DNA from: Companilactobacillus allii
GTDB taxonomy: Bacteria > Bacillota > Bacilli > Lactobacillales > Lactobacillaceae
Assembly (NCBI RefSeq): GCF_001971585.1
Contig: NZ_CP019323.1
Location: forward strand, 2,098,053-2,162,052
Length of the DNA: 64,000 nucleotides
Reading direction: 5' to 3'
Made by a program: the position numbers and the translations under genes. Below the pieces are notes generated by a model that worked only from the letters and a program-made list of their open reading frames with translations, searched no databases and had not been told where the DNA came from. Each line of letters starts with the position of its first letter. The stretch's first letter is position 1. Shown here one piece after another: positions 1-64,000 of the stretch.

Positions 1-959
1 AAATCTTTAATACCAGTGTGTTGAATACTTGAAATAGCAAAAATATCAGCATCATCTGGTAGTTTATTTTTGAACTCTTCGAGTCTTTCTTCAGAGCCGG
101 GAATATCAAGTTTGGTTGGAACAATTACTTCTGGTCTCTTCAAAACATTCTCATCATAATTACCTAGTTCTTTACGAATAGCCAAGTAATCTTCGTATGG
201 ATCTCTTCCATTTTCTGGATCCATATCAACTAGATGAAGAATTACTCTAGTACGTTCAACGTGTCGTAGAAATTGAATTCCCAATCCTACTCCATTTGAA
301 GCACCCTCGATAAGTCCAGGAAGGTCAGCAATAACAAAATCTTGACCGTTATCAAGTTTAACCATCCCTAGATTAGGTGAAAGCGTTGTAAAATGATAAG
401 CCGCGATCTTAGGCTTTGCTGAAGTAGCTACTGATAATAAAGTAGACTTACCAACTGATGGAAAACCAACTAAACCGACATCAGCAATCAACTTCAATTC
501 CAATCGCAAGTTAATATCTTGTCCAGGTTCTCCATTTTCAGCTATTTCAGGTGCACGGTTCTTTGAATTAGCAAAATGAATATTGCCTCGTCCACCAGAA
601 CCACCCTTAGCAACAATTAATTCTTGATCATGTTTAATTAAATCACCTATTAATTTACCAGAATCTTCATCATATACTGAAGTTCCAGCAGGCACTGCAA
701 TGTAAACTGGATCAGCTTTATGCCCATACATACCCTTTATTTGACCATTTTGACCAGGTTGTGCTTTAAAGATACGTTTGTATCTAAAGTCCATCAAAGT
801 GTTCATACCTTCGTGTGCCTTTAGAATAATATCTCCTCCGCGACCACCATCGCCTCCTGCTGGTCCACCTAGTGGAACATATTTTTCATGGCGAAAGGCT
901 ACTGCTCCATCTCCACCTTTACCAGATCTAACGGTGATTTTAACGTTATCTACAAACAT
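1..959 (-). CDS. obgE: GTPase Obg/CgtA (3' end cut by window edge)
   Basis: This is the N-terminal 319 codons of the ribosome-associated GTPase Obg, which acts in late 50S assembly and stress signalling. The first 155 or so residues form the glycine-rich Obg fold, with the run [12 protein letters not shown] near residue 31. The G domain follows, with P-loop GFPSVGKST around residue 165, a TTLSPNLG switch region and DLPGLIEG around residue 212. The start is the ATG at 959, preceded on the minus strand by AAAGGGGAG. The family is usually about 430 residues, so roughly the last 110 lie outside the window. It is transcribed divergently from fruR. I am sure of the family. Confidence 0.97.
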
Positions 960-1091
960 TAAAACTCCCCTTTCTACTCATAGTTATCATTTTTAAATTT
1001 TAGCACAAAAATAGACATCATAATACTTAGATTATAAACAAATTGTTTAAGCAAATCGAAACAATTTAATCGTTATTGAAGTTTTTTGAAA

Positions 1092-1137
1092 GAATTTGAC
1101 TGAATTTGGTTGATTTTGAATGAATTTGATGTATTAT
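1092..1137 (+). promoter_or_regulatory. fruR promoter with four 10-bp direct repeats
   Basis: Four units of the pattern GAATTTGNNT follow each other with a period of exactly 10 bases from 1092 to 1131. They overlap a likely -35 (TTGATT, 1110-1115) and abut a -10 (TATTAT, 1132-1137). Direct repeats on one face of the helix are typical operators for DeoR-family repressors such as the FruR encoded just downstream. The repeats are visible; the link to FruR is inferred. Confidence 0.55.
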
Positions 1138-1160
1138 AGTTCTCGTAAGGTGAAATGTAA

Positions 1161-1913
1161 GTGCTTACTGAAGAGAGACAACAAATTATACTCGAACAAT
1201 TGAAAATTCATAATATTGTTAAATTGCATGATTTGGTTCCCCTCACAGGGGCATCCGAATCCACTTTAAGACGTGATTTACAAGATTTAGAAAACTGTCA
1301 CAAGTTATTAAGGATTCATGGTGGAGCGCAAAATGTAATTTCTTTACACGAAGAACCTGCTCTTTCACAAAAAGCTACTGTTCATTTAGATGAGAAAAAA
1401 AGTATTGGACGTACAGCCGCTGGCGAAGTTAGAAACCAAGAAGTTATTTTCTTAGACTCCGGAACTACAATTCAATTTATGATTCCTTATCTAGTTGAAC
1501 ACAAAGACTTACTTGTAATCACAAATAGTGTTGACAACGCATCAATGTTGGCTGATTACGACATCGAAACTTTCTTGCCTGGTGGAAAATTAAAATCATC
1601 TACCAAAGCACTGGTTGGTTCATCAATGATTCAGACACTAGAAACGTATCACTTTGATAAAGCGTTCTTAGGAACAAACGGTTTTTCAATTGAATCAGGA
1701 TACACAACACCTGACCCTGAGGAATCTGCTATCAAACAACTGGCAATGAAACAGTCAAATCAGACCTTCATCCTTTCTGATAGTTCTAAGTATTGTCAAG
1801 TCAGCTTTAGTAAATTTGCTGACTTACAAGATGCTACCTTAATTACAAACAAACTACCAGAAAAAGAATCTGGATCACTAAATAAGAAAACTAAAGTTAT
1901 GGAGGTAGATTAA
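1161..1913 (+). CDS. fruR: DeoR-family regulator of the fructose operon (FruR-like)
   Basis: This 250-residue protein has the DeoR layout. An N-terminal winged HTH (about residues 1-57, recognition helix around STLRRDLQDLE) precedes a sugar-phosphate sensor domain with the DSGTT motif near residue 97. It probably represses the fru operon and is released by fructose-1-phosphate, as known for lactic acid bacteria. Translation starts at GTG 1161 behind an AAGGTG site. Its stop codon directly abuts the TTG start of fruK, so the three fru genes form one operon. The direct repeats in its own promoter suggest autoregulation. Confidence 0.9.
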   Translation: MLTEERQQIILEQLKIHNIVKLHDLVPLTGASESTLRRDLQDLENCHKLLRIHGGAQNVISLHEEPALSQKATVHLDEKKSIGRTAAGEVRNQEVIFLDSGTTIQFMIPYLVEHKDLLVITNSVDNASMLADYDIETFLPGGKLKSSTKALVGSSMIQTLETYHFDKAFLGTNGFSIESGYTTPDPEESAIKQLAMKQSNQTFILSDSSKYCQVSFSKFADLQDATLITNKLPEKESGSLNKKTKVMEVD

Positions 1914-2837
1914 TTGATTTATACAATCACTGCTAATCCTTCAATAGATTACGTACTACAATTGAAGGATTTAACAACTGGTAAAGTTAACAGAACAACT
2001 AGTGACGTTAAACTACCAGGGGGAAAAGGAATTAATGTTTCCAGAATCCTCAAGGAATTAAATATTGATTCAACAGCTTTAGGATTTGTTGGTGGATCAA
2101 CTGGAGAGATGTTCAAGAGTTTATTATCTCAACATGAACTCAAAACTGATTTTACAAATGTTCATGAAGACACTCGTATCAACGTAAAAATAAATGCCAT
2201 TGAACAAGATGAAGAAACTGAGATAAATGGTACTGGTCCTGCTATTTCAAACGAAGAAAAAACTTCATTTTTAAAACAACTTGAATCCGTAGGAACTGGT
2301 GATGTAGTGATTATGTCAGGTAGTCTTCCAAAGAAGTTGCCCGATACATTCTACTTAGATATTGCCAAGATGATTCAAGAAAATGGCGCAGACTTTGTCA
2401 TTGATACAACTGGACAAGCATTATTAGACACGCTACCACTACATCCCCTAGTCGTTAAACCAAATCATCATGAATTGGCCGAGTTATTCAATACAACGTT
2501 TAATTCTGATCAAGAAATTATCGACCATGCTAGAAAGCTATTGGATAAAGGTGCCAAACATGTCTTAGTTTCAATGGCTGGTGATGGAGCTTTACTAGTA
2601 ACAAAGGATCACGCATATAAGGCTAATGCACCAAAGGGTGTTGTAATTAACTCCGTTGGAGCCGGTGATTCAATGATTGCTGGATTTGCTGGAACATTTA
2701 TGAAGAACAACGATCCTATTGAGAGCTTCCACATTGGAGCTGCTTGTGGATCTGCAACTGCATTCAGTCAAGATATTGCTGTTAAAGAAAAGATTGACGA
2801 AGTTTACAAAGCTATCAGTATTTCGGAATTAAGTTAA
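1914..2837 (+). CDS. fruK: 1-phosphofructokinase
   Basis: A PfkB-family kinase of 307 residues that phosphorylates fructose-1-phosphate, made by the fructose PTS, to fructose-1,6-bisphosphate. Both PfkB signatures are present: GGKGINVSRILKEL near residue 36 and NSVGAGDSMIAGFAG near residue 246, which carries the catalytic Asp. The start is TTG at 1914, seven bases after a GGAGG located inside the end of fruR, so translation is probably coupled. It lies between its regulator and its transporter, which settles the role as 1-phosphofructokinase over tagatose-6-phosphate kinase. Confidence 0.93.
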   Translation: MIYTITANPSIDYVLQLKDLTTGKVNRTTSDVKLPGGKGINVSRILKELNIDSTALGFVGGSTGEMFKSLLSQHELKTDFTNVHEDTRINVKINAIEQDEETEINGTGPAISNEEKTSFLKQLESVGTGDVVIMSGSLPKKLPDTFYLDIAKMIQENGADFVIDTTGQALLDTLPLHPLVVKPNHHELAELFNTTFNSDQEIIDHARKLLDKGAKHVLVSMAGDGALLVTKDHAYKANAPKGVVINSVGAGDSMIAGFAGTFMKNNDPIESFHIGAACGSATAFSQDIAVKEKIDEVYKAISISELS

Positions 2838-2852
2838 GGGAGGGACTTATTG

Positions 2853-4796
2853 ATGGATCTTAAACAATTATTACTAAAAGACGCTATGATCATGGACCTT
2901 AAAGCTACAACTAAAGAAGAAGCTATTGAGGAAATGGTTGACAAGTATTATAAAGTTGGTGTCATTAATGATAAAGATTTATATAAATCAGATATTTTAA
3001 AACGTGAGGCGCAAACAAGTACCGGTATTGGTGATGGGATTGCCATGCCACATGCCCGTGATAAGGCTGTACAACGTGCTACTGTACTTTTTGCTAAGAG
3101 TGCTAAGGGAATTGACTATGAATCTCTAGACGGTCAACCTGCTTACCTATTCTTTATGATTGCTGCCCCAGATGGTGCGGACAATTTACATTTACAAGCA
3201 CTTGCTGCTTTATCATCACTTTTGATCAATCCAGATTTAGTTGCTAATTTGAAAAAAGCTACAACTAAAGATGAGGTTCAAAAATTATTTGATGATGCAA
3301 TGGCTGCTAAAGAAGCTAAGGATAAAGCTGATGAGGCCAAACAAGCTGCTAAAAATAAAGCCGCTGAAAATAATTCTAACGAAGACGAAAAGCCCTTCGT
3401 TGTTGCAGTAACCGCATGTCCAACTGGTATTGCTCATACGTACATGGCTGAAGCTGCTCTTAAAGAACAAGCCGAAAAAATGGGCGTGGATATTAAAGTT
3501 GAAACAAATGGTTCTGAAGGTGTTAAACATAAGTTAACATCTAGTGAAATCAGTCGTGCCGCTGGTGTTATTATTGCAGCCGATAAAAAAGTTGATATGC
3601 CTCGTTTTGATGGCAAGCATCTAGTTAATCGTCCAGTTTCAGATGGTATTAACAAAGCTGAAGAATTAATCAATTTGGCTACTGAACAAAAAGCTCCTGT
3701 TTTTCATTCTGAGGGTGGAGCTGTTTCAGATGATGAAGATTCAGCTGAATCAAAGTCACTTTGGTCAAAAATTTACGCTGATTTAATGAATGGTATTTCA
3801 AATATGCTTCCATTCGTTGTTGGTGGTGGTATCCTGATGGCCATCTCATTTCTACTTGAGAGCTCAGTTGGTGCACATTCACAATGGTTCTTATTCTTTA
3901 ACAACGTTGGTAACTATGCATTTAGCTTCTTGATCCCTGTTCTAGCTGCTTATATCGCCGTTTCAATTGGTGATCGTCCTGCTTTACTACCTGGTTTCGT
4001 TGGTGGTTATATGGCATCACAAGCAACTGCTTCATTTGTTTCATCTAAGAGTCCTGCCGGATTTATCGGTGGTCTACTTGCTGGTTTCATCGCTGGTTGG
4101 ACTGTTATTTTCTTAAAGAAATCGCTCAAGAATCTTCCTAAGTCATTGGATGGTTTGAAACCAATTCTTTTGTACCCTGTTTTAAGTCTTTTGATTGTCG
4201 GAGCTATTATGTACTTCGCAGTCGATCCAGTCTTCGCCGTAGTTAATCACGCAATCACAGCATTCCTAGAAACAATGGGTACTGGTAATGCCGTTGTTCT
4301 TGGTACATTGCTCGGTGGTATGATGGCTATAGATATGGGTGGCCCATTTAATAAAGCTGCTTATACATTTGCTATTGGTACATTTACTGCAACACAAGAT
4401 GGTGCTTTAATGGCTGCCGTTATGGTTGGTGGTATGATTCCACCTCTAGCAATTGCCATTGCTACAACATTCTGGAAGAACAAGTTTACTGAACAAGAAA
4501 GACAAGCTGGACTATCTAATTATGTTCTAGGTCTTTCATTCATCACTGAAGGTGCAATTCCTTTTGCTGCTGGAGATCCACTTCACGTTATCGTATCAAG
4601 TGTAATTGGTTCAGCAATCGGTGGTGGTTTGACACAACTATGGGGTGTTAACGTACCTGCTCCTCACGGTGGTATCTTCGTTACACCATTGGCAAATAAG
4701 CCTTTAATGTACTTGTTAGCCGTAATAATAGGTGCCGTAATTTCTGGAGTTATCTATGGAATTTGGAAACCTGCTAAAAAAGTTGAGAGTAAATAA
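2853..4796 (+). CDS. fruA: PTS fructose transporter subunit IIABC
   Basis: A fused fructose PTS permease that takes up fructose and releases fructose-1-phosphate in the cell. The IIA domain covers about residues 1-150, with the phosphorylated His in GIAMPHARDKAV (H67). A lysine/alanine/glutamate-rich linker follows. The IIB domain (about 183-280) has its active Cys in VTACPTGIAHTYMA. The membrane IIC domain runs from about 305 to the end. I prefer ATG 2853 to TTG 2850 because it sits eight bases after GGGAGGG. It is the last gene of the fru operon and is followed by a strong terminator. Confidence 0.95.
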   Translation: MDLKQLLLKDAMIMDLKATTKEEAIEEMVDKYYKVGVINDKDLYKSDILKREAQTSTGIGDGIAMPHARDKAVQRATVLFAKSAKGIDYESLDGQPAYLFFMIAAPDGADNLHLQALAALSSLLINPDLVANLKKATTKDEVQKLFDDAMAAKEAKDKADEAKQAAKNKAAENNSNEDEKPFVVAVTACPTGIAHTYMAEAALKEQAEKMGVDIKVETNGSEGVKHKLTSSEISRAAGVIIAADKKVDMPRFDGKHLVNRPVSDGINKAEELINLATEQKAPVFHSEGGAVSDDEDSAESKSLWSKIYADLMNGISNMLPFVVGGGILMAISFLLESSVGAHSQWFLFFNNVGNYAFSFLIPVLAAYIAVSIGDRPALLPGFVGGYMASQATASFVSSKSPAGFIGGLLAGFIAGWTVIFLKKSLKNLPKSLDGLKPILLYPVLSLLIVGAIMYFAVDPVFAVVNHAITAFLETMGTGNAVVLGTLLGGMMAIDMGGPFNKAAYTFAIGTFTATQDGALMAAVMVGGMIPPLAIAIATTFWKNKFTEQERQAGLSNYVLGLSFITEGAIPFAAGDPLHVIVSSVIGSAIGGGLTQLWGVNVPAPHGGIFVTPLANKPLMYLLAVIIGAVISGVIYGIWKPAKKVESK

Positions 4797-4806
4797 TTAA
4801 TTGAAG

Positions 4807-4835
4807 CATCTACCAAATTGGTAGATGTTTTTTTA
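4807..4835 (+). terminator. fru operon terminator
   Basis: A perfect 9-bp stem, CATCTACCA at 4807 pairing with TGGTAGATG at 4819, with a 3-base loop and a run of Ts ends the fru operon just after fruA. Confidence 0.9.
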
Positions 4836-4849
4836 TTTTGAATCAAACT

Positions 4850-4906
4850 AAAAAAAGCGTTCAAACTGTTGTTTTATAGTAAATAAACAGTTTTGAACGC
4901 TTTTTA
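4850..4906 (-). terminator. uvrC terminator
   Basis: The arm AGCGTTCAAACTGTT (4856-4870) pairs with 4886-4901, with a single bulged base. A-tracts on the left and T-tracts on the right allow action in both directions. The stem begins at the uvrC stop codon. Confidence 0.85.
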
Positions 4907-6721
4907 TCCCTTAGAATATTTCTTATGAAAATTAGTACTAGCCAAAGTTATTTTGATCGTTTGTGCAGTAGTTTTTGAGATACCCAAATCTGTAAAATCA
5001 TCAATTGAAGCATCTTTGATTTTTTTAACTGAACCAAACTTCTTTAATAGCTTATTGCGAGTCTTTGGTCCAACTCCTTGAATCCCATCAAGTCTTGATG
5101 ATAAAGCATTTTTACTTCTAGTTTTACGTTGAAAGGTAATCGCAAACCTATGGACTTCATCCTGAATTCTCTGTAATAAGTAAAATCCTTGGCTTTTACG
5201 ATCTAACGCAACAATTTCTCCATCTTCACCAAATATTAAGTGCGAAGTATTATGGTGATTGTCTTTAACCATACCTGCAACTGGGATATTAATTCCTAAT
5301 TCATTTTGCAAAACATCCATAACAGCACGAAGTTCAATAATTCCACCGTCCATTAGAATTAAGTCCGGAAGGTTACCATCTTCTTTAATAACTCGAGAAT
5401 ATCGACGATAAATAACCTCACGTGTATTAGCGGCTTCATCAGCACCGGATTGATGTTCGACCTCACCTTTGATTTTATACTTTCGATAACCGCTCTTCTC
5501 AGGCCGGCCATCTTGGAACATGACCATGGCAGACACTGGATTGGTACCTTGAATATGAGAATGATCAAACGATTCAATTACATGTCCATATGGCAAATTC
5601 AACGAGTCAAATATTTGTTTTTGGGCTCCATATGTTTGACGATTATCAAGTTCCATCAAGCGAAATTTCTCTTGTAACACCAATTTAGAGTTATCCGCTG
5701 CCATATCCATTAGATCCTTCTTTTGACCACGCTGTGGGGTTCTAAACGGTATATCTAAGACCTGTGACAAGGTATCCTTATCTAAATCCTCTGGAACAAG
5801 AATTTCCTTTGGCATAACTTGGTTCCTTCTATTATAAAATTGCAAAATAAAAGTCGATAATTCTTCTTCAGGCGTATTTATACAAGCAAAAACCTTTTTC
5901 TCACGTTTCATCAATCTAGCTTGTCGTATAAAGAAAATTTGGATAGAAATCCAACCCTTTTCAACATAATAATTAAAAATATCACGTGGTGTATTATCGT
6001 TTGAAATAATCTTTTGTTTTTCAACAGTAGTCTCAATGTATTTGATCTGATCACGTAGTTCCGCTGCTCGTTCAAATTCCATTTTCCCAGAAGCAGTTTC
6101 CATTCTTGCCTCTAAATTTGACTTAACTTCCCCAACGCTACCACCAAGAAACTTCTTGATTTTTTCAATTTGACCATCATATTTTTCACGAGGTACTTCC
6201 TGGAAACAAGCCCCCAGACACTGTCCCATATGATAGTACAAACAAGGCCGACCTAAATTACCCTGACAACGTCTGAGTGGATATACTTTTTGCAAAAAGT
6301 TCAAAGTATTAGTAGCTGCCCAAACATTAGGGTATGGTCCAAAGTAATAGGCACCGTCTTTCTTGACTAAACCTGTTATTTCCATCTTAGGATCGCGTTC
6401 ATTGGTTATTTTAATATAAGGATAGCCGGTACCACGTTTTAATTTAATATTATAATAAGGTTGATGTTTTTGAATCAAAGTAATCTCCAACAAGAATGCT
6501 TCTTTGTCATTAGAAGTAATAATTGTTTCAAAATCACAAATTTCAGAAACTAATCGCTCAGTCTTACCCTCATGTGAACTCTTAAAATAAGAACGGACAC
6601 GATTTTTTAGATTTTTAGCCTTACCAACATAAATGATTTTCGAATTTATATCTTTCATTAAATAGCAACCTGGACGTGGTGGTAATAGACTTAATTTATG
6701 TTCAAGATATTCTGTTGCCAA
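4904..6721 (-). CDS. uvrC: Excinuclease ABC subunit C
   Basis: UvrC makes the dual incisions of nucleotide excision repair after UvrAB finds the lesion. The 605 residues show the expected order. A GIY-YIG nuclease lies at about 14-95 (PGCYLMKDINSKIIYVGKA), a UVR motif around 200-235, the RNase H-like C-terminal nuclease around 360-540, and helix-hairpin-helix repeats in the last 50 residues (GIQGVGPKTRNKLLKKFG). The start is TTG at 6721, eight bases behind GGAG. A GAAC-N4-GTTC LexA-type box lies upstream at 6793-6804, so SOS control is plausible. Length and motifs are normal. Confidence 0.97.
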   Translation of the reverse strand: MATEYLEHKLSLLPPRPGCYLMKDINSKIIYVGKAKNLKNRVRSYFKSSHEGKTERLVSEICDFETIITSNDKEAFLLEITLIQKHQPYYNIKLKRGTGYPYIKITNERDPKMEITGLVKKDGAYYFGPYPNVWAATNTLNFLQKVYPLRRCQGNLGRPCLYYHMGQCLGACFQEVPREKYDGQIEKIKKFLGGSVGEVKSNLEARMETASGKMEFERAAELRDQIKYIETTVEKQKIISNDNTPRDIFNYYVEKGWISIQIFFIRQARLMKREKKVFACINTPEEELSTFILQFYNRRNQVMPKEILVPEDLDKDTLSQVLDIPFRTPQRGQKKDLMDMAADNSKLVLQEKFRLMELDNRQTYGAQKQIFDSLNLPYGHVIESFDHSHIQGTNPVSAMVMFQDGRPEKSGYRKYKIKGEVEHQSGADEAANTREVIYRRYSRVIKEDGNLPDLILMDGGIIELRAVMDVLQNELGINIPVAGMVKDNHHNTSHLIFGEDGEIVALDRKSQGFYLLQRIQDEVHRFAITFQRKTRSKNALSSRLDGIQGVGPKTRNKLLKKFGSVKKIKDASIDDFTDLGISKTTAQTIKITLASTNFHKKYSKG

Positions 6722-6792
6722 AAAAATATCTCCTTTCTAAACATTACTCTACGTCAATTAAAATATACTTATTGGATATTGTCCACCAATAA

Positions 6793-6804
6793 GAACAAAC
6801 GTTC
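6793..6804. promoter_or_regulatory. LexA/DinR-type SOS box upstream of uvrC
   Basis: GAACAAACGTTC fits the Firmicutes LexA consensus GAAC-RNRY-GTTC exactly. It sits about 70 bases upstream of the uvrC start, next to a CTTATTGG/CCAATAAG inverted repeat (6768-6793). The match is seen; regulation is inferred. Confidence 0.5.
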
Positions 6805-6837
6805 ATATAATATTTTGAAGAAATTTAGAGTAACTAT

Positions 6838-6866
6838 TTGTGCTTTGGTTCAAAAGGACTTATAAT
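6838..6866 (+). promoter_or_regulatory. Promoter of the small protein gene at 6917
   Basis: A -35 TTGTGC (6838-6843) and a perfect -10 TATAAT (6861-6866) are separated by 17 bases and point towards the 50-codon gene that follows. Confidence 0.6.
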
Positions 6867-6916
6867 GTATTTAATTAAATATAGAGAACAATTCAACCTG
6901 AAAGGGGCTGATACCG

Positions 6917-7069
6917 ATGGGCTTAACAGTGAAACGCGAAGAGAATTTTGGTAGTTTATTTGATAAATTTGCCTCACTTCCCGATGATGTCAAAAAAAAC
7001 GTAGATCGAGTAGATACTGCGGATAAGAAATCTTCCAAGAACGATAAAGATTCTAAAAGTAAAAAATAA
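6917..7069 (+). CDS. Small SPJ_0845-like protein, 50 residues
   Basis: A short gene beginning MGLTVKREENFGSLFDKFASL. It has an N-terminal conserved-looking half with the pattern LFDKFASLPDD, then a highly charged Lys/Ser/Asp tail ending KDSKSKK. I recognise it, with some reserve, as a member of the SPJ_0845 family of tiny Lactobacillales proteins of unknown function. It has its own good promoter and a GAAAGGGG site 10-14 bases before the ATG. There is no signal peptide or membrane segment. It stands alone between uvrC and the insertion sequence. Confidence 0.72.
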   Translation: MGLTVKREENFGSLFDKFASLPDDVKKNVDRVDTADKKSSKNDKDSKSKK

Positions 7070-7190
7070 CTTCTCATATTTTCAACTCTTCATCCTACAT
7101 TGAAGAGAATGCCATTTATAATTACTGTCCGTTACAAAGATTAAAACCCTTTTGATAAGTAAATGAGCTTGTGACATAACTCTACATTAA

Positions 7191-7235
7191 AAGAGCCTTC
7201 ATACAGAAACGTTCGGTTTCCGTATGAAGGCTCTT
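7191..7235. repeat. Left-end hairpin of the insertion sequence
   Basis: AAGAGCCTTCATAC (7191-7204) pairs with 7222-7235, and inner GAAAC/GTTTC arms leave a GTTCG loop. Such subterminal hairpins commonly shield transposase genes from outside transcription. That role is inferred here. Confidence 0.7.
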
Positions 7236-7322
7236 CTTGTATAATAAAAGAATAATAAAAAAAGAGCACCGGTCCGAACACCGATACTCCACGAAATCAC
7301 CCTCGAAAGGATGTTCCAAATT

Positions 7323-8981
7323 ATGTTCAATAATTATAACATAAATCAGACAAGTTTAAATATGGCAATCGAATTTATTCCAGAGAAAGATCACGAAGCG
7401 TATTATATCAATGAATTAGTGGAATCTATTGAGTTTCACGATAGTTATGAGACAGGACGTCCGCGTGAATATGATTTGCGGGCCGTCCTAAAATTAGTAC
7501 TATTTTCATATCTTAGAGGTCGCTACACTTGTCGCCAAATTGAGCGAGAAGCTCGCGAGAATATCTATGCACGTTGGTTGACTCAAGAACACGTTCCTTC
7601 ATATCGCACAATTGCACGCTTTATAGTTTCCGACGAAGCTATGGAGATGATTCAATCAAGTTTTGAATCTATGCGTAGCTTTTTAGTTGAACATAACTTG
7701 ATTGACGATTGTGTATTTATTGATGGGACCAAGATTTTGGCGAATGCCAATAAATATTCGTTTGTCTGGAAGAAGAAAATCATTCATTATGATGATTTAA
7801 ACCGCGAAAAAGCTGAAGTCATTCTAAATGAAATAAAAGAAGTTGAAACCACTGCCTTTTCAGAATCATTACCCATGGACTATGATAATTTAGATTTGAC
7901 TATTGCTAAGTTAGAAGAACGAATTGAACAATTGGATTTAAAAGTAGAAGAAACCAAGAAAATCTCTCCTAACCCTGCGAAGCGGGTGCGGAGAATAATG
8001 AAATCCAAGTTAAACAAGACAAAACATATCAGTGAGAAGCATGATAAATATTCAGAAGATATGAAGATTTTTGGTGAACGTAATAGCTTTTCAAAAACTG
8101 ACCATGACGCTACATTCATGCGAGTCAAAGAAGACCCAATGCAAAACGGACAACTGAAACCTGGATATAACCTACAGATTGCCACTAGTAATCAATTTAC
8201 CTTGGATTATGATCTGTTCTGGAATCCAACCGATACTCGTACCTTGATTCCATTCCTCAAAACTCTGGAGACCCACCGAGTTTTAGGACGTTTCATAGTG
8301 GCTGATGCAGGATATGGTTCAGAATCTAACTACAGATATATTGAAGATGAATTACTAGACCAAACTTCCTTGATTCCTTACGGTACGATGCTCAAGGAAA
8401 ATAGTCGTAAATGGAAATCAGATGAAAAGAAAGTTCTAAACTGGGACTACCATGATATCGATGATTATTACATTGATCCCAACGGTGTTAGATTCAACTT
8501 TCTAAGAGTTACTATTAGAACCGATAAATATAAATTTAAAAGACAGTTTCGTTGTTATAAAGCCGAATCAAAAGATGAGAATCAAGAAATAATTGATGCG
8601 GCATTTAATAAAAGTGGAGGTGTCAGATATATTTATATTAATTCTGAATGGGAATATTTCAAAGCACATGAACGAGAGAAGCTTTATGGTAAAGTTGGGG
8701 CAAAAATATATGCCCAACGAAAAATCGATGTAGAACCGGTTTTTGGACACCTTAAGGCTTATTTGCATTTTACCAGGTTCACGGTTCGTGGAACTGATAA
8801 AGTCAAAAGCCAAATGGGATTAGCCTTAATGGCAATGAATATGGGAAAACTAGCCAAAAGAATGGCTTTTTCTTTAAAAAACAAAAGGACCAGAACAGGA
8901 AATCTTCGGATTTCCAAGTTCTGGTCTTATTTTTTATGGAGTTTTGTCACAAGCTCTATTTTTATTGTCTATTTTAATTAA
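7323..8981 (+). CDS. IS1182-family DDE transposase
   Basis: This DDE transposase cuts and rejoins the ends of its element. The N-terminal half carries the DUF772-type domain (about 30-115, GRPREYDLRAVLKLVLFSYL). The catalytic triad is probably the Asp of FIDGTKI, the Asp of IVADAGYGS and the Glu of VEPVFGHLKAYLHF, and a charged coiled region separates the first two. I take ATG 7323 over ATG 7311 because the AAAGGA site lies directly against the earlier one. The reading frame is intact, so the copy may be active. The C-terminus is odd: it reads through the right-end hairpin and inverted repeat and takes its last eight codons from flanking DNA. Confidence 0.9.
   Translation: MFNNYNINQTSLNMAIEFIPEKDHEAYYINELVESIEFHDSYETGRPREYDLRAVLKLVLFSYLRGRYTCRQIEREARENIYARWLTQEHVPSYRTIARFIVSDEAMEMIQSSFESMRSFLVEHNLIDDCVFIDGTKILANANKYSFVWKKKIIHYDDLNREKAEVILNEIKEVETTAFSESLPMDYDNLDLTIAKLEERIEQLDLKVEETKKISPNPAKRVRRIMKSKLNKTKHISEKHDKYSEDMKIFGERNSFSKTDHDATFMRVKEDPMQNGQLKPGYNLQIATSNQFTLDYDLFWNPTDTRTLIPFLKTLETHRVLGRFIVADAGYGSESNYRYIEDELLDQTSLIPYGTMLKENSRKWKSDEKKVLNWDYHDIDDYYIDPNGVRFNFLRVTIRTDKYKFKRQFRCYKAESKDENQEIIDAAFNKSGGVRYIYINSEWEYFKAHEREKLYGKVGAKIYAQRKIDVEPVFGHLKAYLHFTRFTVRGTDKVKSQMGLALMAMNMGKLAKRMAFSLKNKRTRTGNLRISKFWSYFLWSFVTSSIFIVYFN
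8888..8934 (+). terminator. Terminator-like hairpin at the right end of the insertion sequence
   Basis: GACCAGAAC (8888-8896) pairs with 8918-8926 and GGAAATC with GATTTCC around a TTCG tetraloop, followed by TTATTTTTTA. It lies inside the transposase reading frame, upstream of the stop codon. Confidence 0.65.
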
Positions 8982-9460
8982 GAATCAATACTCTGAATAA
9001 AGTTTGCATTAATTACTGGTCTAGTAATTGTTCTTCCTTTTTCATTTGTATAGTTCTCAACGGTATTAAATTTTCCAAAAAATTTGATACTTGAACCAAC
9101 TTCTATTCTAGACATCCCTTTTGATAAAGTACTCAAGTCGTACTTTATCTTAACATCTTTGGAATGATCACTTCTATCAAGCGAAACTATTACAAAATCA
9201 CTATCAGACTTTAAAACTAGTCCTCTCTGATAAATTTTAGTATTCTTATAAATTTGTGGATTATCGTACATATTATCAAAAGATACATAAATATAATTAT
9301 TCATCTTCGAACGAAATTCGGTTTCAGTTAATTGGCTTGATAAGTCCTTAGAATCTTGCCTTACTTTTTGAACCCCTTGATCAAAAGTGCCAAAATTCAT
9401 AACCACCACGACTGCAATAAAAAATAAGAATAGTAAAATAGCAGTAATCCTTTTTACCAT
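8978..9460 (-). CDS. Membrane-anchored protein of unknown function, 160 residues
   Basis: I do not recognise this protein. It begins with MVKR and a single hydrophobic segment (about 5-23, ITAILLFLFFIAVVVVMNFG), which looks like an uncleaved signal anchor. A short polar linker follows, then a beta-rich extracytoplasmic domain. The pattern VGSSIKFFGKF and the alternating polar and hydrophobic strands suggest a small beta-barrel fold, but that is only an impression. Its stop codon overlaps the end of the transposase frame by four bases on the opposite strand, so the insertion landed just behind it. It appears to be a single-gene unit. Confidence 0.65.
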   Translation of the reverse strand: MVKRITAILLFLFFIAVVVVMNFGTFDQGVQKVRQDSKDLSSQLTETEFRSKMNNYIYVSFDNMYDNPQIYKNTKIYQRGLVLKSDSDFVIVSLDRSDHSKDVKIKYDLSTLSKGMSRIEVGSSIKFFGKFNTVENYTNEKGRTITRPVINANFIQSIDS

Positions 9461-9582
9461 TAAATTCCCCCAATAAAAAAACTTTATCAGACGAGTTTAC
9501 TTATTTCAACATTATCTTGTTATTTAAGTAATTAAATATTGGAATATACTACAAACAAATAAAATTAAATCACAAAAATAAT

Positions 9583-10293
9583 TTAACCCAAATTAATCAA
9601 TTGAACTTTCGTAATATTTTCTCCTGCAGAGATTCCTTCAACGACATCGACATATTTCATGTCATGGGGCAATTTAATCTCATAAACATTCGTATAGGTA
9701 TAAGTACCGTCCAAAGCCTTACTTGCTCTAAAATTGATATTAGTAATATCGATTGAATTTTCCTTAAAATAATTCGTAATGAATTTCTTACCTTTTCTTT
9801 TATCAAGATACTGGATCTCAACTTTTTTAAGTGGATTGACACGAACAATTCTTTTTAAAAATGCCACAACACCATAGACTACTACAAAACTTGCGACCGC
9901 AATTAGATAATTACCCATTCCGACTGCCAGGCCTAAACAAGCGACTACCCATAAACTAGCAGCTGTTGTTAATCCCTTTATTGAGTGATGTTCCACAATA
10001 ATAGTCCCAGCACCTAAGAATCCAATTCCACTTACTACTTGAGCAATTAATCTAGCTTCATCAGCTCTGATAACCCCCTTATATGCAGGAAATTGTCGTG
10101 CCATTTCAATTGCATTAAATCCAATTTCCTTTTGGATCATAGCAATTATACATGCACCTAGACAAACCAGAATATGTGTCCTAATTCCGGCTGGTCGATG
10201 TTTGTGTGCTCTATCCCAACCTATGATTCCAGACATTAAGGTTGCCAAAAGCAACCGAATTGTAATTGTTAATAAATCCAAATGTAAACTCAA
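9583..10293 (-). CDS. MgtC/SapB-family membrane protein, copy 2
   Basis: A 236-residue MgtC/SapB-type protein. The N-terminal 145 or so residues hold the hydrophobic MgtC domain with family landmarks GIIGWDRAHKHRPAGIRTH, GIGFLGAGTI and GLTTAASLWV. A cytoplasmic ACT-like domain follows. Family members affect magnesium homeostasis or F-type ATP synthase activity in other bacteria; the role here is unknown. It starts at TTG 10293 behind AGGTGG. It is a close paralogue of the gene at 10377, but a terminator separates the two, so it probably has its own promoter. Confidence 0.87.
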   Translation of the reverse strand: MSLHLDLLTITIRLLLATLMSGIIGWDRAHKHRPAGIRTHILVCLGACIIAMIQKEIGFNAIEMARQFPAYKGVIRADEARLIAQVVSGIGFLGAGTIIVEHHSIKGLTTAASLWVVACLGLAVGMGNYLIAVASFVVVYGVVAFLKRIVRVNPLKKVEIQYLDKRKGKKFITNYFKENSIDITNINFRASKALDGTYTYTNVYEIKLPHDMKYVDVVEGISAGENITKVQLINLG

Positions 10294-10344
10294 ATCACTC
10301 CACCTCTAATATTACCTTAACACAAATTTAAATTTGATTTATAC

Positions 10345-10378
10345 CAAAAAAAATCAGCATATTTTGCTGAATTTTTTT
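10345..10378 (-). terminator. Terminator of the mannose-family PTS/mgtC operon
   Basis: TCAGC/GCTGA arms extended by A and T runs form a hairpin followed by a long T-tract on the minus strand. It ends the sigma-54 operon between the two MgtC paralogues. Confidence 0.75.
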
Positions 10379-11081
10379 AAACGCTAATTGTACCAACTTT
10401 CAAAATATTTTGATTAGAAGATAAATCTTCAACGATATCGACATAATTCATTTTTTTATTCATATCAATTTCATAAATGTTGGTATATGTATACTCATTT
10501 ACTTGTTTTGTGGCTTGAAATCTAACATCCTCAACTTTGATATTATTTTTTGCAAAATATTCGTTAATAAATTCTTTAGTCTCAGCTTTATGTTTATACT
10601 GAACTTCGATTTTTCTAATGGGATTGACCCTAATAATTTGTTTTAAAAATCCAACCACACCATACACCACCAAAAAGCTACAAATAGCTAAAATATAATA
10701 TCCCATTCCTACGGCAATTCCGACGCAAGCAATAACCCAAAGACTTGCGGCAGTCGTTAATCCACGGATGGAATGATGTTCAACGATAATCGTTCCAGCA
10801 CCTAAAAATCCAATTCCACTAACAACTTGAGCAATCAGTCTAGCTTCATCAGCACGTAGAATTCCACTATATTGTGGATATTGCTTCGCCATTTGTATTG
10901 CATTGAATCCAATTTCTTTTTGTATCATTGCAATAATACATGCCCCTAAACAAACCAAGATGTGTGTTCTTAAACCAGCCGGTCTATGCTTATAAGCCCT
11001 ATCTAAACCAATGACTCCGGAAATAAAAGTAGCAAGTAGCAGGCGAAGCATTATCGTCCAAACACTTAATTGTGTTGTCAA
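10377..11081 (-). CDS. MgtC/SapB-family membrane protein, copy 1, in the PTS operon
   Basis: A 234-residue paralogue of the preceding protein with the same landmarks (GVIGLDRAYKHRPAGLRTH, GIGFLGAGTI, GLTTAASLWVIACVG) and a C-terminal ACT-like domain. Its TTG start at 11081 follows the IID stop codon directly, with AGGTG inside the end of the IID gene, so translation is coupled to the PTS. That makes it the fifth gene of the LevR/sigma-54 operon. Why an MgtC protein should be made together with a sugar permease is not known. Hydrophobic segments imply an inner-membrane location. Confidence 0.88.
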   Translation of the reverse strand: MTTQLSVWTIMLRLLLATFISGVIGLDRAYKHRPAGLRTHILVCLGACIIAMIQKEIGFNAIQMAKQYPQYSGILRADEARLIAQVVSGIGFLGAGTIIVEHHSIRGLTTAASLWVIACVGIAVGMGYYILAICSFLVVYGVVGFLKQIIRVNPIRKIEVQYKHKAETKEFINEYFAKNNIKVEDVRFQATKQVNEYTYTNIYEIDMNKKMNYVDIVEDLSSNQNILKVGTISV

Positions 11082-11909
11082 CTAAACCACACCTAATAAT
11101 CCTAAAATAATGGCTAAAATGAGGACTCCCAAAAGTATCCAATTAACATTGACTTTTTTACTTAATAGCCAATAACAAACTAAAGTGATACTAAGTGGAA
11201 CCAGCCCTTTAAATAATTGATCTAAATATGTTTGTATTAGAATTGGTTTACCACCTGCAATGGGAACTGATAATTTACTTTCAAACTTTACCATGCTGGC
11301 GGTCATGCTACCAATCATAATCAAACCAAGTGTACTTGCAGCTTTATTAAGAATTGCCATACTTCCATTGGCATAAATTCTTTCAATAAATGTAGAACCA
11401 AGTGAAAATCCCATATAAGTAAGATAATATCTGGTTAATATTGACGGAACATTATAAATTAATAGAAATAATATAGGACCTAAGATTGATCCTTGCGATG
11501 CTAAACTAATACCAACACCTGCTGCAATAACTCTAAGAACTCCCCAAAAGATAGAATCACCAATGCCTGATAGTGGACCCATCAGTGATGTTTTTAAGGC
11601 GACAATTGATTCAGAATCAAAATCGGCCTCTTCTGAATTTTTCTTCTCCATTGATGCAACAAGGCCCATTACAAATGTACCAACATTTTGTGTGATGTTA
11701 TACCACGTCGTATGACGCATTAGAGCTTCTTTTCTTCCTTCAGGATCATCTTTGTAATATCTATTTAAAGCAGGAGTAATTGAATACATGAATCCCGGTG
11801 CATGTGCCTTTGTGGCACCAGCACGACTGGCAAACACTGTAAATGAACGCCAGAAAATTCCGTTAAGCATTTTTTTATCTTCTTTTGTCATATCTTGAGT
11901 TAATTTCAT
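11082..11909 (-). CDS. PTS mannose/fructose/sorbose family subunit IID
   Basis: IID is one of two membrane subunits of a mannose-class PTS permease. The 275 residues begin with the typical cytoplasmic segment MTKEDKKMLNGIFWRSF and contain LMGPLSGIGDSIFWG, a signature of IID. Hydrophobic helices fill the C-terminal third. Its start overlaps the end of the IIC gene by four bases. The substrate cannot be read from sequence; LevR control points to fructose/levan- or mannose-type sugars. Confidence 0.93.
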   Translation of the reverse strand: MKLTQDMTKEDKKMLNGIFWRSFTVFASRAGATKAHAPGFMYSITPALNRYYKDDPEGRKEALMRHTTWYNITQNVGTFVMGLVASMEKKNSEEADFDSESIVALKTSLMGPLSGIGDSIFWGVLRVIAAGVGISLASQGSILGPILFLLIYNVPSILTRYYLTYMGFSLGSTFIERIYANGSMAILNKAASTLGLIMIGSMTASMVKFESKLSVPIAGGKPILIQTYLDQLFKGLVPLSITLVCYWLLSKKVNVNWILLGVLILAIILGLLGVV

Positions 11910-12751
11910 GAAAAGAAGTCCTCCTCTTCTTGATCAGATTTAGTTTCATTTCCAGAATCTGTAATACCAGTTGCAGATACCGGTCTATTTTCTAATTCTT
12001 TTTGCTTATTTTGAATATCAAGTAGCTTCTTGTCCTTGAAACTTATTACTAGAACTAAGATTATACCCAATGCTGCAACGGCAACAGATGGTAATTCAAG
12101 ATATGCCACGAGAATAAATCCTAAAAAGAAATACGGTGCTAACTGTTTACTCCAAAGCATCCTCATCAAAATTGCAAAACCAACGGCTGGAAGCAATCCT
12201 CCAGTAGCTGCAAGACCGGCCATTAAATTATCCGGAATATTATTAACCATTTGTTGAACTGGTTTTGCACCTTCCAATACGCTAAAAAATGTAATTAATG
12301 AAAAAATAAAGTAATTGATAAACCACATTACATAATGCATAACCGCTATTGCACCTGGTCTATTCTCTTCTGCATATTTATCAACTAATGGAGCGAATAA
12401 GTTCATTACAACGTTTTTCATAAACATAGATATAAATGCAGCTAAAACACCTATAGGAACAGCAAGTGCTAGAGCAGCTTTTTCATTAACATTTAAAACA
12501 ATGGCAAATGTCGTTGCTAAAACTGTTGCTGTAACAGGCTCTGCTGACAATGCTCCTCCAATATCGACTGCACCCATGAATATGGCCTCTAGTGAAGCAC
12601 CCATGATAATACCTGTTCTTAAATCACCAAATATTAATCCGGCAACCATACCTACAACTAATGGACGTTCAATCATAGTTTGTCCAAATAACCAATTACC
12701 CCCGTAACAAATGAATACCGTTAAAGCAGCTAAAAATGCTTCTTTAAACAT
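11906..12751 (-). CDS. PTS mannose/fructose/sorbose family subunit IIC
   Basis: The channel-forming subunit of the mannose-class PTS, 281 residues and largely hydrophobic. The conserved GLIFGDLRTGIIMGASLEAIFMGAVDIGG region lies near residues 38-66. The C-terminal 30 residues are charged and acidic (SDQEEEDFF). It starts at ATG 12751 after a GGGGGG-rich ribosome site and overlaps the IID gene, as is usual in these operons. Confidence 0.93.
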   Translation of the reverse strand: MFKEAFLAALTVFICYGGNWLFGQTMIERPLVVGMVAGLIFGDLRTGIIMGASLEAIFMGAVDIGGALSAEPVTATVLATTFAIVLNVNEKAALALAVPIGVLAAFISMFMKNVVMNLFAPLVDKYAEENRPGAIAVMHYVMWFINYFIFSLITFFSVLEGAKPVQQMVNNIPDNLMAGLAATGGLLPAVGFAILMRMLWSKQLAPYFFLGFILVAYLELPSVAVAALGIILVLVISFKDKKLLDIQNKQKELENRPVSATGITDSGNETKSDQEEEDFFS

Positions 12752-12764
12752 AATATTTTCCCCC

Positions 12765-13259
12765 CTACTTATCTTTCAATAAAGTTTTAATCGAAACCTT
12801 GGCATTACTGGGAACCACTTGCTGAAATACTGGAACATCTAACTTTGATAATTCTTTTAAAGCATCTAATTCACTATGACTAAGCATCAATGTACTACCA
12901 ACTAAAACTGGTTCACCTTCACTTTTATCGGCAAAACGACCAACATTAGCAACATTAATACCACCAATATTCTCAACATTTTGAGCAATTTTTAAAGCAT
13001 CTTTAACACAATTGGTTAAGGCAAACATCCTCATCCCTTGACCCTTTGGATTATTAAACACTTTAATAGCATCATCCACTGAACGGATCAAAAGTTTCTT
13101 TCCAGTGGGAGTAGCCATTTTCAAAGTCATTTGAACCATCTCATTTTCAGAAGCACTATCATTAGCTACAACAATTCCAGGTGTATCCAACTCCTTAGTC
13201 CAAACAAGTGCAACTTGTCCATGAATTAATCGATCATCGATTCTTAATTGTACAATCAT
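12765..13259 (-). CDS. PTS mannose/fructose/sorbose family subunit IIB
   Basis: The cytoplasmic IIB subunit, which accepts phosphate from IIA on a histidine and passes it to the incoming sugar. The phospho-His lies in IDDRLIHGQVALVWT near residue 13. I choose the ATG at 13259, giving 164 residues, because GGAGGAAG lies just before it and family members start MIVQLRIDDR. An upstream in-frame extension to 13310 would overlap the IIA gene. Confidence 0.92.
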   Translation of the reverse strand: MIVQLRIDDRLIHGQVALVWTKELDTPGIVVANDSASENEMVQMTLKMATPTGKKLLIRSVDDAIKVFNNPKGQGMRMFALTNCVKDALKIAQNVENIGGINVANVGRFADKSEGEPVLVGSTLMLSHSELDALKELSKLDVPVFQQVVPSNAKVSIKTLLKDK

Positions 13260-13275
13260 ATTTCTTCCTCCATTA

Positions 13276-13686
13276 TTACGATAAGAAACTATCGTCTGAT
13301 ATATCATCATTTGGTTTTACTTCTACTAATTGAACTTGACTTAAATCAATAAGTTCTTGTAAGTGTTCTCTAGTAAGTTCCTGCTCATCTAACAAAACCG
13401 ATAAGACAATGGGTAGATTAGTACCACTTACAACGAATATATTATTATGTTCCATAACCTCCAACATTACTTTTTGATTAACACTTCCACCAAACAAGTC
13501 GGTAAAAATTATTGCTGGTTTACCGTCAATCTCTTTAACATACTGTTTGATATCAGCAACATAATCATGCTCATCCACATATGCATCTATCGTTGTAATC
13601 TGATCAGTCATGCCTGTTAAAATCTGAAGTGAACTTTTAATCCCACTTGCAAGATGACCATGACTTGCAATCAAAATTTTCTTCAT
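13276..13686 (-). CDS. PTS mannose/fructose/sorbose family subunit IIA
   Basis: The IIA subunit, phosphorylated by HPr on the histidine of ILIASHGHLASG (about residue 9), is 136 residues long from the ATG at 13686. That start has AGGAAG at good distance; the ATG at 13692 would be too close to it. It is the first gene of the operon, directly behind the sigma-54 promoter. Confidence 0.92.
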   Translation of the reverse strand: MKKILIASHGHLASGIKSSLQILTGMTDQITTIDAYVDEHDYVADIKQYVKEIDGKPAIIFTDLFGGSVNQKVMLEVMEHNNIFVVSGTNLPIVLSVLLDEQELTREHLQELIDLSQVQLVEVKPNDDISDDSFLS

Positions 13687-13724
13687 ACTCATAACTTCCT
13701 TAAATTAATATTCACTTTTATATA

Positions 13725-13741
13725 AGCAAGTGCTGTGCCAA
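13725..13741 (-). promoter_or_regulatory. Sigma-54 (-24/-12) promoter of the mannose-family PTS operon
   Basis: The minus strand reads TTGGCACAGCACTTGCT, with the GG (13739-13738) and GC (13727-13726) elements separated by exactly 10 bases. This is an almost perfect RpoN promoter. It sits between the LevR-type activator gene and the first PTS gene, which that class of activator normally controls. Confidence 0.9.
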
Positions 13742-13773
13742 GTCTTATAAATCTACTGTTATCAACAAAAATA

Positions 13774-13806
13774 GGATTAGTGTTTAAAAAATCTAAACAC
13801 TAATCC
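13774..13806 (-). terminator. levR terminator
   Basis: A perfect 13-bp stem, GGATTAGTGTTTA at 13774 pairing with 13794-13806, follows the levR stop codon. It lies just upstream of the sigma-54 promoter and keeps the two transcripts apart. Confidence 0.85.
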
Positions 13807-13821
13807 TTATTTATTTAAAAA

Positions 13822-16410
13822 TTAAATCAATTGTTTGAACACTTCATACATAAGTGATAATTCATACTCACTTACTTCAACGTTATATTTCAACTCTAAC
13901 GTCTTAAAGATTCCTTTAGAAACATTGATGAATTCCAATTCTGGTTCGTCTGGATTTATTTTTGGTGAATCACTATTTTTAGCTATTATCAATCGTTCCA
14001 TCATCAACGCAATATGCATATAAAGATTGAGTTTAACTTTACCATCTAGTTTCACATGATAATAATTCTCATACTTAAAGATAACGGTTTCCACTTCTTT
14101 TATAATGACTTTAGGATTAAGGAAACTTAACCGTTCACCGACACCTTCAATTGAGAAGAATCTTAATAACTGTTTATTCAAACTATCAATTGACTGTTCA
14201 TTCAGATAAGGCTGAAGCCATTGTTTTATTTGACGTTCTCCAGAACTATCTAAAATATCATAAATATTAATATTAGGAATATTGAAACTATCTGGCAAAT
14301 TTGTTGTTGTGATAACAAAAATCGTTTGATCAAAGTAATGATTGTCATCTTGATGTATATTAGCTTTCAGATTTGTATAATCCATTGTTATAATTTTTAT
14401 TTTATCGGGAAAATATGGTTGCATAGTTTCTTTGATTTTTTGAGAAATACCTAGTCCCGAAATACAAGAAATAATAATATTTTTATCTTGAGAGAATCCA
14501 GCAAAATAACGTGAATTTATTTTATATTCTGTTGATGCGGATTCAGCAATTTTCTTGAATGGTGTTTTTTGCTGAATCTTCAAAGCAATATCCAACGCTG
14601 TAGCTGTGGTTAAATTATCTACAACTAATAATTCACCATCAATATTGTTCTTAACAGAATTATACAATTGACTTAAAGATCCCATATCAATTAACAATAT
14701 GACACCATTAGTGGTATCAAAAGAATCTAATAGTTTCTCTGTTTTAACAATTATCTCTGGTAATCCCGTGTCGATTGGCATATCTATTGCATCAAAGATA
14801 TATCCACCACAAAGTTGATTGACAACGGCTTTGATACTTGTTGCCGTATTTTCACCATGAGCTACTAGTAATCCATGCATTGATAAAGTTTCATCAATAT
14901 ATTCACTTAATAATATTGTCATTAATATATTAGCTATAGATTCGTTCAAATTAATTGAATTATTCATTGTATCAAGGAAATATTTTGTAACATAACTTGA
15001 TCTACGATAATTTGAATTCAATTTAAAACTTATTTTATCAAGTAATGTTTTATCAAGATCAAAATTAATTTTAAATAACTTGAACAGTAATTCACTCAAA
15101 TATTTTGCTTGTTTTAATCCAAATTGCTCACAAATAATTCGATTATATGAATAGTTGAATTGCGAATATATCGGCTTTTCCAATTCTTGTAATTTAATTA
15201 CTTTATCAAAATCATGAAGATGTTGAACAATATTTCTTTGTACATTACTCATATTATTAGTATCTGCAACGGCAAACCTATCTAGTAAGGTCTTTAATTC
15301 ATTGAGTTCCTCATCCCAAACATTACTTGATTGCATCACCAACTTATTATTTGGATCAATTAAAATATCTGCTATTTTGTTTTTCTCACAACTTCCTAGT
15401 ACAAAGTATTTATCAGTCAAAATCACTTTACTTTCATTCAATTGATCTTTATATGCATTGGCACATCCAACCTTAATACTATTTTTCAATTGTCCAATAT
15501 TACCGTCTGACTTAAGATTTAATAACGAATCTATAACATTACCTTCAACTTCTATTTTCTTATTTATCCGAGTTGCTTCGTTATAAAAAATTGAATATAT
15601 CAAGTTAAATCGTTCAACCTTAGGACGATCACTGTAACTAGGCAAGTGAACTGAAATTGAAATTCTTCGTCTAAAGGTTTCCAGCAATACTTCATTGGTA
15701 TCTTCCGTTGTAGCGAACAGCAGACGAACTTTGGAATGTTCGACTTGTTTATTTTCACCCATTCTTCTGAATACACCGCTATCAATGAAATTAAAGAGTT
15801 TTTCCTGATTTTCACTATTTAATCGATGAACCTCGTCTAAAAATAGATAACCTCCATTTGCTTGTTTAAGTAATCCATCCTTTTGTTCATTGGCACCGGT
15901 GAAAGCTCCTTGGTTATAACCGAATAAAATACTAGACAATAATTCAGGATTATTGGCATAGTCAGCACAATTCAAAACTAAAAATGGTGCATTATCAGCA
16001 ATTACATCCGAATCCTTAGCATATTGATATATTCTTTTTGCCAAGTAACTCTTACCAACCCCACTATCTCCAGTAATTATCATATTCAATCCATTGGGTG
16101 GATAGTGTACTGATGCCACACATTGAGAAATAACTTGTTTCAGGCTACCATCAGCTCCAATAAAATTATCAAAACTGTCTTTGTTAACGTTATTTTCATC
16201 ACTTGATTCAATATTTTTCAATTGCCATAAAACTGGACGTCCCATTTTCTTCTCAACTAATCCATCCTCAACCAGTTGATTTAGATAATGGCTAGTTACC
16301 GAACGACTCAAATCCATCAAATTGGATAAATTCGTTGTGTCACTGGGTAATTTATTAGCCTTATCCAACTCCTTTAATTTATTTAGTAAATTCCCCTTTG
16401 CATCCAACAA
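13822..16410 (-). CDS. levR: LevR-type sigma-54-dependent transcriptional activator
   Basis: An 862-residue activator that opens sigma-54 promoters in response to PTS phosphorylation state. An N-terminal HTH (about 1-65) precedes an AAA+ domain with Walker A GDSGVGKS (114-121), the sigma-54-contacting GAFTGA loop (168-173) and Walker B YLFLDEVH (188-195). The rest holds two PRD regions, a mannose-type EIIA-like domain (LLVAHGENTATS) and an EIIB-like segment (IISCISGLG). The start is TTG 16410 behind GAGGGGA. The adjacent -24/-12 promoter confirms the role. The rpoN gene must lie elsewhere in the genome. Confidence 0.95.
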   Translation of the reverse strand: MLDAKGNLLNKLKELDKANKLPSDTTNLSNLMDLSRSVTSHYLNQLVEDGLVEKKMGRPVLWQLKNIESSDENNVNKDSFDNFIGADGSLKQVISQCVASVHYPPNGLNMIITGDSGVGKSYLAKRIYQYAKDSDVIADNAPFLVLNCADYANNPELLSSILFGYNQGAFTGANEQKDGLLKQANGGYLFLDEVHRLNSENQEKLFNFIDSGVFRRMGENKQVEHSKVRLLFATTEDTNEVLLETFRRRISISVHLPSYSDRPKVERFNLIYSIFYNEATRINKKIEVEGNVIDSLLNLKSDGNIGQLKNSIKVGCANAYKDQLNESKVILTDKYFVLGSCEKNKIADILIDPNNKLVMQSSNVWDEELNELKTLLDRFAVADTNNMSNVQRNIVQHLHDFDKVIKLQELEKPIYSQFNYSYNRIICEQFGLKQAKYLSELLFKLFKINFDLDKTLLDKISFKLNSNYRRSSYVTKYFLDTMNNSINLNESIANILMTILLSEYIDETLSMHGLLVAHGENTATSIKAVVNQLCGGYIFDAIDMPIDTGLPEIIVKTEKLLDSFDTTNGVILLIDMGSLSQLYNSVKNNIDGELLVVDNLTTATALDIALKIQQKTPFKKIAESASTEYKINSRYFAGFSQDKNIIISCISGLGISQKIKETMQPYFPDKIKIITMDYTNLKANIHQDDNHYFDQTIFVITTTNLPDSFNIPNINIYDILDSSGERQIKQWLQPYLNEQSIDSLNKQLLRFFSIEGVGERLSFLNPKVIIKEVETVIFKYENYYHVKLDGKVKLNLYMHIALMMERLIIAKNSDSPKINPDEPELEFINVSKGIFKTLELKYNVEVSEYELSLMYEVFKQLI

Positions 16411-16509
16411 GTCTCATCCCCTCAAGTATATCTTTATCTTATTGTTTACTTTATCATGGAAATACAAAAAAATTGCGATATAAAATAATCTAATATCACA
16501 GTTTTTATT

Positions 16510-16710
16510 TTATTCAAATAATTGAAAAATTTCTTCTTTTGTATTAACTTTCTTCAAATATTTTACGAAATCATCATGCATAAGTAATTTTGATGTAATA
16601 GATAAATATTCCAAATGACTATTATCGTTCTTATCTGGCATCAAAAATGAGACAACAATATCGGCTGGTTTATCATCAAATATCTTCCCGAATATTATTA
16701 GATTCTTATG
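16510..16710 (-). pseudogene. Remnant of a fructose-type PTS EIIA domain
   Basis: An open frame of about 66 codons without a start reads HKNLIIFGKIFDDKPADIVV and ends EEIFQLFE. It resembles the C-terminal half of a PtsN/fructose-type EIIA domain (pattern PADIVVSFLMPDKNDNSHLEYLS). An in-frame TAG precedes it and the part with the active His is missing. It is probably the decayed tail of an EIIA protein or a PRD regulator, lying just upstream of levR. Confidence 0.7.
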
Positions 16711-16720
16711 CTATAAGAAC

Positions 16721-16770
16721 AAAAAAAAGCTAGGTCAAAGGATTCTTCAATCCCCAACCTAGCTTTTTTT
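16721..16770 (-). terminator. Terminator of the HTH gene at 16769
   Basis: AGCTAGGT/ACCTAGCT (16728-16735 with 16757-16764) plus inner GGATT/AATCC arms, with A-runs on one side and T-runs on the other. It can work in both directions. Confidence 0.85.
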
Positions 16771-17047
16771 ATTTTAAACCTAATCTTCTTTTGACATCTT
16801 CTAATTGTGCTTCAAGAACTGGATCACGTCTACTTAAAATATCTAGCGTACTTGCTGTAGACTTCTTTGTTGAATCTTTAATTTTTGTAGTCTTCTTTTG
16901 TTCGTTTGAACTCTTGTTATATTTTCTAACCCAAGCAGACACTTGTTGATAAGAAATATCGTATTTCTTACCTGTCATTTTATAATCATTGTCATGTGCA
17001 ATGGCATAATTAGCGATCTCTTTTTGTTGTTTCTCATTGTACTTCAT
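16769..17047 (-). CDS. Small helix-turn-helix protein, transposase-OrfA-like
   Basis: A 92-residue protein whose first 45 residues form a helix-turn-helix (IANYAIAHDNDYKMTGKKY, then ISYQQVSAWVRKYNK). This type is seen in IS3/IS150 OrfA proteins. A basic Lys/Ser/Thr linker and a short conserved-looking tail (DPVLEAQLEDVKRRLGLK) follow. No inverted repeats, OrfB or other transposon part flanks it, and it has its own ribosome site and terminator. It may be a domesticated DNA-binding protein. I do not know its target. Confidence 0.7.
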   Translation of the reverse strand: MKYNEKQQKEIANYAIAHDNDYKMTGKKYDISYQQVSAWVRKYNKSSNEQKKTTKIKDSTKKSTASTLDILSRRDPVLEAQLEDVKRRLGLK

Positions 17048-17225
17048 GCTAAAAACTCCTAAACAGCTTATTGTTTAAAATTATAACATATTTTTTGGGT
17101 TGAAAAACAGTAATATAGCTGAAGTAATAAAAAGAAGAGCAACCCGGGGAGGTTGCTCTTCTGCGCAATGAGGATCGGGTTAAACCGTATACCTCATTGT
17201 CATACTATCATATTATATGAATAAA

Positions 17226-17505
17226 AGCTCAAAAAAAAATGGTAGCTCAGGGAGGAACCACCATTCCAATAACAGAATTCTGCTATTTAAACATGAAATT
17301 ATCAAAGGAGAGGAAATGTAGGAATATCTCCTCTCCAATAAATAATGTATCATAAATATATATATATTAATAATATTTTCCTAACAAAAAATGGAAAGTT
17401 TTTAATTTTAACACGATATAAACGTTGATATATCAACGTTTATTCAACTACTTATAATATATTGCTGAATTTATCTAGTTTATTACTAATATATTGCCAT
17501 TATGT
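17226..17505 (-). ncRNA. Possible small RNA ending at the terminator near 17235
   Basis: On the minus strand a -35 TTGACA and -10 TAATAA separated by 17 bases (about 17477-17505) are followed by three hairpins. The series ends in a stem with nine Ts near 17232. This is the layout of an independent RNA of roughly 230 bases. I do not recognise the family, and the call is tentative. Confidence 0.3.
17418..17443. repeat. Perfect 26-bp palindrome
   Basis: ATAAACGTTGATA is followed directly by its exact reverse complement, with no spacer. Such a site would suit a dimeric regulator or cruciform formation. The related core TTGATATCAA recurs at 17745-17754. Confidence 0.8.
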
Positions 17506-17811
17506 CAACATCTAAAAAGTCAAAAAGAAGTCGCGTTAGCAACTTCTCAGAGTTTGGCAATAAATTAAACATGAACAATCCCATTTGAAATGAATAATTA
17601 CAAAAAAACTCTATGAAAATGAATGAAAGAAATCAAAATGTGTGTGGGAGTTGAGAGGCTTTGGATGTATATAAATTTGGGAAATTAGATTCATTCATAA
17701 TCATTTTGAACATAATCCTGAGCTACAGGATTGGATTAATCCGCTTGATATCAACCGGTAGCTTTATTGTACCTCAATTGGACTATACCGTATACTACAA
17801 ATTATTTATAT

Positions 17812-18708
17812 TTAATTAACTATTTTTTTGTTATCAGTGGAAATTCCGGTGAAAATATCTATAATTTTTCTGAAATCTGGTGTCTCTAGTGTATTAGTTC
17901 GATAAATGACTAAAATATAAAATGGTGGTAATTTCAAATTATTGACCTCTACTTCTTGGATCCCTTCTTCGTGATAAAGTGCTGTCTCAGCTATAAAGCT
18001 AATGCCTTTATTCGCCTTAATCAAATTTAACAGCAAGTGATGGTCAGATGTTTCAAAGATAACTTTAGGTATCACATTATATCTATCTGTGAATCTCTTA
18101 AACACTTGTCTGTGAACAGAATTGTTGTCAGTTAAAATAAAATCTTCCTTTAATAAGTCAGTTAAGTCTATTGGACCATTAAAATTCCTTTTACTCGAGG
18201 CAATCAATTTGAAGTAATGTGTTTTTATTACTTCATATTTTAACTCCGCATCCTCCGGCAACTGTGTTGTACCCAATAAAGAAATGTCTGTGTGCCCTTT
18301 TTTTAATTCTTCCAATAATTCCTTTGAACCATCCACTACAGGTTCAATTAAATCTAATAGATTTTCATCACGTAATTGATCAAATACTTCCGGTAATAAG
18401 TAATTTGTGATTATTGGTGGTAACCCCATTTTTATTTTTTTTTCTTTAATTCGTGCTAAATCTTGCTTAGTTAAATAATCCTCACGCAAAATCCTTTTGA
18501 TATGTGTTAACAATTGTTCCCCAGAATGCGTCAACGTTAGCGAATTAGCATAACTTTTACGATCAACCAATTTCACCCCATATTCGTCCTCTAATCTCTT
18601 TAGCGAGTAGGTAATCGTTGGTTGACTTACATGAAAATATCTTGCCGTATCAGAGAAGTTTTTTAATTCACTTAACTTTTGAAAATATTGACAATCCTTT
18701 ATATTCAT
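17812..18708 (-). CDS. mleR: LysR-type regulator of malolactic fermentation
   Basis: A 298-residue LysR protein with an N-terminal HTH (about 1-60, NFSDTARYFHVSQPTITYSLKRLE) and a periplasmic-binding-protein-like effector domain that probably senses L-malate. It is transcribed divergently from mleS, the classic arrangement of the mle locus in lactic acid bacteria. It starts at ATG 18708 behind a GAG-containing site. No terminator follows immediately, so its transcript may extend into the structured region downstream. Confidence 0.88.
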   Translation of the reverse strand: MNIKDCQYFQKLSELKNFSDTARYFHVSQPTITYSLKRLEDEYGVKLVDRKSYANSLTLTHSGEQLLTHIKRILREDYLTKQDLARIKEKKIKMGLPPIITNYLLPEVFDQLRDENLLDLIEPVVDGSKELLEELKKGHTDISLLGTTQLPEDAELKYEVIKTHYFKLIASSKRNFNGPIDLTDLLKEDFILTDNNSVHRQVFKRFTDRYNVIPKVIFETSDHHLLLNLIKANKGISFIAETALYHEEGIQEVEVNNLKLPPFYILVIYRTNTLETPDFRKIIDIFTGISTDNKKIVN

Positions 18709-18747
18709 ATTCTCACCTATAAATTATTTTTATCAATTATAACATAT

Positions 18748-18777
18748 TTGACTATAATTTTTATCGAGGTATATAGT
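18748..18777 (+). promoter_or_regulatory. Promoter of mleS-mleP
   Basis: TTGACT (18748-18753) and TATAGT (18772-18777) are separated by 18 bases, within the divergent mleR-mleS spacer where MleR would bind. Confidence 0.6.
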
Positions 18778-18819
18778 ACTGTATGAAAGTTAAAGAAAGT
18801 TAATTCAGGAGGCATTTTT

Positions 18820-20445
18820 ATGAAGGAATATAAAGGTTTAGACCTATTAAACAATCCATTCTTAAATAAAGGCACTGCTTTTACTAAAGAAGAAAGAAAA
18901 GAAAATGGAATCGAAGGTTTGTTACCTCCATTCGTTCAAACACTTGATCAACAAGTTGCTCAAGCATATGAACAATATGGTACAAAACCAACACCATTAG
19001 CAAAGCGCATGTACTTAATGGACTTGTTCAATGAAAACCGTACATTGTTCTACAAATTATTCAGTGAACACGTATATGACTTTATGCCAGTTGTATATGA
19101 TCCAACTATTGCTGACACAATTGAAAACTACAGCCACTTTTTCTTAGATCCACAAAACGCTGCTTACTTATCAATTGATGATCCAGATAATATAGAAGCA
19201 ACATTGAAAAACGCTGCTGGTGATCGTGATATTAAGTTGATCGTTGTTACTGACGGTGAAGGAATTCTTGGTATTGGTGATTGGGGTCTACAAGGTGTAG
19301 ATATCTCTGTTGGTAAGCTTATGGTTTATACAGCTGCTGCCGGTGTTGATCCTAAGTCTGTTTTACCAGTTGTTCTTGATGTGGGTACTAACAACAAATC
19401 ATTATTAGATGATGACTTGTATCTTGGTAATCATCATGAACGTGTTACTGGTGATACATACTACGATTTTGTTGATAAGTTTGTTGGCAAAGCAGAAGAA
19501 TTATTCCCAGACATGTATCTTCACTTTGAAGATTTCGGTCGTGATAATGCTGCTAACATTTTGAACAAATACAAAGACCAAATTTTGACATTTAACGATG
19601 ATATCCAAGGTACAGGTATTATTACACTTGCTGGTATTCTAGGCGCTTTGAATATTTCTAAAGAAAAATTCACTGACCAAGTTTATATGTCATTTGGTGC
19701 TGGTACTGCCGGTGCTGGTATTGCAAAACGTATCTTTGATGCAATGGTTGAAGAAGGTTTATCTGAAGAAGAAGCTAAGAAACACTTCTATCTAGTTGAT
19801 AAGCAAGGCCTATTGTTCGATGATACAAAAGATTTAACACCTGAACAAAAGCCATTTACAAGAAGTCGTAGTGAATTTGCTAATGCAGACGAACTAACAA
19901 CTCTTGAAGCTGCTGTTAAGGCTGTACACCCTACTATCCTTGTTGGTACATCTACACAACCTGGTTCATTTACAGAATCTATCATCAAAGAAATGGCTGC
20001 ACATACAGCACGTCCTATCATCTTCCCATTATCAAATCCTACTAAACTTGCTGAAGCAAAGGCAGAAGATCTTTTGAAGTGGACTGACGGTAAAGCACTT
20101 GTAGCTACTGGTATTCCTGTTGAACCTGTTGAATACAAAGGTGTTACATACACTATTGGACAAGCTAACAATGCTCTTGTATATCCTGGCCTTGGTCTTG
20201 GTGCAATGGCTGTTAACGCTAAGCTACTTAGTGATGGAATGATCAACAAAGCTGCTCATTCATTAGGTGGAATTGTTGATACAACAAAAGCCGGTGCTGC
20301 TGTATTACCTCCAGTTTCAAAATTGGATGAATTCAGTATGACTGTTGCTATGGGTGTTGCACAACAAGCCATCGAAGAAAAGCTTACTGATAAAACAGAT
20401 GCTAAAAAAGCTATCGATGACATCAATTGGGAACCAAAATATTAA
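18820..20445 (+). CDS. mleS: Malolactic enzyme
   Basis: This enzyme converts L-malate to L-lactate and CO2 with NAD and manganese, deacidifying the medium and generating proton motive force. The 541 residues match the malic-enzyme fold, with [30 protein letters not shown] and the NAD-binding run [14 protein letters not shown]. The gene context favours malolactic enzyme over a plain malic enzyme: mleR is divergent and the malate carrier follows at 36 bases. The ATG at 18820 follows a strong AGGAGG. Confidence 0.94.
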
Positions 20446-20480
20446 TATTTAAAAAGTTATAAGAGAAGGGGAATTATCTC

Positions 20481-21443
20481 ATGGAAGCATTTATCACATC
20501 ACTTGAAAGTGTTGCTGAAATCGTAATTGTTATCGCCCTTGGCTACTGGTTAAGAAGCTCAGGCCGTTTGGGTGATGAATTTAAGGGAAATATTTCATTT
20601 ATTATTATGAAAATTGCTTTACCTGCATCAATCTTTGTATCAGTGTTGAAGTATTTGACACGTGATAAATTATCTACTCTAACTGGCGGACTAGTTTTTG
20701 CCTTTGCCAGTTTTGCATGCAGTTACTTACTAGCATGGATCTTGACAAAAGTATTTCATATTAAAAAGGGTCGTCGTGGTACATTCATTAACATGTTTGC
20801 CAATGCCAACACAATTTTCATTGGTCTACCACTTAACATGGCTCTATTCGGTTCAAAGAGTTTACCATTCTTCCTTGTTTACTATGTTATGAATACTATT
20901 TCTACTTGGGCTGTCGGAGTGTTCTTTATCTCATCTGATGATCCAACTGTTGAAAAAGGCGCTAAGAAAGACTTCAATTGGAAAAAGTTACTACCTGCTC
21001 CACTTGTAGGTTTCTTAGTTTCATTAGTATTCTTACTACTAGCTATTCCTGTTCCAGAATGGATTAACAAGACACTTGATATGGTCGGTGGTATTGTTAC
21101 ACCTATGTCACTTATCTACATTGGTATTATCTTAGCTGATGCCGGTTTGAAGTCAATTGGCTTTGACCGTGATACGATTTTGGCTTTACTTGGTAGATTC
21201 GTATTTGCTCCAGCAATCATGATTGGATTTGTATTGTTAGGCAAATCAATGGGTAACCCAATGCCAAGTCTTGAAAGTAGTACATTAATTATCCAAGCTG
21301 CTGCTCCTGGACTTGCTGTTTTACCTATCTTAGTTGGACAATCGCACGGTGATGTTGAATATGCAACTAATGTTGTTACAACTTCAACAGTCCTATTCGT
21401 TATCGTTGTTCCAATCTTGATGCAAGTTGTTAACTTCATCTAG
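20481..21443 (+). CDS. mleP: Malate permease of the AEC family
   Basis: A membrane protein of 320 residues with about ten hydrophobic segments, of the auxin-efflux-carrier (AEC) family used as malate/lactate carrier in mle loci. Landmarks are NMFANANTIFIGLPLNMALFG and the C-terminal AAAPGLAVLPILVGQ half. It is co-transcribed with mleS and has its own GAAGGGG ribosome site. The position makes malate uptake the likely job. Confidence 0.9.
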   Translation: MEAFITSLESVAEIVIVIALGYWLRSSGRLGDEFKGNISFIIMKIALPASIFVSVLKYLTRDKLSTLTGGLVFAFASFACSYLLAWILTKVFHIKKGRRGTFINMFANANTIFIGLPLNMALFGSKSLPFFLVYYVMNTISTWAVGVFFISSDDPTVEKGAKKDFNWKKLLPAPLVGFLVSLVFLLLAIPVPEWINKTLDMVGGIVTPMSLIYIGIILADAGLKSIGFDRDTILALLGRFVFAPAIMIGFVLLGKSMGNPMPSLESSTLIIQAAAPGLAVLPILVGQSHGDVEYATNVVTTSTVLFVIVVPILMQVVNFI

Positions 21444-21486
21444 TTAATAAATTAAATTAATTGATTCATCCTCCAAATAACTAAAT

Positions 21487-21522
21487 AAAAGGATCCAGAA
21501 GAAAAAATCTTCTGGGTCCTTT
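21487..21522. terminator. Bidirectional terminator between mleP and the HAD gene
   Basis: AAAGGATCCAGAAGA (21488-21502) pairs with 21508-21522 around five As. It serves the convergent genes on both sides. Confidence 0.88.
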
Positions 21523-22332
21523 TTAATTGTCTGAAACTTCTTCAATTAATTTATTTAACACTTGTAACACGCCATGTTCATCATTTGTGCCCGTTCTATA
21601 ATTTGCGTACTGTTCCATGCCTTCACTACCATTGGCCATTAGATAGCTGTATTTAACAGCCTGTAGCATTTCTTTATCGTTGAACGTATCACCAAAGGCC
21701 ATCATCTTTGAAGGATCAATATCCAAGTAGTTACCAATCAATCTTATGGCACCACCCTTGTCTATTCCCTTATTCATGATGTCGATCCAAACTTCACCAC
21801 TTACAACTACTGAGAAGTTATCTCCAAATTCTGGTTCAAAAATATCATCATAATATTTTTGACTATGTCCATTTGGAAAATAAATAGTAAATTTATTTGC
21901 ATCTCTTTGTATCGTTCTCAAATCATCTACTAATTCCACTTTTGTATAAAATGTCTTTAAAAATGGAACATACTTCTCGTATTTCTTATTTACATAAGCG
22001 GCATCCAATGCACAAATAATGGGAACACCATCGGTATCATCTTCAACAAAATGTACCATTCGTTGATAATCTGGCACATCAATCAAACTCTTGAATAAGA
22101 TCTTACCCTTATAACTTACCAATCCTCCATTATCACAAATAAATGTCATTTCGTTTTTTAACTCTGGAAACAGATCCTGTAATGTATAAATTGGTCTACC
22201 ACTAGCAATCCCAAAATTTATATCCAGTTTCATTAAGTTGTTGATTATATCATCAATTCCAGCTGGTAATTTACTGTTACTTTCCAACAATGTTTTATCC
22301 ATATCGGATGCAACAAATTTTACATCTTTCAT
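21523..22332 (-). CDS. Cof-type HAD family hydrolase
   Basis: A 269-residue sugar-phosphate-type phosphatase of the Cof subgroup. Motif I is ASDMDKTLL near residue 8 with both catalytic Asp residues. Motif II is the Ser in GIASGRP, and motif III/IV is FGDTFNDKEML near residue 217. A large C2-type cap lies between. The substrate is not predictable. It appears to be a single-gene unit facing the mle operon. Confidence 0.88.
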   Translation of the reverse strand: MKDVKFVASDMDKTLLESNSKLPAGIDDIINNLMKLDINFGIASGRPIYTLQDLFPELKNEMTFICDNGGLVSYKGKILFKSLIDVPDYQRMVHFVEDDTDGVPIICALDAAYVNKKYEKYVPFLKTFYTKVELVDDLRTIQRDANKFTIYFPNGHSQKYYDDIFEPEFGDNFSVVVSGEVWIDIMNKGIDKGGAIRLIGNYLDIDPSKMMAFGDTFNDKEMLQAVKYSYLMANGSEGMEQYANYRTGTNDEHGVLQVLNKLIEEVSDN

Positions 22333-22528
22333 TCGGAAATCTCCTCAAATTTTCTTTTTACTACTACTATGTTAGCACTTTCATAGTTTATTGAAAATCC
22401 AAACATATCTTACTTCATATAATTTTTGTTATGTAACCTTGAATATAATTCACTTTCTCTAAACTTGACAGAAACAAAAAACAATATCACCATTAGTATA
22501 AGATAAAATACTTTTCGGAGGCATTTCA

Positions 22529-23260
22529 ATGACTTTATTGAACACTAGTTTTCGTACTAATTATTTACACACATATTTTAAAGCAACCGTGGTAATTCCA
22601 GATACTGATGAGTCAGATTATAAGGTCGTTTGGTTACTGCACGGTTACACCGCTGACGATACAACTTGGATTAGAAATTATAACGTTGAGAGTCTGGCAA
22701 ATAAATACAATTGGGCAATCATTATGCCTGAAGGAAGAAACTCATTTTATACTGATTCAGACTTCATTCCCTATTACAGTTTCTTCACCAAAGAATTAGT
22801 ACCAAAAATGCAAAAGCTATTGCCCATTTCCTCTAAGCCAGAAGACAACTATATTGCCGGTGTAAGTATGGGTGGTTATGGAGCATTGAAGATTGGATTG
22901 GAAAATCCTGATAAATTCAGTCGTATCGCTGCAATGTCACCTGTAGCAGATATTGAACATTTTAGAAACAATCCAGGTAGCCCAATGCCACTGAATGCAT
23001 TTGACACAATTTTTGATTCAACAGAAAAAATTCACGATAATCAACTGGCCAATATTTTGGATAACACGAATTCAACTGATCAAAAAATTCTCCAATTATG
23101 TGGTGATGATGACTTTATGCATGATGATAATATCGAATTAAAGAATCAACTTACAAAGAAATTCAAAGATAATTACAAATGGATGCCAGTAAATGGTGAT
23201 CATTCTTGGACTACTTGGGTTGAAAATGTTGATGGCGTATTTAATTGGCTAAATAGATAG
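22529..23260 (+). CDS. Alpha/beta-hydrolase esterase, tributyrin-esterase type, copy 1
   Basis: A cytoplasmic carboxylesterase of 243 residues in the family of EstA tributyrin esterase and S-formylglutathione hydrolase. The nucleophile is Ser113 in GVSMGGYGALK, the oxyanion region is WLLHGYT near residue 35, and the catalytic His is in VNGDHSW near the C-terminus. It likely cleaves short-chain esters. A near-identical-length paralogue follows 93 bases downstream. The ATG has CGGAGG in front. Confidence 0.88.
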   Translation: MTLLNTSFRTNYLHTYFKATVVIPDTDESDYKVVWLLHGYTADDTTWIRNYNVESLANKYNWAIIMPEGRNSFYTDSDFIPYYSFFTKELVPKMQKLLPISSKPEDNYIAGVSMGGYGALKIGLENPDKFSRIAAMSPVADIEHFRNNPGSPMPLNAFDTIFDSTEKIHDNQLANILDNTNSTDQKILQLCGDDDFMHDDNIELKNQLTKKFKDNYKWMPVNGDHSWTTWVENVDGVFNWLNR

Positions 23261-23353
23261 CATTACTTTTATCAAGGACCAATTTCATAATTCTTGTAAA
23301 ATACACAAAATGATTTACAATCATTAACATAATCAATTTACCGAGGTCTTAAA

Positions 23354-24079
23354 ATGACATTAATAAATATGAGTTATCGAACAAATTACTTACATACATA
23401 CTTTAAAACTACCATTGTAATCCCGGATTCAAATAAAAAAGAATACAAAGCTGTCTGGTTGCTCCACGGATACACTGGGGATGACACGGCTTGGATTAGA
23501 CATGCAAATATTGAAAAATTAGCACGTGAACATGATTGGGCAATCATCATGCCTGAAGGACGCAATGCTTTTTATACAGATTCTTCCTTTATACCTTATT
23601 ATTCATATTTTGTAGATGAATTGATCCCGAAAATTCAAGGAATGTTTCCAATTTCTAACAAACCTGAAGATAACTACATTGTGGGATCAAGTATGGGCGG
23701 ATATGGTGCATTAAAGATTGGTTTTACTAACCCTGATAAATTCAGTAAAATTGCGGCATTGTCACCTATAACAGATATTGAAAATTTCAAAAAGAATCCT
23801 CAATGTCCTATGGACGAACATACTTTTGACTCCATATTTGACTCAGAAGAAAAAATTCAAGCTAATCAACTGACTACTATTTTCAATCGACTCAAACCAA
23901 ATCAAAAAGTCCTAACACTTTGTGGCGATGAAGATTACATGCATGAAGATAATGTCATGTTCAAAAACTTCTTAACTATTCATTTAACTAATAATTATAC
24001 TTGGATGCCAGTAAATGGCGATCATTCGTGGGTTACATGGGTTAAAAATATCGATAAAGTATTTAAATGGCTAGAATAA
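23354..24079 (+). CDS. Alpha/beta-hydrolase esterase, tributyrin-esterase type, copy 2
   Basis: A 241-residue paralogue of the preceding esterase. Ser113 lies in GSSMGGYGALK, the HGYTGDD oxyanion loop is kept, and the His is in VNGDHSWVTW. The two differ mainly in surface positions and in the loop around residues 25-30, consistent with an old tandem duplication and some change of specificity. It is preceded by CGAGG and followed by a bidirectional terminator. Confidence 0.88.
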   Translation: MTLINMSYRTNYLHTYFKTTIVIPDSNKKEYKAVWLLHGYTGDDTAWIRHANIEKLAREHDWAIIMPEGRNAFYTDSSFIPYYSYFVDELIPKIQGMFPISNKPEDNYIVGSSMGGYGALKIGFTNPDKFSKIAALSPITDIENFKKNPQCPMDEHTFDSIFDSEEKIQANQLTTIFNRLKPNQKVLTLCGDEDYMHEDNVMFKNFLTIHLTNNYTWMPVNGDHSWVTWVKNIDKVFKWLE

Positions 24080-24080
24080 C

Positions 24081-24123
24081 AAAAGCACAATAAATTGACC
24101 AAAAATCAATTTATTGTGCTTTT
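24081..24123. terminator. Bidirectional terminator after the esterase pair
   Basis: AAAAGCACAATAAATTGA (24081-24098) pairs perfectly with 24106-24123 and is flanked by T-runs. It lies between convergent genes. Confidence 0.9.
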
Positions 24124-24132
24124 TATTTTGAT

Positions 24133-24990
24133 TCAATTGTCAAAGTTTTTATTGGTGATCTTCTCTTTTTTCATTATATCCACTAGATTCTTTGTATATT
24201 CACTTTCATAGATAATTGCAAATAACGTATCCAACACATATTCAAATGACAATTGTGAAGCAAATGTTCCTACCTTTACAAAATTGTATTCCGTTTGGGG
24301 AACTTCAATTACATACTTGGACAGTTTAGCCATCTCAGAATCAGTATCACCAGTTATTAAAATAGTGTCTCTATTCTCATGTTTTAAATAATTCAGATAT
24401 TGTACAAACTCATGTGACCTACCACTATAACTAATAAATACGCCACTATCATTCTTATCCAAATTTAAGGAATGCCAACTACCTTCACCGTATTCTCCAG
24501 CAACTATCGGATAACGGTCTATCTTATTGAATTTATTTTGAAAGCTGCGTGCTCTGATCTGTGAATCTCCTGTACCAAACAAGAATATTCGCTTAGACTT
24601 GATTAATATCTTGGCTACTTTTTCCAAATTATGTTTATCAAGCTTATCAGCAGTTTTTTGAATTGACTCGATCGATAAATCAGCCATATTTTTAGCAATT
24701 TCAAAGGCAGAATCAGTCGCCGTAAAGGGAAAATTAGCATTAACATTGGATATTACATGTTGATTGTCCTGAACTTCCTTAACCAGGACAACACGAAAAT
24801 CCTTAAAACCTGAGAATCCAAGTTTTTTAGTCAATCTTATTACGGCTGAATGAGACGAATAAGCTCTTTTGGCCAAATCTTGAACAGTGATTTTTGCCAT
24901 ATCAAGTTGATTATCTAAAATATATTCAGCAATTCTTTGTTCCGTTTCAGTAAAATTGGACTCTTGTTTCAATTTATCAATCACAGACAC
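24133..24990 (-). CDS. RpiR/MurR-family transcriptional regulator
   Basis: A 285-residue RpiR-type regulator. An N-terminal HTH (about 1-77, TVQDLAKRAYSSHSAVIRLTKKLGFSGF) is followed by a SIS sugar-phosphate isomerase-like domain (about 125-260, FLFGTGDSQIRA and FISYSGRSHEFV) that binds a phosphosugar effector. The GTG start at 24990 has its AAGGTGA site inside an 18-bp hairpin. It is the last gene of an operon with two Gfo/Idh oxidoreductases and a PTS IIC, so it probably controls that operon. Confidence 0.88.
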   Translation of the reverse strand: MSVIDKLKQESNFTETEQRIAEYILDNQLDMAKITVQDLAKRAYSSHSAVIRLTKKLGFSGFKDFRVVLVKEVQDNQHVISNVNANFPFTATDSAFEIAKNMADLSIESIQKTADKLDKHNLEKVAKILIKSKRIFLFGTGDSQIRARSFQNKFNKIDRYPIVAGEYGEGSWHSLNLDKNDSGVFISYSGRSHEFVQYLNYLKHENRDTILITGDTDSEMAKLSKYVIEVPQTEYNFVKVGTFASQLSFEYVLDTLFAIIYESEYTKNLVDIMKKEKITNKNFDN

Positions 24991-24997
24991 AAAATCA

Positions 24998-25036
24998 CCT
25001 TCTTAGTTTCAATATATCATATTGGAACTAAGAAGG
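24998..25036 (-). promoter_or_regulatory. Hairpin covering the ribosome site of the rpiR gene
   Basis: CCTTCTTAGTTTCAATAT (24998-25015) pairs with 25019-25036, giving 18-base arms with one G-U pair and a 3-base loop. On the transcribed strand the 3' arm contains the AGAAGG ribosome site of the next gene. No T-run follows, so it does not look like a terminator. Confidence 0.7.
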
Positions 25037-25046
25037 CATTTTGTTT

Positions 25047-26024
25047 TTAACCCAACTGAATATCTGCATCCCTTAAGGCCATATCTACAATTTCCATAAC
25101 AGACTCACTATGATCCAACTCTTTTTTAACAAAATCCATATCATGATCTGCTACCAATTCATTAAACTTCTTAAATTCCTCATACATACGATGATCATTT
25201 ATCTTATCATCAACATGTTTAGAAAATCCATTATTCAAATTAATATCAAAGTCTGATAGAACATTGGTTGGTCCATTAACAATGACTGAACCGGCATTAC
25301 CTTGAATAGTTGTTTGAATCTTGGCTGAAGTGTCCTTAGACCCTATACATACTACTTTAGTATTTCCGTAATCCAATATCAGCATACCTGAAGTATCTAT
25401 ACCTCTTTCAATGTTTGCCATATACTTAACTGATTTAGGTTTTCCTAAGATACCAACAATAAAGTGAATATTATAGATATTAATATCCATCAAAGCTCCG
25501 CCACCCTTTTTAGGATCAAAGACTGGTAATATTTTACCTTCCTTGAAAGCATCGTATCTGTGTGAATATTGAGAGTAATTACATTCAATTAACTTTATAT
25601 CACCAATTTTTTTAAGTGATTCTTTTAATTCTTTGTAATTGGTCAAATATTGATTAGTTATAGCTTCTACCAATATTAGATTCTTATCTAAAGCTAATTT
25701 TTTAAGTTCACGCATCTCTGACAACTTGAGCGTGAACGGCTTTTCACAAATAACATTCTTACCAGACTCCAAAGCCTTCTTGGCATATGCGTAATGTAAA
25801 AAGTTTGGTAAAGCAACATAAACTGTATCAATATCGGCTTGTTTCAAACATTCCTCATAATTTGTAAACACTTTTTTGATTCCATATTTTTCACTTAGTT
25901 CTTGCATCGTGGGAACATCTTGTTCAACTCCAACAATGGCATTCAATTTAATTTCTGGAATATCTGAAACCATTGTTAAATAATCTTTAACAATCATTCC
26001 AGCTCCTATAATGGCTAATTTCAT
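25047..26024 (-). CDS. Gfo/Idh/MocA-family oxidoreductase, copy 2
   Basis: An NAD(P)-dependent sugar or inositol dehydrogenase-like protein of 325 residues. The N-terminal Rossmann domain starts MKLAIIGAGMIVKDYL. The catalytic Lys is probably in VICEKPFT (near residue 93), as is standard for the family. The C-terminal half has the usual GGGALMDINIYNI pattern. It lies in one operon with a second family member and a PTS permease. Acting on the imported phosphosugar is plausible but unproven. Confidence 0.87.
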   Translation of the reverse strand: MKLAIIGAGMIVKDYLTMVSDIPEIKLNAIVGVEQDVPTMQELSEKYGIKKVFTNYEECLKQADIDTVYVALPNFLHYAYAKKALESGKNVICEKPFTLKLSEMRELKKLALDKNLILVEAITNQYLTNYKELKESLKKIGDIKLIECNYSQYSHRYDAFKEGKILPVFDPKKGGGALMDINIYNIHFIVGILGKPKSVKYMANIERGIDTSGMLILDYGNTKVVCIGSKDTSAKIQTTIQGNAGSVIVNGPTNVLSDFDINLNNGFSKHVDDKINDHRMYEEFKKFNELVADHDMDFVKKELDHSESVMEIVDMALRDADIQLG

Positions 26025-26043
26025 TTTATTTATCCTTTCTAGA

Positions 26044-27390
26044 TCATATATCTGTGGTACTTAAATCAACTGAATCAATCTCTGATTTTTTAGCAGTCAA
26101 TTTTTCTTCTTTCTCTATTTCACTTTTTAGTGCCAAATTATCAGCCATCTTAAAAAACGGAAAATATATAATTCCACTTAAAAAGATTTGAAAAACATTT
26201 AATAGTGCACCACGCCAACCACTAACTAAAAATCCAGCAATAATCGGTGGTGTGGTCCACGGAATATTAATCCCATTTGTATAAGGAACAATTCCTAGTT
26301 TCATTGAATAGTAAGTAATAATTGCCATAATAATAGGAGTCAAAATGAACGGTAAAACTAACATAGGATTCAAAACAATTGGTAATCCAAATATTATTGG
26401 TTCATTGATAGTAAATATCTCAGGAATAATCGCCAATTTTCCAATTGCCTTAAATTGTTTAGATTTTGCGAAGAAAAATAGCAGTAATACTAGTCCAAAA
26501 GTTGCACCAGATCCACCAACTTTAACGAAATTTGAATAAAATTGATAGTCAACAATGTTGGGAATACGATGTCCGGCCGATACAGCTGATGCATTTTGTG
26601 CAGTTAGCGATAACCATATTGGCTGCATAATACTTCCAACAATGTTGGCTCCATGAATACCAAAACTCCAAAGTAACCCTTCTACCAAAATCACTAAAAT
26701 TGTTGCTGGTAATGTACTACCTAATGAAGTTAGAGGTGTTTGTAAGTTATTGAATATAAATGTCTGAACACTGCCAAAACTAGTTGAAGCAAAAACAATC
26801 CTAACGAAGTTAAAAACAATAATTATTATGGCTATTGGGATAAGCGAAGAAAAGGATTTAGATACATTTAAAGGAACCGAATCAGGCATTGTGATTTTCC
26901 AGCCTTTTTTAACTGTGTATCTTAAAATTTCAACTGCTAAAATTGAAGAAATCATTCCTACAAATAAGCCTGAAGCTCCAACATTAGTAAGTGGAATACC
27001 AGTTCCTAAATCAGTATCAACAAATTTTGATAACGGTGTAACAACGAAAAAAGCTGCAAGTGCTGAAAAAATACTACTTATCCTATCTATTTTGTATGAT
27101 TTAGCAAGCTCATTGGCAATACCAATAATTACATAAATACTCATCATATTCATTGTTACATCATTAGGTGCCAGAAATAAATTCTGCCAAGTTTTACCAA
27201 ATGTATGTGTCATAAAATTGCTATATGCATCAATTGGCATATAGGCAAATAACAGGAAAAAAGAACCAACAATAAGTAACGGCATTGCCGCCATAAAGGC
27301 GTTTTTAATTGCAGATAAATAACGATTCTGATCCAACTTGACGGCAATCGGCGTCATCTTGCTCTCAAAAATACTCATTAATTTTTGCAT
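26044..27390 (-). CDS. PTS lactose/cellobiose family subunit IIC (no IIA/IIB in operon)
   Basis: A membrane IIC protein of the cellobiose/lactose superfamily, 448 residues. Landmarks are WSFGIHGANIVGSIMQPIW and NEPIIFGLPIVLNPMLVLPF, then NGINIPWTTPPI. It needs partner IIA and IIB proteins, but neither domain is fused or encoded next to it, so they must come from elsewhere. It is flanked by two oxidoreductase genes and followed by an RpiR regulator. The substrate is unknown. Confidence 0.9.
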   Translation of the reverse strand: MQKLMSIFESKMTPIAVKLDQNRYLSAIKNAFMAAMPLLIVGSFFLLFAYMPIDAYSNFMTHTFGKTWQNLFLAPNDVTMNMMSIYVIIGIANELAKSYKIDRISSIFSALAAFFVVTPLSKFVDTDLGTGIPLTNVGASGLFVGMISSILAVEILRYTVKKGWKITMPDSVPLNVSKSFSSLIPIAIIIIVFNFVRIVFASTSFGSVQTFIFNNLQTPLTSLGSTLPATILVILVEGLLWSFGIHGANIVGSIMQPIWLSLTAQNASAVSAGHRIPNIVDYQFYSNFVKVGGSGATFGLVLLLFFFAKSKQFKAIGKLAIIPEIFTINEPIIFGLPIVLNPMLVLPFILTPIIMAIITYYSMKLGIVPYTNGINIPWTTPPIIAGFLVSGWRGALLNVFQIFLSGIIYFPFFKMADNLALKSEIEKEEKLTAKKSEIDSVDLSTTDI

Positions 27391-27412
27391 TTTGCCTCTC
27401 CTATTCTCAAAA

Positions 27413-28423
27413 TCACTTCATCTGTCTAATTCCTTCTTCAAGTATTTCAATTTGCTTAATTGTTTCTTCATCCTTAACTATTTTGTCTGCACCATTAATA
27501 ATAGAATCATAAACACCTTGATATACTCGACTGTAATCGCCAATTTCTGAGACGACTTTTTCTTCATGATAATTATTGTCATCATCGTAATACGTAAGAG
27601 TTCCATAATCCTTGGGATCGTCTATTCCAAAATCATCATTGTCTGGCATATAAAAGTGTTTGAGGTCAATTTCTTGATGATCCATATCTTGCTTTATAAA
27701 CATTCCTTTTTTACCATAAACAACAAAGCTAGGACGAGGTTTGATTCTAAAGTAACTTGATTTAACTGACACTTTCATCACGCCATAGTACATGTCCAAA
27801 TCAAAGTAATCATTCATTCTATTCTTCCCCAGTAACTGACGAACATCATAATGGATTGAATCAGGATTACCGAAGAACGACAAAATTTGATCTATTGTAT
27901 GGCATCCATGTCCGTATAAATAACTCGTCCCAATCGAAAACTCTTTTACATTCTCGGGCACATATGGACGATAATAGTCATATGTTGACTCAACCTCTAA
28001 AATATCTCCTAAGACACCACTCTTAATAACTTTTTGGAGAGTTAGAAAATCAGAATCAAAGCGTCTATTTTGATAGCATTGTAAAAACAAATGCTTACTT
28101 TTAGCCAATGCAAATAATTCTTTTGCCTCTTTAGATGTAGATACAAATGGCTTTTCAAGTAAGACATTCTTACCTGCTTCAAGTGCCTCTTTGGCTAGCG
28201 AATAATGTAAATTTGCCGGTACACTGACTGTAACTAATTGAATTTCTGGATCATTTAATACATCATCAATATTTTGGGTATATTTAACACCTTCAATTTT
28301 TTTCCAAACCCCTTTTGATGGCGCATAAATGGTTTTGACTTTAATATTGTCTTTGTTTAATACAAACGGTAAATGATAACGATTAACACTCTTGCCATTT
28401 CCGATAAATCCCATTGTTAACAT
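27413..28423 (-). CDS. Gfo/Idh/MocA-family oxidoreductase, copy 1
   Basis: The first gene of its operon, 336 residues from ATG 28423, which has CAGGAGG well placed. An in-frame upstream start at 28471 lacks a ribosome site. The Rossmann region is MGFIGNGKSVNRYHLPFV, the catalytic motif VLLEKPFVS, and YLYGHGCHTIDQILSF lies in the substrate domain. It resembles YvaA-type scyllo-inositol or sugar dehydrogenases. It is only a distant paralogue of the gene at 25047, so the two probably act at different steps. Confidence 0.87.
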   Translation of the reverse strand: MLTMGFIGNGKSVNRYHLPFVLNKDNIKVKTIYAPSKGVWKKIEGVKYTQNIDDVLNDPEIQLVTVSVPANLHYSLAKEALEAGKNVLLEKPFVSTSKEAKELFALAKSKHLFLQCYQNRRFDSDFLTLQKVIKSGVLGDILEVESTYDYYRPYVPENVKEFSIGTSYLYGHGCHTIDQILSFFGNPDSIHYDVRQLLGKNRMNDYFDLDMYYGVMKVSVKSSYFRIKPRPSFVVYGKKGMFIKQDMDHQEIDLKHFYMPDNDDFGIDDPKDYGTLTYYDDDNNYHEEKVVSEIGDYSRVYQGVYDSIINGADKIVKDEETIKQIEILEEGIRQMK

Positions 28424-28507
28424 AATTAGTTCCTCCTGATTACTTAATAAATTTATTATATGTTCTAACATTCACAAATCAGTAATTTCTCTTGATCTTG
28501 GTACAAA

Positions 28508-28558
28508 TGTTCAAAGATAATCGACTATAACAATCCAATCGTTGAACAAAATGTTCAA
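28508..28558 (-). promoter_or_regulatory. Candidate operator sites of the Gfo/Idh-PTS operon
   Basis: TTGAACA-AAA-TGTTCAA (28542-28558) is a perfect inverted repeat and another half-site TGTTCAA lies at 28508-28514. Between them the minus strand has an extended -10 TGTTATAGT. The arrangement suits repression by the RpiR regulator of the same operon, which is inferred. Confidence 0.5.
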
Positions 28559-28561
28559 AAA

Positions 28562-28601
28562 AATAGACATGTACACTGTTTTTACAGCACACATGTCTAT
28601 T
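28562..28601 (-). terminator. Terminator of the citX-like gene
   Basis: AATAGACATGT (28562-28572) pairs with ACATGTCTATT (28591-28601), with further pairing inside, followed by seven Ts on the minus strand. Confidence 0.85.
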
Positions 28602-28616
28602 TATTATTTTTAAAAC

Positions 28617-29129
28617 CTATTCAATCACATCGATATTTTTATTAATCAGCTTACATACAATATCACGTTTTTCTTTCAGGGTCGTGGCCTCTTTATAAAT
28701 ATTCTCACGTGGTGGTATCCTAATATCATCACGCCTTAAAGCACCTAACGTATCTCCATGAACAATATATACGTCAATATCAAATAAAACACCTAATGGA
28801 TTGATATTTTCAAAAATAACAGCTGAATTTTTAACGATCTGAGCATCTGCACCAACAATTGCAAAAGCTTGAGGACCAGTTGCGATATCCCAGACAATTT
28901 TCTTTTCAATCTTAAAATCTTTGATAAATTCAGTGAAACCTTTTTCAAAAATATTACTCAAATATTGATTGTTTTTGATTGGTCCAGGAATATTCAACTT
29001 TGCACTTACTAGTGATCCATAATCAGGCACTTCATCGGAAAGATACTTTCTCTCACCAACATTTGCTACATGACTAAAATTTATTTGGGCATCACTTTGC
29101 TCAAAGCCTTCTGAAAAAATATCAATCAT
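28617..29129 (-). CDS. citX: CitX-like holo-citrate-lyase synthase, isolated
   Basis: A 170-residue protein resembling CitX, which attaches the phosphoribosyl-dephospho-CoA arm to the acyl carrier subunit of citrate lyase. The matching pieces are LVSAKLNIPGPIKNN, TGPQAFAIVGADA and NPLGVLFDIDVYIVHG, followed by RRDDIRIPPRENIY. In typical CitX the last motif is PPR followed by a Cys-rich turn; here the cysteines are missing. No citrate lyase gene (citC, D, E, F or G) is in the window. It may serve a lyase elsewhere or another carrier protein. Confidence 0.68.
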   Translation of the reverse strand: MIDIFSEGFEQSDAQINFSHVANVGERKYLSDEVPDYGSLVSAKLNIPGPIKNNQYLSNIFEKGFTEFIKDFKIEKKIVWDIATGPQAFAIVGADAQIVKNSAVIFENINPLGVLFDIDVYIVHGDTLGALRRDDIRIPPRENIYKEATTLKEKRDIVCKLINKNIDVIE

Positions 29130-29156
29130 TCCTAAACGCTCCTAATTCATGTAATT

Positions 29157-29171
29157 TTGACACTATGTCAA
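29157..29171. promoter_or_regulatory. Inverted repeat in the citX-like leader
   Basis: TTGACA-CTA-TGTCAA is a perfect 6+3+6 inverted repeat about 30 bases before the start codon. It may be an operator; the regulator is unknown. Confidence 0.4.
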
Positions 29172-29224
29172 TTCTAGATTCATTTTACCATGAATTCACA
29201 AAATAATTTGAATCAATATATCAT

Positions 29225-29268
29225 AATGATAGTTTAGGAATCTGATTCTTAATAACTATCATTTTTAA
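29225..29268. repeat. Long imperfect hairpin
   Basis: AATGATAGTT pairs with AACTATCATT, with GAATC/GATTC arms inside. It is followed by TTT on the plus strand. It may be a weak terminator or an RNA structure in the spacer between the APC permease and the citX-like gene. Confidence 0.45.
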
Positions 29269-29297
29269 TAATTTTAATTAACATGAATTTTTGCACA

Positions 29298-29333
29298 AAG
29301 AAACTCACATTTTTTAAGAATGCGAGTTTCTTT
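29298..29333 (-). terminator. Terminator of the APC permease operon
   Basis: AAAGAAACTC pairs with GAGTTTCTTT, with a CATT/AATG-type inner stem. Confidence 0.75.
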
Positions 29334-29375
29334 ATTTGAAAATATAAATGGTTCTAATTATTATCTAATAAAGCT

Positions 29376-30665
29376 CTAATCAATAAAATTCTTTTTGGTA
29401 ATGAAATAAAATGGAATTGCTACTACCAAGGCACCAAGTCCCCAAATTAAATTGATTGCTTCTGTATTGATCAATAGCCAGATCGATACTACTACCGCAA
29501 TAATCGGAATTGTCCAACCAAATGGAATCTTGAATCCAGTTGGTCTATTCTTCATAGTCTTTCTAAATACTAAAACAGCAATACATGCAGGTATATATTG
29601 TGCAAATCTGGAAACTGCACTAATTTGCGCTAGAGTGGCAAATGTTCCTGACATGGCAATGGTCCAACCTAATATTGTTGAAACAATGATGGCAATATAG
29701 GGTGATCCTTTACTGTTCTTCCTTTTTAGAATTGCAGGCATCATACCATGATTGGCCATGGCAACACCTGATCTAGGTGTGATGAACGATGAAGAAACAC
29801 AGATACCACCGATCGATAATAATGTACCAGCAGCAATTAGATATTTACCAAAATTACCCAAAATTTTGGCAAAAGCATCTTGAACAGGGGCAACACTATT
29901 GGCCAAACTACTTCCTAATACCCCGATACATACTGCTTGAATCAATAAATAAAACGACGCTACTACTAACAAGATAACAATTAATGCACGTGGTAAATTC
30001 TTTTCAGGGTTCTTCATTTCACCTGCGGCAACGACTGCACCTTCAACACCTGTAAATGCATAAAACATCGTCATTGAAGCAACCGCAAACGAACTTGAAT
30101 TGGCAACTTTACTTGGCAAAAATGGTGTGAAATTACTCCCTTTAATAAACCAGATACCTATAGCAATAAATATTACTAATGGTAATAGCTTAGAGATGGT
30201 AATTGTATTGTTAATAATTGATGTAACCTTCAATCCAGAAATATTCATTGCCATCAAAACTATGGCAATTACAGTAACTACAATGTCTTTTGATACGGTA
30301 TTATTCAACGAAGTAAAAATACCACCTAGTGCTGTGGCAAAACCAACATACATTGTACCTTCCGCAATAATCCTAATAGCCCAAGTAACAAAGCCAACTT
30401 CATAACCTACAAAGTTCCCAAATGCCGCTTTTGCATAAACATATGGACCACCAGTTTCGTCAAATAAACTAGCGTCTTCAGCCAAACAAAGTCCAATCGT
30501 AAGTATTAAAAATGCATCAAACACCAAAACTATCAAACTTGCTGGTCCAAAAAGCTTCATACCTTGATTGGGTAATAAAAAAATACCTGAGCCAATAATT
30601 CCGTTAATACCAAATAATAAAATCGTCCAAAAACCCATTTTGTGATTTGTACTAGTTTTTTCCAT
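29376..30665 (-). CDS. APC-family amino acid permease
   Basis: A 12-helix membrane transporter of 429 residues in the amino acid-polyamine-organocation superfamily. It has the first-helix signature GINGIIGSGIFLLPNQG and FYAFTGVEGAVVAAGEMKNPEKNLPRA in the central region. It lies 23 bases downstream of a gamma-glutamyl hydrolase gene, which suggests uptake of a gamma-glutamyl compound, polyamine or glutamate-like amino acid. Specificity cannot be decided from sequence. Confidence 0.88.
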   Translation of the reverse strand: MEKTSTNHKMGFWTILLFGINGIIGSGIFLLPNQGMKLFGPASLIVLVFDAFLILTIGLCLAEDASLFDETGGPYVYAKAAFGNFVGYEVGFVTWAIRIIAEGTMYVGFATALGGIFTSLNNTVSKDIVVTVIAIVLMAMNISGLKVTSIINNTITISKLLPLVIFIAIGIWFIKGSNFTPFLPSKVANSSSFAVASMTMFYAFTGVEGAVVAAGEMKNPEKNLPRALIVILLVVASFYLLIQAVCIGVLGSSLANSVAPVQDAFAKILGNFGKYLIAAGTLLSIGGICVSSSFITPRSGVAMANHGMMPAILKRKNSKGSPYIAIIVSTILGWTIAMSGTFATLAQISAVSRFAQYIPACIAVLVFRKTMKNRPTGFKIPFGWTIPIIAVVVSIWLLINTEAINLIWGLGALVVAIPFYFITKKNFID

Positions 30666-30688
30666 ATTAATTTTCCCCTATTCATAAA

Positions 30689-31402
30689 TTAGGTTCTAGC
30701 GATAAAGTCCTTGAATATTGCTAGCTGTTTAGGATATTCCTGCCACATATTTTCAGGATGCCATTGGACTGCCTGTACACTTGCATCGTCATTTTCAATG
30801 GCCTCTATAACACCATCTGATGCTGTAGCAACGACCTTTACACTTGGGGCTGGTTCTTTAATTGCCTGATGGTGTCTAGAATTTACAAATGATGTTAACC
30901 CAACAGAATTTTGTAATATAGATTTCTTTATATCAACATGATGTGTCGGTTGATTACCTGGTGCATTTTGATGATGCTTCAGCAATGTGGGTTCACCATA
31001 TTGAGTTGTTAAATCCTGATAAACGCTACCACCTAGTGCAATGTTAATAATTTGAGCACCACGACAGATTCCTAAGATAGGGATATGTTTTTCAACGGCT
31101 TTTTTTATTAATGCTATTTCAAAAATATCTCGATTACGATTTGTTGTTCCCAATTTTGGAATGGGTTCTTCACCCATAAATGTCGGATCCACATCAGGAC
31201 CACCAGTGAATATGATGCCATCAAGCTTTTCAAGCAATGAATCAACTTTGTCTACTGGAATATATGGCAAGCTAATCGGGATTCCACCAGCTGTTAACAC
31301 GGCATCTACTATAGGACGCGGGACAAAGTCAGCCGACTTTTGATTAATGACTGCTGTTGCCTCTAAGAATACGTCAGCTGTAATACCAATTATTTTGCTC
31401 AT
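30689..31402 (-). CDS. Gamma-glutamyl-gamma-aminobutyrate hydrolase family protein (peptidase C26)
   Basis: A class-I glutamine-amidotransferase-like hydrolase of 237 residues. The nucleophile Cys is in GICRGAQIINIALGG (near residue 115) and the His and Glu in VQWHPENMW near the C-terminus. The glycine-rich IIFTGGPDVDP is the usual oxyanion site. PuuD-like members release GABA from gamma-glutamyl-GABA; others act on different gamma-glutamyl amides. It is the first gene of a two-gene unit with the APC permease. Confidence 0.88.
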   Translation of the reverse strand: MSKIIGITADVFLEATAVINQKSADFVPRPIVDAVLTAGGIPISLPYIPVDKVDSLLEKLDGIIFTGGPDVDPTFMGEEPIPKLGTTNRNRDIFEIALIKKAVEKHIPILGICRGAQIINIALGGSVYQDLTTQYGEPTLLKHHQNAPGNQPTHHVDIKKSILQNSVGLTSFVNSRHHQAIKEPAPSVKVVATASDGVIEAIENDDASVQAVQWHPENMWQEYPKQLAIFKDFIART

Positions 31403-31507
31403 TTTACTACCTCTTTTAGTTATTGTATGTTGATAAGATTAGCACCTTTTTAATCTAAGTCAAATAATTAAATAATTTAATTAGATATTTTTTAATGTTA
31501 AACAGTC

Positions 31508-31551
31508 AAAAAAAACCGAACTCATAAGCTGTGAGTTCGGTAATTTTTTTA
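31508..31551 (-). terminator. dha operon terminator
   Basis: CCGAACTCA (31516-31524) pairs with TGAGTTCGG (31532-31540) and is flanked by A- and T-runs. It directly follows dhaM. Confidence 0.88.
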
Positions 31552-31553
31552 AA

Positions 31554-31922
31554 TTATTTTATTTTTAAATCTTTAACACTGTTTTCTATGATTTCTAATG
31601 GTGAATCAACTTGTGCCATGGTTGCTGCTGCGTAGGCACCTTCAACTAAAGCAACATCAAAACGATGTATAACTTTATCACTCATCTCTGAAACCATATC
31701 AAGATTCATTTTGGAACTACCCAAGTCGTAAAAGGCTAATATTTCATCACCAGTATTACTATCTACTGCCTCTTGTACTTTTTGTATAGAACTTCCGATT
31801 TCATTATCATCTGTTCCACCAGCAGTTGTTATAGATACATTTGGTGCTGCCTCAGCAATTAGTTCTTTAACACCTTCAGCAATTTTGTTCGAATGAGATA
31901 CAATTACTATTCCAAATTTCAT
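31554..31922 (-). CDS. dhaM: Dihydroxyacetone kinase phosphotransfer subunit DhaM
   Basis: A 122-residue EIIA(Man)-like protein carrying phosphate from HPr to DhaL-bound ADP. The active His is in IVIVSHSNKIAEG (His10). It is a single-domain DhaM, as usual in Firmicutes, without the fused HPr or EI parts of the E. coli protein. It follows dhaL by three bases. Confidence 0.92.
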   Translation of the reverse strand: MKFGIVIVSHSNKIAEGVKELIAEAAPNVSITTAGGTDDNEIGSSIQKVQEAVDSNTGDEILAFYDLGSSKMNLDMVSEMSDKVIHRFDVALVEGAYAAATMAQVDSPLEIIENSVKDLKIK

Positions 31923-31925
31923 TAA

Positions 31926-32516
31926 TCAATTATCTCCTAATACGTCTACTAATGATTCAAATAAGTAGGCGCTAGATTGTGATCCCGGATCCAAATGACC
32001 TTTTGATTTTTCCTCTAAATAACTAGCACGTCCCTTTGTTGCCACCATATCTTTGGTTGAATTCAAAGCTGTATCCACATTTGCTTTATCTAATTTATTT
32101 GATTTCAAATCATCAGCGATTGGTTGCCAGACATCTATCATAGTTTTCATTTTAACATCAGATTCACCGCGACGTTTTATGCCATCTGAACCAACTTGAA
32201 TCAAATCAGATAATTCAATATTTTCAGTTTTTACGGCCTTAGACATATCAAGAAATGCTGTTCCATACAATGGTCCAGAAGCTCCACCGACTTTTTGAAT
32301 CATGGCAAAGGCTACTGCCTTATACAGATCAGATACAGTATTTGGAGTTTTTTTAGATAATGATTCAGTGATTGCTTTCGCACCACGGTCCATGTTTGTA
32401 CCATGATCACCGTCACCTATCGCTGTATCCAATTCATTTAAATACGCCTTATTTGTTTCGAGTTTTTGAACAAATAATTCAACCCACTTTTGTGACTGTT
32501 CTAATTCAAGTTTCAT
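31926..32516 (-). CDS. dhaL: Dihydroxyacetone kinase ADP-binding subunit DhaL
   Basis: The nucleotide-binding subunit, in which permanently bound ADP is rephosphorylated by DhaM. The metal/ADP motif DTAIGDGDHGTNMDRG lies near residue 30, and GGASGPLYGTAF and DPGSQSSAYLF complete the site. I start it at ATG 32516, giving 196 residues, behind AAGGGA; the longer frame would overlap dhaK. Confidence 0.92.
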   Translation of the reverse strand: MKLELEQSQKWVELFVQKLETNKAYLNELDTAIGDGDHGTNMDRGAKAITESLSKKTPNTVSDLYKAVAFAMIQKVGGASGPLYGTAFLDMSKAVKTENIELSDLIQVGSDGIKRRGESDVKMKTMIDVWQPIADDLKSNKLDKANVDTALNSTKDMVATKGRASYLEEKSKGHLDPGSQSSAYLFESLVDVLGDN

Positions 32517-32541
32517 AAAAAACATCCCTTCTAAACCTAAT

Positions 32542-33534
32542 TTACCAACCAATCGTAACGACCGGCTCCTTTAATTTATCGATCCAATCATCATTTGCTT
32601 TCATGATTGTTAGTGAGATTCCTTGCATATCAAGGGAAGTTACAAGATTACCAACTTTACTGAATTCAACATCAATATTTTTTGATTCCAACTCATCCAA
32701 AACATTATTGGCAAATATATATTGTTCCATCAATGGAGTACCACCCATACCATTTATCAAAACAGCAAACTTACCAGATTTATCATCAAATTCTTTAATG
32801 ATTTTTTCAATCAATTCATGTGCTAATTCTTTAGCCGGTTGGATTTTTTCAACTGAATATCCACGTTCATTATGAATACCTATACCATATTCTATTTCGT
32901 CATCTTTCAATTCAAACCCTGGATGGCCAACAGCTGGCACAGTTGCCGCATGCAATGCAATACCAATAGTCTTAGTATTATCAACTACACTTTTTCCTAG
33001 TTTTACTAATTCATCTAGGCTTTCACCCAAACGTGCTGCCGCACCGATAATCTTCTCAACCAATGCAGTACCTGCTACACCACGTTTACCTTGAGTAAAT
33101 TCACTATTTTTAACAGATATATCATCATCTACAACAACGGTAGCAATTTTTATATCATCTGCCTCAGCCATTTCCTTTGCCATATCAAAGTTCATAATAT
33201 CGCCAGAATAATTCTTAACTATCAGCAACACACCAAGTCCTTGGTCAACAGCACAAATAGCTTCATAAATTTGATCCGGTGTTGGTGATGTAAATACCTC
33301 CCCTGCAACGGCAGCTGAAAGCATTCCATCACCGACAAATCCTGCATGTAATGGCTCATGTCCACTTCCACCACCAGATACTATACCAACTTGCTTGTGT
33401 TCAGAAAACAACTTATCGTTTCTCACCACAGCAGTAGTTCCCTCAATTTCTTTCAATAGATCAGAATTAGTTCTAACCAACCCAGAAATCATTTCAGGGA
33501 CAATGTCCTCAACATTATTGATGATCTTTTTCAT
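32542..33534 (-). CDS. dhaK: Dihydroxyacetone kinase substrate-binding subunit DhaK
   Basis: The subunit that binds dihydroxyacetone covalently through a histidine and passes phosphate to it. The 330 residues from ATG 33534 (behind GGAGG) include SGGGSGHEPLHAGFVGDGMLSAAVAGEVFTSP and GIGIHNERG, which should hold the substrate His. The usual sequence after that His is GEPG, so HNERG is a slightly divergent version and another keto-sugar substrate is possible. First gene of dhaKLM. Confidence 0.9.
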   Translation of the reverse strand: MKKIINNVEDIVPEMISGLVRTNSDLLKEIEGTTAVVRNDKLFSEHKQVGIVSGGGSGHEPLHAGFVGDGMLSAAVAGEVFTSPTPDQIYEAICAVDQGLGVLLIVKNYSGDIMNFDMAKEMAEADDIKIATVVVDDDISVKNSEFTQGKRGVAGTALVEKIIGAAARLGESLDELVKLGKSVVDNTKTIGIALHAATVPAVGHPGFELKDDEIEYGIGIHNERGYSVEKIQPAKELAHELIEKIIKEFDDKSGKFAVLINGMGGTPLMEQYIFANNVLDELESKNIDVEFSKVGNLVTSLDMQGISLTIMKANDDWIDKLKEPVVTIGW

Positions 33535-33637
33535 TAATGAATCCTCCATTTCAAACGACTGAATACGATTACAATTTCAATTATACTTCATTACGAAAAT
33601 GATGACATCTATTAGGGCCAAATGCACACATTTAGAA

Positions 33638-33673
33638 ACAAAAAAGCACAATGAATTAAATTCATCATGCCTT
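33638..33673 (-). terminator. Terminator of lactose PTS operon 1
   Basis: GCACAATGAATT (33646-33657) pairs imperfectly with AATTCATCATGC, followed by six Ts on the minus strand. Confidence 0.7.
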
Positions 33674-33776
33674 TAATAACGATTCACAATACAAAATCAC
33701 TCCTAGGATAGTTCAACATCAAGTGACTTTATATTCAATTACAAATAATTAATTAGCAATTACTTAAAAAAATCAA

Positions 33777-35516
33777 CTAGTCTGTTACTGGATCTGCATC
33801 AGTATCACCTGACTGTTTATCATTTAACTTACCGACGATAAAGTGTAAAGCCTTATCAGCATGTCTTGTTAAATCAATATACTGTTTACCAGTAGTTGTA
33901 ATCATTGAAACATCAGAATGATCAGCTTCTTCTTTCAATGAATCACGCATAGCATCCATTTGTGGAGCCAAAACAACAACATCCATATCAGGTAGTAAAT
34001 CACTATGTGCACCATAAGCTGCGGCTGCAGCTTCAACAGGCAAATCTTTTTCTTTAGACATCTTGTTCAATGCGTTGGCAAGAATACCTGAAGTACCACC
34101 ACCAGCACAGATAACTAAAATATTTAGTTCTTTTTTATCTTTTGTTAGACCTAAAGGAATATCACCTGCTGCTGTAGCGACAACAGCTGATGTATCGGCA
34201 TTTGGATCAACTCCATTTTTCTTTGCTTCTGCTGCTTTATCTGCCTCTTCGGCAACCTTTTGAGCATCATAGGCTTTGAAGAATGGATAGTAGAAGATAA
34301 AATCAACGACCAACAGTAAGAATACCAAAATTAAAGCTTGAATTGAGAATCCAGTACCCATGTACAATCCAATAGGACCCGGTGTTGTCCATGGTAAGTT
34401 ATAGATAAATCCGTTCATCCCCAAATGATCAATGAAGAATTTGAATAACCATACGTTCAAGATTGGTGTTAATAGAAATGGAATAAAGAATACGGGGTTC
34501 AAAATTAATGGGGCACCAAACAAAATGGGCTCATTAACACCGAATGAAACAGGAATTGCTGCCGCACGACCAACAGCCTTTAACTCACTTGATTTAGCCA
34601 TCAATGCAAACATATAAGTAATTACTAATGTTGCACCAGTACCACCAAGTGTGGCAACAAAGTATTGTGTACCTTGTGCTAATACATCTGTAGCGTGTCC
34701 GCCAGTTTGAAACATCTTTAAGTTGGCTTCAACGTTTGATAAATAAATAGCTGTAACAGCTGGTTCAACAATTGATGGACCTTGAATACCAATGAACCAG
34801 AAGAATGCCATAGCACCATAGATAATTGCCAAACCGACATAACCATCAGCGGCAGTAAACAATGGAGCCAATACTTGAATGATCCAAGCAGCTAAGTTAG
34901 TACCTGTTGCTGCACGGAACGCAATATCAAATATTGCAAAAACAGATGTTGATAATGCAAATGGAATAATATTTGCGAATGCTGATGAAATATTCTGTGG
35001 AACTGCATCAGGCATCTTGATTGTAATATGATTCTTAAAACATACATAATAAAGATTTGGAACAATAAAACCAACTAAGAATGCGGCCAATAGACCTTTA
35101 GTACCCATGTAACCTGTTGTAAAGAACAAACCAAGTTTATTATTAAATGGGTCAACGGCAACTAGTAAGAATGCAATTTGTGCTGCAAACATAACTGAAG
35201 CTGTGGGAATTTGGTTAATCTTAGCTAACTTCAAATTTTTACTCTTTGTAAGTGCTCTAGCAACGTTAGCAGCTGCCATTAATGATAAGACACCCATTGA
35301 GTAGTTATAAACCTTTAATAATCCATCACTAACATTTGTTGGCCAGTAAAAACCCCAAATATTAGGAACGTTTGCTACAAGTAAGAACAAACTGGAAAAG
35401 ATGATGATCGGCATTAACGAAATAAAACCATCACGAACAGCTTGTAGGTATATGTTAGCAGATAATTTCTTGAAAAATGGTTGAGCTTTTTCAATTTGCT
35501 TAACAATTCCGTTCAT
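33777..35516 (-). CDS. lacE: PTS lactose-family subunit IICB, copy 1
   Basis: A fused permease of 579 residues from ATG 35516 (behind GAGGGGAG). The IIC membrane domain (about 1-430) has GVNEPILFGAPLILNPVFFIPF and WTTPGPIGLYM. After a short Ala-rich linker the IIB domain has its Cys in ILVICAGGGTSGILANALNKM. With LacF it imports and phosphorylates lactose or a similar beta-galactoside. It is the last gene of the lacT1-lacF1-lacE1 unit, which lacks its own phospho-beta-galactosidase. Confidence 0.92.
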   Translation of the reverse strand: MNGIVKQIEKAQPFFKKLSANIYLQAVRDGFISLMPIIIFSSLFLLVANVPNIWGFYWPTNVSDGLLKVYNYSMGVLSLMAAANVARALTKSKNLKLAKINQIPTASVMFAAQIAFLLVAVDPFNNKLGLFFTTGYMGTKGLLAAFLVGFIVPNLYYVCFKNHITIKMPDAVPQNISSAFANIIPFALSTSVFAIFDIAFRAATGTNLAAWIIQVLAPLFTAADGYVGLAIIYGAMAFFWFIGIQGPSIVEPAVTAIYLSNVEANLKMFQTGGHATDVLAQGTQYFVATLGGTGATLVITYMFALMAKSSELKAVGRAAAIPVSFGVNEPILFGAPLILNPVFFIPFLLTPILNVWLFKFFIDHLGMNGFIYNLPWTTPGPIGLYMGTGFSIQALILVFLLLVVDFIFYYPFFKAYDAQKVAEEADKAAEAKKNGVDPNADTSAVVATAAGDIPLGLTKDKKELNILVICAGGGTSGILANALNKMSKEKDLPVEAAAAAYGAHSDLLPDMDVVVLAPQMDAMRDSLKEEADHSDVSMITTTGKQYIDLTRHADKALHFIVGKLNDKQSGDTDADPVTD

Positions 35517-35553
35517 AATTCTTACTCCCCTCAAAATTTAATATCTTTTTTAT

Positions 35554-35901
35554 CTATTTCATACCAAGCTTTTGCTCAATTTTATTGATACGATCATATT
35601 CATCAATAAAGAACTCAACTTGATCTTTTAACATCATCGTTGTCATCAGTGTATCTTGACCATGAACCATAATGAATGTGACATCCATATCCATACCACC
35701 AGCTTCATTAGCTAGAAGCTTTGTTTGTTCATTATGAGCATCGACGATTGATTGATTGGACTCCTCCAAAAACTTACGAGCTTCGTCAATTTCACCATCA
35801 CGAGCTTTATTTAAAGCCTTGATCAAAGCTGTTTTTGCATCCCCTGCATAAGCAACGATTGCGAATCCTGTCATTGATATTTCTTCTTTTGTAACTGCCA
35901 T
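35554..35901 (-). CDS. lacF: PTS lactose-family subunit IIA, copy 1
   Basis: A 115-residue all-helical IIA(Lac) protein. The phospho-His is in TFIMVHGQDTLMTTMML, and the metal-site Asp in GMDMDVTF. It is very close to copy 2 at 40299, which points to duplication of the operon. It lies between its antiterminator and its IICB partner. Confidence 0.93.
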   Translation of the reverse strand: MAVTKEEISMTGFAIVAYAGDAKTALIKALNKARDGEIDEARKFLEESNQSIVDAHNEQTKLLANEAGGMDMDVTFIMVHGQDTLMTTMMLKDQVEFFIDEYDRINKIEQKLGMK

Positions 35902-35915
35902 AATAATTACCTCAC

Positions 35916-36770
35916 TTAATTATTTGCTTTCTCTTGTGTTAATCGTTGAATATGAATTATAAAGTATAGAAGTTCGTTACCACTCAATTTCTTATCTAGT
36001 TTAAGTTGAAGTTGTTCATAGATATTCTTAGCAATATCAAACGATTTTGGATACGCTTTCATCATTTCTGACTCAAGTTTCTCATTTAATTTATCGTTAT
36101 CCTTACTCGGTGTATCCAATCTACCTGCCAAATATTGGAGATGAATCATGAATCTGTCATAATAATTTGCATTATCATCAAATCTGATAATATTATTTTG
36201 ACCCAAAACATCTTTAACAACTTTATTAATATCGATTGTTTGTTTCTTATTCAACTTTCCTTCTTTTGACTCTTCACCTTTTGCGTTAATAAAATGCAGT
36301 GCAATACTTTTCATTTCTGATTCTGGAAAATCAACATTCAAATTTTTATTAATTACATCTAATCCGTAACTAGCAATTAAATATTCTCTTGGATATTGAT
36401 TACTCATATCAGGAACAACACTTTCAGTATATGTATCTGCTAGAAATCTCTGGTAAGCCCCATAAATGTGATCACTTAAAGTAATATAAACGTAATCTAG
36501 TACGTTGTAATTGAATTTTCTTTTAGCATAATCAATAATTTCATAAGTAGTCGTAACCACATCTATTGGAATGTCTTTCATTAAAAAGTACAAATTTTGT
36601 TGAGATTCCTTAGTGTTCAAATAAAAAATCTTTTCAATTCTATCAGTATCAATATCCGCACCCTTTGATTTCCCAAAGGCAATCCCTTTGCCCTTCACAA
36701 TAGCCTGACGCTTGTCTCCTAGGTTGACTAACGCACTGTTATTGTTAAAGACTTGGGCTATCTTTACCAT
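35916..36770 (-). CDS. lacT: BglG/LacT-family transcription antiterminator, copy 1
   Basis: A PRD antiterminator of 284 residues from ATG 36770, which has AAGGGGGG in front. The RNA-binding CAT domain (about 1-55, IAQVFNNNSALVNLGDKRQAIVKGKGIAFGK) is followed by two PRD domains whose histidines are phosphorylated by the PTS. It should bind the leader at 36793-36897 and prevent termination when its sugar is present. Confidence 0.92.
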   Translation of the reverse strand: MVKIAQVFNNNSALVNLGDKRQAIVKGKGIAFGKSKGADIDTDRIEKIFYLNTKESQQNLYFLMKDIPIDVVTTTYEIIDYAKRKFNYNVLDYVYITLSDHIYGAYQRFLADTYTESVVPDMSNQYPREYLIASYGLDVINKNLNVDFPESEMKSIALHFINAKGEESKEGKLNKKQTIDINKVVKDVLGQNNIIRFDDNANYYDRFMIHLQYLAGRLDTPSKDNDKLNEKLESEMMKAYPKSFDIAKNIYEQLQLKLDKKLSGNELLYFIIHIQRLTQEKANN

Positions 36771-36792
36771 CGCTTTCCCCCCTTTCTGCACA

Positions 36793-36897
36793 AAAAAGCG
36801 AGACTACCAGTATTGTAAAAAAGTCTGGCATTAACTATGTTATATGCCCGTAACTTTAATTACAATACTTAGTAATCTCGCCTAATTTAATAGTAAC
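36793..36897 (-). promoter_or_regulatory. Antiterminator/terminator leader of lac operon 1
   Basis: On the minus strand the conserved block GTTACTATTAAATTAGGCGA (36897 downwards) leads into a hairpin. Its arms, GCGAGATTACTAAGTATTG and its complement, are followed by TTTTTT (down to 36793). This is the mutually exclusive antiterminator and terminator layout controlled by LacT. The same block recurs twice upstream of the second lac operon. Confidence 0.8.
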
Positions 36898-36929
36898 GAT
36901 TTACTTTGCTTTATTTTTTCAACAAGTTC

Positions 36930-36968
36930 ATTGTATAACACAATACACCATTTGTAAACGTTTACAAA
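36930..36968 (-). promoter_or_regulatory. Promoter and cre site of lac operon 1
   Basis: A -35 TTTACA (36958-36953) and -10 TACAAT (36935-36930) with 17-base spacing are overlapped by the perfect 18-bp palindrome TTTGTAAACGTTTACAAA (36951-36968). That fits the CcpA cre consensus. Catabolite repression of the operon is therefore expected. Confidence 0.85.
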
Positions 36969-36990
36969 CATCTAATTTACAAAAGTAAAC

Positions 36991-37027
36991 AAAAAGTCCC
37001 CAAAAGTTAACAGCTTTTGGGGATTTT
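36991..37027 (-). terminator. lacG terminator
   Basis: TCCCCAAAAG (36997-37006) pairs with CTTTTGGGGA (37014-37023), followed by TTTTT on the minus strand. It separates the two lac operons. Confidence 0.88.
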
Positions 37028-37067
37028 TCATTTTATATTTCACTTCTAGGGGGAAGTCAAAATATAA

Positions 37068-38492
37068 TTAATCTTCTATTTCATGTGTTTCACTAAGTTT
37101 CTTAAACCAAAAGGCACTCTTTTTAACGTAACGCTTTTGTGTTGGAAAATCGACAAAGAATAATCCATAACGCTTACTATAACCATTGGTCCATGAGAAT
37201 TGATCTTGTAGTGACCAAATGAAATATCCTTTAACATTGGCACCGTCTGAAATCGCATCAGCAATAGCACCAAAGTACTTCTTCAAGTAGTCAATTCGTT
37301 TAGGATCATCAATGATTGTTTCATCTGTGGCATTCTCTGGTAGTTCTTCTTTAAGACCAATCCCGTTCTCTGTTACATAAGTGGCTGGTACCAAAGGATA
37401 TTCATCATGAATCCTCATAAGGATATCATGCATCCCTTTGGGATAGATTGGCCAATCCCAATCAGTTGTTTCAACATCATCTGGTTTTTTCTCTTCACCA
37501 ATTCCATGGATTCGAGAAACTGAAGTTCCTTTAGCACCTGTTCCATTATGAACAGTCTCTGATGCACCATCGTAAGCGCGCAACCATTTACTAAAGTAAT
37601 TATTTACACCAACAAAATCAAGCTTATGGGCAGCCGCACTGATTTCTTTCATCTCTGAATCAGAATATTTAAACATAGGTTGATCATTAGCATCAAGAAT
37701 TTCTTTAACTAAATCAAGTGTTTCTTGATGATATTTTCCGGCTAGTGTTCCATCCAAATATAGTCTATTTTCAAACGCATCTTGTAATGCGGCAGCATGC
37801 TTGTCTTCTTTACTATCACTATATGGATAAACTGTCTGAAGTGCGTGAACGATTCCAATTTCACCGCCTAAATTCATGTCTTTATATGCATTAACAATTC
37901 TAGCATGGACAAGAATCTGATTGTGTTCTGCTTGGAAAGTCTTATCGAAACGGCCTTTTTCAGCAGGTGGGAATGTTCCAGAAGTATATTGTTGAATAGC
38001 CATTGATGTTGGTTCATTAATAGTGATCCAATGAGTAACCTCAGGGAATTCTTTGAAACAGTATTTGGCATAAGCTAGGAAGTCATCAAGCATTTCTTGA
38101 CTCAACCAGTCTCCAGCTTCATGTAATCTTTCTGGTGTATCAAAATGATGCAAGGTTACATAGGGAACAATATTATGTTTTTCACATGAGGCAAATAACT
38201 TATGATAATAAGCAACTCCACGTGGTTCTATTTTTCCAGCACCATCTGGGAATATACGTGACCAAGCAATAGAAACTCTAATAACTTGAACTCCATATTC
38301 CTGTGCTAGTGTTAAGTCTTCATCATAGCGATGATAAAAGTCAGCTGCAGGATCTGGACTGAATCTACCTTGTTTCTCTAAGAAATCATCCCAAAGAACA
38401 CGCCCCTTGCCATCTTCTTTAGTAGCACCCTCGACTTGATATGCGGCACTTGCGCCGCCCATTAGAAAATCTTTTGGTAATGTTTTACTCAT
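37068..38492 (-). CDS. lacG: 6-phospho-beta-galactosidase (GH1)
   Basis: This enzyme hydrolyses lactose-6-phosphate into galactose-6-phosphate and glucose. The 474 residues follow the LacG pattern from the start ([20 protein letters not shown]). The acid/base Glu is in [10 protein letters not shown], the nucleophile Glu in YVTENGIGL, and the phosphate-binding Ser/Lys/Tyr set in [15 protein letters not shown]. It is the last gene of lac operon 2. Since operon 1 has no hydrolase, LacG may serve both permeases. No tagatose-6-phosphate genes are in the window. Confidence 0.92.
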
Positions 38493-38528
38493 TTATATCC
38501 TCCTCAGTAAAGCGTTTTCACTAATTAA

Positions 38529-40283
38529 CTATATATGTTCTTTTACAAACTTCAAGGCCATATCAGGATCTCGTGTTAAAGCAATGTATTCCTTACCTGA
38601 CGTTGTGGCTAATTTAGCACCATACTTATCAGTTATTTTCTTAACATTTCCTTTCATACTATCCATTTGTGGAGCTAAAATGACCAAATCCATATCTTGA
38701 ATCATATTCATATCTTGACCATAAGCACGTGCAGCAGCGGATAATGGTAAATCACGATCTTTAGCAATTTTATTCAAAGCATTGGCTAAAATACCAGACG
38801 TTCCACCACCGGCACATATAACCATAACTGCAGTTTCTTTTGTAAATCCAGCATTTATTGATGCTGCATCATCAACTTTTTCTACTGTGGCACTAGCTCC
38901 AGAACTTGCTGTAGCCATGACCGTTCCATCAGCTGAAACTTCTACATCAGAATCATTATCATCATCAATAGCATTTTCTTCATCAGAATCAAGATTCAAA
39001 CCTACTTCTTTAGCTTTCTTTGCTTCTTCTTCAAGCATTTGACCATCGTAAACTCTCATGAATGGGAACCAGATGAAGACATCGATTACTAAACTCAATA
39101 ATACGAATACAAATGATAATGGAGCAAATCCAGTACTTATTAAAATACCAATTGGTGCTGGAATGACCCAAGGCATAACGTACATCATACCGTTCATACC
39201 CAGTGTGACAATAAAGAACTTGTACAAACAAATATTAACCATTGGTGTAAGGATAAATGGAATAAAGAATACAGGGTTCATAATAATTGGAGCACCAAAC
39301 AAAATTGGTTCGTTAACTGAGAATGCAACTGGAATAAATGAAGCTTTACCAATAGCTTTCAGTTGTTTTGATCTGGCAAGTAATAAGAACATAAATCCAA
39401 GAACAAAGGTTGATCCTGTACCACCCATGTTCATAACATAATCTTGTGTGTTTTGAGCAAGAATATGTGTGGCTTGTTGGCCAGCTTGGAATAACTTCAA
39501 GTTAGCTTCAGTATTTGTAATTTCAATAGCTGCAACGGCTGGGGCAACAATTGATGGTCCTTGAACACCTACGAACCAGAAGAAAGCCATAGCACCGGCA
39601 ATAATTGCAAGACCAATGTATGAATCACTAGCTGAAAAGACAGGTGCTAAAAGTGCAACGATCAATTCTGGCAAGTTCTTACCAGTTGTACTCATGAGTA
39701 AGAGTGAAAATGCCCAGAAAGCTGTAACTGATAGAGCCATAGGAATAACATCTTTAAAAGTCTGAGAGATATTCTGTGGTACCTGTGGAGGCATCTTGAT
39801 AGTTACATTATTTTTAATACAAACATAATATATATTAGGAACAATTAAACCTACAAGATATGATGCAATAAGTCCTTGTGTACCCATGTATGTAAGATCA
39901 GCGCCACCTTTGTTTTGAACAATAGCACAAATGATAAAGGCAATTTCAGAAGCCATAATAATTGAAACGGAATTCATCTGATTTGTCTTTGGTAAATCAA
40001 GATTCTTTGCATCAGTAAGGTTCTTAGCAGTTGTAGCAGTAACAAACAATGCTAGTAGACCCATCGAATAGTTATAAGCAATAAGTAAATTACTTTCGAT
40101 ATTTGATGGCCAATAAAAGCCCCAAGCATTTGGTAAGTACGTTACTAATAAGAATAATGACGAGAACAAGATGATAGGCATTGCAGCAATAAACCCATCA
40201 CGAATAGCAGAAACATAAATGTTGGCGGCAAATTTTTCAAATACCGGTCTCATTTTTTCAATCTTAGACGTTAAAACATCCAT
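38529..40283 (-). CDS. lacE: PTS lactose-family subunit IICB, copy 2
   Basis: A 584-residue paralogue of the IICB at 33777, with IIC landmarks FSVNEPILFGAPIIMNPVFF and a IIB Cys in VMVICAGGGTSGILANALNKI. The linker between the domains is unusual: about 60 residues with a strongly acidic stretch (DSDEENAIDDDNDSDVEV) absent from copy 1. ATG 40283 is the better start, behind AGGAGAT. It sits between lacF2 and lacG. Confidence 0.92.
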   Translation of the reverse strand: MDVLTSKIEKMRPVFEKFAANIYVSAIRDGFIAAMPIILFSSLFLLVTYLPNAWGFYWPSNIESNLLIAYNYSMGLLALFVTATTAKNLTDAKNLDLPKTNQMNSVSIIMASEIAFIICAIVQNKGGADLTYMGTQGLIASYLVGLIVPNIYYVCIKNNVTIKMPPQVPQNISQTFKDVIPMALSVTAFWAFSLLLMSTTGKNLPELIVALLAPVFSASDSYIGLAIIAGAMAFFWFVGVQGPSIVAPAVAAIEITNTEANLKLFQAGQQATHILAQNTQDYVMNMGGTGSTFVLGFMFLLLARSKQLKAIGKASFIPVAFSVNEPILFGAPIIMNPVFFIPFILTPMVNICLYKFFIVTLGMNGMMYVMPWVIPAPIGILISTGFAPLSFVFVLLSLVIDVFIWFPFMRVYDGQMLEEEAKKAKEVGLNLDSDEENAIDDDNDSDVEVSADGTVMATASSGASATVEKVDDAASINAGFTKETAVMVICAGGGTSGILANALNKIAKDRDLPLSAAARAYGQDMNMIQDMDLVILAPQMDSMKGNVKKITDKYGAKLATTSGKEYIALTRDPDMALKFVKEHI

Positions 40284-40298
40284 GATCACATCTCCTTT

Positions 40299-40652
40299 TT
40301 AATTATTTTTTATATCTAACTTTTCTTCAATTTTATTAATTCTTTCATACTCATCAATAAAGAATTCAACTTCATCTTTGAGCATCATCGTAGTCATTAA
40401 TGTATCTTGACCATGAACCATGATAAAAGTAACGTCCATGTCCATCCCGCCTGCTTCATTAGCAAGTAGTTTTGTTTGTTCATTATGAGCATCGACAATG
40501 GATTCGTTAGCAGATTCAACTAACTTCTTTGCTTCGTCTATTTGCCCCTCTTTTGCTTTATTCAAGGCATTGATCAAAGCTGATTTAGCATCTCCTGCAT
40601 ACGCAACAATAGCGAATCCTGTCATTGATATATCTTCTTTTGTAACTGTCAT
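40299..40652 (-). CDS. lacF: PTS lactose-family subunit IIA, copy 2
   Basis: A 117-residue IIA(Lac) protein nearly identical to copy 1 over most of its length, with the same MVHGQDTLMTTMMLKD active-site helix. It accepts phosphate from HPr and passes it to the IIB domain of the adjacent IICB. Because the copies are so alike, they may be interchangeable between the two permeases. Confidence 0.93.
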   Translation of the reverse strand: MTVTKEDISMTGFAIVAYAGDAKSALINALNKAKEGQIDEAKKLVESANESIVDAHNEQTKLLANEAGGMDMDVTFIMVHGQDTLMTTMMLKDEVEFFIDEYERINKIEEKLDIKNN

Positions 40653-40682
40653 AAAACTACATCTCCCTGATTATTTTCATTT

Positions 40683-41537
40683 TTAATCTTTCGTATCTTC
40701 TTGAATTAATCTTTGAATATGAATAACAAAGTACAATAGCTCATTACTTCCTAATTTGTTTCCCAATCTTTCTTGTAGTTCATCATAGATTTGTTTTGCA
40801 ATCTCGAATGATTCTGGATATGACTCCTGCATTTCCTTTTCAAATTTTGGACTCAAGACATCGTCACCATCATCAGGCTTATCTAGCCGGCCGGCTAAGT
40901 ATTGCAGGTGAATCATGAATCTATCGAAGTAATTCCCATTGGAACCTAACCTAAATATTTTATTATCACTAAGTATCTTTTTGACTATGTCGTTAATATC
41001 TTGGCTTTCATCTTGTTTCAACTGTCCTTCTTCAGGTTCTTCACCTTTAGAATTAATGAAGTGAAGTGCTAGTGCTCTGATTTCTGATATTGGAAATTTA
41101 ATTCCAAGATTATTTTGTATTACTTCCAACGCATACCTAGCAATTGCATACTCTGTGGGATATTGAGCCTCCATGTCAGGAATTAGGTTTTCCTTATATG
41201 TTCCTTTGTTAAATCGTTTCGTTGATTCTAATATGTGGTCACTCAATGTAATGTACGCATAATCTAAAACGCTATAATCAAACTTCTTATTACCATAATC
41301 AATAATTTCGTAAGTAGTTGTAACAATATCTATTGGAATATCCTTCAATAGAAAATATAAATTCTCTTGTGATCCTTTGGTATTCAGATAAAATATTTTT
41401 TCGATTTTATCTGTGTTAACTTTTGAACCCTTATGTTTGTTAAAAGCAATTCCATTACCTTTGATGATAGCTTGGCGATGATCTCCTATATCAGCTAAAA
41501 CGCTGTTGTTATTAAAAACTTGTAATATATTTACCAC
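40683..41537 (-). CDS. lacT: BglG/LacT-family transcription antiterminator, copy 2
   Basis: A 284-residue antiterminator with a CAT RNA-binding domain (ILQVFNNNSVLADIGDHRQAIIKGNG) and two PRDs. It begins at GTG 41537 behind GGAGGGGG. It is the first gene of the lacT2-lacF2-lacE2-lacG operon and lies behind two consecutive antiterminator/terminator leaders. Confidence 0.92.
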   Translation of the reverse strand: MVNILQVFNNNSVLADIGDHRQAIIKGNGIAFNKHKGSKVNTDKIEKIFYLNTKGSQENLYFLLKDIPIDIVTTTYEIIDYGNKKFDYSVLDYAYITLSDHILESTKRFNKGTYKENLIPDMEAQYPTEYAIARYALEVIQNNLGIKFPISEIRALALHFINSKGEEPEEGQLKQDESQDINDIVKKILSDNKIFRLGSNGNYFDRFMIHLQYLAGRLDKPDDGDDVLSPKFEKEMQESYPESFEIAKQIYDELQERLGNKLGSNELLYFVIHIQRLIQEDTKD

Positions 41538-41576
41538 TTTTATTTCCCCCTCCCTTTTTTATATGTGCATTCTCTG

Positions 41577-41657
41577 CACAAAAAAGAGACCACTGGTAAC
41601 ATGGTAATAATTCAAACAACCATGACACCAAGTGATCTCGCCTAATTTAATAGTAAC
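41577..41657 (-). promoter_or_regulatory. Antiterminator/terminator leader of lac operon 2, proximal copy
   Basis: The conserved block at 41657-41634 on the minus strand (GTTACTATTAAATTAGGCGA and four further bases) opens into a terminator. Its stem is GAGATCACTTGG pairing with CCAGTGGTCTC, followed by TTTTTT. Confidence 0.8.
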
Positions 41658-41672
41658 AACTCACCGTCTCAT

Positions 41673-41740
41673 AAAAAAAGAGACCACCAGCATTTCGATA
41701 AATCGAAGTGCAAAGTGATCTCGCCTAATTTAATAGTAAC
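41673..41740 (-). promoter_or_regulatory. Antiterminator/terminator leader of lac operon 2, distal copy
   Basis: A second module with the same block (41740-41717) and a different hairpin, GAGATCACTTTGCACTTCGA pairing with the segment that ends GGTGGTCTC, then TTTTTTT. Transcripts from the promoter meet this terminator first, then the proximal one. Confidence 0.8.
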
Positions 41741-41777
41741 AATTCACTAGAGCTATTCATTTCTTTCAACAGCTCCT

Positions 41778-41815
41778 AGTATAGGACAAACCATCCCTTT
41801 TGTAAACGGTTACAA
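41778..41815 (-). promoter_or_regulatory. Promoter and cre site of lac operon 2
   Basis: A -35 TTTACA (41806-41801) and -10 TATACT (41783-41778) with 17-base spacing, overlapped by TTGTAACCGTTTACAA (41800-41815), which fits the cre consensus. The arrangement is the same as in lac operon 1. Confidence 0.85.
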
Positions 41816-41834
41816 TTGAATTCTTTCTATTTGT

Positions 41835-43151
41835 TTAGCATAACTCAGTAATAAAACAGTCATAATAAATCTCCATCATCATCTGCCAATCACTGAATTG
41901 AAGCCATTCATCGCCTTTATGAGCGATTCCTTTTTGGCCCGGAAATGAAGGACCAAATGCAACAATATTGGGTAATGCTCTAGCATATGTAGCACCAGTT
42001 GTCGTAACAGGAGTTCCATCGAGTCCAGTATCCTCTTCATATATATTGGAGAATTGCTTGATATATTCTTGATTCTTCTCACTAAGCTTGGATTGGAAAC
42101 TACGATTAACCGTAATTGACATCCCATCCTTCAATTGAGATTTCAGTTGACTTAATACTTTATCTTCAGTGATTGAAATAGGATAACGCATTGAAATGTT
42201 AAACGACAATTTGTTGTTCTTTTTTTCAATTTTATATAGTGACAGTTGCAAACTACCAGATTCTTCATCCGCAAAATCTAATCCCAGATTCTTACCATCT
42301 GTTTGCTTAGAGATTTTGGCCGATAACCACATGAAGAAATCTCCAGTTTGACCTGCTAAACCTACCCAATTATCAGCAATCTTTGGTAACACATTATCCG
42401 CCATATCAGGAGCGTTGCTTGGTGCCTTTTTACCAGTAAATTCCTTCCAAGTCCCATCACTAAGTTTGAATTTAGCATAATCTGGAATATAGCTACGATC
42501 AAATTGACCTGATATAGATTCAATCTGATCGATTGATCCATCTGATATATCTTGTGAAATCGTCAAATCAACTAAACCACGTTCCCCATAAACAATGGGA
42601 AATTTACAATCTGGTGTATATCCGGCATAAGGAGGTTTTTGTTCATTTAAATAATAAGGGATATCACGACTACCAGACTCCTCATCCGTACCAAACATAA
42701 TACGTACTCGCTTATTTAACTTAATTCCTTGAAGCTTGATTAAATATAATGCAAATAATGTCGACATTAATGGTCCCTTATTATCTAATACACCACGTCC
42801 GTACATCATATTATCAACCTTAGTCAATTTGAATGGCGGATAAGACCAATCATCCTCAACATCGACCACGTCTGTATGTCCCAATACACCAAAATATTCT
42901 TCAGCATTCTCTGGACCATATTCAGCCCAACCGACACAATCAGATACACTACCAGTTCTAAATCCTAGTTTTTCAGATAGATTCAACATATAATCCAAAG
43001 CATTTTTTGGACCAATACCAAATGGTGCCTTAAAGGTCTTATTTCCGTTTACACTAGGAATCTTAATCAATCCATCTAAATATTCTAGAAATTCACTTTT
43101 ATGTTCATCAAATAATTCTTGAAAATCAGGTCTAACTTCATTCATTTCCAT
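41835..43151 (-). CDS. M20-family dipeptidase/peptidase
   Basis: A zinc-dependent M20 peptidase of 438 residues related to PepV/Sapep dipeptidases. Metal ligands are visible in LGHTDVVDVED, GRGVLDNKGP, FGTDEESGSRD and GIAHKGDEW, so it looks active. It is the last gene of the glycosylasparaginase operon, 17 bases behind the M42 gene. No terminator follows it, and the lac operon 2 promoter begins almost at once. A role in trimming imported or transported peptides is likely. Confidence 0.87.
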   Translation of the reverse strand: MEMNEVRPDFQELFDEHKSEFLEYLDGLIKIPSVNGNKTFKAPFGIGPKNALDYMLNLSEKLGFRTGSVSDCVGWAEYGPENAEEYFGVLGHTDVVDVEDDWSYPPFKLTKVDNMMYGRGVLDNKGPLMSTLFALYLIKLQGIKLNKRVRIMFGTDEESGSRDIPYYLNEQKPPYAGYTPDCKFPIVYGERGLVDLTISQDISDGSIDQIESISGQFDRSYIPDYAKFKLSDGTWKEFTGKKAPSNAPDMADNVLPKIADNWVGLAGQTGDFFMWLSAKISKQTDGKNLGLDFADEESGSLQLSLYKIEKKNNKLSFNISMRYPISITEDKVLSQLKSQLKDGMSITVNRSFQSKLSEKNQEYIKQFSNIYEEDTGLDGTPVTTTGATYARALPNIVAFGPSFPGQKGIAHKGDEWLQFSDWQMMMEIYYDCFITELC

Positions 43152-43168
43152 ATTAAATTTTCTACCCC

Positions 43169-44281
43169 TTAGTACTTATCTACTAAAGCTTCTCTAGTAG
43201 TCTCCTTAAATAAGGATACATCTTTTTCAGATAAAGTTTTACAAAATTCAGTTAACAATGTAATCGTTTGCTTATAGTCATCCAAATTAACCATTAATCT
43301 AGGTGAATGCATATATCTCGTTGGCATTGACACTGTCATAGTCGGAATACCATCCATCGCCTTATGAATATTACATGCATCAGTTCCACCAACAGTCATG
43401 AAATCATATCGAATATCTAATTTTTGTTCTGTAGCCAATCGTTTCATACGATACAGTAATCCCTTATTGGCAATAGTCAAGGAATCCAAAACTGCCAAAA
43501 CTACCCCCTTACCAAGATTATCGACATTTCTATCGTCTAATGGCGTATCTTGCGCAGTGGTAACATCCATTGCAATAGCTAGATCTGGTTTAATTTTATG
43601 AACCGCAGAACGAGCTCCCCTAATACCGACTTCCTCTTGAGTAGAACCCGTAAAATACAGCGTGGCCTCATGATCCATCACAGAAGTTCGTTTCATCACT
43701 TCCAATTCTGCTCCTAAACTAAAACGATCATCCCATGCTTTTCCTAACAGATAATTAGGATTATTCATTTGTCGAACTTTTATATTTGGTGTAATCATAT
43801 TGCCAATTTCAATTCCCATTTGTTCTATTTCAAATTTATTATCAACGCCCATATCAAGGAACATGGACATAGGTTTCATAACTTTATTTTTTACTTCGTC
43901 TGATAATCCATGTGGAGCACGACTGCCTATAACACCAATATATTTTTTATTATCATTGGTTGTGACCGTCATTTCTTGAGCAGGCATAACATGCCCCCAC
44001 CAGCCTCCAATTGGAAGCAATTTTAGAAATCCTTGTTCCGTTATCTGCCTTACTTCAAACCCCACTTCATCCATATGTGCGGATAACATAACTTTTGGAC
44101 CATTCTTGTTTATACCGTTTTGTTTTAAAATTATCGACCCTAAATTATCGTAATAAATATTATCAACATAGGGTTGAGCATAGCTATGAACTATTCGACT
44201 TACTTCCCGTTCTCTTCCACCAATACCATCTGCTTCACTGAGATTTCGTAGTAATTCAAGATCAATTGCTTCATTACTCAT
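43169..44281 (-). CDS. M42-family aminopeptidase, intact
   Basis: A dinuclear-metal aminopeptidase of the FrvX/TET/PepA-glutamyl type, 370 residues from ATG 44281. The longer frame upstream overlaps the preceding gene. All expected residues are present: His in LSAHMDEVGF, Asp in GKAWDDRFS, catalytic and ligand Glu in TQEEVGIRGA, Asp in AIAMDVT, and His in PTRYMHSP. It lies directly behind a degenerate paralogue and may form mixed shells with it, since M42 enzymes assemble as dodecamers. Confidence 0.9.
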   Translation of the reverse strand: MSNEAIDLELLRNLSEADGIGGREREVSRIVHSYAQPYVDNIYYDNLGSIILKQNGINKNGPKVMLSAHMDEVGFEVRQITEQGFLKLLPIGGWWGHVMPAQEMTVTTNDNKKYIGVIGSRAPHGLSDEVKNKVMKPMSMFLDMGVDNKFEIEQMGIEIGNMITPNIKVRQMNNPNYLLGKAWDDRFSLGAELEVMKRTSVMDHEATLYFTGSTQEEVGIRGARSAVHKIKPDLAIAMDVTTAQDTPLDDRNVDNLGKGVVLAVLDSLTIANKGLLYRMKRLATEQKLDIRYDFMTVGGTDACNIHKAMDGIPTMTVSMPTRYMHSPRLMVNLDDYKQTITLLTEFCKTLSEKDVSLFKETTREALVDKY

Positions 44282-44294
44282 ATTTAGCACCAAC

Positions 44295-45359
44295 CTATCG
44301 ATTCTCTGATTTAAATAACTCAATTTTATTATTATCAAGCTGTTCGATAAATTTAATTAAAGCTTCCCTGGCTGAACCGAAATCTTCTTCAGAAATCACG
44401 GATTTTGGAGTATTAAAATTTCTTACAGGAATATTTATAAAAAGTGATGGACATCCTGTACGTAACTTGTTCACCCAACCAGCCTCTGAATCTTCAAGTG
44501 AATAATAATACTGATATTTAATTTCATTATTATCACATAGTTTTTTTAATTCACTAATAAGTAACCTATTAGGAAGAACGGTCTTGGCATAATAAGTTAA
44601 CAATAGTCCGCCACCAAGAATTCCTATTTTATCTTCTGAGTTCAATTGATAATCAAAAGATTTATTTGATTCCAAAATAATTGCTAAATCAGGAGAAACC
44701 TTATTCGTCGCTGTTTGGATTCCACGAAGTCCAACTTGTTCTTGAACTGTACATCCAACATACAAATCGAATGGTAATTCTATATTATCTAAAGCCCTCA
44801 GTAATTCGATTCCAATAACTGGAGCATATCTCCCATTGATATTCCTACACATGATAGTCCCAGAACTTGTTCTAATAAATTCAGATGAGAAAGATATTGT
44901 ATCCCCGATTTGAAGATTTGTCTCTGATTGATTTTTATCCATAAACCCTAGATCAATAATCAAATTATTCTTTTCATCTAAGACTGTCTCATCTTCTCTT
45001 ATAGATAATATTGTTCCAGGAAAAACATGCCTTTTTTCATTAAATGCTTCAACACTTGCGCCAAGTAATGAATTCTTTGGTATATTTCCAAGCATTAGCG
45101 CTCCAATAAGTCCATTATCATAGAACTTATTAATTATAAATCCAATTTCATCCATATGGCCAGATACCATAACTCTTTTGGCATTGACGTTTTTACTCTT
45201 CTTTACCGCATAAATAGAACCAAGATTATCATAAATAATATCATCAGATAATTCCTCATAATATTTTCTAAGCATTTCTGATACTAATCGCTCGTTACCA
45301 GCAACTCCATGAACACTTGAAATTTCTTCAAATAAATTAATTGACTCATTAGATAACAT
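44295..45359 (-). CDS. M42-family protein lacking most metal ligands
   Basis: A 354-residue M42 paralogue from ATG 45359. Only the first metal His (SGHMDEIGF) is kept. The other ligand positions have changed: the Asp pair of WDDR is INGR, the ligand Glu of QEEVG is Gln (QEQVG), the Asp of MDVT is Glu (LESN), and the His of YMHSP is Asn (FNTP). It is full length with no stop or frameshift, so it looks like a retained non-peptidase. A regulatory or scaffold role for the active M42 next door, or a changed activity, are options. Confidence 0.85.
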   Translation of the reverse strand: MLSNESINLFEEISSVHGVAGNERLVSEMLRKYYEELSDDIIYDNLGSIYAVKKSKNVNAKRVMVSGHMDEIGFIINKFYDNGLIGALMLGNIPKNSLLGASVEAFNEKRHVFPGTILSIREDETVLDEKNNLIIDLGFMDKNQSETNLQIGDTISFSSEFIRTSSGTIMCRNINGRYAPVIGIELLRALDNIELPFDLYVGCTVQEQVGLRGIQTATNKVSPDLAIILESNKSFDYQLNSEDKIGILGGGLLLTYYAKTVLPNRLLISELKKLCDNNEIKYQYYYSLEDSEAGWVNKLRTGCPSLFINIPVRNFNTPKSVISEEDFGSAREALIKFIEQLDNNKIELFKSENR

Positions 45360-45375
45360 TTTTAAAGTCCCCAAA

Positions 45376-45897
45376 TTAATAGATTTTTATTTCTTTAAAT
45401 TCATTTAAATCGTCACCATTTACCTTTTTACGACAAACATCAATAATATCTTGTAATGATTCACTTAGACCCGTTCCACCTTTCCGTGGCATTTTTACAA
45501 TATCAACCTTGTTACTATATTCTTTGATTACATCTGAACACTCTTTGGACATGGCCGCAACCACAGGAATATTTGTTTTTTCAGAAACAATTGCTCCAGT
45601 CTGAGCACACATTTCTGCATACTCAACGTAATGAAATGCTGGTCCACAAATAACGGCATCTGGCTTCAGCTTATTGATCATAGCTGCTAACTTAAGACTA
45701 ACTTCATTTTTATTTTTCATATAGTACTCATCACCACAAAATAGCGTAGTTGTTATTTTTTCATCTTTATTAAGATATTTATCAAACATATCAGCAGCAC
45801 CTAGAGCAATCTTTTTCCCACCTAACGGCAAATCACCATGTTCCGTACCACCAAGACCGGCTTGGATTTGGTCTAAAACAATTAATATTTCCATCAT
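45376..45897 (-). CDS. Stand-alone GrdB N-terminal-domain-like protein
   Basis: A 173-residue protein resembling the N-terminal part of the glycine/sarcosine/betaine reductase component B. The matching pieces are IQAGLGGTEHGDLPL, TLFCGDEYY, and DAVICGPAFHYVEYAEMCAQ, then NIPVVAAMS. The selenocysteine half of GrdB is absent and no glycine reductase genes are near. It may bind a small amino compound. It is embedded in the glycosylasparaginase operon, 16 bases ahead of the degenerate M42 gene. I choose the ATG at 45897; GTG at 45906 is possible. Confidence 0.7.
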   Translation of the reverse strand: MMEILIVLDQIQAGLGGTEHGDLPLGGKKIALGAADMFDKYLNKDEKITTTLFCGDEYYMKNKNEVSLKLAAMINKLKPDAVICGPAFHYVEYAEMCAQTGAIVSEKTNIPVVAAMSKECSDVIKEYSNKVDIVKMPRKGGTGLSESLQDIIDVCRKKVNGDDLNEFKEIKIY

Positions 45898-45918
45898 TTT
45901 CACCACACCTATATATTT

Positions 45919-47268
45919 TTAAATAAAATTAAGATCATCATTTGTTAAATCATCAAATGAAATATTTTCAACTTTTTCCATTTTGGCATCATGTTCTTCC
46001 TTAAGATATTGCTTATCTAATGTCTTGATAAATGGATAGTAAATTAGGCATCCCAAAATAAGTAAAAGTATTTGATAAACAGATGCCCAAAGGCTTCCTG
46101 TAGATAGATATCCCGAGAATCCTATGGGTGTTGTCCATGGTAAAGCAACACCATTGGTATATGGAATAATGCCTATTTTTGTAACTAGGGTAGAAAGTAA
46201 TAGATTAATTAACGGAACCAAATTAAATGGAACAAGCAAAATCGGATTCAAAACTATGGGTAGACCAAATATTATTGGTTCATTAATTCCGAAGAAACCC
46301 GGTACTATTGCTAATTTCCCCAATTGTTTAATTCGCTCCGATTTACAAACTAGCAACATTACAATGACTAATGATAATGTACTTCCTCCGCCACCAAAAT
46401 TTGTAAAGAAATTAGAAAATGGATCGGTAAATATATTTGGTAATTTATGTCCATTCTGAAATGCATCAAGATTTTCCATTGTTAAAACTTTTGTAATTGG
46501 AGCAAATACTGAGTTAGCTACAGCCGGTCCATTGATTCCGAAAAACCAAAAGATTGTACATGCAAAACCATAAATAATTTGAGCCATTAAGGTATTTCCG
46601 GCTCCTTTAAGTGGTACTTGTAAAATTTGATATATAAAATTATGTAATGTTTCGAAACCTGTCATTCCAAATAAAATACGAATAAAGAAAAATACCATAA
46701 TAACAAATGCACTTGGAATCAAAGCTTCAAAAGATTGTGCTACGGCTGGAGGAACTCCATCAGGCATCTTAATTGTCCATCCTCTTTTGTAGACAAAATC
46801 ATAAATAATAACGGCAATAAATGCGACTATTAAACCTAAAAAAATTCCATTTGTACCAAGATATTCCATATCCAAAACACCATCAACGGGTTCCTTCAAA
46901 CCATCAACAATCATCTTTGTAGGTGTAAGAATTAAAAATGCTACAAGAGCTGATGCAGCTGCTTGAATGGCATCCGATTTGATTTGTCTTGCATAGGCAT
47001 ATGCAGTACTAAAGCAAGTAAAAAATCCGACAGTATTAAATACTGCTCTGGATACATTAGTAAACCAGCTTTCCCAACCATTTCCAAAATAATTTGCCCA
47101 AAATTCTGACCAACCTGGAATAGGAAAATTAGCAATTAAAAGAAAAATAGATGCAACGATAATCAATGGCGTGGTTATTAAGAAACCATCACGAATGGCA
47201 ATTAAGATTCTGTTACTACCCAATTTTGTTGCAGCTGGCATTAAAACTTTTTCTAATTTATTAAACAT
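45919..47268 (-). CDS. PTS lactose/cellobiose family subunit IIC in the glycosylasparaginase operon
   Basis: A 449-residue membrane IIC with the family landmarks FFGINGPAVANSVFAP, NEPIIFGLPIVLNPILLVPF and NGVALPWTTPIGF. No IIA or IIB is fused or adjacent, so it must borrow them. Its neighbours (glycosylasparaginase, UTRA regulator, aminopeptidases) suggest a substrate with both sugar and amino-acid parts such as N-acetylglucosaminyl-asparagine. That is an inference. Confidence 0.88.
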   Translation of the reverse strand: MFNKLEKVLMPAATKLGSNRILIAIRDGFLITTPLIIVASIFLLIANFPIPGWSEFWANYFGNGWESWFTNVSRAVFNTVGFFTCFSTAYAYARQIKSDAIQAAASALVAFLILTPTKMIVDGLKEPVDGVLDMEYLGTNGIFLGLIVAFIAVIIYDFVYKRGWTIKMPDGVPPAVAQSFEALIPSAFVIMVFFFIRILFGMTGFETLHNFIYQILQVPLKGAGNTLMAQIIYGFACTIFWFFGINGPAVANSVFAPITKVLTMENLDAFQNGHKLPNIFTDPFSNFFTNFGGGGSTLSLVIVMLLVCKSERIKQLGKLAIVPGFFGINEPIIFGLPIVLNPILLVPFNLVPLINLLLSTLVTKIGIIPYTNGVALPWTTPIGFSGYLSTGSLWASVYQILLLILGCLIYYPFIKTLDKQYLKEEHDAKMEKVENISFDDLTNDDLNFI

Positions 47269-47294
47269 ATCTCATCCTCCTAAAATGGGACTAT

Positions 47295-48011
47295 TTAATT
47301 CTTTCTATATAAAATATTATGAAATGTATATTTATCTGAACGATAGTACGAATTATCATACAATATTGGATATCCATCTACGGAATAAGTAATCGTATGT
47401 GCCAAAAACGCTGGCAACTTATCTTCAACTTCCAATTTTTTACTTACTTCTGCGCTAAGCTGGATAGCCTCCAACTCTTGGCTTGCATATCCAATAGAAT
47501 TACTCAATTCTATGAGGTTATATAAAGATTCAGAGGCCTGTTTTTCATTCAATGTAGGTAACAATGTTTCCCTTAAATATAAATTTTCAAGAGTCATTGG
47601 ATTGGAATCGATAAGTCTCAATCTTTCAATTCTAAAGACCATCTCATCTTCCTTTAGTTGTAGCCCCCTTCCGATTTCTTTTGGATAATTCGAAATTATT
47701 TCAAAACTTAATACTTTCGTGTTTACTTTTAAATTCAATTTTTTAGCAACTTCTGTAAATCCTGATAATCCCGCACTTCCACTTGAAATTTTTTGATTAT
47801 CAGCCAAAACATATGTTCCTTTATTTCTCTCTTTAACAACCACTTGTTCTTTTTCTAAAGTCTCTATCGCTTTACGTACAGTTAAACGACTGGTACTAAA
47901 TTGATCTGCAAGATCTATTTCTGAAGGTAATTTTTGATGTGAGCTATAAATTCTATTATCAATATCCTTTTTGATTTGGTTTGCTATTTCTATATATAAA
48001 TAATTTTGCAT
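47295..48011 (-). CDS. GntR/HutC-family regulator with UTRA domain (NagR-like)
   Basis: A 238-residue regulator. An N-terminal winged helix (about 1-68, LPSEIDLADQFSTSRLTVRKAIETLE) is followed by a UTRA ligand domain (about 90-235, EDEMVFRIERLRL and ENLYLRETLLP). The operators upstream of its operon resemble the NagR/YvoA site, so a GlcNAc-type phosphosugar effector is plausible. It is the second gene of the operon and probably controls it and itself. Confidence 0.87.
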   Translation of the reverse strand: MQNYLYIEIANQIKKDIDNRIYSSHQKLPSEIDLADQFSTSRLTVRKAIETLEKEQVVVKERNKGTYVLADNQKISSGSAGLSGFTEVAKKLNLKVNTKVLSFEIISNYPKEIGRGLQLKEDEMVFRIERLRLIDSNPMTLENLYLRETLLPTLNEKQASESLYNLIELSNSIGYASQELEAIQLSAEVSKKLEVEDKLPAFLAHTITYSVDGYPILYDNSYYRSDKYTFHNILYRKN

Positions 48012-48049
48012 AAAACTACTATTCCCTCAATTTATTAATATTATATTTT

Positions 48050-49006
48050 CTAATCAATCGGTGCTTTAATTCTCAATTCGTACGCATCAAGCCATTTCTT
48101 TGTAATAGGTTCAATTACAGTGGTCCCATCTTCACCAGGATTTGCCATCATAATTTTAGGAGCATTTTTATTATCACCAGCTGCAAATGTGAATTCCACA
48201 TTGGTGGCAACTCCCCATTCACCTTTGTTATTCAATGCAACTAATGAAAATTCTCCCACTTTTCCATATCTCTTCTTTAATTTATCTATAAATGGATAAA
48301 CGGCTTTATCACAAGCAGCTTGAGGAGTGAGTCCTGTTCCCATTAGTCGAACAATCTCATAACACAAACATCCCTTCATGATATCCTCACCAAGACCAGT
48401 AGCTGCAGCACCACCTATCTCGCTATCACAATAAAATCCGTCACCTACAAGTGCAGAATCCCCGGTCCGACCGGGTTTTTTCATAAATAATCCAGATGTT
48501 GAAGTCCCCACTGCCATTGAGCATTTAGGATCTAGGCTGATCATCCCCACAGTATCGTGACCATCATATGGACTCAAATTCTCTTGTGCAATCTCACGTT
48601 TACGTTTTTCCCAAATCTTTTTAGCTCGGGCTGTCAACATGCTTTTACGCTCAAATCCATTCAATACTGCATACTCAGATGCACCTGACCCGACCAAAAA
48701 GCTATTGAAATGTTCTTTACTTAACTTACGTGAAACTGAAATGGGGTTCTTGATATCACTGATGCCTGCGACAGCACCAACTGCAAAAGTATCACCATCC
48801 ATAAATGCTGAATCCATCTCTACCAAACCATTCGCATTGGGGAGGCCACCATATCCAACAGATTTAAAAAACGGATAATCCTCGACTTCCTTAATGGCGG
48901 TTTCAACAGCATCACTACTATTTCCACCATTCTTCATTAATTCCATACCCTTACTTAAACCTTCATATGCCATTCTCCAAGTTCCGATCATAGCAAACGT
49001 CATCAT
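48050..49006 (-). CDS. N4-(beta-N-acetylglucosaminyl)-L-asparaginase (glycosylasparaginase)
   Basis: An Ntn hydrolase of 318 residues that cleaves the bond between GlcNAc and asparagine in N-glycan remnants. It matures by self-cleavage between Asp151 and Thr152 in GHDTVGMISLDP, exposing the nucleophile Thr. The beta-chain pattern STSGLFMKKPGRTGDSALVGDGFY, then GGAAATGLGE, agrees with the bacterial enzymes. There is no signal peptide, so it acts in the cytoplasm on imported substrate. Plain isoaspartyl peptidase activity is the main alternative. First gene of the seven-gene operon, behind AGGTGATA. Confidence 0.87.
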   Translation of the reverse strand: MMTFAMIGTWRMAYEGLSKGMELMKNGGNSSDAVETAIKEVEDYPFFKSVGYGGLPNANGLVEMDSAFMDGDTFAVGAVAGISDIKNPISVSRKLSKEHFNSFLVGSGASEYAVLNGFERKSMLTARAKKIWEKRKREIAQENLSPYDGHDTVGMISLDPKCSMAVGTSTSGLFMKKPGRTGDSALVGDGFYCDSEIGGAAATGLGEDIMKGCLCYEIVRLMGTGLTPQAACDKAVYPFIDKLKKRYGKVGEFSLVALNNKGEWGVATNVEFTFAAGDNKNAPKIMMANPGEDGTTVIEPITKKWLDAYELRIKAPID

Positions 49007-49040
49007 TTATCACCTCATATTCAAAATTTATTGAAATCAA

Positions 49041-49108
49041 ATTGTATATACCAATATTATTTATGCAATCGATTTCAAACAAAGTATATTCACTATTGTA
49101 TATACAAT
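49041..49108 (-). promoter_or_regulatory. Promoter with two NagR-like operators
   Basis: On the minus strand ATTGGTATATACAAT (49055-49041) closely resembles the NagR/YvoA consensus. A perfect palindrome ATTGTATATACAAT lies at 49095-49108. A promoter with TTGTTT (49082-49077) and TAATAT (49059-49054), 17 bases apart, lies between them, so one operator covers the start site and the other the upstream face. Binding by the GntR/UTRA protein of the operon is inferred. Confidence 0.75.
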
Positions 49109-49175
49109 CAAGTATTATTTAAGATTTTTTTTAATCTAATAAAATTAATATCCATAATTTTTTGTAAAAATACCT

Positions 49176-49190
49176 ATTTCCGAACTTTTT
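49176..49190 (+). promoter_or_regulatory. Possible PurR half-box upstream of guaD
   Basis: A CCGAAC core (49180-49185) with AT-rich flanks resembles one half of a Firmicutes PurR box. It lies about 70 bases before guaD. No clear second half at the usual spacing was found, so the call is weak. Confidence 0.3.
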
Positions 49191-49253
49191 TAGCTTTATT
49201 TAATAAATCATTCATGTTAATCTAATTACAACAAAAAAATAAGGAAGTGTTAG

Positions 49254-50591
49254 ATTATCACCTATCAAATTGTTTTTGAAGGAGCTATTTTTTCTTCAGT
49301 ATCGTTTGACAAGGCGGATTTTTCACCCAAAGTTCTCACTTGTATTGATCAATCAGGTTTGATTGATCGCATAATATCTGTTGATGAACCGGATTATAAA
49401 TCGGTCAAGCAAACTGCTGAAAATCTAAATATTCTTCATCCTATACCAAAAGGCAGTTATCTCTTGCCCGGATTCATAGATTTACATGTCCATGCACCAC
49501 AATGGCCTCAAGCTGGTCTTGCCTTGGACAAACCACTAGATGAGTGGTTGCAAAAATATACTTTCCCACTTGAAGTAAAATACAAAGATTTGAATTTTGC
49601 TAAAGAAAACTATACAGGTTTAGTAAATGAACTTTTAGAAAATGGAACAACGACTGTTTTATACTTTGGATCAATTCATACAGACGCAAATTTGGTCTTA
49701 GCTGATATTTGTGCTGAAGCTGGTCAACGTGCCTTCATTGGGAAAGTTGCAATGGACAATCCCACACAAACTCCAGAGTATTATCGTGATTCATCTTCAA
49801 AAGAATCATTGGAGCAAACCGAACTATTTATAAATCGGCTATTAGACAAACAAAAGAAAACAGGTGCAGAATTAACCCCTGTAATTACACCTAGATTTGT
49901 TCCCAGCTGTACAGACGAAACACTTGCTGGACTAGGTAATTTAGCAAAAAAATATGACCTCCCTATTCAATCACACTGTAGTGAAAGTATTTGGGAAGAT
50001 CATTATGCAATTGAACGTTTCAATTTAAGAGATACGCAAGTTTTAGATAAATTCCATTTATTAACTAGTAAATCAATTATGGCACATGCAACTCAACTGA
50101 ATGATTCAGATTTGGAATTATTCAAACAAAGAAATACCGCCATTGCTCATTGCCCTATTTCAAATGTTTACTTTGGTAATTCTGTATTACCTGTTAAACA
50201 TATTCATGAAAAAAATATCAACATGGGAATGGGTACTGATATATCCGGAGGTTTCTCCCCAAGCATCTATCGAAATATTCAACAATCTGTTATGTCTTCA
50301 CAAATGTTACAAGATAATAGTCATAGTGATTCAAGAATCTCTGCCACAAATGCCTTTTATCTTGCAACAATTGGAGGAGCAAAAGCTCTTCATATTAAAA
50401 CTGGACAGATATCCGTTGGATATAAAGCTGACTTTCAAATTGTCACTGATCAATACTTCAACTCAATGTCTAATGAACCACAGGATGTTTTTGAAAGATT
50501 AATCTATCACACGACAAAATCAGAAATTAACGAAGTTTATGTTTCTGGAAAACAAGTAATCAATCGAGGAGAGCATCATGGAAGAAAATAA
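49254..50591 (+). CDS. guaD: Guanine deaminase, apparent ATT start
   Basis: This amidohydrolase converts guanine to xanthine. Zinc ligands are visible in PGFIDLHVHAPQW, QSHCSES, MAHATQL and MGTDISGG. The first recognised start codon in frame is TTG 49361 minus two (49359), but it has no ribosome site and cuts off the N-terminal beta-domain. The frame continues upstream with typical family sequence (YQIVFEGAIFSS) to an in-frame TAG at 49251. Between them the only candidates are ATT 49254 and ATC 49257, six to nine bases behind AAGGAAG. I therefore place the start at ATT, giving 445 residues. It overlaps the purine permease gene. Confidence 0.85.
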   Translation: MITYQIVFEGAIFSSVSFDKADFSPKVLTCIDQSGLIDRIISVDEPDYKSVKQTAENLNILHPIPKGSYLLPGFIDLHVHAPQWPQAGLALDKPLDEWLQKYTFPLEVKYKDLNFAKENYTGLVNELLENGTTTVLYFGSIHTDANLVLADICAEAGQRAFIGKVAMDNPTQTPEYYRDSSSKESLEQTELFINRLLDKQKKTGAELTPVITPRFVPSCTDETLAGLGNLAKKYDLPIQSHCSESIWEDHYAIERFNLRDTQVLDKFHLLTSKSIMAHATQLNDSDLELFKQRNTAIAHCPISNVYFGNSVLPVKHIHEKNINMGMGTDISGGFSPSIYRNIQQSVMSSQMLQDNSHSDSRISATNAFYLATIGGAKALHIKTGQISVGYKADFQIVTDQYFNSMSNEPQDVFERLIYHTTKSEINEVYVSGKQVINRGEHHGRK

Positions 50592-51921
50592 AAGTAGTTT
50601 ATTGATTGGACCTGACGATAAGGTTGGATTTGGTGAAGCCGGGTTCTTAGGCTTGCAACATGTTTTAGCAATGGATATTTACGTTCCACCAATTATCCTA
50701 GCTGGTATGATGGCTATGGGAATTGGAGACCAAATGAGTTTATTACAATCCACATTTTTGGCCGCTGGTATTGGAACTATTTTACAAACATATGTCTTCA
50801 TGAAAATGCCCGTATCACAAGGTCCTTCATTCGTACCGCTTGGTGCGGCTGCTGGTGTTGTCTTAGCATCAGGTGGTATCAAAGGAAATGGTATGGCAAC
50901 ACTTATTGGATCCTTATTAATCGGTGCAATAATTCTGATTATCCTTGGAGCTACTGGTGTTTTCCAGAAGATTATTAGTAAATTAGTACCTGCCTTAGTT
51001 GGTGGCACAATAATCACATGTGTGGGTCTTTCATTGATACCATCTGCACTTAATGACAATATTTTTGAAGCATCCGGAAATATTAATAATAATATTATAC
51101 TTGCTTCAATCACTGCACTAACTCTTCTGATTTCAGTCGGAATAAGTATGAGATTCCCTAAGGTTCGTAGAATTTTTAGAACCGGATCAATTATTTTGGC
51201 TCTTGCAGTAGGAACGATTGTTTCAAGTCTTATGGGATTATTTAATTGGAAAACCGTTGCTGATGCTGCATGGTTCAGTCTTCCTTCAGGAACTGCTTTC
51301 AATTATGGAATTTCATTTTCACCATCAGCCATCATCACCTTCATCATCATCTATGCCGTTATCACTACTGAAACAACTGGTACTTGGTTTGCCATGGGTG
51401 CTGTTACAAATCACGAAATTAGTAAAAAACAGTGGAATATGGGAATCATTGGTGAAGGATTCAGTTGTTTAGTTGCTGCCCTACTTGGTACAACACCTGT
51501 CACAGGTTATTCTACAAACGCTGGTGTTATTTCCATCACAGGAGTTGCAAGTAAACGTGTATTCTTATTCGCAGGAATTTGGTTCACGATTCTTGGTTTC
51601 TTCAGTAAGCTATCAGCCTTTCTAGCTGCTATTCCAGCACCAGTTATTGGTGGAGTCTTTGCCATTATCTGTGTAACTATTATGTTGAATGGATTAAATG
51701 TTATCCGTGCACTGAATACTACTGATAGAGATATCTATATTATTGGCTTACCAATAATTCTTACACTTGCACTAGTCTTACTTCCAGCAAGTGTTACAAA
51801 ACAAGCACCTCAAATTTTACAATATTTATTAGGCTCACCAATTGCAGCCGCCGCTATTGCAGCGATTGTTTTGAATCTATTAATGCCAAAAGTTAAAACT
51901 TTAACTTCTGATGCTGCCTAA
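50578..51921 (+). CDS. NCS2-family purine permease (xanthine/guanine type)
   Basis: A nucleobase:cation symporter of 447 residues with about 14 hydrophobic segments. The NCS2 landmarks are QGPSFVPLGAAAGVVLASGG and, in the substrate region, ITTETTGTWFAMGAVTNHE. Its ATG lies inside the end of guaD, so the two are translated together. Import of guanine or xanthine for the deaminase is the likely purpose. Confidence 0.9.
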   Translation: MEENKSSLLIGPDDKVGFGEAGFLGLQHVLAMDIYVPPIILAGMMAMGIGDQMSLLQSTFLAAGIGTILQTYVFMKMPVSQGPSFVPLGAAAGVVLASGGIKGNGMATLIGSLLIGAIILIILGATGVFQKIISKLVPALVGGTIITCVGLSLIPSALNDNIFEASGNINNNIILASITALTLLISVGISMRFPKVRRIFRTGSIILALAVGTIVSSLMGLFNWKTVADAAWFSLPSGTAFNYGISFSPSAIITFIIIYAVITTETTGTWFAMGAVTNHEISKKQWNMGIIGEGFSCLVAALLGTTPVTGYSTNAGVISITGVASKRVFLFAGIWFTILGFFSKLSAFLAAIPAPVIGGVFAIICVTIMLNGLNVIRALNTTDRDIYIIGLPIILTLALVLLPASVTKQAPQILQYLLGSPIAAAAIAAIVLNLLMPKVKTLTSDAA

Positions 51922-51958
51922 AAAAAGAGTGTTCCAAAACATGTTTAATTTTCGTTTA

Positions 51959-52011
51959 TAAGCACAAAAAAATGGTATTTACGCAAAGTAAATATCATTT
52001 TTTTATGCTTA
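51959..52011. terminator. Bidirectional terminator after the purine permease
   Basis: ATGGTATTTAC/GTAAATATCAT around GCAAA, flanked by seven As and seven Ts. The outer arms ATAAGCA/TGCTTAT extend the inverted repeat to about 53 bases. Confidence 0.88.
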
Positions 52012-52098
52012 TATTGAGAAAATTGTGTATTGGCGCACATTTTCACTACAAATTTGAGTAGAAAAGAATTATGTCACAGCACCATTTTGATATTAAAT

Positions 52099-53259
52099 TT
52101 AGAAATAATCTCTAAGTTGCGGTTTCTCAGTCACAAGTATTTTGCTCAATGTATCAATAGATACTGTAGAACCTTGAACATATCCATAATGTGCCAATGA
52201 ATTAAGTGATCTAATGCCAAACATAGCTTTTGTTAAAGTTTGAATATCCAACTTCACACTACTAGGTTCACTAGTCTTTTCAAATTTAACATTACCGTTC
52301 TTAATAGATAACGACCAAGTCTGATTATTCCACTCTAACGTATCACTAACATCAATAATTACTGGATCCAGATTATGTTTGATAAATGGATATTTTTTGA
52401 TAAAGCTCTTTAAGTTAACAATTCTTGCTGACATATATGGAATTGTTGAAACCTTGGCAACATATGGCTCATCTAACAAATCAGTTTTCACTTCAGAATC
52501 AGGTGACTCATATATAAAGTTGTTGAACATAGATTGGTGTTTAACAATAAAGTTAGCCAATGCTTTATAACTATTGGGATCATTAGTTACCCATTCTTGA
52601 ATTATCAAATTATCATTTTCGTTTGAATAGAATAAATATCCATCTAACTCATCGGTATCGTTGTAATAAAGTGCGGCGAACCAATCAGAATGCTTATAGG
52701 CCATGTGATCCCACCACCAATCCTCACGGATAACTCCTCCAAGAATATTGTGATTATTATAAAGTATCCTGGCGGACTTGGGAACTTCGTTCAATCTCAC
52801 TCGTTTGATGTGTCCTGAGTTTGGTGACTTGATACGTGGCCATTTGGAACTTGGTATATCGGTAATCACATGGTTAAATACCTGTTCATAACCAAACTTT
52901 CTGTAATACTTAAACGAGAATGGTGCCAAATAAGACAATGTAACATTTTCATTGTACATATCCGTCAATGCCTGATTCAATAATGTACCTGCTCCACCTC
53001 TACCGGCAAATTCTGGAGCACTCATTACATCACCAATACCATTCATATGATAAGTCACACCATGAAAGTTTACTGTGAATGGAATACTAAGCAATCCACT
53101 ACCTAATTTATCACCATTCATAATCCCATACGCTAATGAATGATCAAATCTATCACTTAAAGCATTTTTCTTTTGTTCATTATCAGGTCGATTGAAGGAA
53201 TAAAGATACAACTCGTAAAATTTCTCAAAATCGTTTTTTTCTAAGCGATAATTTGTCAT
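52099..53259 (-). CDS. Eis-like GNAT N-acetyltransferase
   Basis: A 386-residue protein with an N-terminal GNAT fold (about 1-150; GDVMSAPEFAGRGGAGTLLNQAL is the acetyl-CoA motif), a second GNAT-like half and a C-terminal SCP2-type domain. This is the Eis layout. Eis proteins acetylate amines in various substrates, including aminoglycosides in mycobacteria. The substrate here is unknown. It appears to be a single-gene unit. Confidence 0.87.
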   Translation of the reverse strand: MTNYRLEKNDFEKFYELYLYSFNRPDNEQKKNALSDRFDHSLAYGIMNGDKLGSGLLSIPFTVNFHGVTYHMNGIGDVMSAPEFAGRGGAGTLLNQALTDMYNENVTLSYLAPFSFKYYRKFGYEQVFNHVITDIPSSKWPRIKSPNSGHIKRVRLNEVPKSARILYNNHNILGGVIREDWWWDHMAYKHSDWFAALYYNDTDELDGYLFYSNENDNLIIQEWVTNDPNSYKALANFIVKHQSMFNNFIYESPDSEVKTDLLDEPYVAKVSTIPYMSARIVNLKSFIKKYPFIKHNLDPVIIDVSDTLEWNNQTWSLSIKNGNVKFEKTSEPSSVKLDIQTLTKAMFGIRSLNSLAHYGYVQGSTVSIDTLSKILVTEKPQLRDYF

Positions 53260-53277
53260 TTTCCCACTCCTATAAAA

Positions 53278-53312
53278 AAGACACTATTCAATTGAGAATA
53301 GTATCTTTATTT
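53278..53312 (-). terminator. Terminator of the IIC-mupG unit
   Basis: AAGACACTATTC (53278-53289) pairs with GAATAGTATCTT (53296-53307) and has T-runs on both sides. Confidence 0.88.
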
Positions 53313-53314
53313 TT

Positions 53315-54400
53315 TTATTCTGCTAATTTAAAACTACTCCATGTACCAATATAACTCAATAAAAACGCTTCTTCATGATTTAAGTGTCCAACAATGTTTC
53401 TACGTCCATCATTTTTGATATCACGCAAAGCAATTTGTGTTTCACCTTTATATTGACCATATTGATCATTAACAATGATGATGTCTCCACGTTTAATATT
53501 TTCAGTATCATGAGCGGGGAAATCTTTATCACGATATATTACACGTGTCATTGTGCTTCTTAGTAAATAATCTGAAGCATCACCACGATACACGTGTGTA
53601 GATTTCAAAATAACTTCTTTTTCAATGTCAGTAATATTTTGAGATAAATCGACTTTCAACACAGGTAGTGGTGAGAAGAATGCCTTTGAAGCTTGTTCCA
53701 ATTCTTCATCAGATGCATATGTGTTACCAATAATAACATCGTCAACCATTCCAGTTAAAACTAGATGTTTAACTTGTGTTGCAATTGGTAAATCACGATC
53801 ATCTTCCAAAGTTGGTAAACCATCTTGCACTGGCCATGGTCCAAACGTTGCTTTATGTGAACTCACAAATGCAGCAGAATGAATATTATTATTCTTGAAT
53901 AATGTTGACCATTTAGTAAAGAATTCTTCGCCCAATCCAGTGTATCTTTGTGGATAGAAATTGTGACAACCTAATAAATTATTAGTATTAGGTTGATATG
54001 CCATAATGTTATCCAAGTAATGTGTACCTGAACTCATATTGATTTCAATCTTCAATCCATAAGGATTATGAGTCATTTTAGCTTCTTCCATACCAGTGAA
54101 GCCTTCATCTAAACGAAGTCCAGCAGCACCAATATCTTGGAAAAACGAAAGATTGTCATAACTGATACCTAACTTAGTAAACAATCTAGGATTCATATCG
54201 ACAATTGTCGCAAATCCTAATTCGTTTGCATAAGCAATTGTTTCTTTAAATCTAGCAATCGTCTTTTCCTTATCATCACCTAATTCAAGTAATGAAACAA
54301 AAATACGTGAATAACCTAATTTACTTGCAGTATCAAGATACTTTTTATCCTCATCCAAAGTTGAATGTTCAGGATATAGAGATAATCCTAGTCTTCTCAA
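53315..54400 (-). CDS. mupG: MupG-like 6-phospho-glycosidase (DUF871)
   Basis: A 361-residue DUF871 protein. The N-terminal TIM barrel (about 1-240) contains GAAGLRLDEGFTGMEEA and LKIEINMSSGTHYLDNI. A C-terminal cyclophilin-like domain ends it. The characterised member, MupG, cleaves MurNAc-6-phosphate-GlcNAc from recycled cell wall. Here it is paired with a cellobiose-type IIC, and no MurNAc-6P etherase (murQ) is in the window, so the real substrate may be another phospho-disaccharide. The TTG start at 54400 follows GGAGG by seven bases. Confidence 0.82.
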   Translation of the reverse strand: MRRLGLSLYPEHSTLDEDKKYLDTASKLGYSRIFVSLLELGDDKEKTIARFKETIAYANELGFATIVDMNPRLFTKLGISYDNLSFFQDIGAAGLRLDEGFTGMEEAKMTHNPYGLKIEINMSSGTHYLDNIMAYQPNTNNLLGCHNFYPQRYTGLGEEFFTKWSTLFKNNNIHSAAFVSSHKATFGPWPVQDGLPTLEDDRDLPIATQVKHLVLTGMVDDVIIGNTYASDEELEQASKAFFSPLPVLKVDLSQNITDIEKEVILKSTHVYRGDASDYLLRSTMTRVIYRDKDFPAHDTENIKRGDIIIVNDQYGQYKGETQIALRDIKNDGRRNIVGHLNHEEAFLLSYIGTWSSFKLAE

Positions 54401-54421
54401 AACATGACCTCCGAAATTTTT

Positions 54422-55744
54422 TTATGCCTTAACTGTATTATCTTGTCCAGCAATCTTAACATCGCCAAGTTCTTCCTTGAGCTTTGCTCTATCCATCTTC
54501 TTAAAGAAGTAATAGTAAATTGCAAAGTCAATAACGATATTGATAATTTGCATAACTGAACCAGAAATATGACCAGTAGCAATGAATCCAGAAATAATTG
54601 GTGGAGTTGTCCATGGTAGATAAACTCCCATTGGTTTAGCAACCAAGTTTGTTGCCATACCAATATATGTTGTAACTACATTAGCAAGTGGTGTCAAAAT
54701 AAATGGAATAGCCATCTTGTAGTTCATAACAATAGGTAATCCGAAGACGATAGGTTCATTAATGTTGAATATTGCAGGACCTGCAACCAACTTACCTAAA
54801 GTCTTTAATTCCTTACTCTTAGAAGCAAATGCTAGAAGCATTGCCAAACCAAGTGTAGCACCAGAACCACCCATGTGAACAAACAAATCAAAGAATGATG
54901 TTGTAACAATGTTTGGTAGTGCTTTACCAGCTGCTAAAGCAGCTTGGTTTTGTTGCAAAGCTGTTAGCCAGATAGGCATCATAACACCTGAAACAACGTT
55001 GGCACCGTGAATACCGAATAACCATAGGAATGAAACAAGGAATTCAGCAACTAAAGCACCAGGTAATGTATTACTCAATGTGCCTAGTGGTGCGGCCAAG
55101 AAGTAACTAATAATATTTGGAATACTTTGCATAGGTGTTGCTTCAACGCCTAAACGTACTATCCAAACAACGAACAAAACAATTAATCCTGGGAATAAAG
55201 CAGCAAATGAGTTACTTACTGCAGGTGGCACTGTATCAGGCATCTTAATTGTCCAGTTCTTATGAATCATCCATACATAGAAATCAGTAATGAATAATCC
55301 AACAATAATAGCTGTAAATAAACCAGCTGAATCTAATTGTGTTAATGGTAACCACAATGCACCAGCTTTGTCTGTCTTCAATGGAATTGTTAAGATAAAT
55401 GCACCTAACGAAACAATTGCAGCAGAGATTGGATCTACCTTATAACTCTTAGCCAAGTTAAAAGATATACCTACAACGGCGATAAGTCCCATAATATGGA
55501 ACGATGCGTTGGTTGGATATTGTAAAACGGTTGCCCAGTTCTTACCGAATACACTAGCCATAAAGTCTAGATATCCTTGAATTGGAAATTGTGCAATGAT
55601 CATGAAGATTGAACCAATGATAATCATTGGAACAGCCAATGTCATACCATCACGCAATGCAATCAAATGACGTGACGAAGCAAGTTTGCCAGCTAGTGGA
55701 ACTAGCTTATCTTGAACAAAACTGCCCTTCTTGTTGTCAGCCAT
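54422..55744 (-). CDS. PTS cellobiose-family subunit IIC next to mupG
   Basis: A membrane IIC of 440 residues with LWLFGIHGANVVSGVMMPIW and INEPIVFGLPIVMNYKMAIPF, then GVYLPWTTPPI. It is the first gene of the IIC-mupG unit, behind its own spacer and the rpiR terminator. It has no IIA or IIB of its own; the separate IIA and IIB at 59.7-60.5 kb are the obvious partners. Confidence 0.9.
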   Translation of the reverse strand: MADNKKGSFVQDKLVPLAGKLASSRHLIALRDGMTLAVPMIIIGSIFMIIAQFPIQGYLDFMASVFGKNWATVLQYPTNASFHIMGLIAVVGISFNLAKSYKVDPISAAIVSLGAFILTIPLKTDKAGALWLPLTQLDSAGLFTAIIVGLFITDFYVWMIHKNWTIKMPDTVPPAVSNSFAALFPGLIVLFVVWIVRLGVEATPMQSIPNIISYFLAAPLGTLSNTLPGALVAEFLVSFLWLFGIHGANVVSGVMMPIWLTALQQNQAALAAGKALPNIVTTSFFDLFVHMGGSGATLGLAMLLAFASKSKELKTLGKLVAGPAIFNINEPIVFGLPIVMNYKMAIPFILTPLANVVTTYIGMATNLVAKPMGVYLPWTTPPIISGFIATGHISGSVMQIINIVIDFAIYYYFFKKMDRAKLKEELGDVKIAGQDNTVKA

Positions 55745-55865
55745 GTTAAAGCCCCCTCAAATTTTTTTGTTACTAAGCAGAAACACCCGAATCCGCTTAC
55801 AAGAACCATTGTAACCCTTTTCATCAAAAAATGTTGATAAATTAGTATATTGGGAGCTTTTTACG

Positions 55866-55899
55866 TAAAAAAAAACACGTTACTAATCTGTAACATGTT
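55866..55899 (-). terminator. Terminator at the end of the rpiR gene
   Basis: AACATGTTAC (55899-55890) pairs with GTAACGTGTT (55883-55874), followed by a long T-run on the minus strand. The stem includes the last codons and the stop of the rpiR gene. Confidence 0.82.
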
Positions 55900-56656
55900 C
55901 CTTAAATATATTTTGTGGTTGGTCTACCATCTTATGATATGCACAACTTGATATCTGTTCTAGTATATAAACCACTGGAACTTGTGTTGTAACGTTGATA
56001 TGGCCCTTTCTTACTTGGGGTATATCGTAAGACAACGAGAAATCAACCACTTGATTCAAGGTTGAATATGAGTTAGCCGTGATTGCAATCGTTGAAGCAC
56101 CGTGCTCCTTGTAGTATTTGGCCTGTTGTAACGCCTGTTGTGTTTCGCCTGAAACAGATACTATCACCAAAAGCGTCTTACTAAAATCTCGATCTGAAAA
56201 CGGCTCTGGTTGAAACGGATCATTTATGGGAAGTGAATATATACCATAACTAGATAAAACACTTGCACCATAATCAGCCGTTCGACCACTATTACCTACA
56301 CCGAAAAATAATACTAAATCAGCTGCATTGATCATTTGTGCCGCCTGATTGATCTTATCCGAAAATACCCCTTCGTGTGTAATAACATCAAAGAAGTTCT
56401 TGATGGGTTCAACACTACTGTCGGTGAATTTCTTTGCTGGAGTTTTTTGACTTTGTTTTAGTGCGTATTTAAATTCTGAGAATCCACTATAATCCATTTT
56501 TTTTAGAAATCTTAACACAGTCGTAGTTGATACATGTGCCTCGGTTGCAAGATCTCGAATGGTCATATCTTCAACTTCTTTTAAATGACTAACGATGTAT
56601 TTATACACAATCAATTCCAGTCGATTTAACTCGTGAATTTTCTGATATGGAAACAT
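55883..56656 (-). CDS. RpiR/MurR-family regulator of the beta-glucoside cluster
   Basis: A 257-residue regulator with an N-terminal HTH (about 30-75, TIRDLATEAHVSTTTVLRFLKKMDYSGF) and a SIS domain with FFGVGNSGRTADYG and VSVSGETQQAL. The ATG at 56656 follows AAGGTGAG; the GTG nine bases earlier is part of that site. It lies between the GH1 genes and the IIC-mupG unit, so phosphosugars from the cluster are likely effectors. Confidence 0.88.
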   Translation of the reverse strand: MFPYQKIHELNRLELIVYKYIVSHLKEVEDMTIRDLATEAHVSTTTVLRFLKKMDYSGFSEFKYALKQSQKTPAKKFTDSSVEPIKNFFDVITHEGVFSDKINQAAQMINAADLVLFFGVGNSGRTADYGASVLSSYGIYSLPINDPFQPEPFSDRDFSKTLLVIVSVSGETQQALQQAKYYKEHGASTIAITANSYSTLNQVVDFSLSYDIPQVRKGHINVTTQVPVVYILEQISSCAYHKMVDQPQNIFKEHVTD

Positions 56657-56699
56657 GAATCTCACCTTCTTTTTGAAATTGGTCTATATCATTTATACG

Positions 56700-56731
56700 A
56701 AACATGTTTTTTATAACACGTAACATGTTAC
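56700..56731 (-). promoter_or_regulatory. Candidate RpiR operator palindromes
   Basis: GTAACATGTTAC (56720-56731) and AAACATGTTT (56700-56709) are perfect palindromes sharing ACATGT, placed in the spacer before the rpiR gene. Confidence 0.45.
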
Positions 56732-56745
56732 TTATTATATAAAAT

Positions 56746-56775
56746 AAAGGACTGGAACAAAGTCCCAGTCCTTAG
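56746..56775 (-). terminator. Terminator after the GH1 pair
   Basis: AAGGACTGG (56747-56755) pairs with CCAGTCCTT (56765-56773), followed by TATTTTAT on the minus strand. Confidence 0.8.
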
Positions 56776-56785
56776 TTATTCAGTC

Positions 56786-58249
<1,464 letters not shown>

Positions 58250-58253
58250 CTAA

Positions 58254-59744
<1,491 letters not shown>

Positions 59745-59748
59745 TTAA

Positions 59749-60084
59749 TTATCTAGCATCCTTGGCTAACTTCTTATATAAGTCGACGATTTCGCCAGCA
59801 AGATCTCTAAATGTAATTGCATTCATAATATGATCTTGTGAGTGAACCATTAATAATGTAACTTTTGCATGATCACCATTTGCTTCATTAGTTAACATTC
59901 CAGTTTGAACATTATGTGCATCAACTAAGAAACCATCTGATTCCTTTAACTTTTGATCAGCAACGGTAAATTGGCCCTTCTTAGCAGCATTGATAGCTTC
60001 AAATGCTGAGCTTTTAGCATTACCACCATTAATGATCAATCCCATAATTGTTTGTAGTTGTTCATCGTGTTCTTCTTCAGCCAT
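59749..60084 (-). CDS. PTS cellobiose-family subunit IIA
   Basis: A 111-residue IIA of the lactose/cellobiose class. The phospho-His is in LLMVHSQDHIMNAITF and the helical pattern is complete. I start it at ATG 60084 behind GGAGG; the longer frame has no ribosome site. It may also serve the other IIC proteins of the window that lack a IIA. Confidence 0.92.
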   Translation of the reverse strand: MAEEEHDEQLQTIMGLIINGGNAKSSAFEAINAAKKGQFTVADQKLKESDGFLVDAHNVQTGMLTNEANGDHAKVTLLMVHSQDHIMNAITFRDLAGEIVDLYKKLAKDAR

Positions 60085-60190
60085 TTTAAAAATCCTCCAT
60101 AAGCGCTGTATGCGCTTCCCACTTTTTTGAATATAAAAGGGGTGCAATTTTCAGCGCCCCTAAGTTGTTACTATTTATGCGAATAAATGA

Positions 60191-60499
60191 TTAACCAATT
60201 AATTCCAAAGCTCTCTTGAATACTTTTTCACCATTCATCATTCCATAGTCTTGCATGTTGATTACTTCAACAGGAATTGAAAGCTTATCCTTGAATTGTC
60301 CTTCAAGATATCTAACTTGAGGTCCAAGCATAAGTACTTCTGGATGTTTTTCTTCAATCTTTGAATCTGCATCAGCAGCAGCTGTAGCAAAGATTTCTGC
60401 ATCTATTCCATCTGCTGTAGCAGCCTTTTGCATCTTTGAAACTAATAAACTTGTTGACATACCTGCGGCGCAGCATAACATAATTGTTCTTTCAGCCAT
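60191..60499 (-). CDS. PTS cellobiose-family subunit IIB
   Basis: A 102-residue IIB of the cellobiose class. The P-loop-like IMLCCAAGMSTSLLVSKMQ near the N-terminus holds the phospho-Cys, and the fold ends with GEKVFKRALELIG. It is the first gene of the beta-glucoside operon behind a strong promoter with cre sites. It is the only separate IIB in the window. Confidence 0.93.
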   Translation of the reverse strand: MAERTIMLCCAAGMSTSLLVSKMQKAATADGIDAEIFATAAADADSKIEEKHPEVLMLGPQVRYLEGQFKDKLSIPVEVINMQDYGMMNGEKVFKRALELIG

Positions 60500-60546
60500 G
60501 ATAAAAACTCCTCTGTATAGTAAATTGTATTAAATTTGTTTTTTGA

Positions 60547-60614
60547 TAAAAACGTTTTCTTAAAACGCTTTCATCGAACAACTAGATTGTATAACTAGAA
60601 TCAGCATTTGGCAA
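60547..60614 (-). promoter_or_regulatory. Promoter and cre sites of the beta-glucoside operon
   Basis: TTGCCA (60614-60609) and TACAAT (60591-60586) are 17 bases apart. Just downstream, the minus strand carries TGAAAGCGTTTTAA (60573-60560) and an adjoining AGAAAACGTTTTTA (60560-60547). Both are close to the cre consensus and in a position where CcpA would block transcription. Confidence 0.75.
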
Positions 60615-60632
60615 GATGTTTTTTAATAAAAA

Positions 60633-60680
60633 CAAAAAACGATGAAAAATGTTTTAATAAATAAAACATTTTCCATCGCC
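60633..60680 (-). terminator. Terminator of the HAD gene at 60693
   Basis: CGATGAAAAATGTTTT (60640-60655) pairs with 60663-60678, followed by TTTTTTG on the minus strand. Confidence 0.88.
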
Positions 60681-60692
60681 ATATTACATATA

Positions 60693-61544
60693 TCAATAAT
60701 CTATATTACTTCTATGATTTTTCTTTTCAAATTCACCGTTTAATACACGATCAATCATGACCCCAACGCCATTTTCGTTATTAGTCTTAGTAATGTTCCA
60801 TGCCACGTCTTTAACTTTCTCAATGGCATTATCCATCGCGACTCCATAACCAACTTCTCGTATCATATCAAAATCGTTCCCATAGTCACCAAAACACATA
60901 GAACTAGCCATTGGGATACTTTCTAGTTCTGAAATCTTTTGTAGAGCTGAAAGTTTCGTTACATCCTGTGCGTTGATTTCAAAATAACTGGAGCCAGATC
61001 GACTGATCGTGACCGGTAGTGTGGCTAATGACTCTAACTTCTTACGAAGCTCAAATACACGTTTGGGAGTGGTGCTAAAACATACCTTGTAAATCTTGAA
61101 ATTTGGATCCTCATTTTTCTTTCGAAGATCGTCTATAGAATTGGCGTGAACATTATGTCTACTCATTCCCTCAAAATAAGTTGTCCAACTCTTTTTAGGA
61201 TCATAGACATATGTGTAATTCATCCCGTCAATAACCACTTTAAAATTGCTAAACTCAACACGCTTCAATATCTCGTCAACAATATCGTGATCTATCGGAC
61301 TGTCAACTACCGTTTCACCTTTGGGATTGACCACCACTCCACCATTGAGAACTACCCTATATCCGTCTATTTTTAAATCATTTTTAAAAAATTTATTTAC
61401 TGAATGTAATGTTCTTCCAGAACAAATTGCGTAAATAATCCCTGAATTCACAGCTCTTCTTATAGCATCAGCGTTTTCCAATGGTACTTGGCTGTAACTA
61501 TTAAGTAATGTCCCATCTAAATCAGTTCCAATAAATTTGATCAT
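60693..61544 (-). CDS. Cof-type HAD family hydrolase
   Basis: A 283-residue phosphatase with motif I FIGTDLDGTLLNSY at the very start, motif II around ICSGRTL, and FGDYGNDFDM for motifs III and IV. The cap is of the Cof type. I choose ATG 61544 because the protein family begins right at motif I; a frame to 61586 has no reason for use. It lies 74 bases behind aroA with no terminator between, so it may be co-transcribed. Substrate unknown. Confidence 0.88.
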   Translation of the reverse strand: MIKFIGTDLDGTLLNSYSQVPLENADAIRRAVNSGIIYAICSGRTLHSVNKFFKNDLKIDGYRVVLNGGVVVNPKGETVVDSPIDHDIVDEILKRVEFSNFKVVIDGMNYTYVYDPKKSWTTYFEGMSRHNVHANSIDDLRKKNEDPNFKIYKVCFSTTPKRVFELRKKLESLATLPVTISRSGSSYFEINAQDVTKLSALQKISELESIPMASSMCFGDYGNDFDMIREVGYGVAMDNAIEKVKDVAWNITKTNNENGVGVMIDRVLNGEFEKKNHRSNIDY

Positions 61545-61618
61545 AAAGTCACGTAACCCCTTACATATTTTCATTAACACCATCATACGTCAATGATTTA
61601 AAAAAAAGAAGTCCTAAA

Positions 61619-62938
61619 CTACCCGGCAAACAATACCTTTTTCATATCAGAGATGAAATCTGGATATGAAATATCGATTGCTTCAATATTTTTAATTTGA
61701 AACGGTGTATCAATTAAATTCGATGCAATACACAACATCATAGCGATGCGATGATCGTCATGACTGTCAACATCGTCTTTAACGTGGATCGTTTGGTTAC
61801 CTTTAATAACGATAGAATCATCATTCACCGTCATAATAATACCTAATTTGGCCAGTTCAACACGCATATTGGTTATCCGATCACTCATCTGTAAATGAAC
61901 GTCATGGACATCTTCAATAATTGTTTCACCACTGGCCTGAGAAGCCATTAGGGCAATAAGTGGAATCTCATCAATAATGAATGGGACCTGTTTCGCGCCG
62001 ATCGTTGTACTATGTAATTTTTGGTTAACTATTGTCAAATCACCAAATGGCTCAACACTATTATTAGATCGATTGGTTATTTCGATATTACCGCCCATTT
62101 GCTTAATTACATCCAATAAGCCAATTCTAGTTGAGTTTAATCCTACATGTCGAAGTACTAAATGACTGTTTTCTGCTAACAAGGCACCAACGATATAAAA
62201 CGCTGCTGATGAAAAATCGCCTGGAATCGTCAAATTTTGACCAATCAATTGAGTATTTTTTGGATTAACGGTAATAACATTTTGATCAGTTACAATATCT
62301 GCTCCAAAATAATTTGCCAACACTTCTGTATGATTTCGTGTCGGCATTTTTCGCAGTATTTCAGTTTTTGAATCTGCATATAGACTGGCAAATATCAGTC
62401 CACTTTTAATTTGTGCACTAGCTATATCTTGTTGATAAGTTATTCCTTGTAGCTTATTTGAACCTGTAATTTCTAGTGGCAAATAATCACTTGATAACCG
62501 GTTTAAGCCAACGCCCATATCAGTCAATAACAATGCCAAGTTATCAAAAGGACGCTTATCTAGAAATTTTCCGCCACTTAAAGTGTATGTATCTGGAATA
62601 GTCGATAACATCCCCATTATCAAACTTTGTAATTCTCCTACATTATTTAAATTCAAATTATGTGTAATTGGATTGAATTCATGATTTGACCCCTTAATAA
62701 TCATGTCCTTAGTAGTGGGTTCAATATGCATTTTGACACCAAGGTCTTGAAATAACTTAACAGTCGTAGATAGATCCTCTGAAAAAGAAAAATTACTAAT
62801 CTGCGTTACGCCTTTGGCTAATGCTCCTAGAATAATTGCTCGATGAGCAATACTTTTATCCCCGGGTACTGTCATTTCGCCCTGAAATCTATATTTCATA
62901 GGCTGCGTATTAAAATTGAACATATTATTCACCCGCAA
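61619..62938 (-). CDS. aroA: 3-phosphoshikimate 1-carboxyvinyltransferase (EPSP synthase)
   Basis: This enzyme joins shikimate-3-phosphate and phosphoenolpyruvate in the aromatic amino acid pathway. The 439 residues contain VPGDKSIAHRAIILGALA near the N-terminus, IPGDFSSAAFYIVGALL in the middle and DSHDDHRIAMM near the end, all typical. Start TTG 62938 (behind AAGGTG) and ATG 62923 (behind GGGTGA) are both possible. No other aro gene lies beside it in the window. Confidence 0.93.
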   Translation of the reverse strand: MRVNNMFNFNTQPMKYRFQGEMTVPGDKSIAHRAIILGALAKGVTQISNFSFSEDLSTTVKLFQDLGVKMHIEPTTKDMIIKGSNHEFNPITHNLNLNNVGELQSLIMGMLSTIPDTYTLSGGKFLDKRPFDNLALLLTDMGVGLNRLSSDYLPLEITGSNKLQGITYQQDIASAQIKSGLIFASLYADSKTEILRKMPTRNHTEVLANYFGADIVTDQNVITVNPKNTQLIGQNLTIPGDFSSAAFYIVGALLAENSHLVLRHVGLNSTRIGLLDVIKQMGGNIEITNRSNNSVEPFGDLTIVNQKLHSTTIGAKQVPFIIDEIPLIALMASQASGETIIEDVHDVHLQMSDRITNMRVELAKLGIIMTVNDDSIVIKGNQTIHVKDDVDSHDDHRIAMMLCIASNLIDTPFQIKNIEAIDISYPDFISDMKKVLFAG

Positions 62939-63070
62939 GATAACACCTTGCGTATCCTTTCTGATAAGTTTGATCTTTTAAGATTTCAACGTTTTTTCTT
63001 ACCTTTAAACTAACCAATTTACTAATATAAGACAAATTTTTAGTCTTGATGATTAAAAAACGCAAGAAAA

Positions 63071-63096
63071 AAAGAACTGCTAAAGCAGTTCTTTTA
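63071..63096 (-). terminator. pepV terminator
   Basis: AAGAACTGCT (63072-63081) pairs with AGCAGTTCTT (63084-63093). Seven As on the left become the T-run on the minus strand. Confidence 0.85.
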
Positions 63097-63145
63097 GAAT
63101 ATAAAATATATTATAATACTTCTTTCATTTTTACAAAGTATTTGT

Positions 63146-64000
63146 CTAGACACATAAACGATATACAGCTTCAGCAATTATCTCCATTGCTTTTCTCATA
63201 TCTGCCTTGCTCCAATTTTCATTAACCTGATGCATGAAATCAGGAGTAGTTGGTAGCATTGCACCAAATGCAACACAATTATTCATAGTTCTAGCAAAGG
63301 TTGCACCACCTGAAATAGCTGGTTTAGATTTAGTATCACCTGTTACATCTTGATACGCTGACATTAATGTTTTTACAAGCTCAGTATCAGTTGGAACGTA
63401 CAAAGGTGCTACATAGTCAAAGTTCTCATATTTAATATCAAATGGTTTAACTGCTTCTTCGACTTTTTTAATTAATTCATCGTGGTCCACTTTTACTGGG
63501 ATTCTCATATCAATTTGCAGACGTGATCTTTTGGAATTTATCTCCAAACTCGAAATATTAAAGGTCAATTTACCAGATACATCATCGGATATATCACCCA
63601 ATAAGTTGGTAGCATTAGCATCTTCCCCGAATTTCTTCAAAAATTGAAGGATTTTTACATCTGGAAAAACATCTGCTAAAGCAATACCGAGTCTGACAGT
63701 CGCATTAGTTCCTTCTGGGGCATTCATTGCATGAACTGAGTTACCGTGAATCTCGATACCGTCAGAGGTCATATCAGCATCAAACTTATGATTTTGTAAT
63801 GCTTCAAATACCTCATCTTGCTTTGGACCATTGTAAATTGCTTTACCGGGCACAGCGTTGAAGGCATCTACAATATTAAGATTCAACTCATCAGAACCTT
63901 CACCAACCAAATAAGATTGTTGTAATCCTTTTTCAGCATATATCAATGGGAATTCAGCATCTGGTGCAATTCCCATGTCAATTGGAGATTCAAACTTGTT
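63146..64000 (-). CDS. pepV: Dipeptidase PepV (M20 family), 5' end outside window
   Basis: The C-terminal 284 or so codons of a PepV-type dipeptidase, which splits dipeptides released from casein-type peptide use. The frame is open through the right window edge, with residues NKFESPIDMGIAPDAEFPLIYAEKG leading in. The dimerisation/lid domain and the C-terminal catalytic part (ISGGATFARTMNNCVAFGA, then DFMHQVNENW with the metal His) are present. The zinc ligands of the N-terminal part lie beyond the window. The terminator follows it. Confidence 0.9.
   Translation of the reverse strand, partial: NKFESPIDMGIAPDAEFPLIYAEKGLQQSYLVGEGSDELNLNIVDAFNAVPGKAIYNGPKQDEVFEALQNHKFDADMTSDGIEIHGNSVHAMNAPEGTNATVRLGIALADVFPDVKILQFLKKFGEDANATNLLGDISDDVSGKLTFNISSLEINSKRSRLQIDMRIPVKVDHDELIKKVEEAVKPFDIKYENFDYVAPLYVPTDTELVKTLMSAYQDVTGDTKSKPAISGGATFARTMNNCVAFGAMLPTTPDFMHQVNENWSKADMRKAMEIIAEAVYRLCV

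Follow-up and report, generated by a model that had tools for sequence, protein, structure and literature searches.

An exchangeable IIC-GrdB-M42 cassette in a candidate GlcNAc-Asn operon of Companilactobacillus allii

We analysed a 64,000-nucleotide stretch of Companilactobacillus allii DNA (hereafter the window), in which seven ORFs in the region 41835-49108 form a single tight operon on the minus strand. All seven ORFs listed by the first-pass annotation were recovered, and the gaps that it had put at about 13-38 bases measured, in order from the glycosylasparaginase gene to the M20 gene, 38, 26, 24 (12 with the GTG start of the GrdB-like gene), 16, 13 and 17 bases. Its family assignments held for all seven proteins at curated Pfam cut-offs (PF01112, PF07702 with PF00392, PF02378, PF07355, PF05343 twice, and PF01546), with the amendment that, of the M42 pair, one member is degenerate. 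Searches of the window for Rfam families and for tRNA genes found none. A core set consisting of the glycosylasparaginase, an LSA1692-type GntR regulator, a lactose/cellobiose PTS IIC, the GrdB-like protein and an M20 dipeptidase was found repeatedly across Lactobacillaceae, Enterococcus and Clostridia.

The first gene (48050..49006; PF01112, 217 bits) is predicted to encode a cytoplasmic glycosylasparaginase of the AsnA2/EgaG type. Its nearest solved structure is the Elizabethkingia glycosylasparaginase (193 bits), and the best isoaspartyl peptidase structure scored 128 bits. The protein contains HDT, presumably the autoproteolysis site, R180 and D183, which we take to bind the Asn alpha groups, and T203 and G204, which we assume to form the oxyanion site. 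D151, T152, R180, D183, T203 and G204 occur in all 68 aligned rows, and W10 and H150 each in 67/68; at the sequence level, assignment to the glycosylasparaginase type (EC 3.5.1.26) is supported. At the far end of the operon lies a Sapep/PepV-type M20 dipeptidase gene (41835..43151; TIGR01887, 354 bits, cut-off 208) with its metal ligands kept: seven ligand or catalytic positions are invariant in 73/73 rows, and an eighth, R322, is variable.

The permease (45919..47268) is a PTS EIIC of the lactose/cellobiose family (TIGR00410, 418 bits, cut-off 236), and no IIA or IIB was found among the operon genes. Possible partners in trans are a stand-alone lactose-family IIA (59749..60084, minus strand; PF02255, 122 bits) and a stand-alone IIB, the nearest to the operon (60191..60499, minus strand; TIGR00853, 81 bits, below the cut-off of 110). 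As the operon encodes neither component, the pathway proposed below has to assume phosphorylation in trans, which counts against it. In one related locus (L057), IIA, IIB, IIC, the GrdB-like protein, M20 and glycosylasparaginase all occur together.

The GrdB-like protein (45376..45894, 172 aa; NF041545, 233 bits, cut-off 175) matches a model named GrdB_like_no_Se. Its start was placed at the ATG at 45894, a few codons downstream of the GTG at 45906 to which the ORF list extends. It matches PF07355 only at profile positions 3-164 of 347, so that the C-terminal half, with the selenocysteine, is missing, and no GrdE was found among the ten proteins scanned. Matches of 350 residues in the phylum search are presumed, from their length and the sizes of their neighbours, to be true GrdB proteins with an ORF that would stop at the selenocysteine codon. 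The AlphaFold2 model (pLDDT 96) of the GrdB-like protein matched nothing in the PDB at E 1e-3; the 50 structure matches listed, most of them to receiver, small-GTPase and Rossmann-like folds, had TM-scores (by query) of 0.26-0.48 and were not used to assign a function.

M42a (44295..45359; PF05343, model pLDDT 90) has the M42 fold with a changed metal site, in which four of the five metal ligands are altered (D to N, E to Q, D to E, H to N). The D to E change is a mild one. Of 23 full-length copies, 22, that of the window among them, have lost one or more of the catalytic or metal residues, and only L114 is intact; the positions checked are presumably the metal ligands and the catalytic Glu. 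M42a thus looks enzymatically dead, as far as its residues tell. Its neighbour M42b (43169..44281; PF05343, 306 bits) is predicted to be an M42 aminopeptidase, with the five ligands and the catalytic Glu intact in 23/23 sequences. L062 and L098, both from one species, are counted in each set of 23 rows, and two L097 fragments were left out of the M42a rows. The best structure match of the M42a model was the YtoP-YsdC model 9a5r, and the best sequence match of M42b among solved structures was 1vhe (297 bits), which we take to be YsdC. That M42a joins M42b in a mixed complex as a dead subunit is plausible, because the B. subtilis M42 paralogues YtoP and YsdC are described as forming a heteromer (PMC10090944).

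Comparison with Companilactobacillus hulinensis showed that the four central genes move together. On either side, DNA synteny holds at 79-86% identity and ends at 43147 and 47296. The replacement is confined to 43148-47295, has its limits at gene boundaries, and puts IIC-GrdB-M42a-M42b where C. hulinensis has GrdB-IIC. IIC, the GrdB-like protein, M42a and M42b are therefore one exchangeable cassette (43148..47295, minus strand), delimited by synteny breaks and trees. A plasmid search returned 222 records with short pieces, none spanning 80% of the cassette; among the 15 matches listed, most pieces were the IIC, and one was a related operon on a 592-kb L. curvatus record.

Family co-occurrence supported the gene set as a unit. 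Among 251 Lactobacillaceae genomes, the GrdB-like family was over its cut-off in 24 and glycosylasparaginase was present at E <= 1e-30 in 58, including 24/24 of the GrdB-like genomes (lists compared by eye; hypergeometric P ~6e-18, kinship ignored); this overlap argues that the operon gene set is more than coincidence. A single-sequence scan of genome contigs with the GrdB-like protein gave no relatives, and an alignment query found GrdB loci, of which the 80 most similar to the window, out of 168, were kept; L146 and L172 were dropped, with no GrdB ORF called, leaving 78. The M42 pair lacked a glycosylasparaginase within 6 kb in 8 of these 78 loci (in L104 and L105 the gene lies ~7.5 kb away, and the sequence of L115 and L130 stops early), so another substrate may be served by the cassette as well.

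The reading that we favour, and think fairly likely, is that the operon takes up and degrades GlcNAc-Asn through its lactose-family PTS, and probably also imports short GlcNAc-Asn-bearing peptides. IIC, drawing on IIB and IIA encoded at other sites in the genome, would import the glyco-amino acid and phosphorylate it at C6, and the GrdB-like protein would serve the PTS, outside any reductase. Its counterpart in E. faecalis OG1RF is reported to be a pseudogene (PMC11160706), so the protein may be unneeded. M42b, assembled with M42a as a dead subunit in the manner of YtoP and YsdC, would act with the M20 dipeptidase to trim flanking residues, leaving an asparagine with free ends; against the dipeptidase step, L. 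casei PepV was dispensable for 6'FN-Asn (PMC6960285). Glycosylasparaginase would then cut the amide to give Asp and 1-amino-GlcNAc-6-P, and the latter would fall apart into ammonia and GlcNAc-6-P for NagA and NagB. Both genes have matches elsewhere in the genome (nagA, 282 bits, cut-off 226; nagB, 236.1 bits, slightly below the cut-off of 236.9). Besides GlcNAc-Asn itself, AsnA2 of L. casei also cleaves the 6-fucosyl form, although about 80 times more slowly (PMC6960285), and substitution at C6 is therefore tolerated. IIC-GrdB-M42a-M42b would, on this scheme, be a transport-and-trimming unit exchanged as a block. Of all this, the computation itself establishes which genes are present, which residues are conserved, that the cassette was exchanged and that the palindrome is conserved, whereas the substrate, its phosphorylation, the sequence of the steps, repression, the hetero-oligomer and the function of the GrdB-like protein are inferences.

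The part played by the M42 pair can be read otherwise. If GlcNAc-Asn alone were the substrate, as in the ega locus of E. faecalis, the pair could have hitch-hiked with the IIC-GrdB cassette and do general peptide work, which we regard as a real possibility, if not a probable one. A glycosylasparaginase occurs with no M42 gene within 6 kb in 54/78 GrdB loci, and the core therefore works without the pair. However, in Lactobacillaceae, Enterococcaceae, Clostridiaceae and Erysipelotrichaceae alike the pair keeps largely to a single IIC clade, with three M42-pair label changes on the IIC tree versus seven on the glycosylasparaginase tree ("quick" IQ-TREE runs without bootstrap), which suggests coupling to whatever that IIC imports. 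The exceptions are L176, with the pair outside the clade, and L145, inside it without the pair in the stretch covered. The trees take in the named-genome loci plus L065, L066 and L080 (and L084 in the IIC tree) at minimum lengths of 280 aa for glycosylasparaginase, 400 for IIC, 330 for M20, 150 for GrdB and 200 for GntR; L112, whose contig ends after M42a, was given its M42 label by hand.

It is quite unlikely, in our view, that the IIC-GrdB-M42 cassette brings in some other amino compound, glycosylated or acylated, with glycosylasparaginase as a separate branch of the operon. Such a role would suit L122, L128 and L166, where the cassette has no glycosylasparaginase in the stretch covered, and L058-L061, where a more distant GrdB-like protein lies in IIA-GrdB-IIB-IIC-GH1 stretches, again with no glycosylasparaginase; yet in the four Lactobacillaceae cassette stretches inspected (the window, L062, L065 and L066) the cassette stands in one run with glycosylasparaginase and M20.

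The favoured GlcNAc-Asn pathway would be controlled by the GntR/HutC-UTRA protein (47295..48011), a member of the LSA1692 subfamily (NF041547, 332 bits, cut-off 275). Its nearest solved structure is NagR/YvoA (98.6 bits), and the phosphate-coordinating T90, R133, R135, S165 and Y167 are all present in the window regulator (residue roles from PMC4333415). Across 47 aligned rows, which include repeat copies of some species, F89, R133, R135, E145, S165, S226 and Y228 are retained in all, T90 in 42 with Ser in the other five, and position 167 is split between Tyr (17 rows) and Phe (30 rows). Because the sugar-pocket residues R211, E222 and A224 are substituted and Y167 is so often Phe, something other than GlcNAc-6-P may be the effector. 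The putative operator 1 is a perfect palindrome, TTGTATATACAA (49096..49107), inside the spacer of a promoter-like TTGATT-17-TATACT (49083..49111, minus strand), a match to consensus of a kind found 29 times in the region versus 40 expected from shuffles. The putative operator 2, TTGGTATATACAA (49042..49054, minus strand), has one exact match, and its motif with up to two mismatches was found 8 times against 4.6 expected, which is near chance. GTATATAC is present in the 200 bases preceding GntR or glycosylasparaginase in 19/28 GntR-bearing loci of named genomes. The GntR protein would repress the operon at TTGTATATACAA and be released by a phosphorylated sugar intermediate.

The first-pass annotation had called these operators NagR-like and placed the operon in a NagR/GlcNAc regulon, a view in keeping with the nearest solved regulator and the phosphate-binding residues, most of them retained. 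The operator argument fails because TTGTATATACAA equals the published TreR box of B. licheniformis (PMC11356801) and has a single copy in the genome. For NagR, the palindrome used is GTGGTCTAGACCAC (PMC4333415), and the operon sites are not of this dre type; of 18 strand-wise TTGNNTATACAA matches in the genome (13 on a reversed control), only the one at this promoter is TTGTATATACAA, with no second exact copy. The regulator, moreover, belongs to its own subfamily, with a trehalose repressor as the next NCBIfam model (135 bits, below cut-off), and we judge NagR control very improbable. Least credible of all is an isoaspartyl peptidase in an operon for damaged peptides, which could point to a beta-aspartyl-peptidase model as the sole NCBIfam match of the asparaginase (111 bits, cut-off 567) and to the adjoining M20 and M42 peptidases, but which conflicts with glycosylasparaginase structures closer by 65 bits, with the presence of W10, T152, R180, D183, T203 and G204, and with a sugar PTS and a phosphosugar-type regulator, to which it is a poor fit.

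As an extension of the favoured pathway, which we offer tentatively and hold to be rather doubtful, the cassette might be a "glycopeptide PTS", in which the permease imports GlcNAc-peptides and passes the phosphorylated product to a mixed M42 complex, where a conserved dead subunit would replace some of the active sites and so make room for a bulky glycopeptide, with the GrdB-like protein as a PTS-side binding partner. If an M42-linked cassette does import glycopeptides, PTS uptake would extend past sugars to glycosylated peptides, and the recurrently decayed M42a would, if our reading of it is true, clearly exemplify a pseudo-peptidase retained as a partner. GlcNAc-Asn is a remnant of host and food N-glycoproteins, and its use matters for gut colonisation and, to judge by the title of Combret 2024, for infection by E. 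faecalis. The cassette exchange offers a natural experiment, with two operons alike save for the transport block.

The closest known system is the ega locus, which the same title describes as needed for GlcNAc-Asn use by E. faecalis and which, in the passages of PMC11160706, comprises a PTS, a "putative oxidoreductase", a GntR regulator, a dipeptidase and a glycosylasparaginase. The operon shares with it the glycosylasparaginase, lactose/cellobiose EIIC, GntR and dipeptidase, and the oxidoreductase was taken as the counterpart of the GrdB-like protein because the passage cites a GrdB paper; all five components lie here in one locus. The ega locus differs in encoding an EIIB, absent here and, as a recognised gene, from companion loci L097-L103, in a separate promoter for its regulator and dipeptidase, and in a description that, in those passages, names no M42 genes. 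Clusters with asnA2, pepV, GntR and PTS also appear in the Fig. 7 legend of Becerra 2020 (PMC6960285). The GlcNAc-Asn pathway proposed in the first-pass annotation is thus supported, by the glycosylasparaginase type and the likeness to ega, but is not new, since the core resembles a locus with reported GlcNAc-Asn use; of the novelty claimed, only the M42 part could stand. That part seems unreported before: among the open-licence literature matches listed, none deals with an M42 pair at a glycosylasparaginase/PTS locus. In L. sakei 23K, the LSA1689-LSA1693 tags named in the source passages, which leave out LSA1691, share M20, IIC, GntR and asnA2 and include no M42, and the L. curvatus CP117684 locus (order glycosylasparaginase, GntR, GrdB-like, IIC, dipeptidase) is of the GrdB-IIC type without the M42 pair, unlike the operon here. 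The alf-2 operon of Lacticaseibacillus casei (Becerra 2020) shares AsnA2, a PepV-type M20, GntR and an intracellular route, but has the MFS permease AlfH, the fucosidase AlfC, the kinase SugK and AsdA where this operon has the PTS, GrdB-like and M42 genes; neither AlfC nor AlfH was found among the operon genes. The GrdB of glycine/sarcosine/betaine reductase shares the PF07355 N-terminal half with the GrdB-like protein and has in addition the selenocysteine half that the latter lacks. With B. subtilis YtoP-YsdC, finally, the M42 pair is linked through the fold of M42a, nearest to 9a5r, and the sequence of M42b, nearest to 1vhe; whereas the YtoP-YsdC passages of PMC10090944 name no PTS link, M42a and M42b here lie in a PTS operon.

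All seven genes of the compact minus-strand operon described in the first-pass annotation were confirmed, with intergenic gaps of 13–38 bases. In order, they encode a glycosylasparaginase (48050–49006), a GntR/UTRA regulator (47295–48011), a PTS IIC (45919–47268), a GrdB-like protein (45376–45894), two M42 proteins, M42a (44295–45359) and M42b (43169–44281), and an M20 peptidase (41835–43151). The seven proteins matched Asparaginase_2, GntR and UTRA, PTS_EIIC, GRDB, Peptidase_M42 (twice) and Peptidase_M20 of Pfam above cut-off. The regulator and the GrdB-like protein also matched NCBIfam NF041547 (“LSA1692 subfamily”; 332 bits, cut-off 275) and NF041545 (“GrdB-related putative oxidoreductase”; 233 bits, cut-off 175), respectively.

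The part worth following is the M42-bearing, exchangeable cassette IIC-GrdB-M42a-M42b. Comparison with the related locus of Companilactobacillus hulinensis (L078) gave DNA identities of 82% over 36001–43147, 79% over 47296–51915 and 86% over 52100–56704. Between 43147 and 47296, C. hulinensis has GrdB-IIC and the window has the cassette; the sole DNA match there was the two IIC genes (65%), and the synteny breaks fall at the M20 start and the GntR end. Identity to C. hulinensis was 93% for glycosylasparaginase and 90% for M20, and the window IIC grouped with Latilactobacillus and, more broadly, Enterococcus. The same two alternatives occur in Latilactobacillus (loci L065 and L066, placed by a genus code shared with the L119 genome, versus L119), with flanking ORFs similar in size. 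The number of changes required by the label “M42-linked” was three on the tree for IIC (80 rows, of which 23 labelled), five for GrdB (82, 23), six for GntR (32, 12), seven for glycosylasparaginase (71, 15) and ten for M20 (73, 18). The contrast is one of degree, because each of the five trees clustered the label more than shuffles did and the row sets are not the same from tree to tree. The window's own case is clear, and we read it as an in-place exchange of its transport block. At loci L104, L105, L111 and L114, an M42-type cassette and a nearby glycosylasparaginase gene form separate units, divided by an opposite-strand gene of ~530–574 aa.

The GrdB-like family was over cut-off in 24 of 251 Lactobacillaceae genomes and glycosylasparaginase was found at E ≤ 1e-30 in 58; all 24 were among the 58 by comparison of the lists by eye (hypergeometric P ~6e-18, uncorrected for kinship), an overlap beyond chance. 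The gene set is patchy, with both families in four of 12 listed genomes of the window's genus, Companilactobacillus, as given by a genus code shared with the C. hulinensis genome. An alignment-based genome scan yielded 168 relatives, and 78 of the best 80 had a GrdB ORF. In these 78 loci, an IIC gene lay ≤60 bases from that ORF in 71 and glycosylasparaginase ≤6 kb away on the same strand in 65, the GrdB-like gene thus being at least as regular beside IIC as near glycosylasparaginase; both M42 genes were present (same strand, ≤6 kb) in 19, 11 of them also with glycosylasparaginase. Carriers among the best 80 of 168 included Enterococcus, Vagococcus, Companilactobacillus, Lacticaseibacillus, Clostridium, Clostridioides difficile, Erysipelotrichaceae and Lachnospiraceae. 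The glycosylasparaginase gene was present as two ORFs in L064, L084, L097 and L169, and in L097 (Enterococcus innesii) M42a was split as well; these splits may reflect operon decay in some lineages, or else sequencing errors.

The two M42 proteins differ at the checked positions, which we take to be metal ligands and the catalytic Glu. In M42b, the five ligands and the catalytic Glu were intact in 23/23 sequences, whereas 22 of 23 full-length M42a copies had lost at least one such residue, with changes differing between lineages; the sole intact copy was from Stoquefichus (L114). The window M42a carries D to N, E to Q, D to E and H to N changes and retains the catalytic Glu. Its reading frame is open, and its predicted model has a confident M42 fold (pLDDT 90) closest to the YtoP-YsdC model 9a5r (TM 0.93). 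Since crosslinking data from B. subtilis point to a heteromer of the paralogues YtoP and YsdC (excerpt of PMC10090944), a mixed complex of dead M42a and live M42b subunits would be a reasonable guess.

The GrdB-like protein corresponds to the N-terminal half of GrdB only, and a fold search with its structure model returned uninformative matches. Distant relatives (162–164 bits, under cut-off) occur within IIA-GrdB-IIB-IIC-GH1 stretches (L058–L061; Pfam scan on L059), whose 20-kb surroundings lack glycosylasparaginase. We read the protein as a putative PTS partner. In a phylum search with NF041545, 115 of 398 genomes matched at E 0.001 and two were over cut-off, one being the window's own; most listed matches were 350–390 aa ORFs, probably true GrdB stopping at the selenocysteine codon. 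The PTS content of the operon is IIC only. Locus L057 shows the composition of a full set, with two IIA kinds, IIB, IIC, GrdB-like, M20 and glycosylasparaginase together; in the window, stand-alone lactose-type IIA (59749–60084) and IIB (60191–60499; 81 bits, under the model cut-off) genes are assumed to serve the operon's IIC.

By eye, the divergent genes upstream of the operon (49359–51921) encode a putative amidohydrolase of guanine deaminase type, starting ~350 bases from the operon, and a putative nucleobase permease. Downstream, a LacT-like antiterminator gene accompanies a separate PTS unit of lactose type; 33777–41537 holds two consecutive such units, the first identified by eye, with IICB-like genes (33777–35534 and 38529–40289), LacT-like genes (35916–36791 and 40683–41537) and a GH1-like gene read by eye (37068–38492). 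Upstream of the LacT-like gene, at 41600–41740, are two near-identical repeats (gttactattaaattaggcgagatcact). A hairpin-like stretch and a T run follow each copy, an arrangement resembling tandem antiterminator/terminator elements; comparable stretches occur in L078. A transposase-like ORF of 556 aa was read by eye at 7311–8981.

Elizabethkingia glycosylasparaginase matched the window asparaginase at 193 bits, whereas the best-scoring isoaspartyl peptidase reached 128 bits. D151, T152, R180, D183, T203 and G204 were invariant in 68 aligned glycosylasparaginase rows and W10 was present in 67; we take these to be functional positions. Elsewhere in the genome are NagA (282 bits, cut-off 226) and a NagB-like gene just below cut-off (236.1 versus 236.9 bits), whose match contains one TAA, probably its own stop. 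Action on a C6-phosphorylated substrate is conceivable because L. casei AsnA2 tolerates C6 fucose (0.26 versus 20.91 µmol per mg per min; excerpt of PMC6960285).

The operators had been likened to those of NagR/YvoA, and this did not hold. The exact palindrome TTGTATATACAA (49096–49107), within the spacer of a promoter-like TTGATT-17-TATACT, matches the B. licheniformis TreR box exactly (PMC11356801, in part) and is unlike the palindrome used for NagR, GTGGTCTAGACCAC (PMC4333415, in part). The pattern TTGNNTATACAA had 18 strand-wise genome matches (reversed control, 13), and the TTGTATATACAA sequence occurred at the operon site alone. Mismatch-tolerant counts in the window were close to chance, and the case for the operator therefore rests on exactness and conservation: GTATATAC lay ≤200 bases upstream of GntR or glycosylasparaginase in 19 of 28 GntR-bearing loci and was absent there in nine, where its overall frequency in the same loci predicts 0.036 per 400 bases. 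Among solved structures, NagR is closest to the regulator (98.6 bits). Among 47 aligned homologues, NagR residues R133, R135, S165, F89, E145, S226 and Y228 were conserved in all and T90 in 42 (Ser in five), whereas Y167 was Phe in 30, A224 was Asp in all, R211 was Thr, Ser or Ala, and E222 was Leu or Phe. With residue roles as given in part of PMC4333415, this would fit an effector of phosphosugar type other than plain GlcNAc-6-P; that the Asp at A224 recognises asparagine is a guess.

The proposed GlcNAc-Asn pathway is probably right, and its core has already been described in the sources excerpted here. L. casei alf-2 resembles the window operon in encoding AsnA2, which cleaves GlcNAc-Asn, PepV and GntR (PMC6960285); the Fig. 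7 legend of that paper names L. sakei, L. curvatus and L. gasseri, among others, as having clusters, and spells out the abbreviation PTS. L. sakei 23K LSA1689 (M20), LSA1690 (IIC), LSA1692 (GntR) and LSA1693 (asnA2) belong to a set like the window's core (PMC3146418, in part). GlcNAc-Asn use in E. faecalis depends on the ega locus, by the title of Combret 2024. According to excerpts of PMC11160706, ega encodes EgaG (a glycosylasparaginase), EIIB and EIIC of lactose/cellobiose type, a GntR regulator, a dipeptidase and a putative oxidoreductase, the last being a pseudogene in OG1RF; the locus thus includes an EIIB, whereas the window operon has IIC only.
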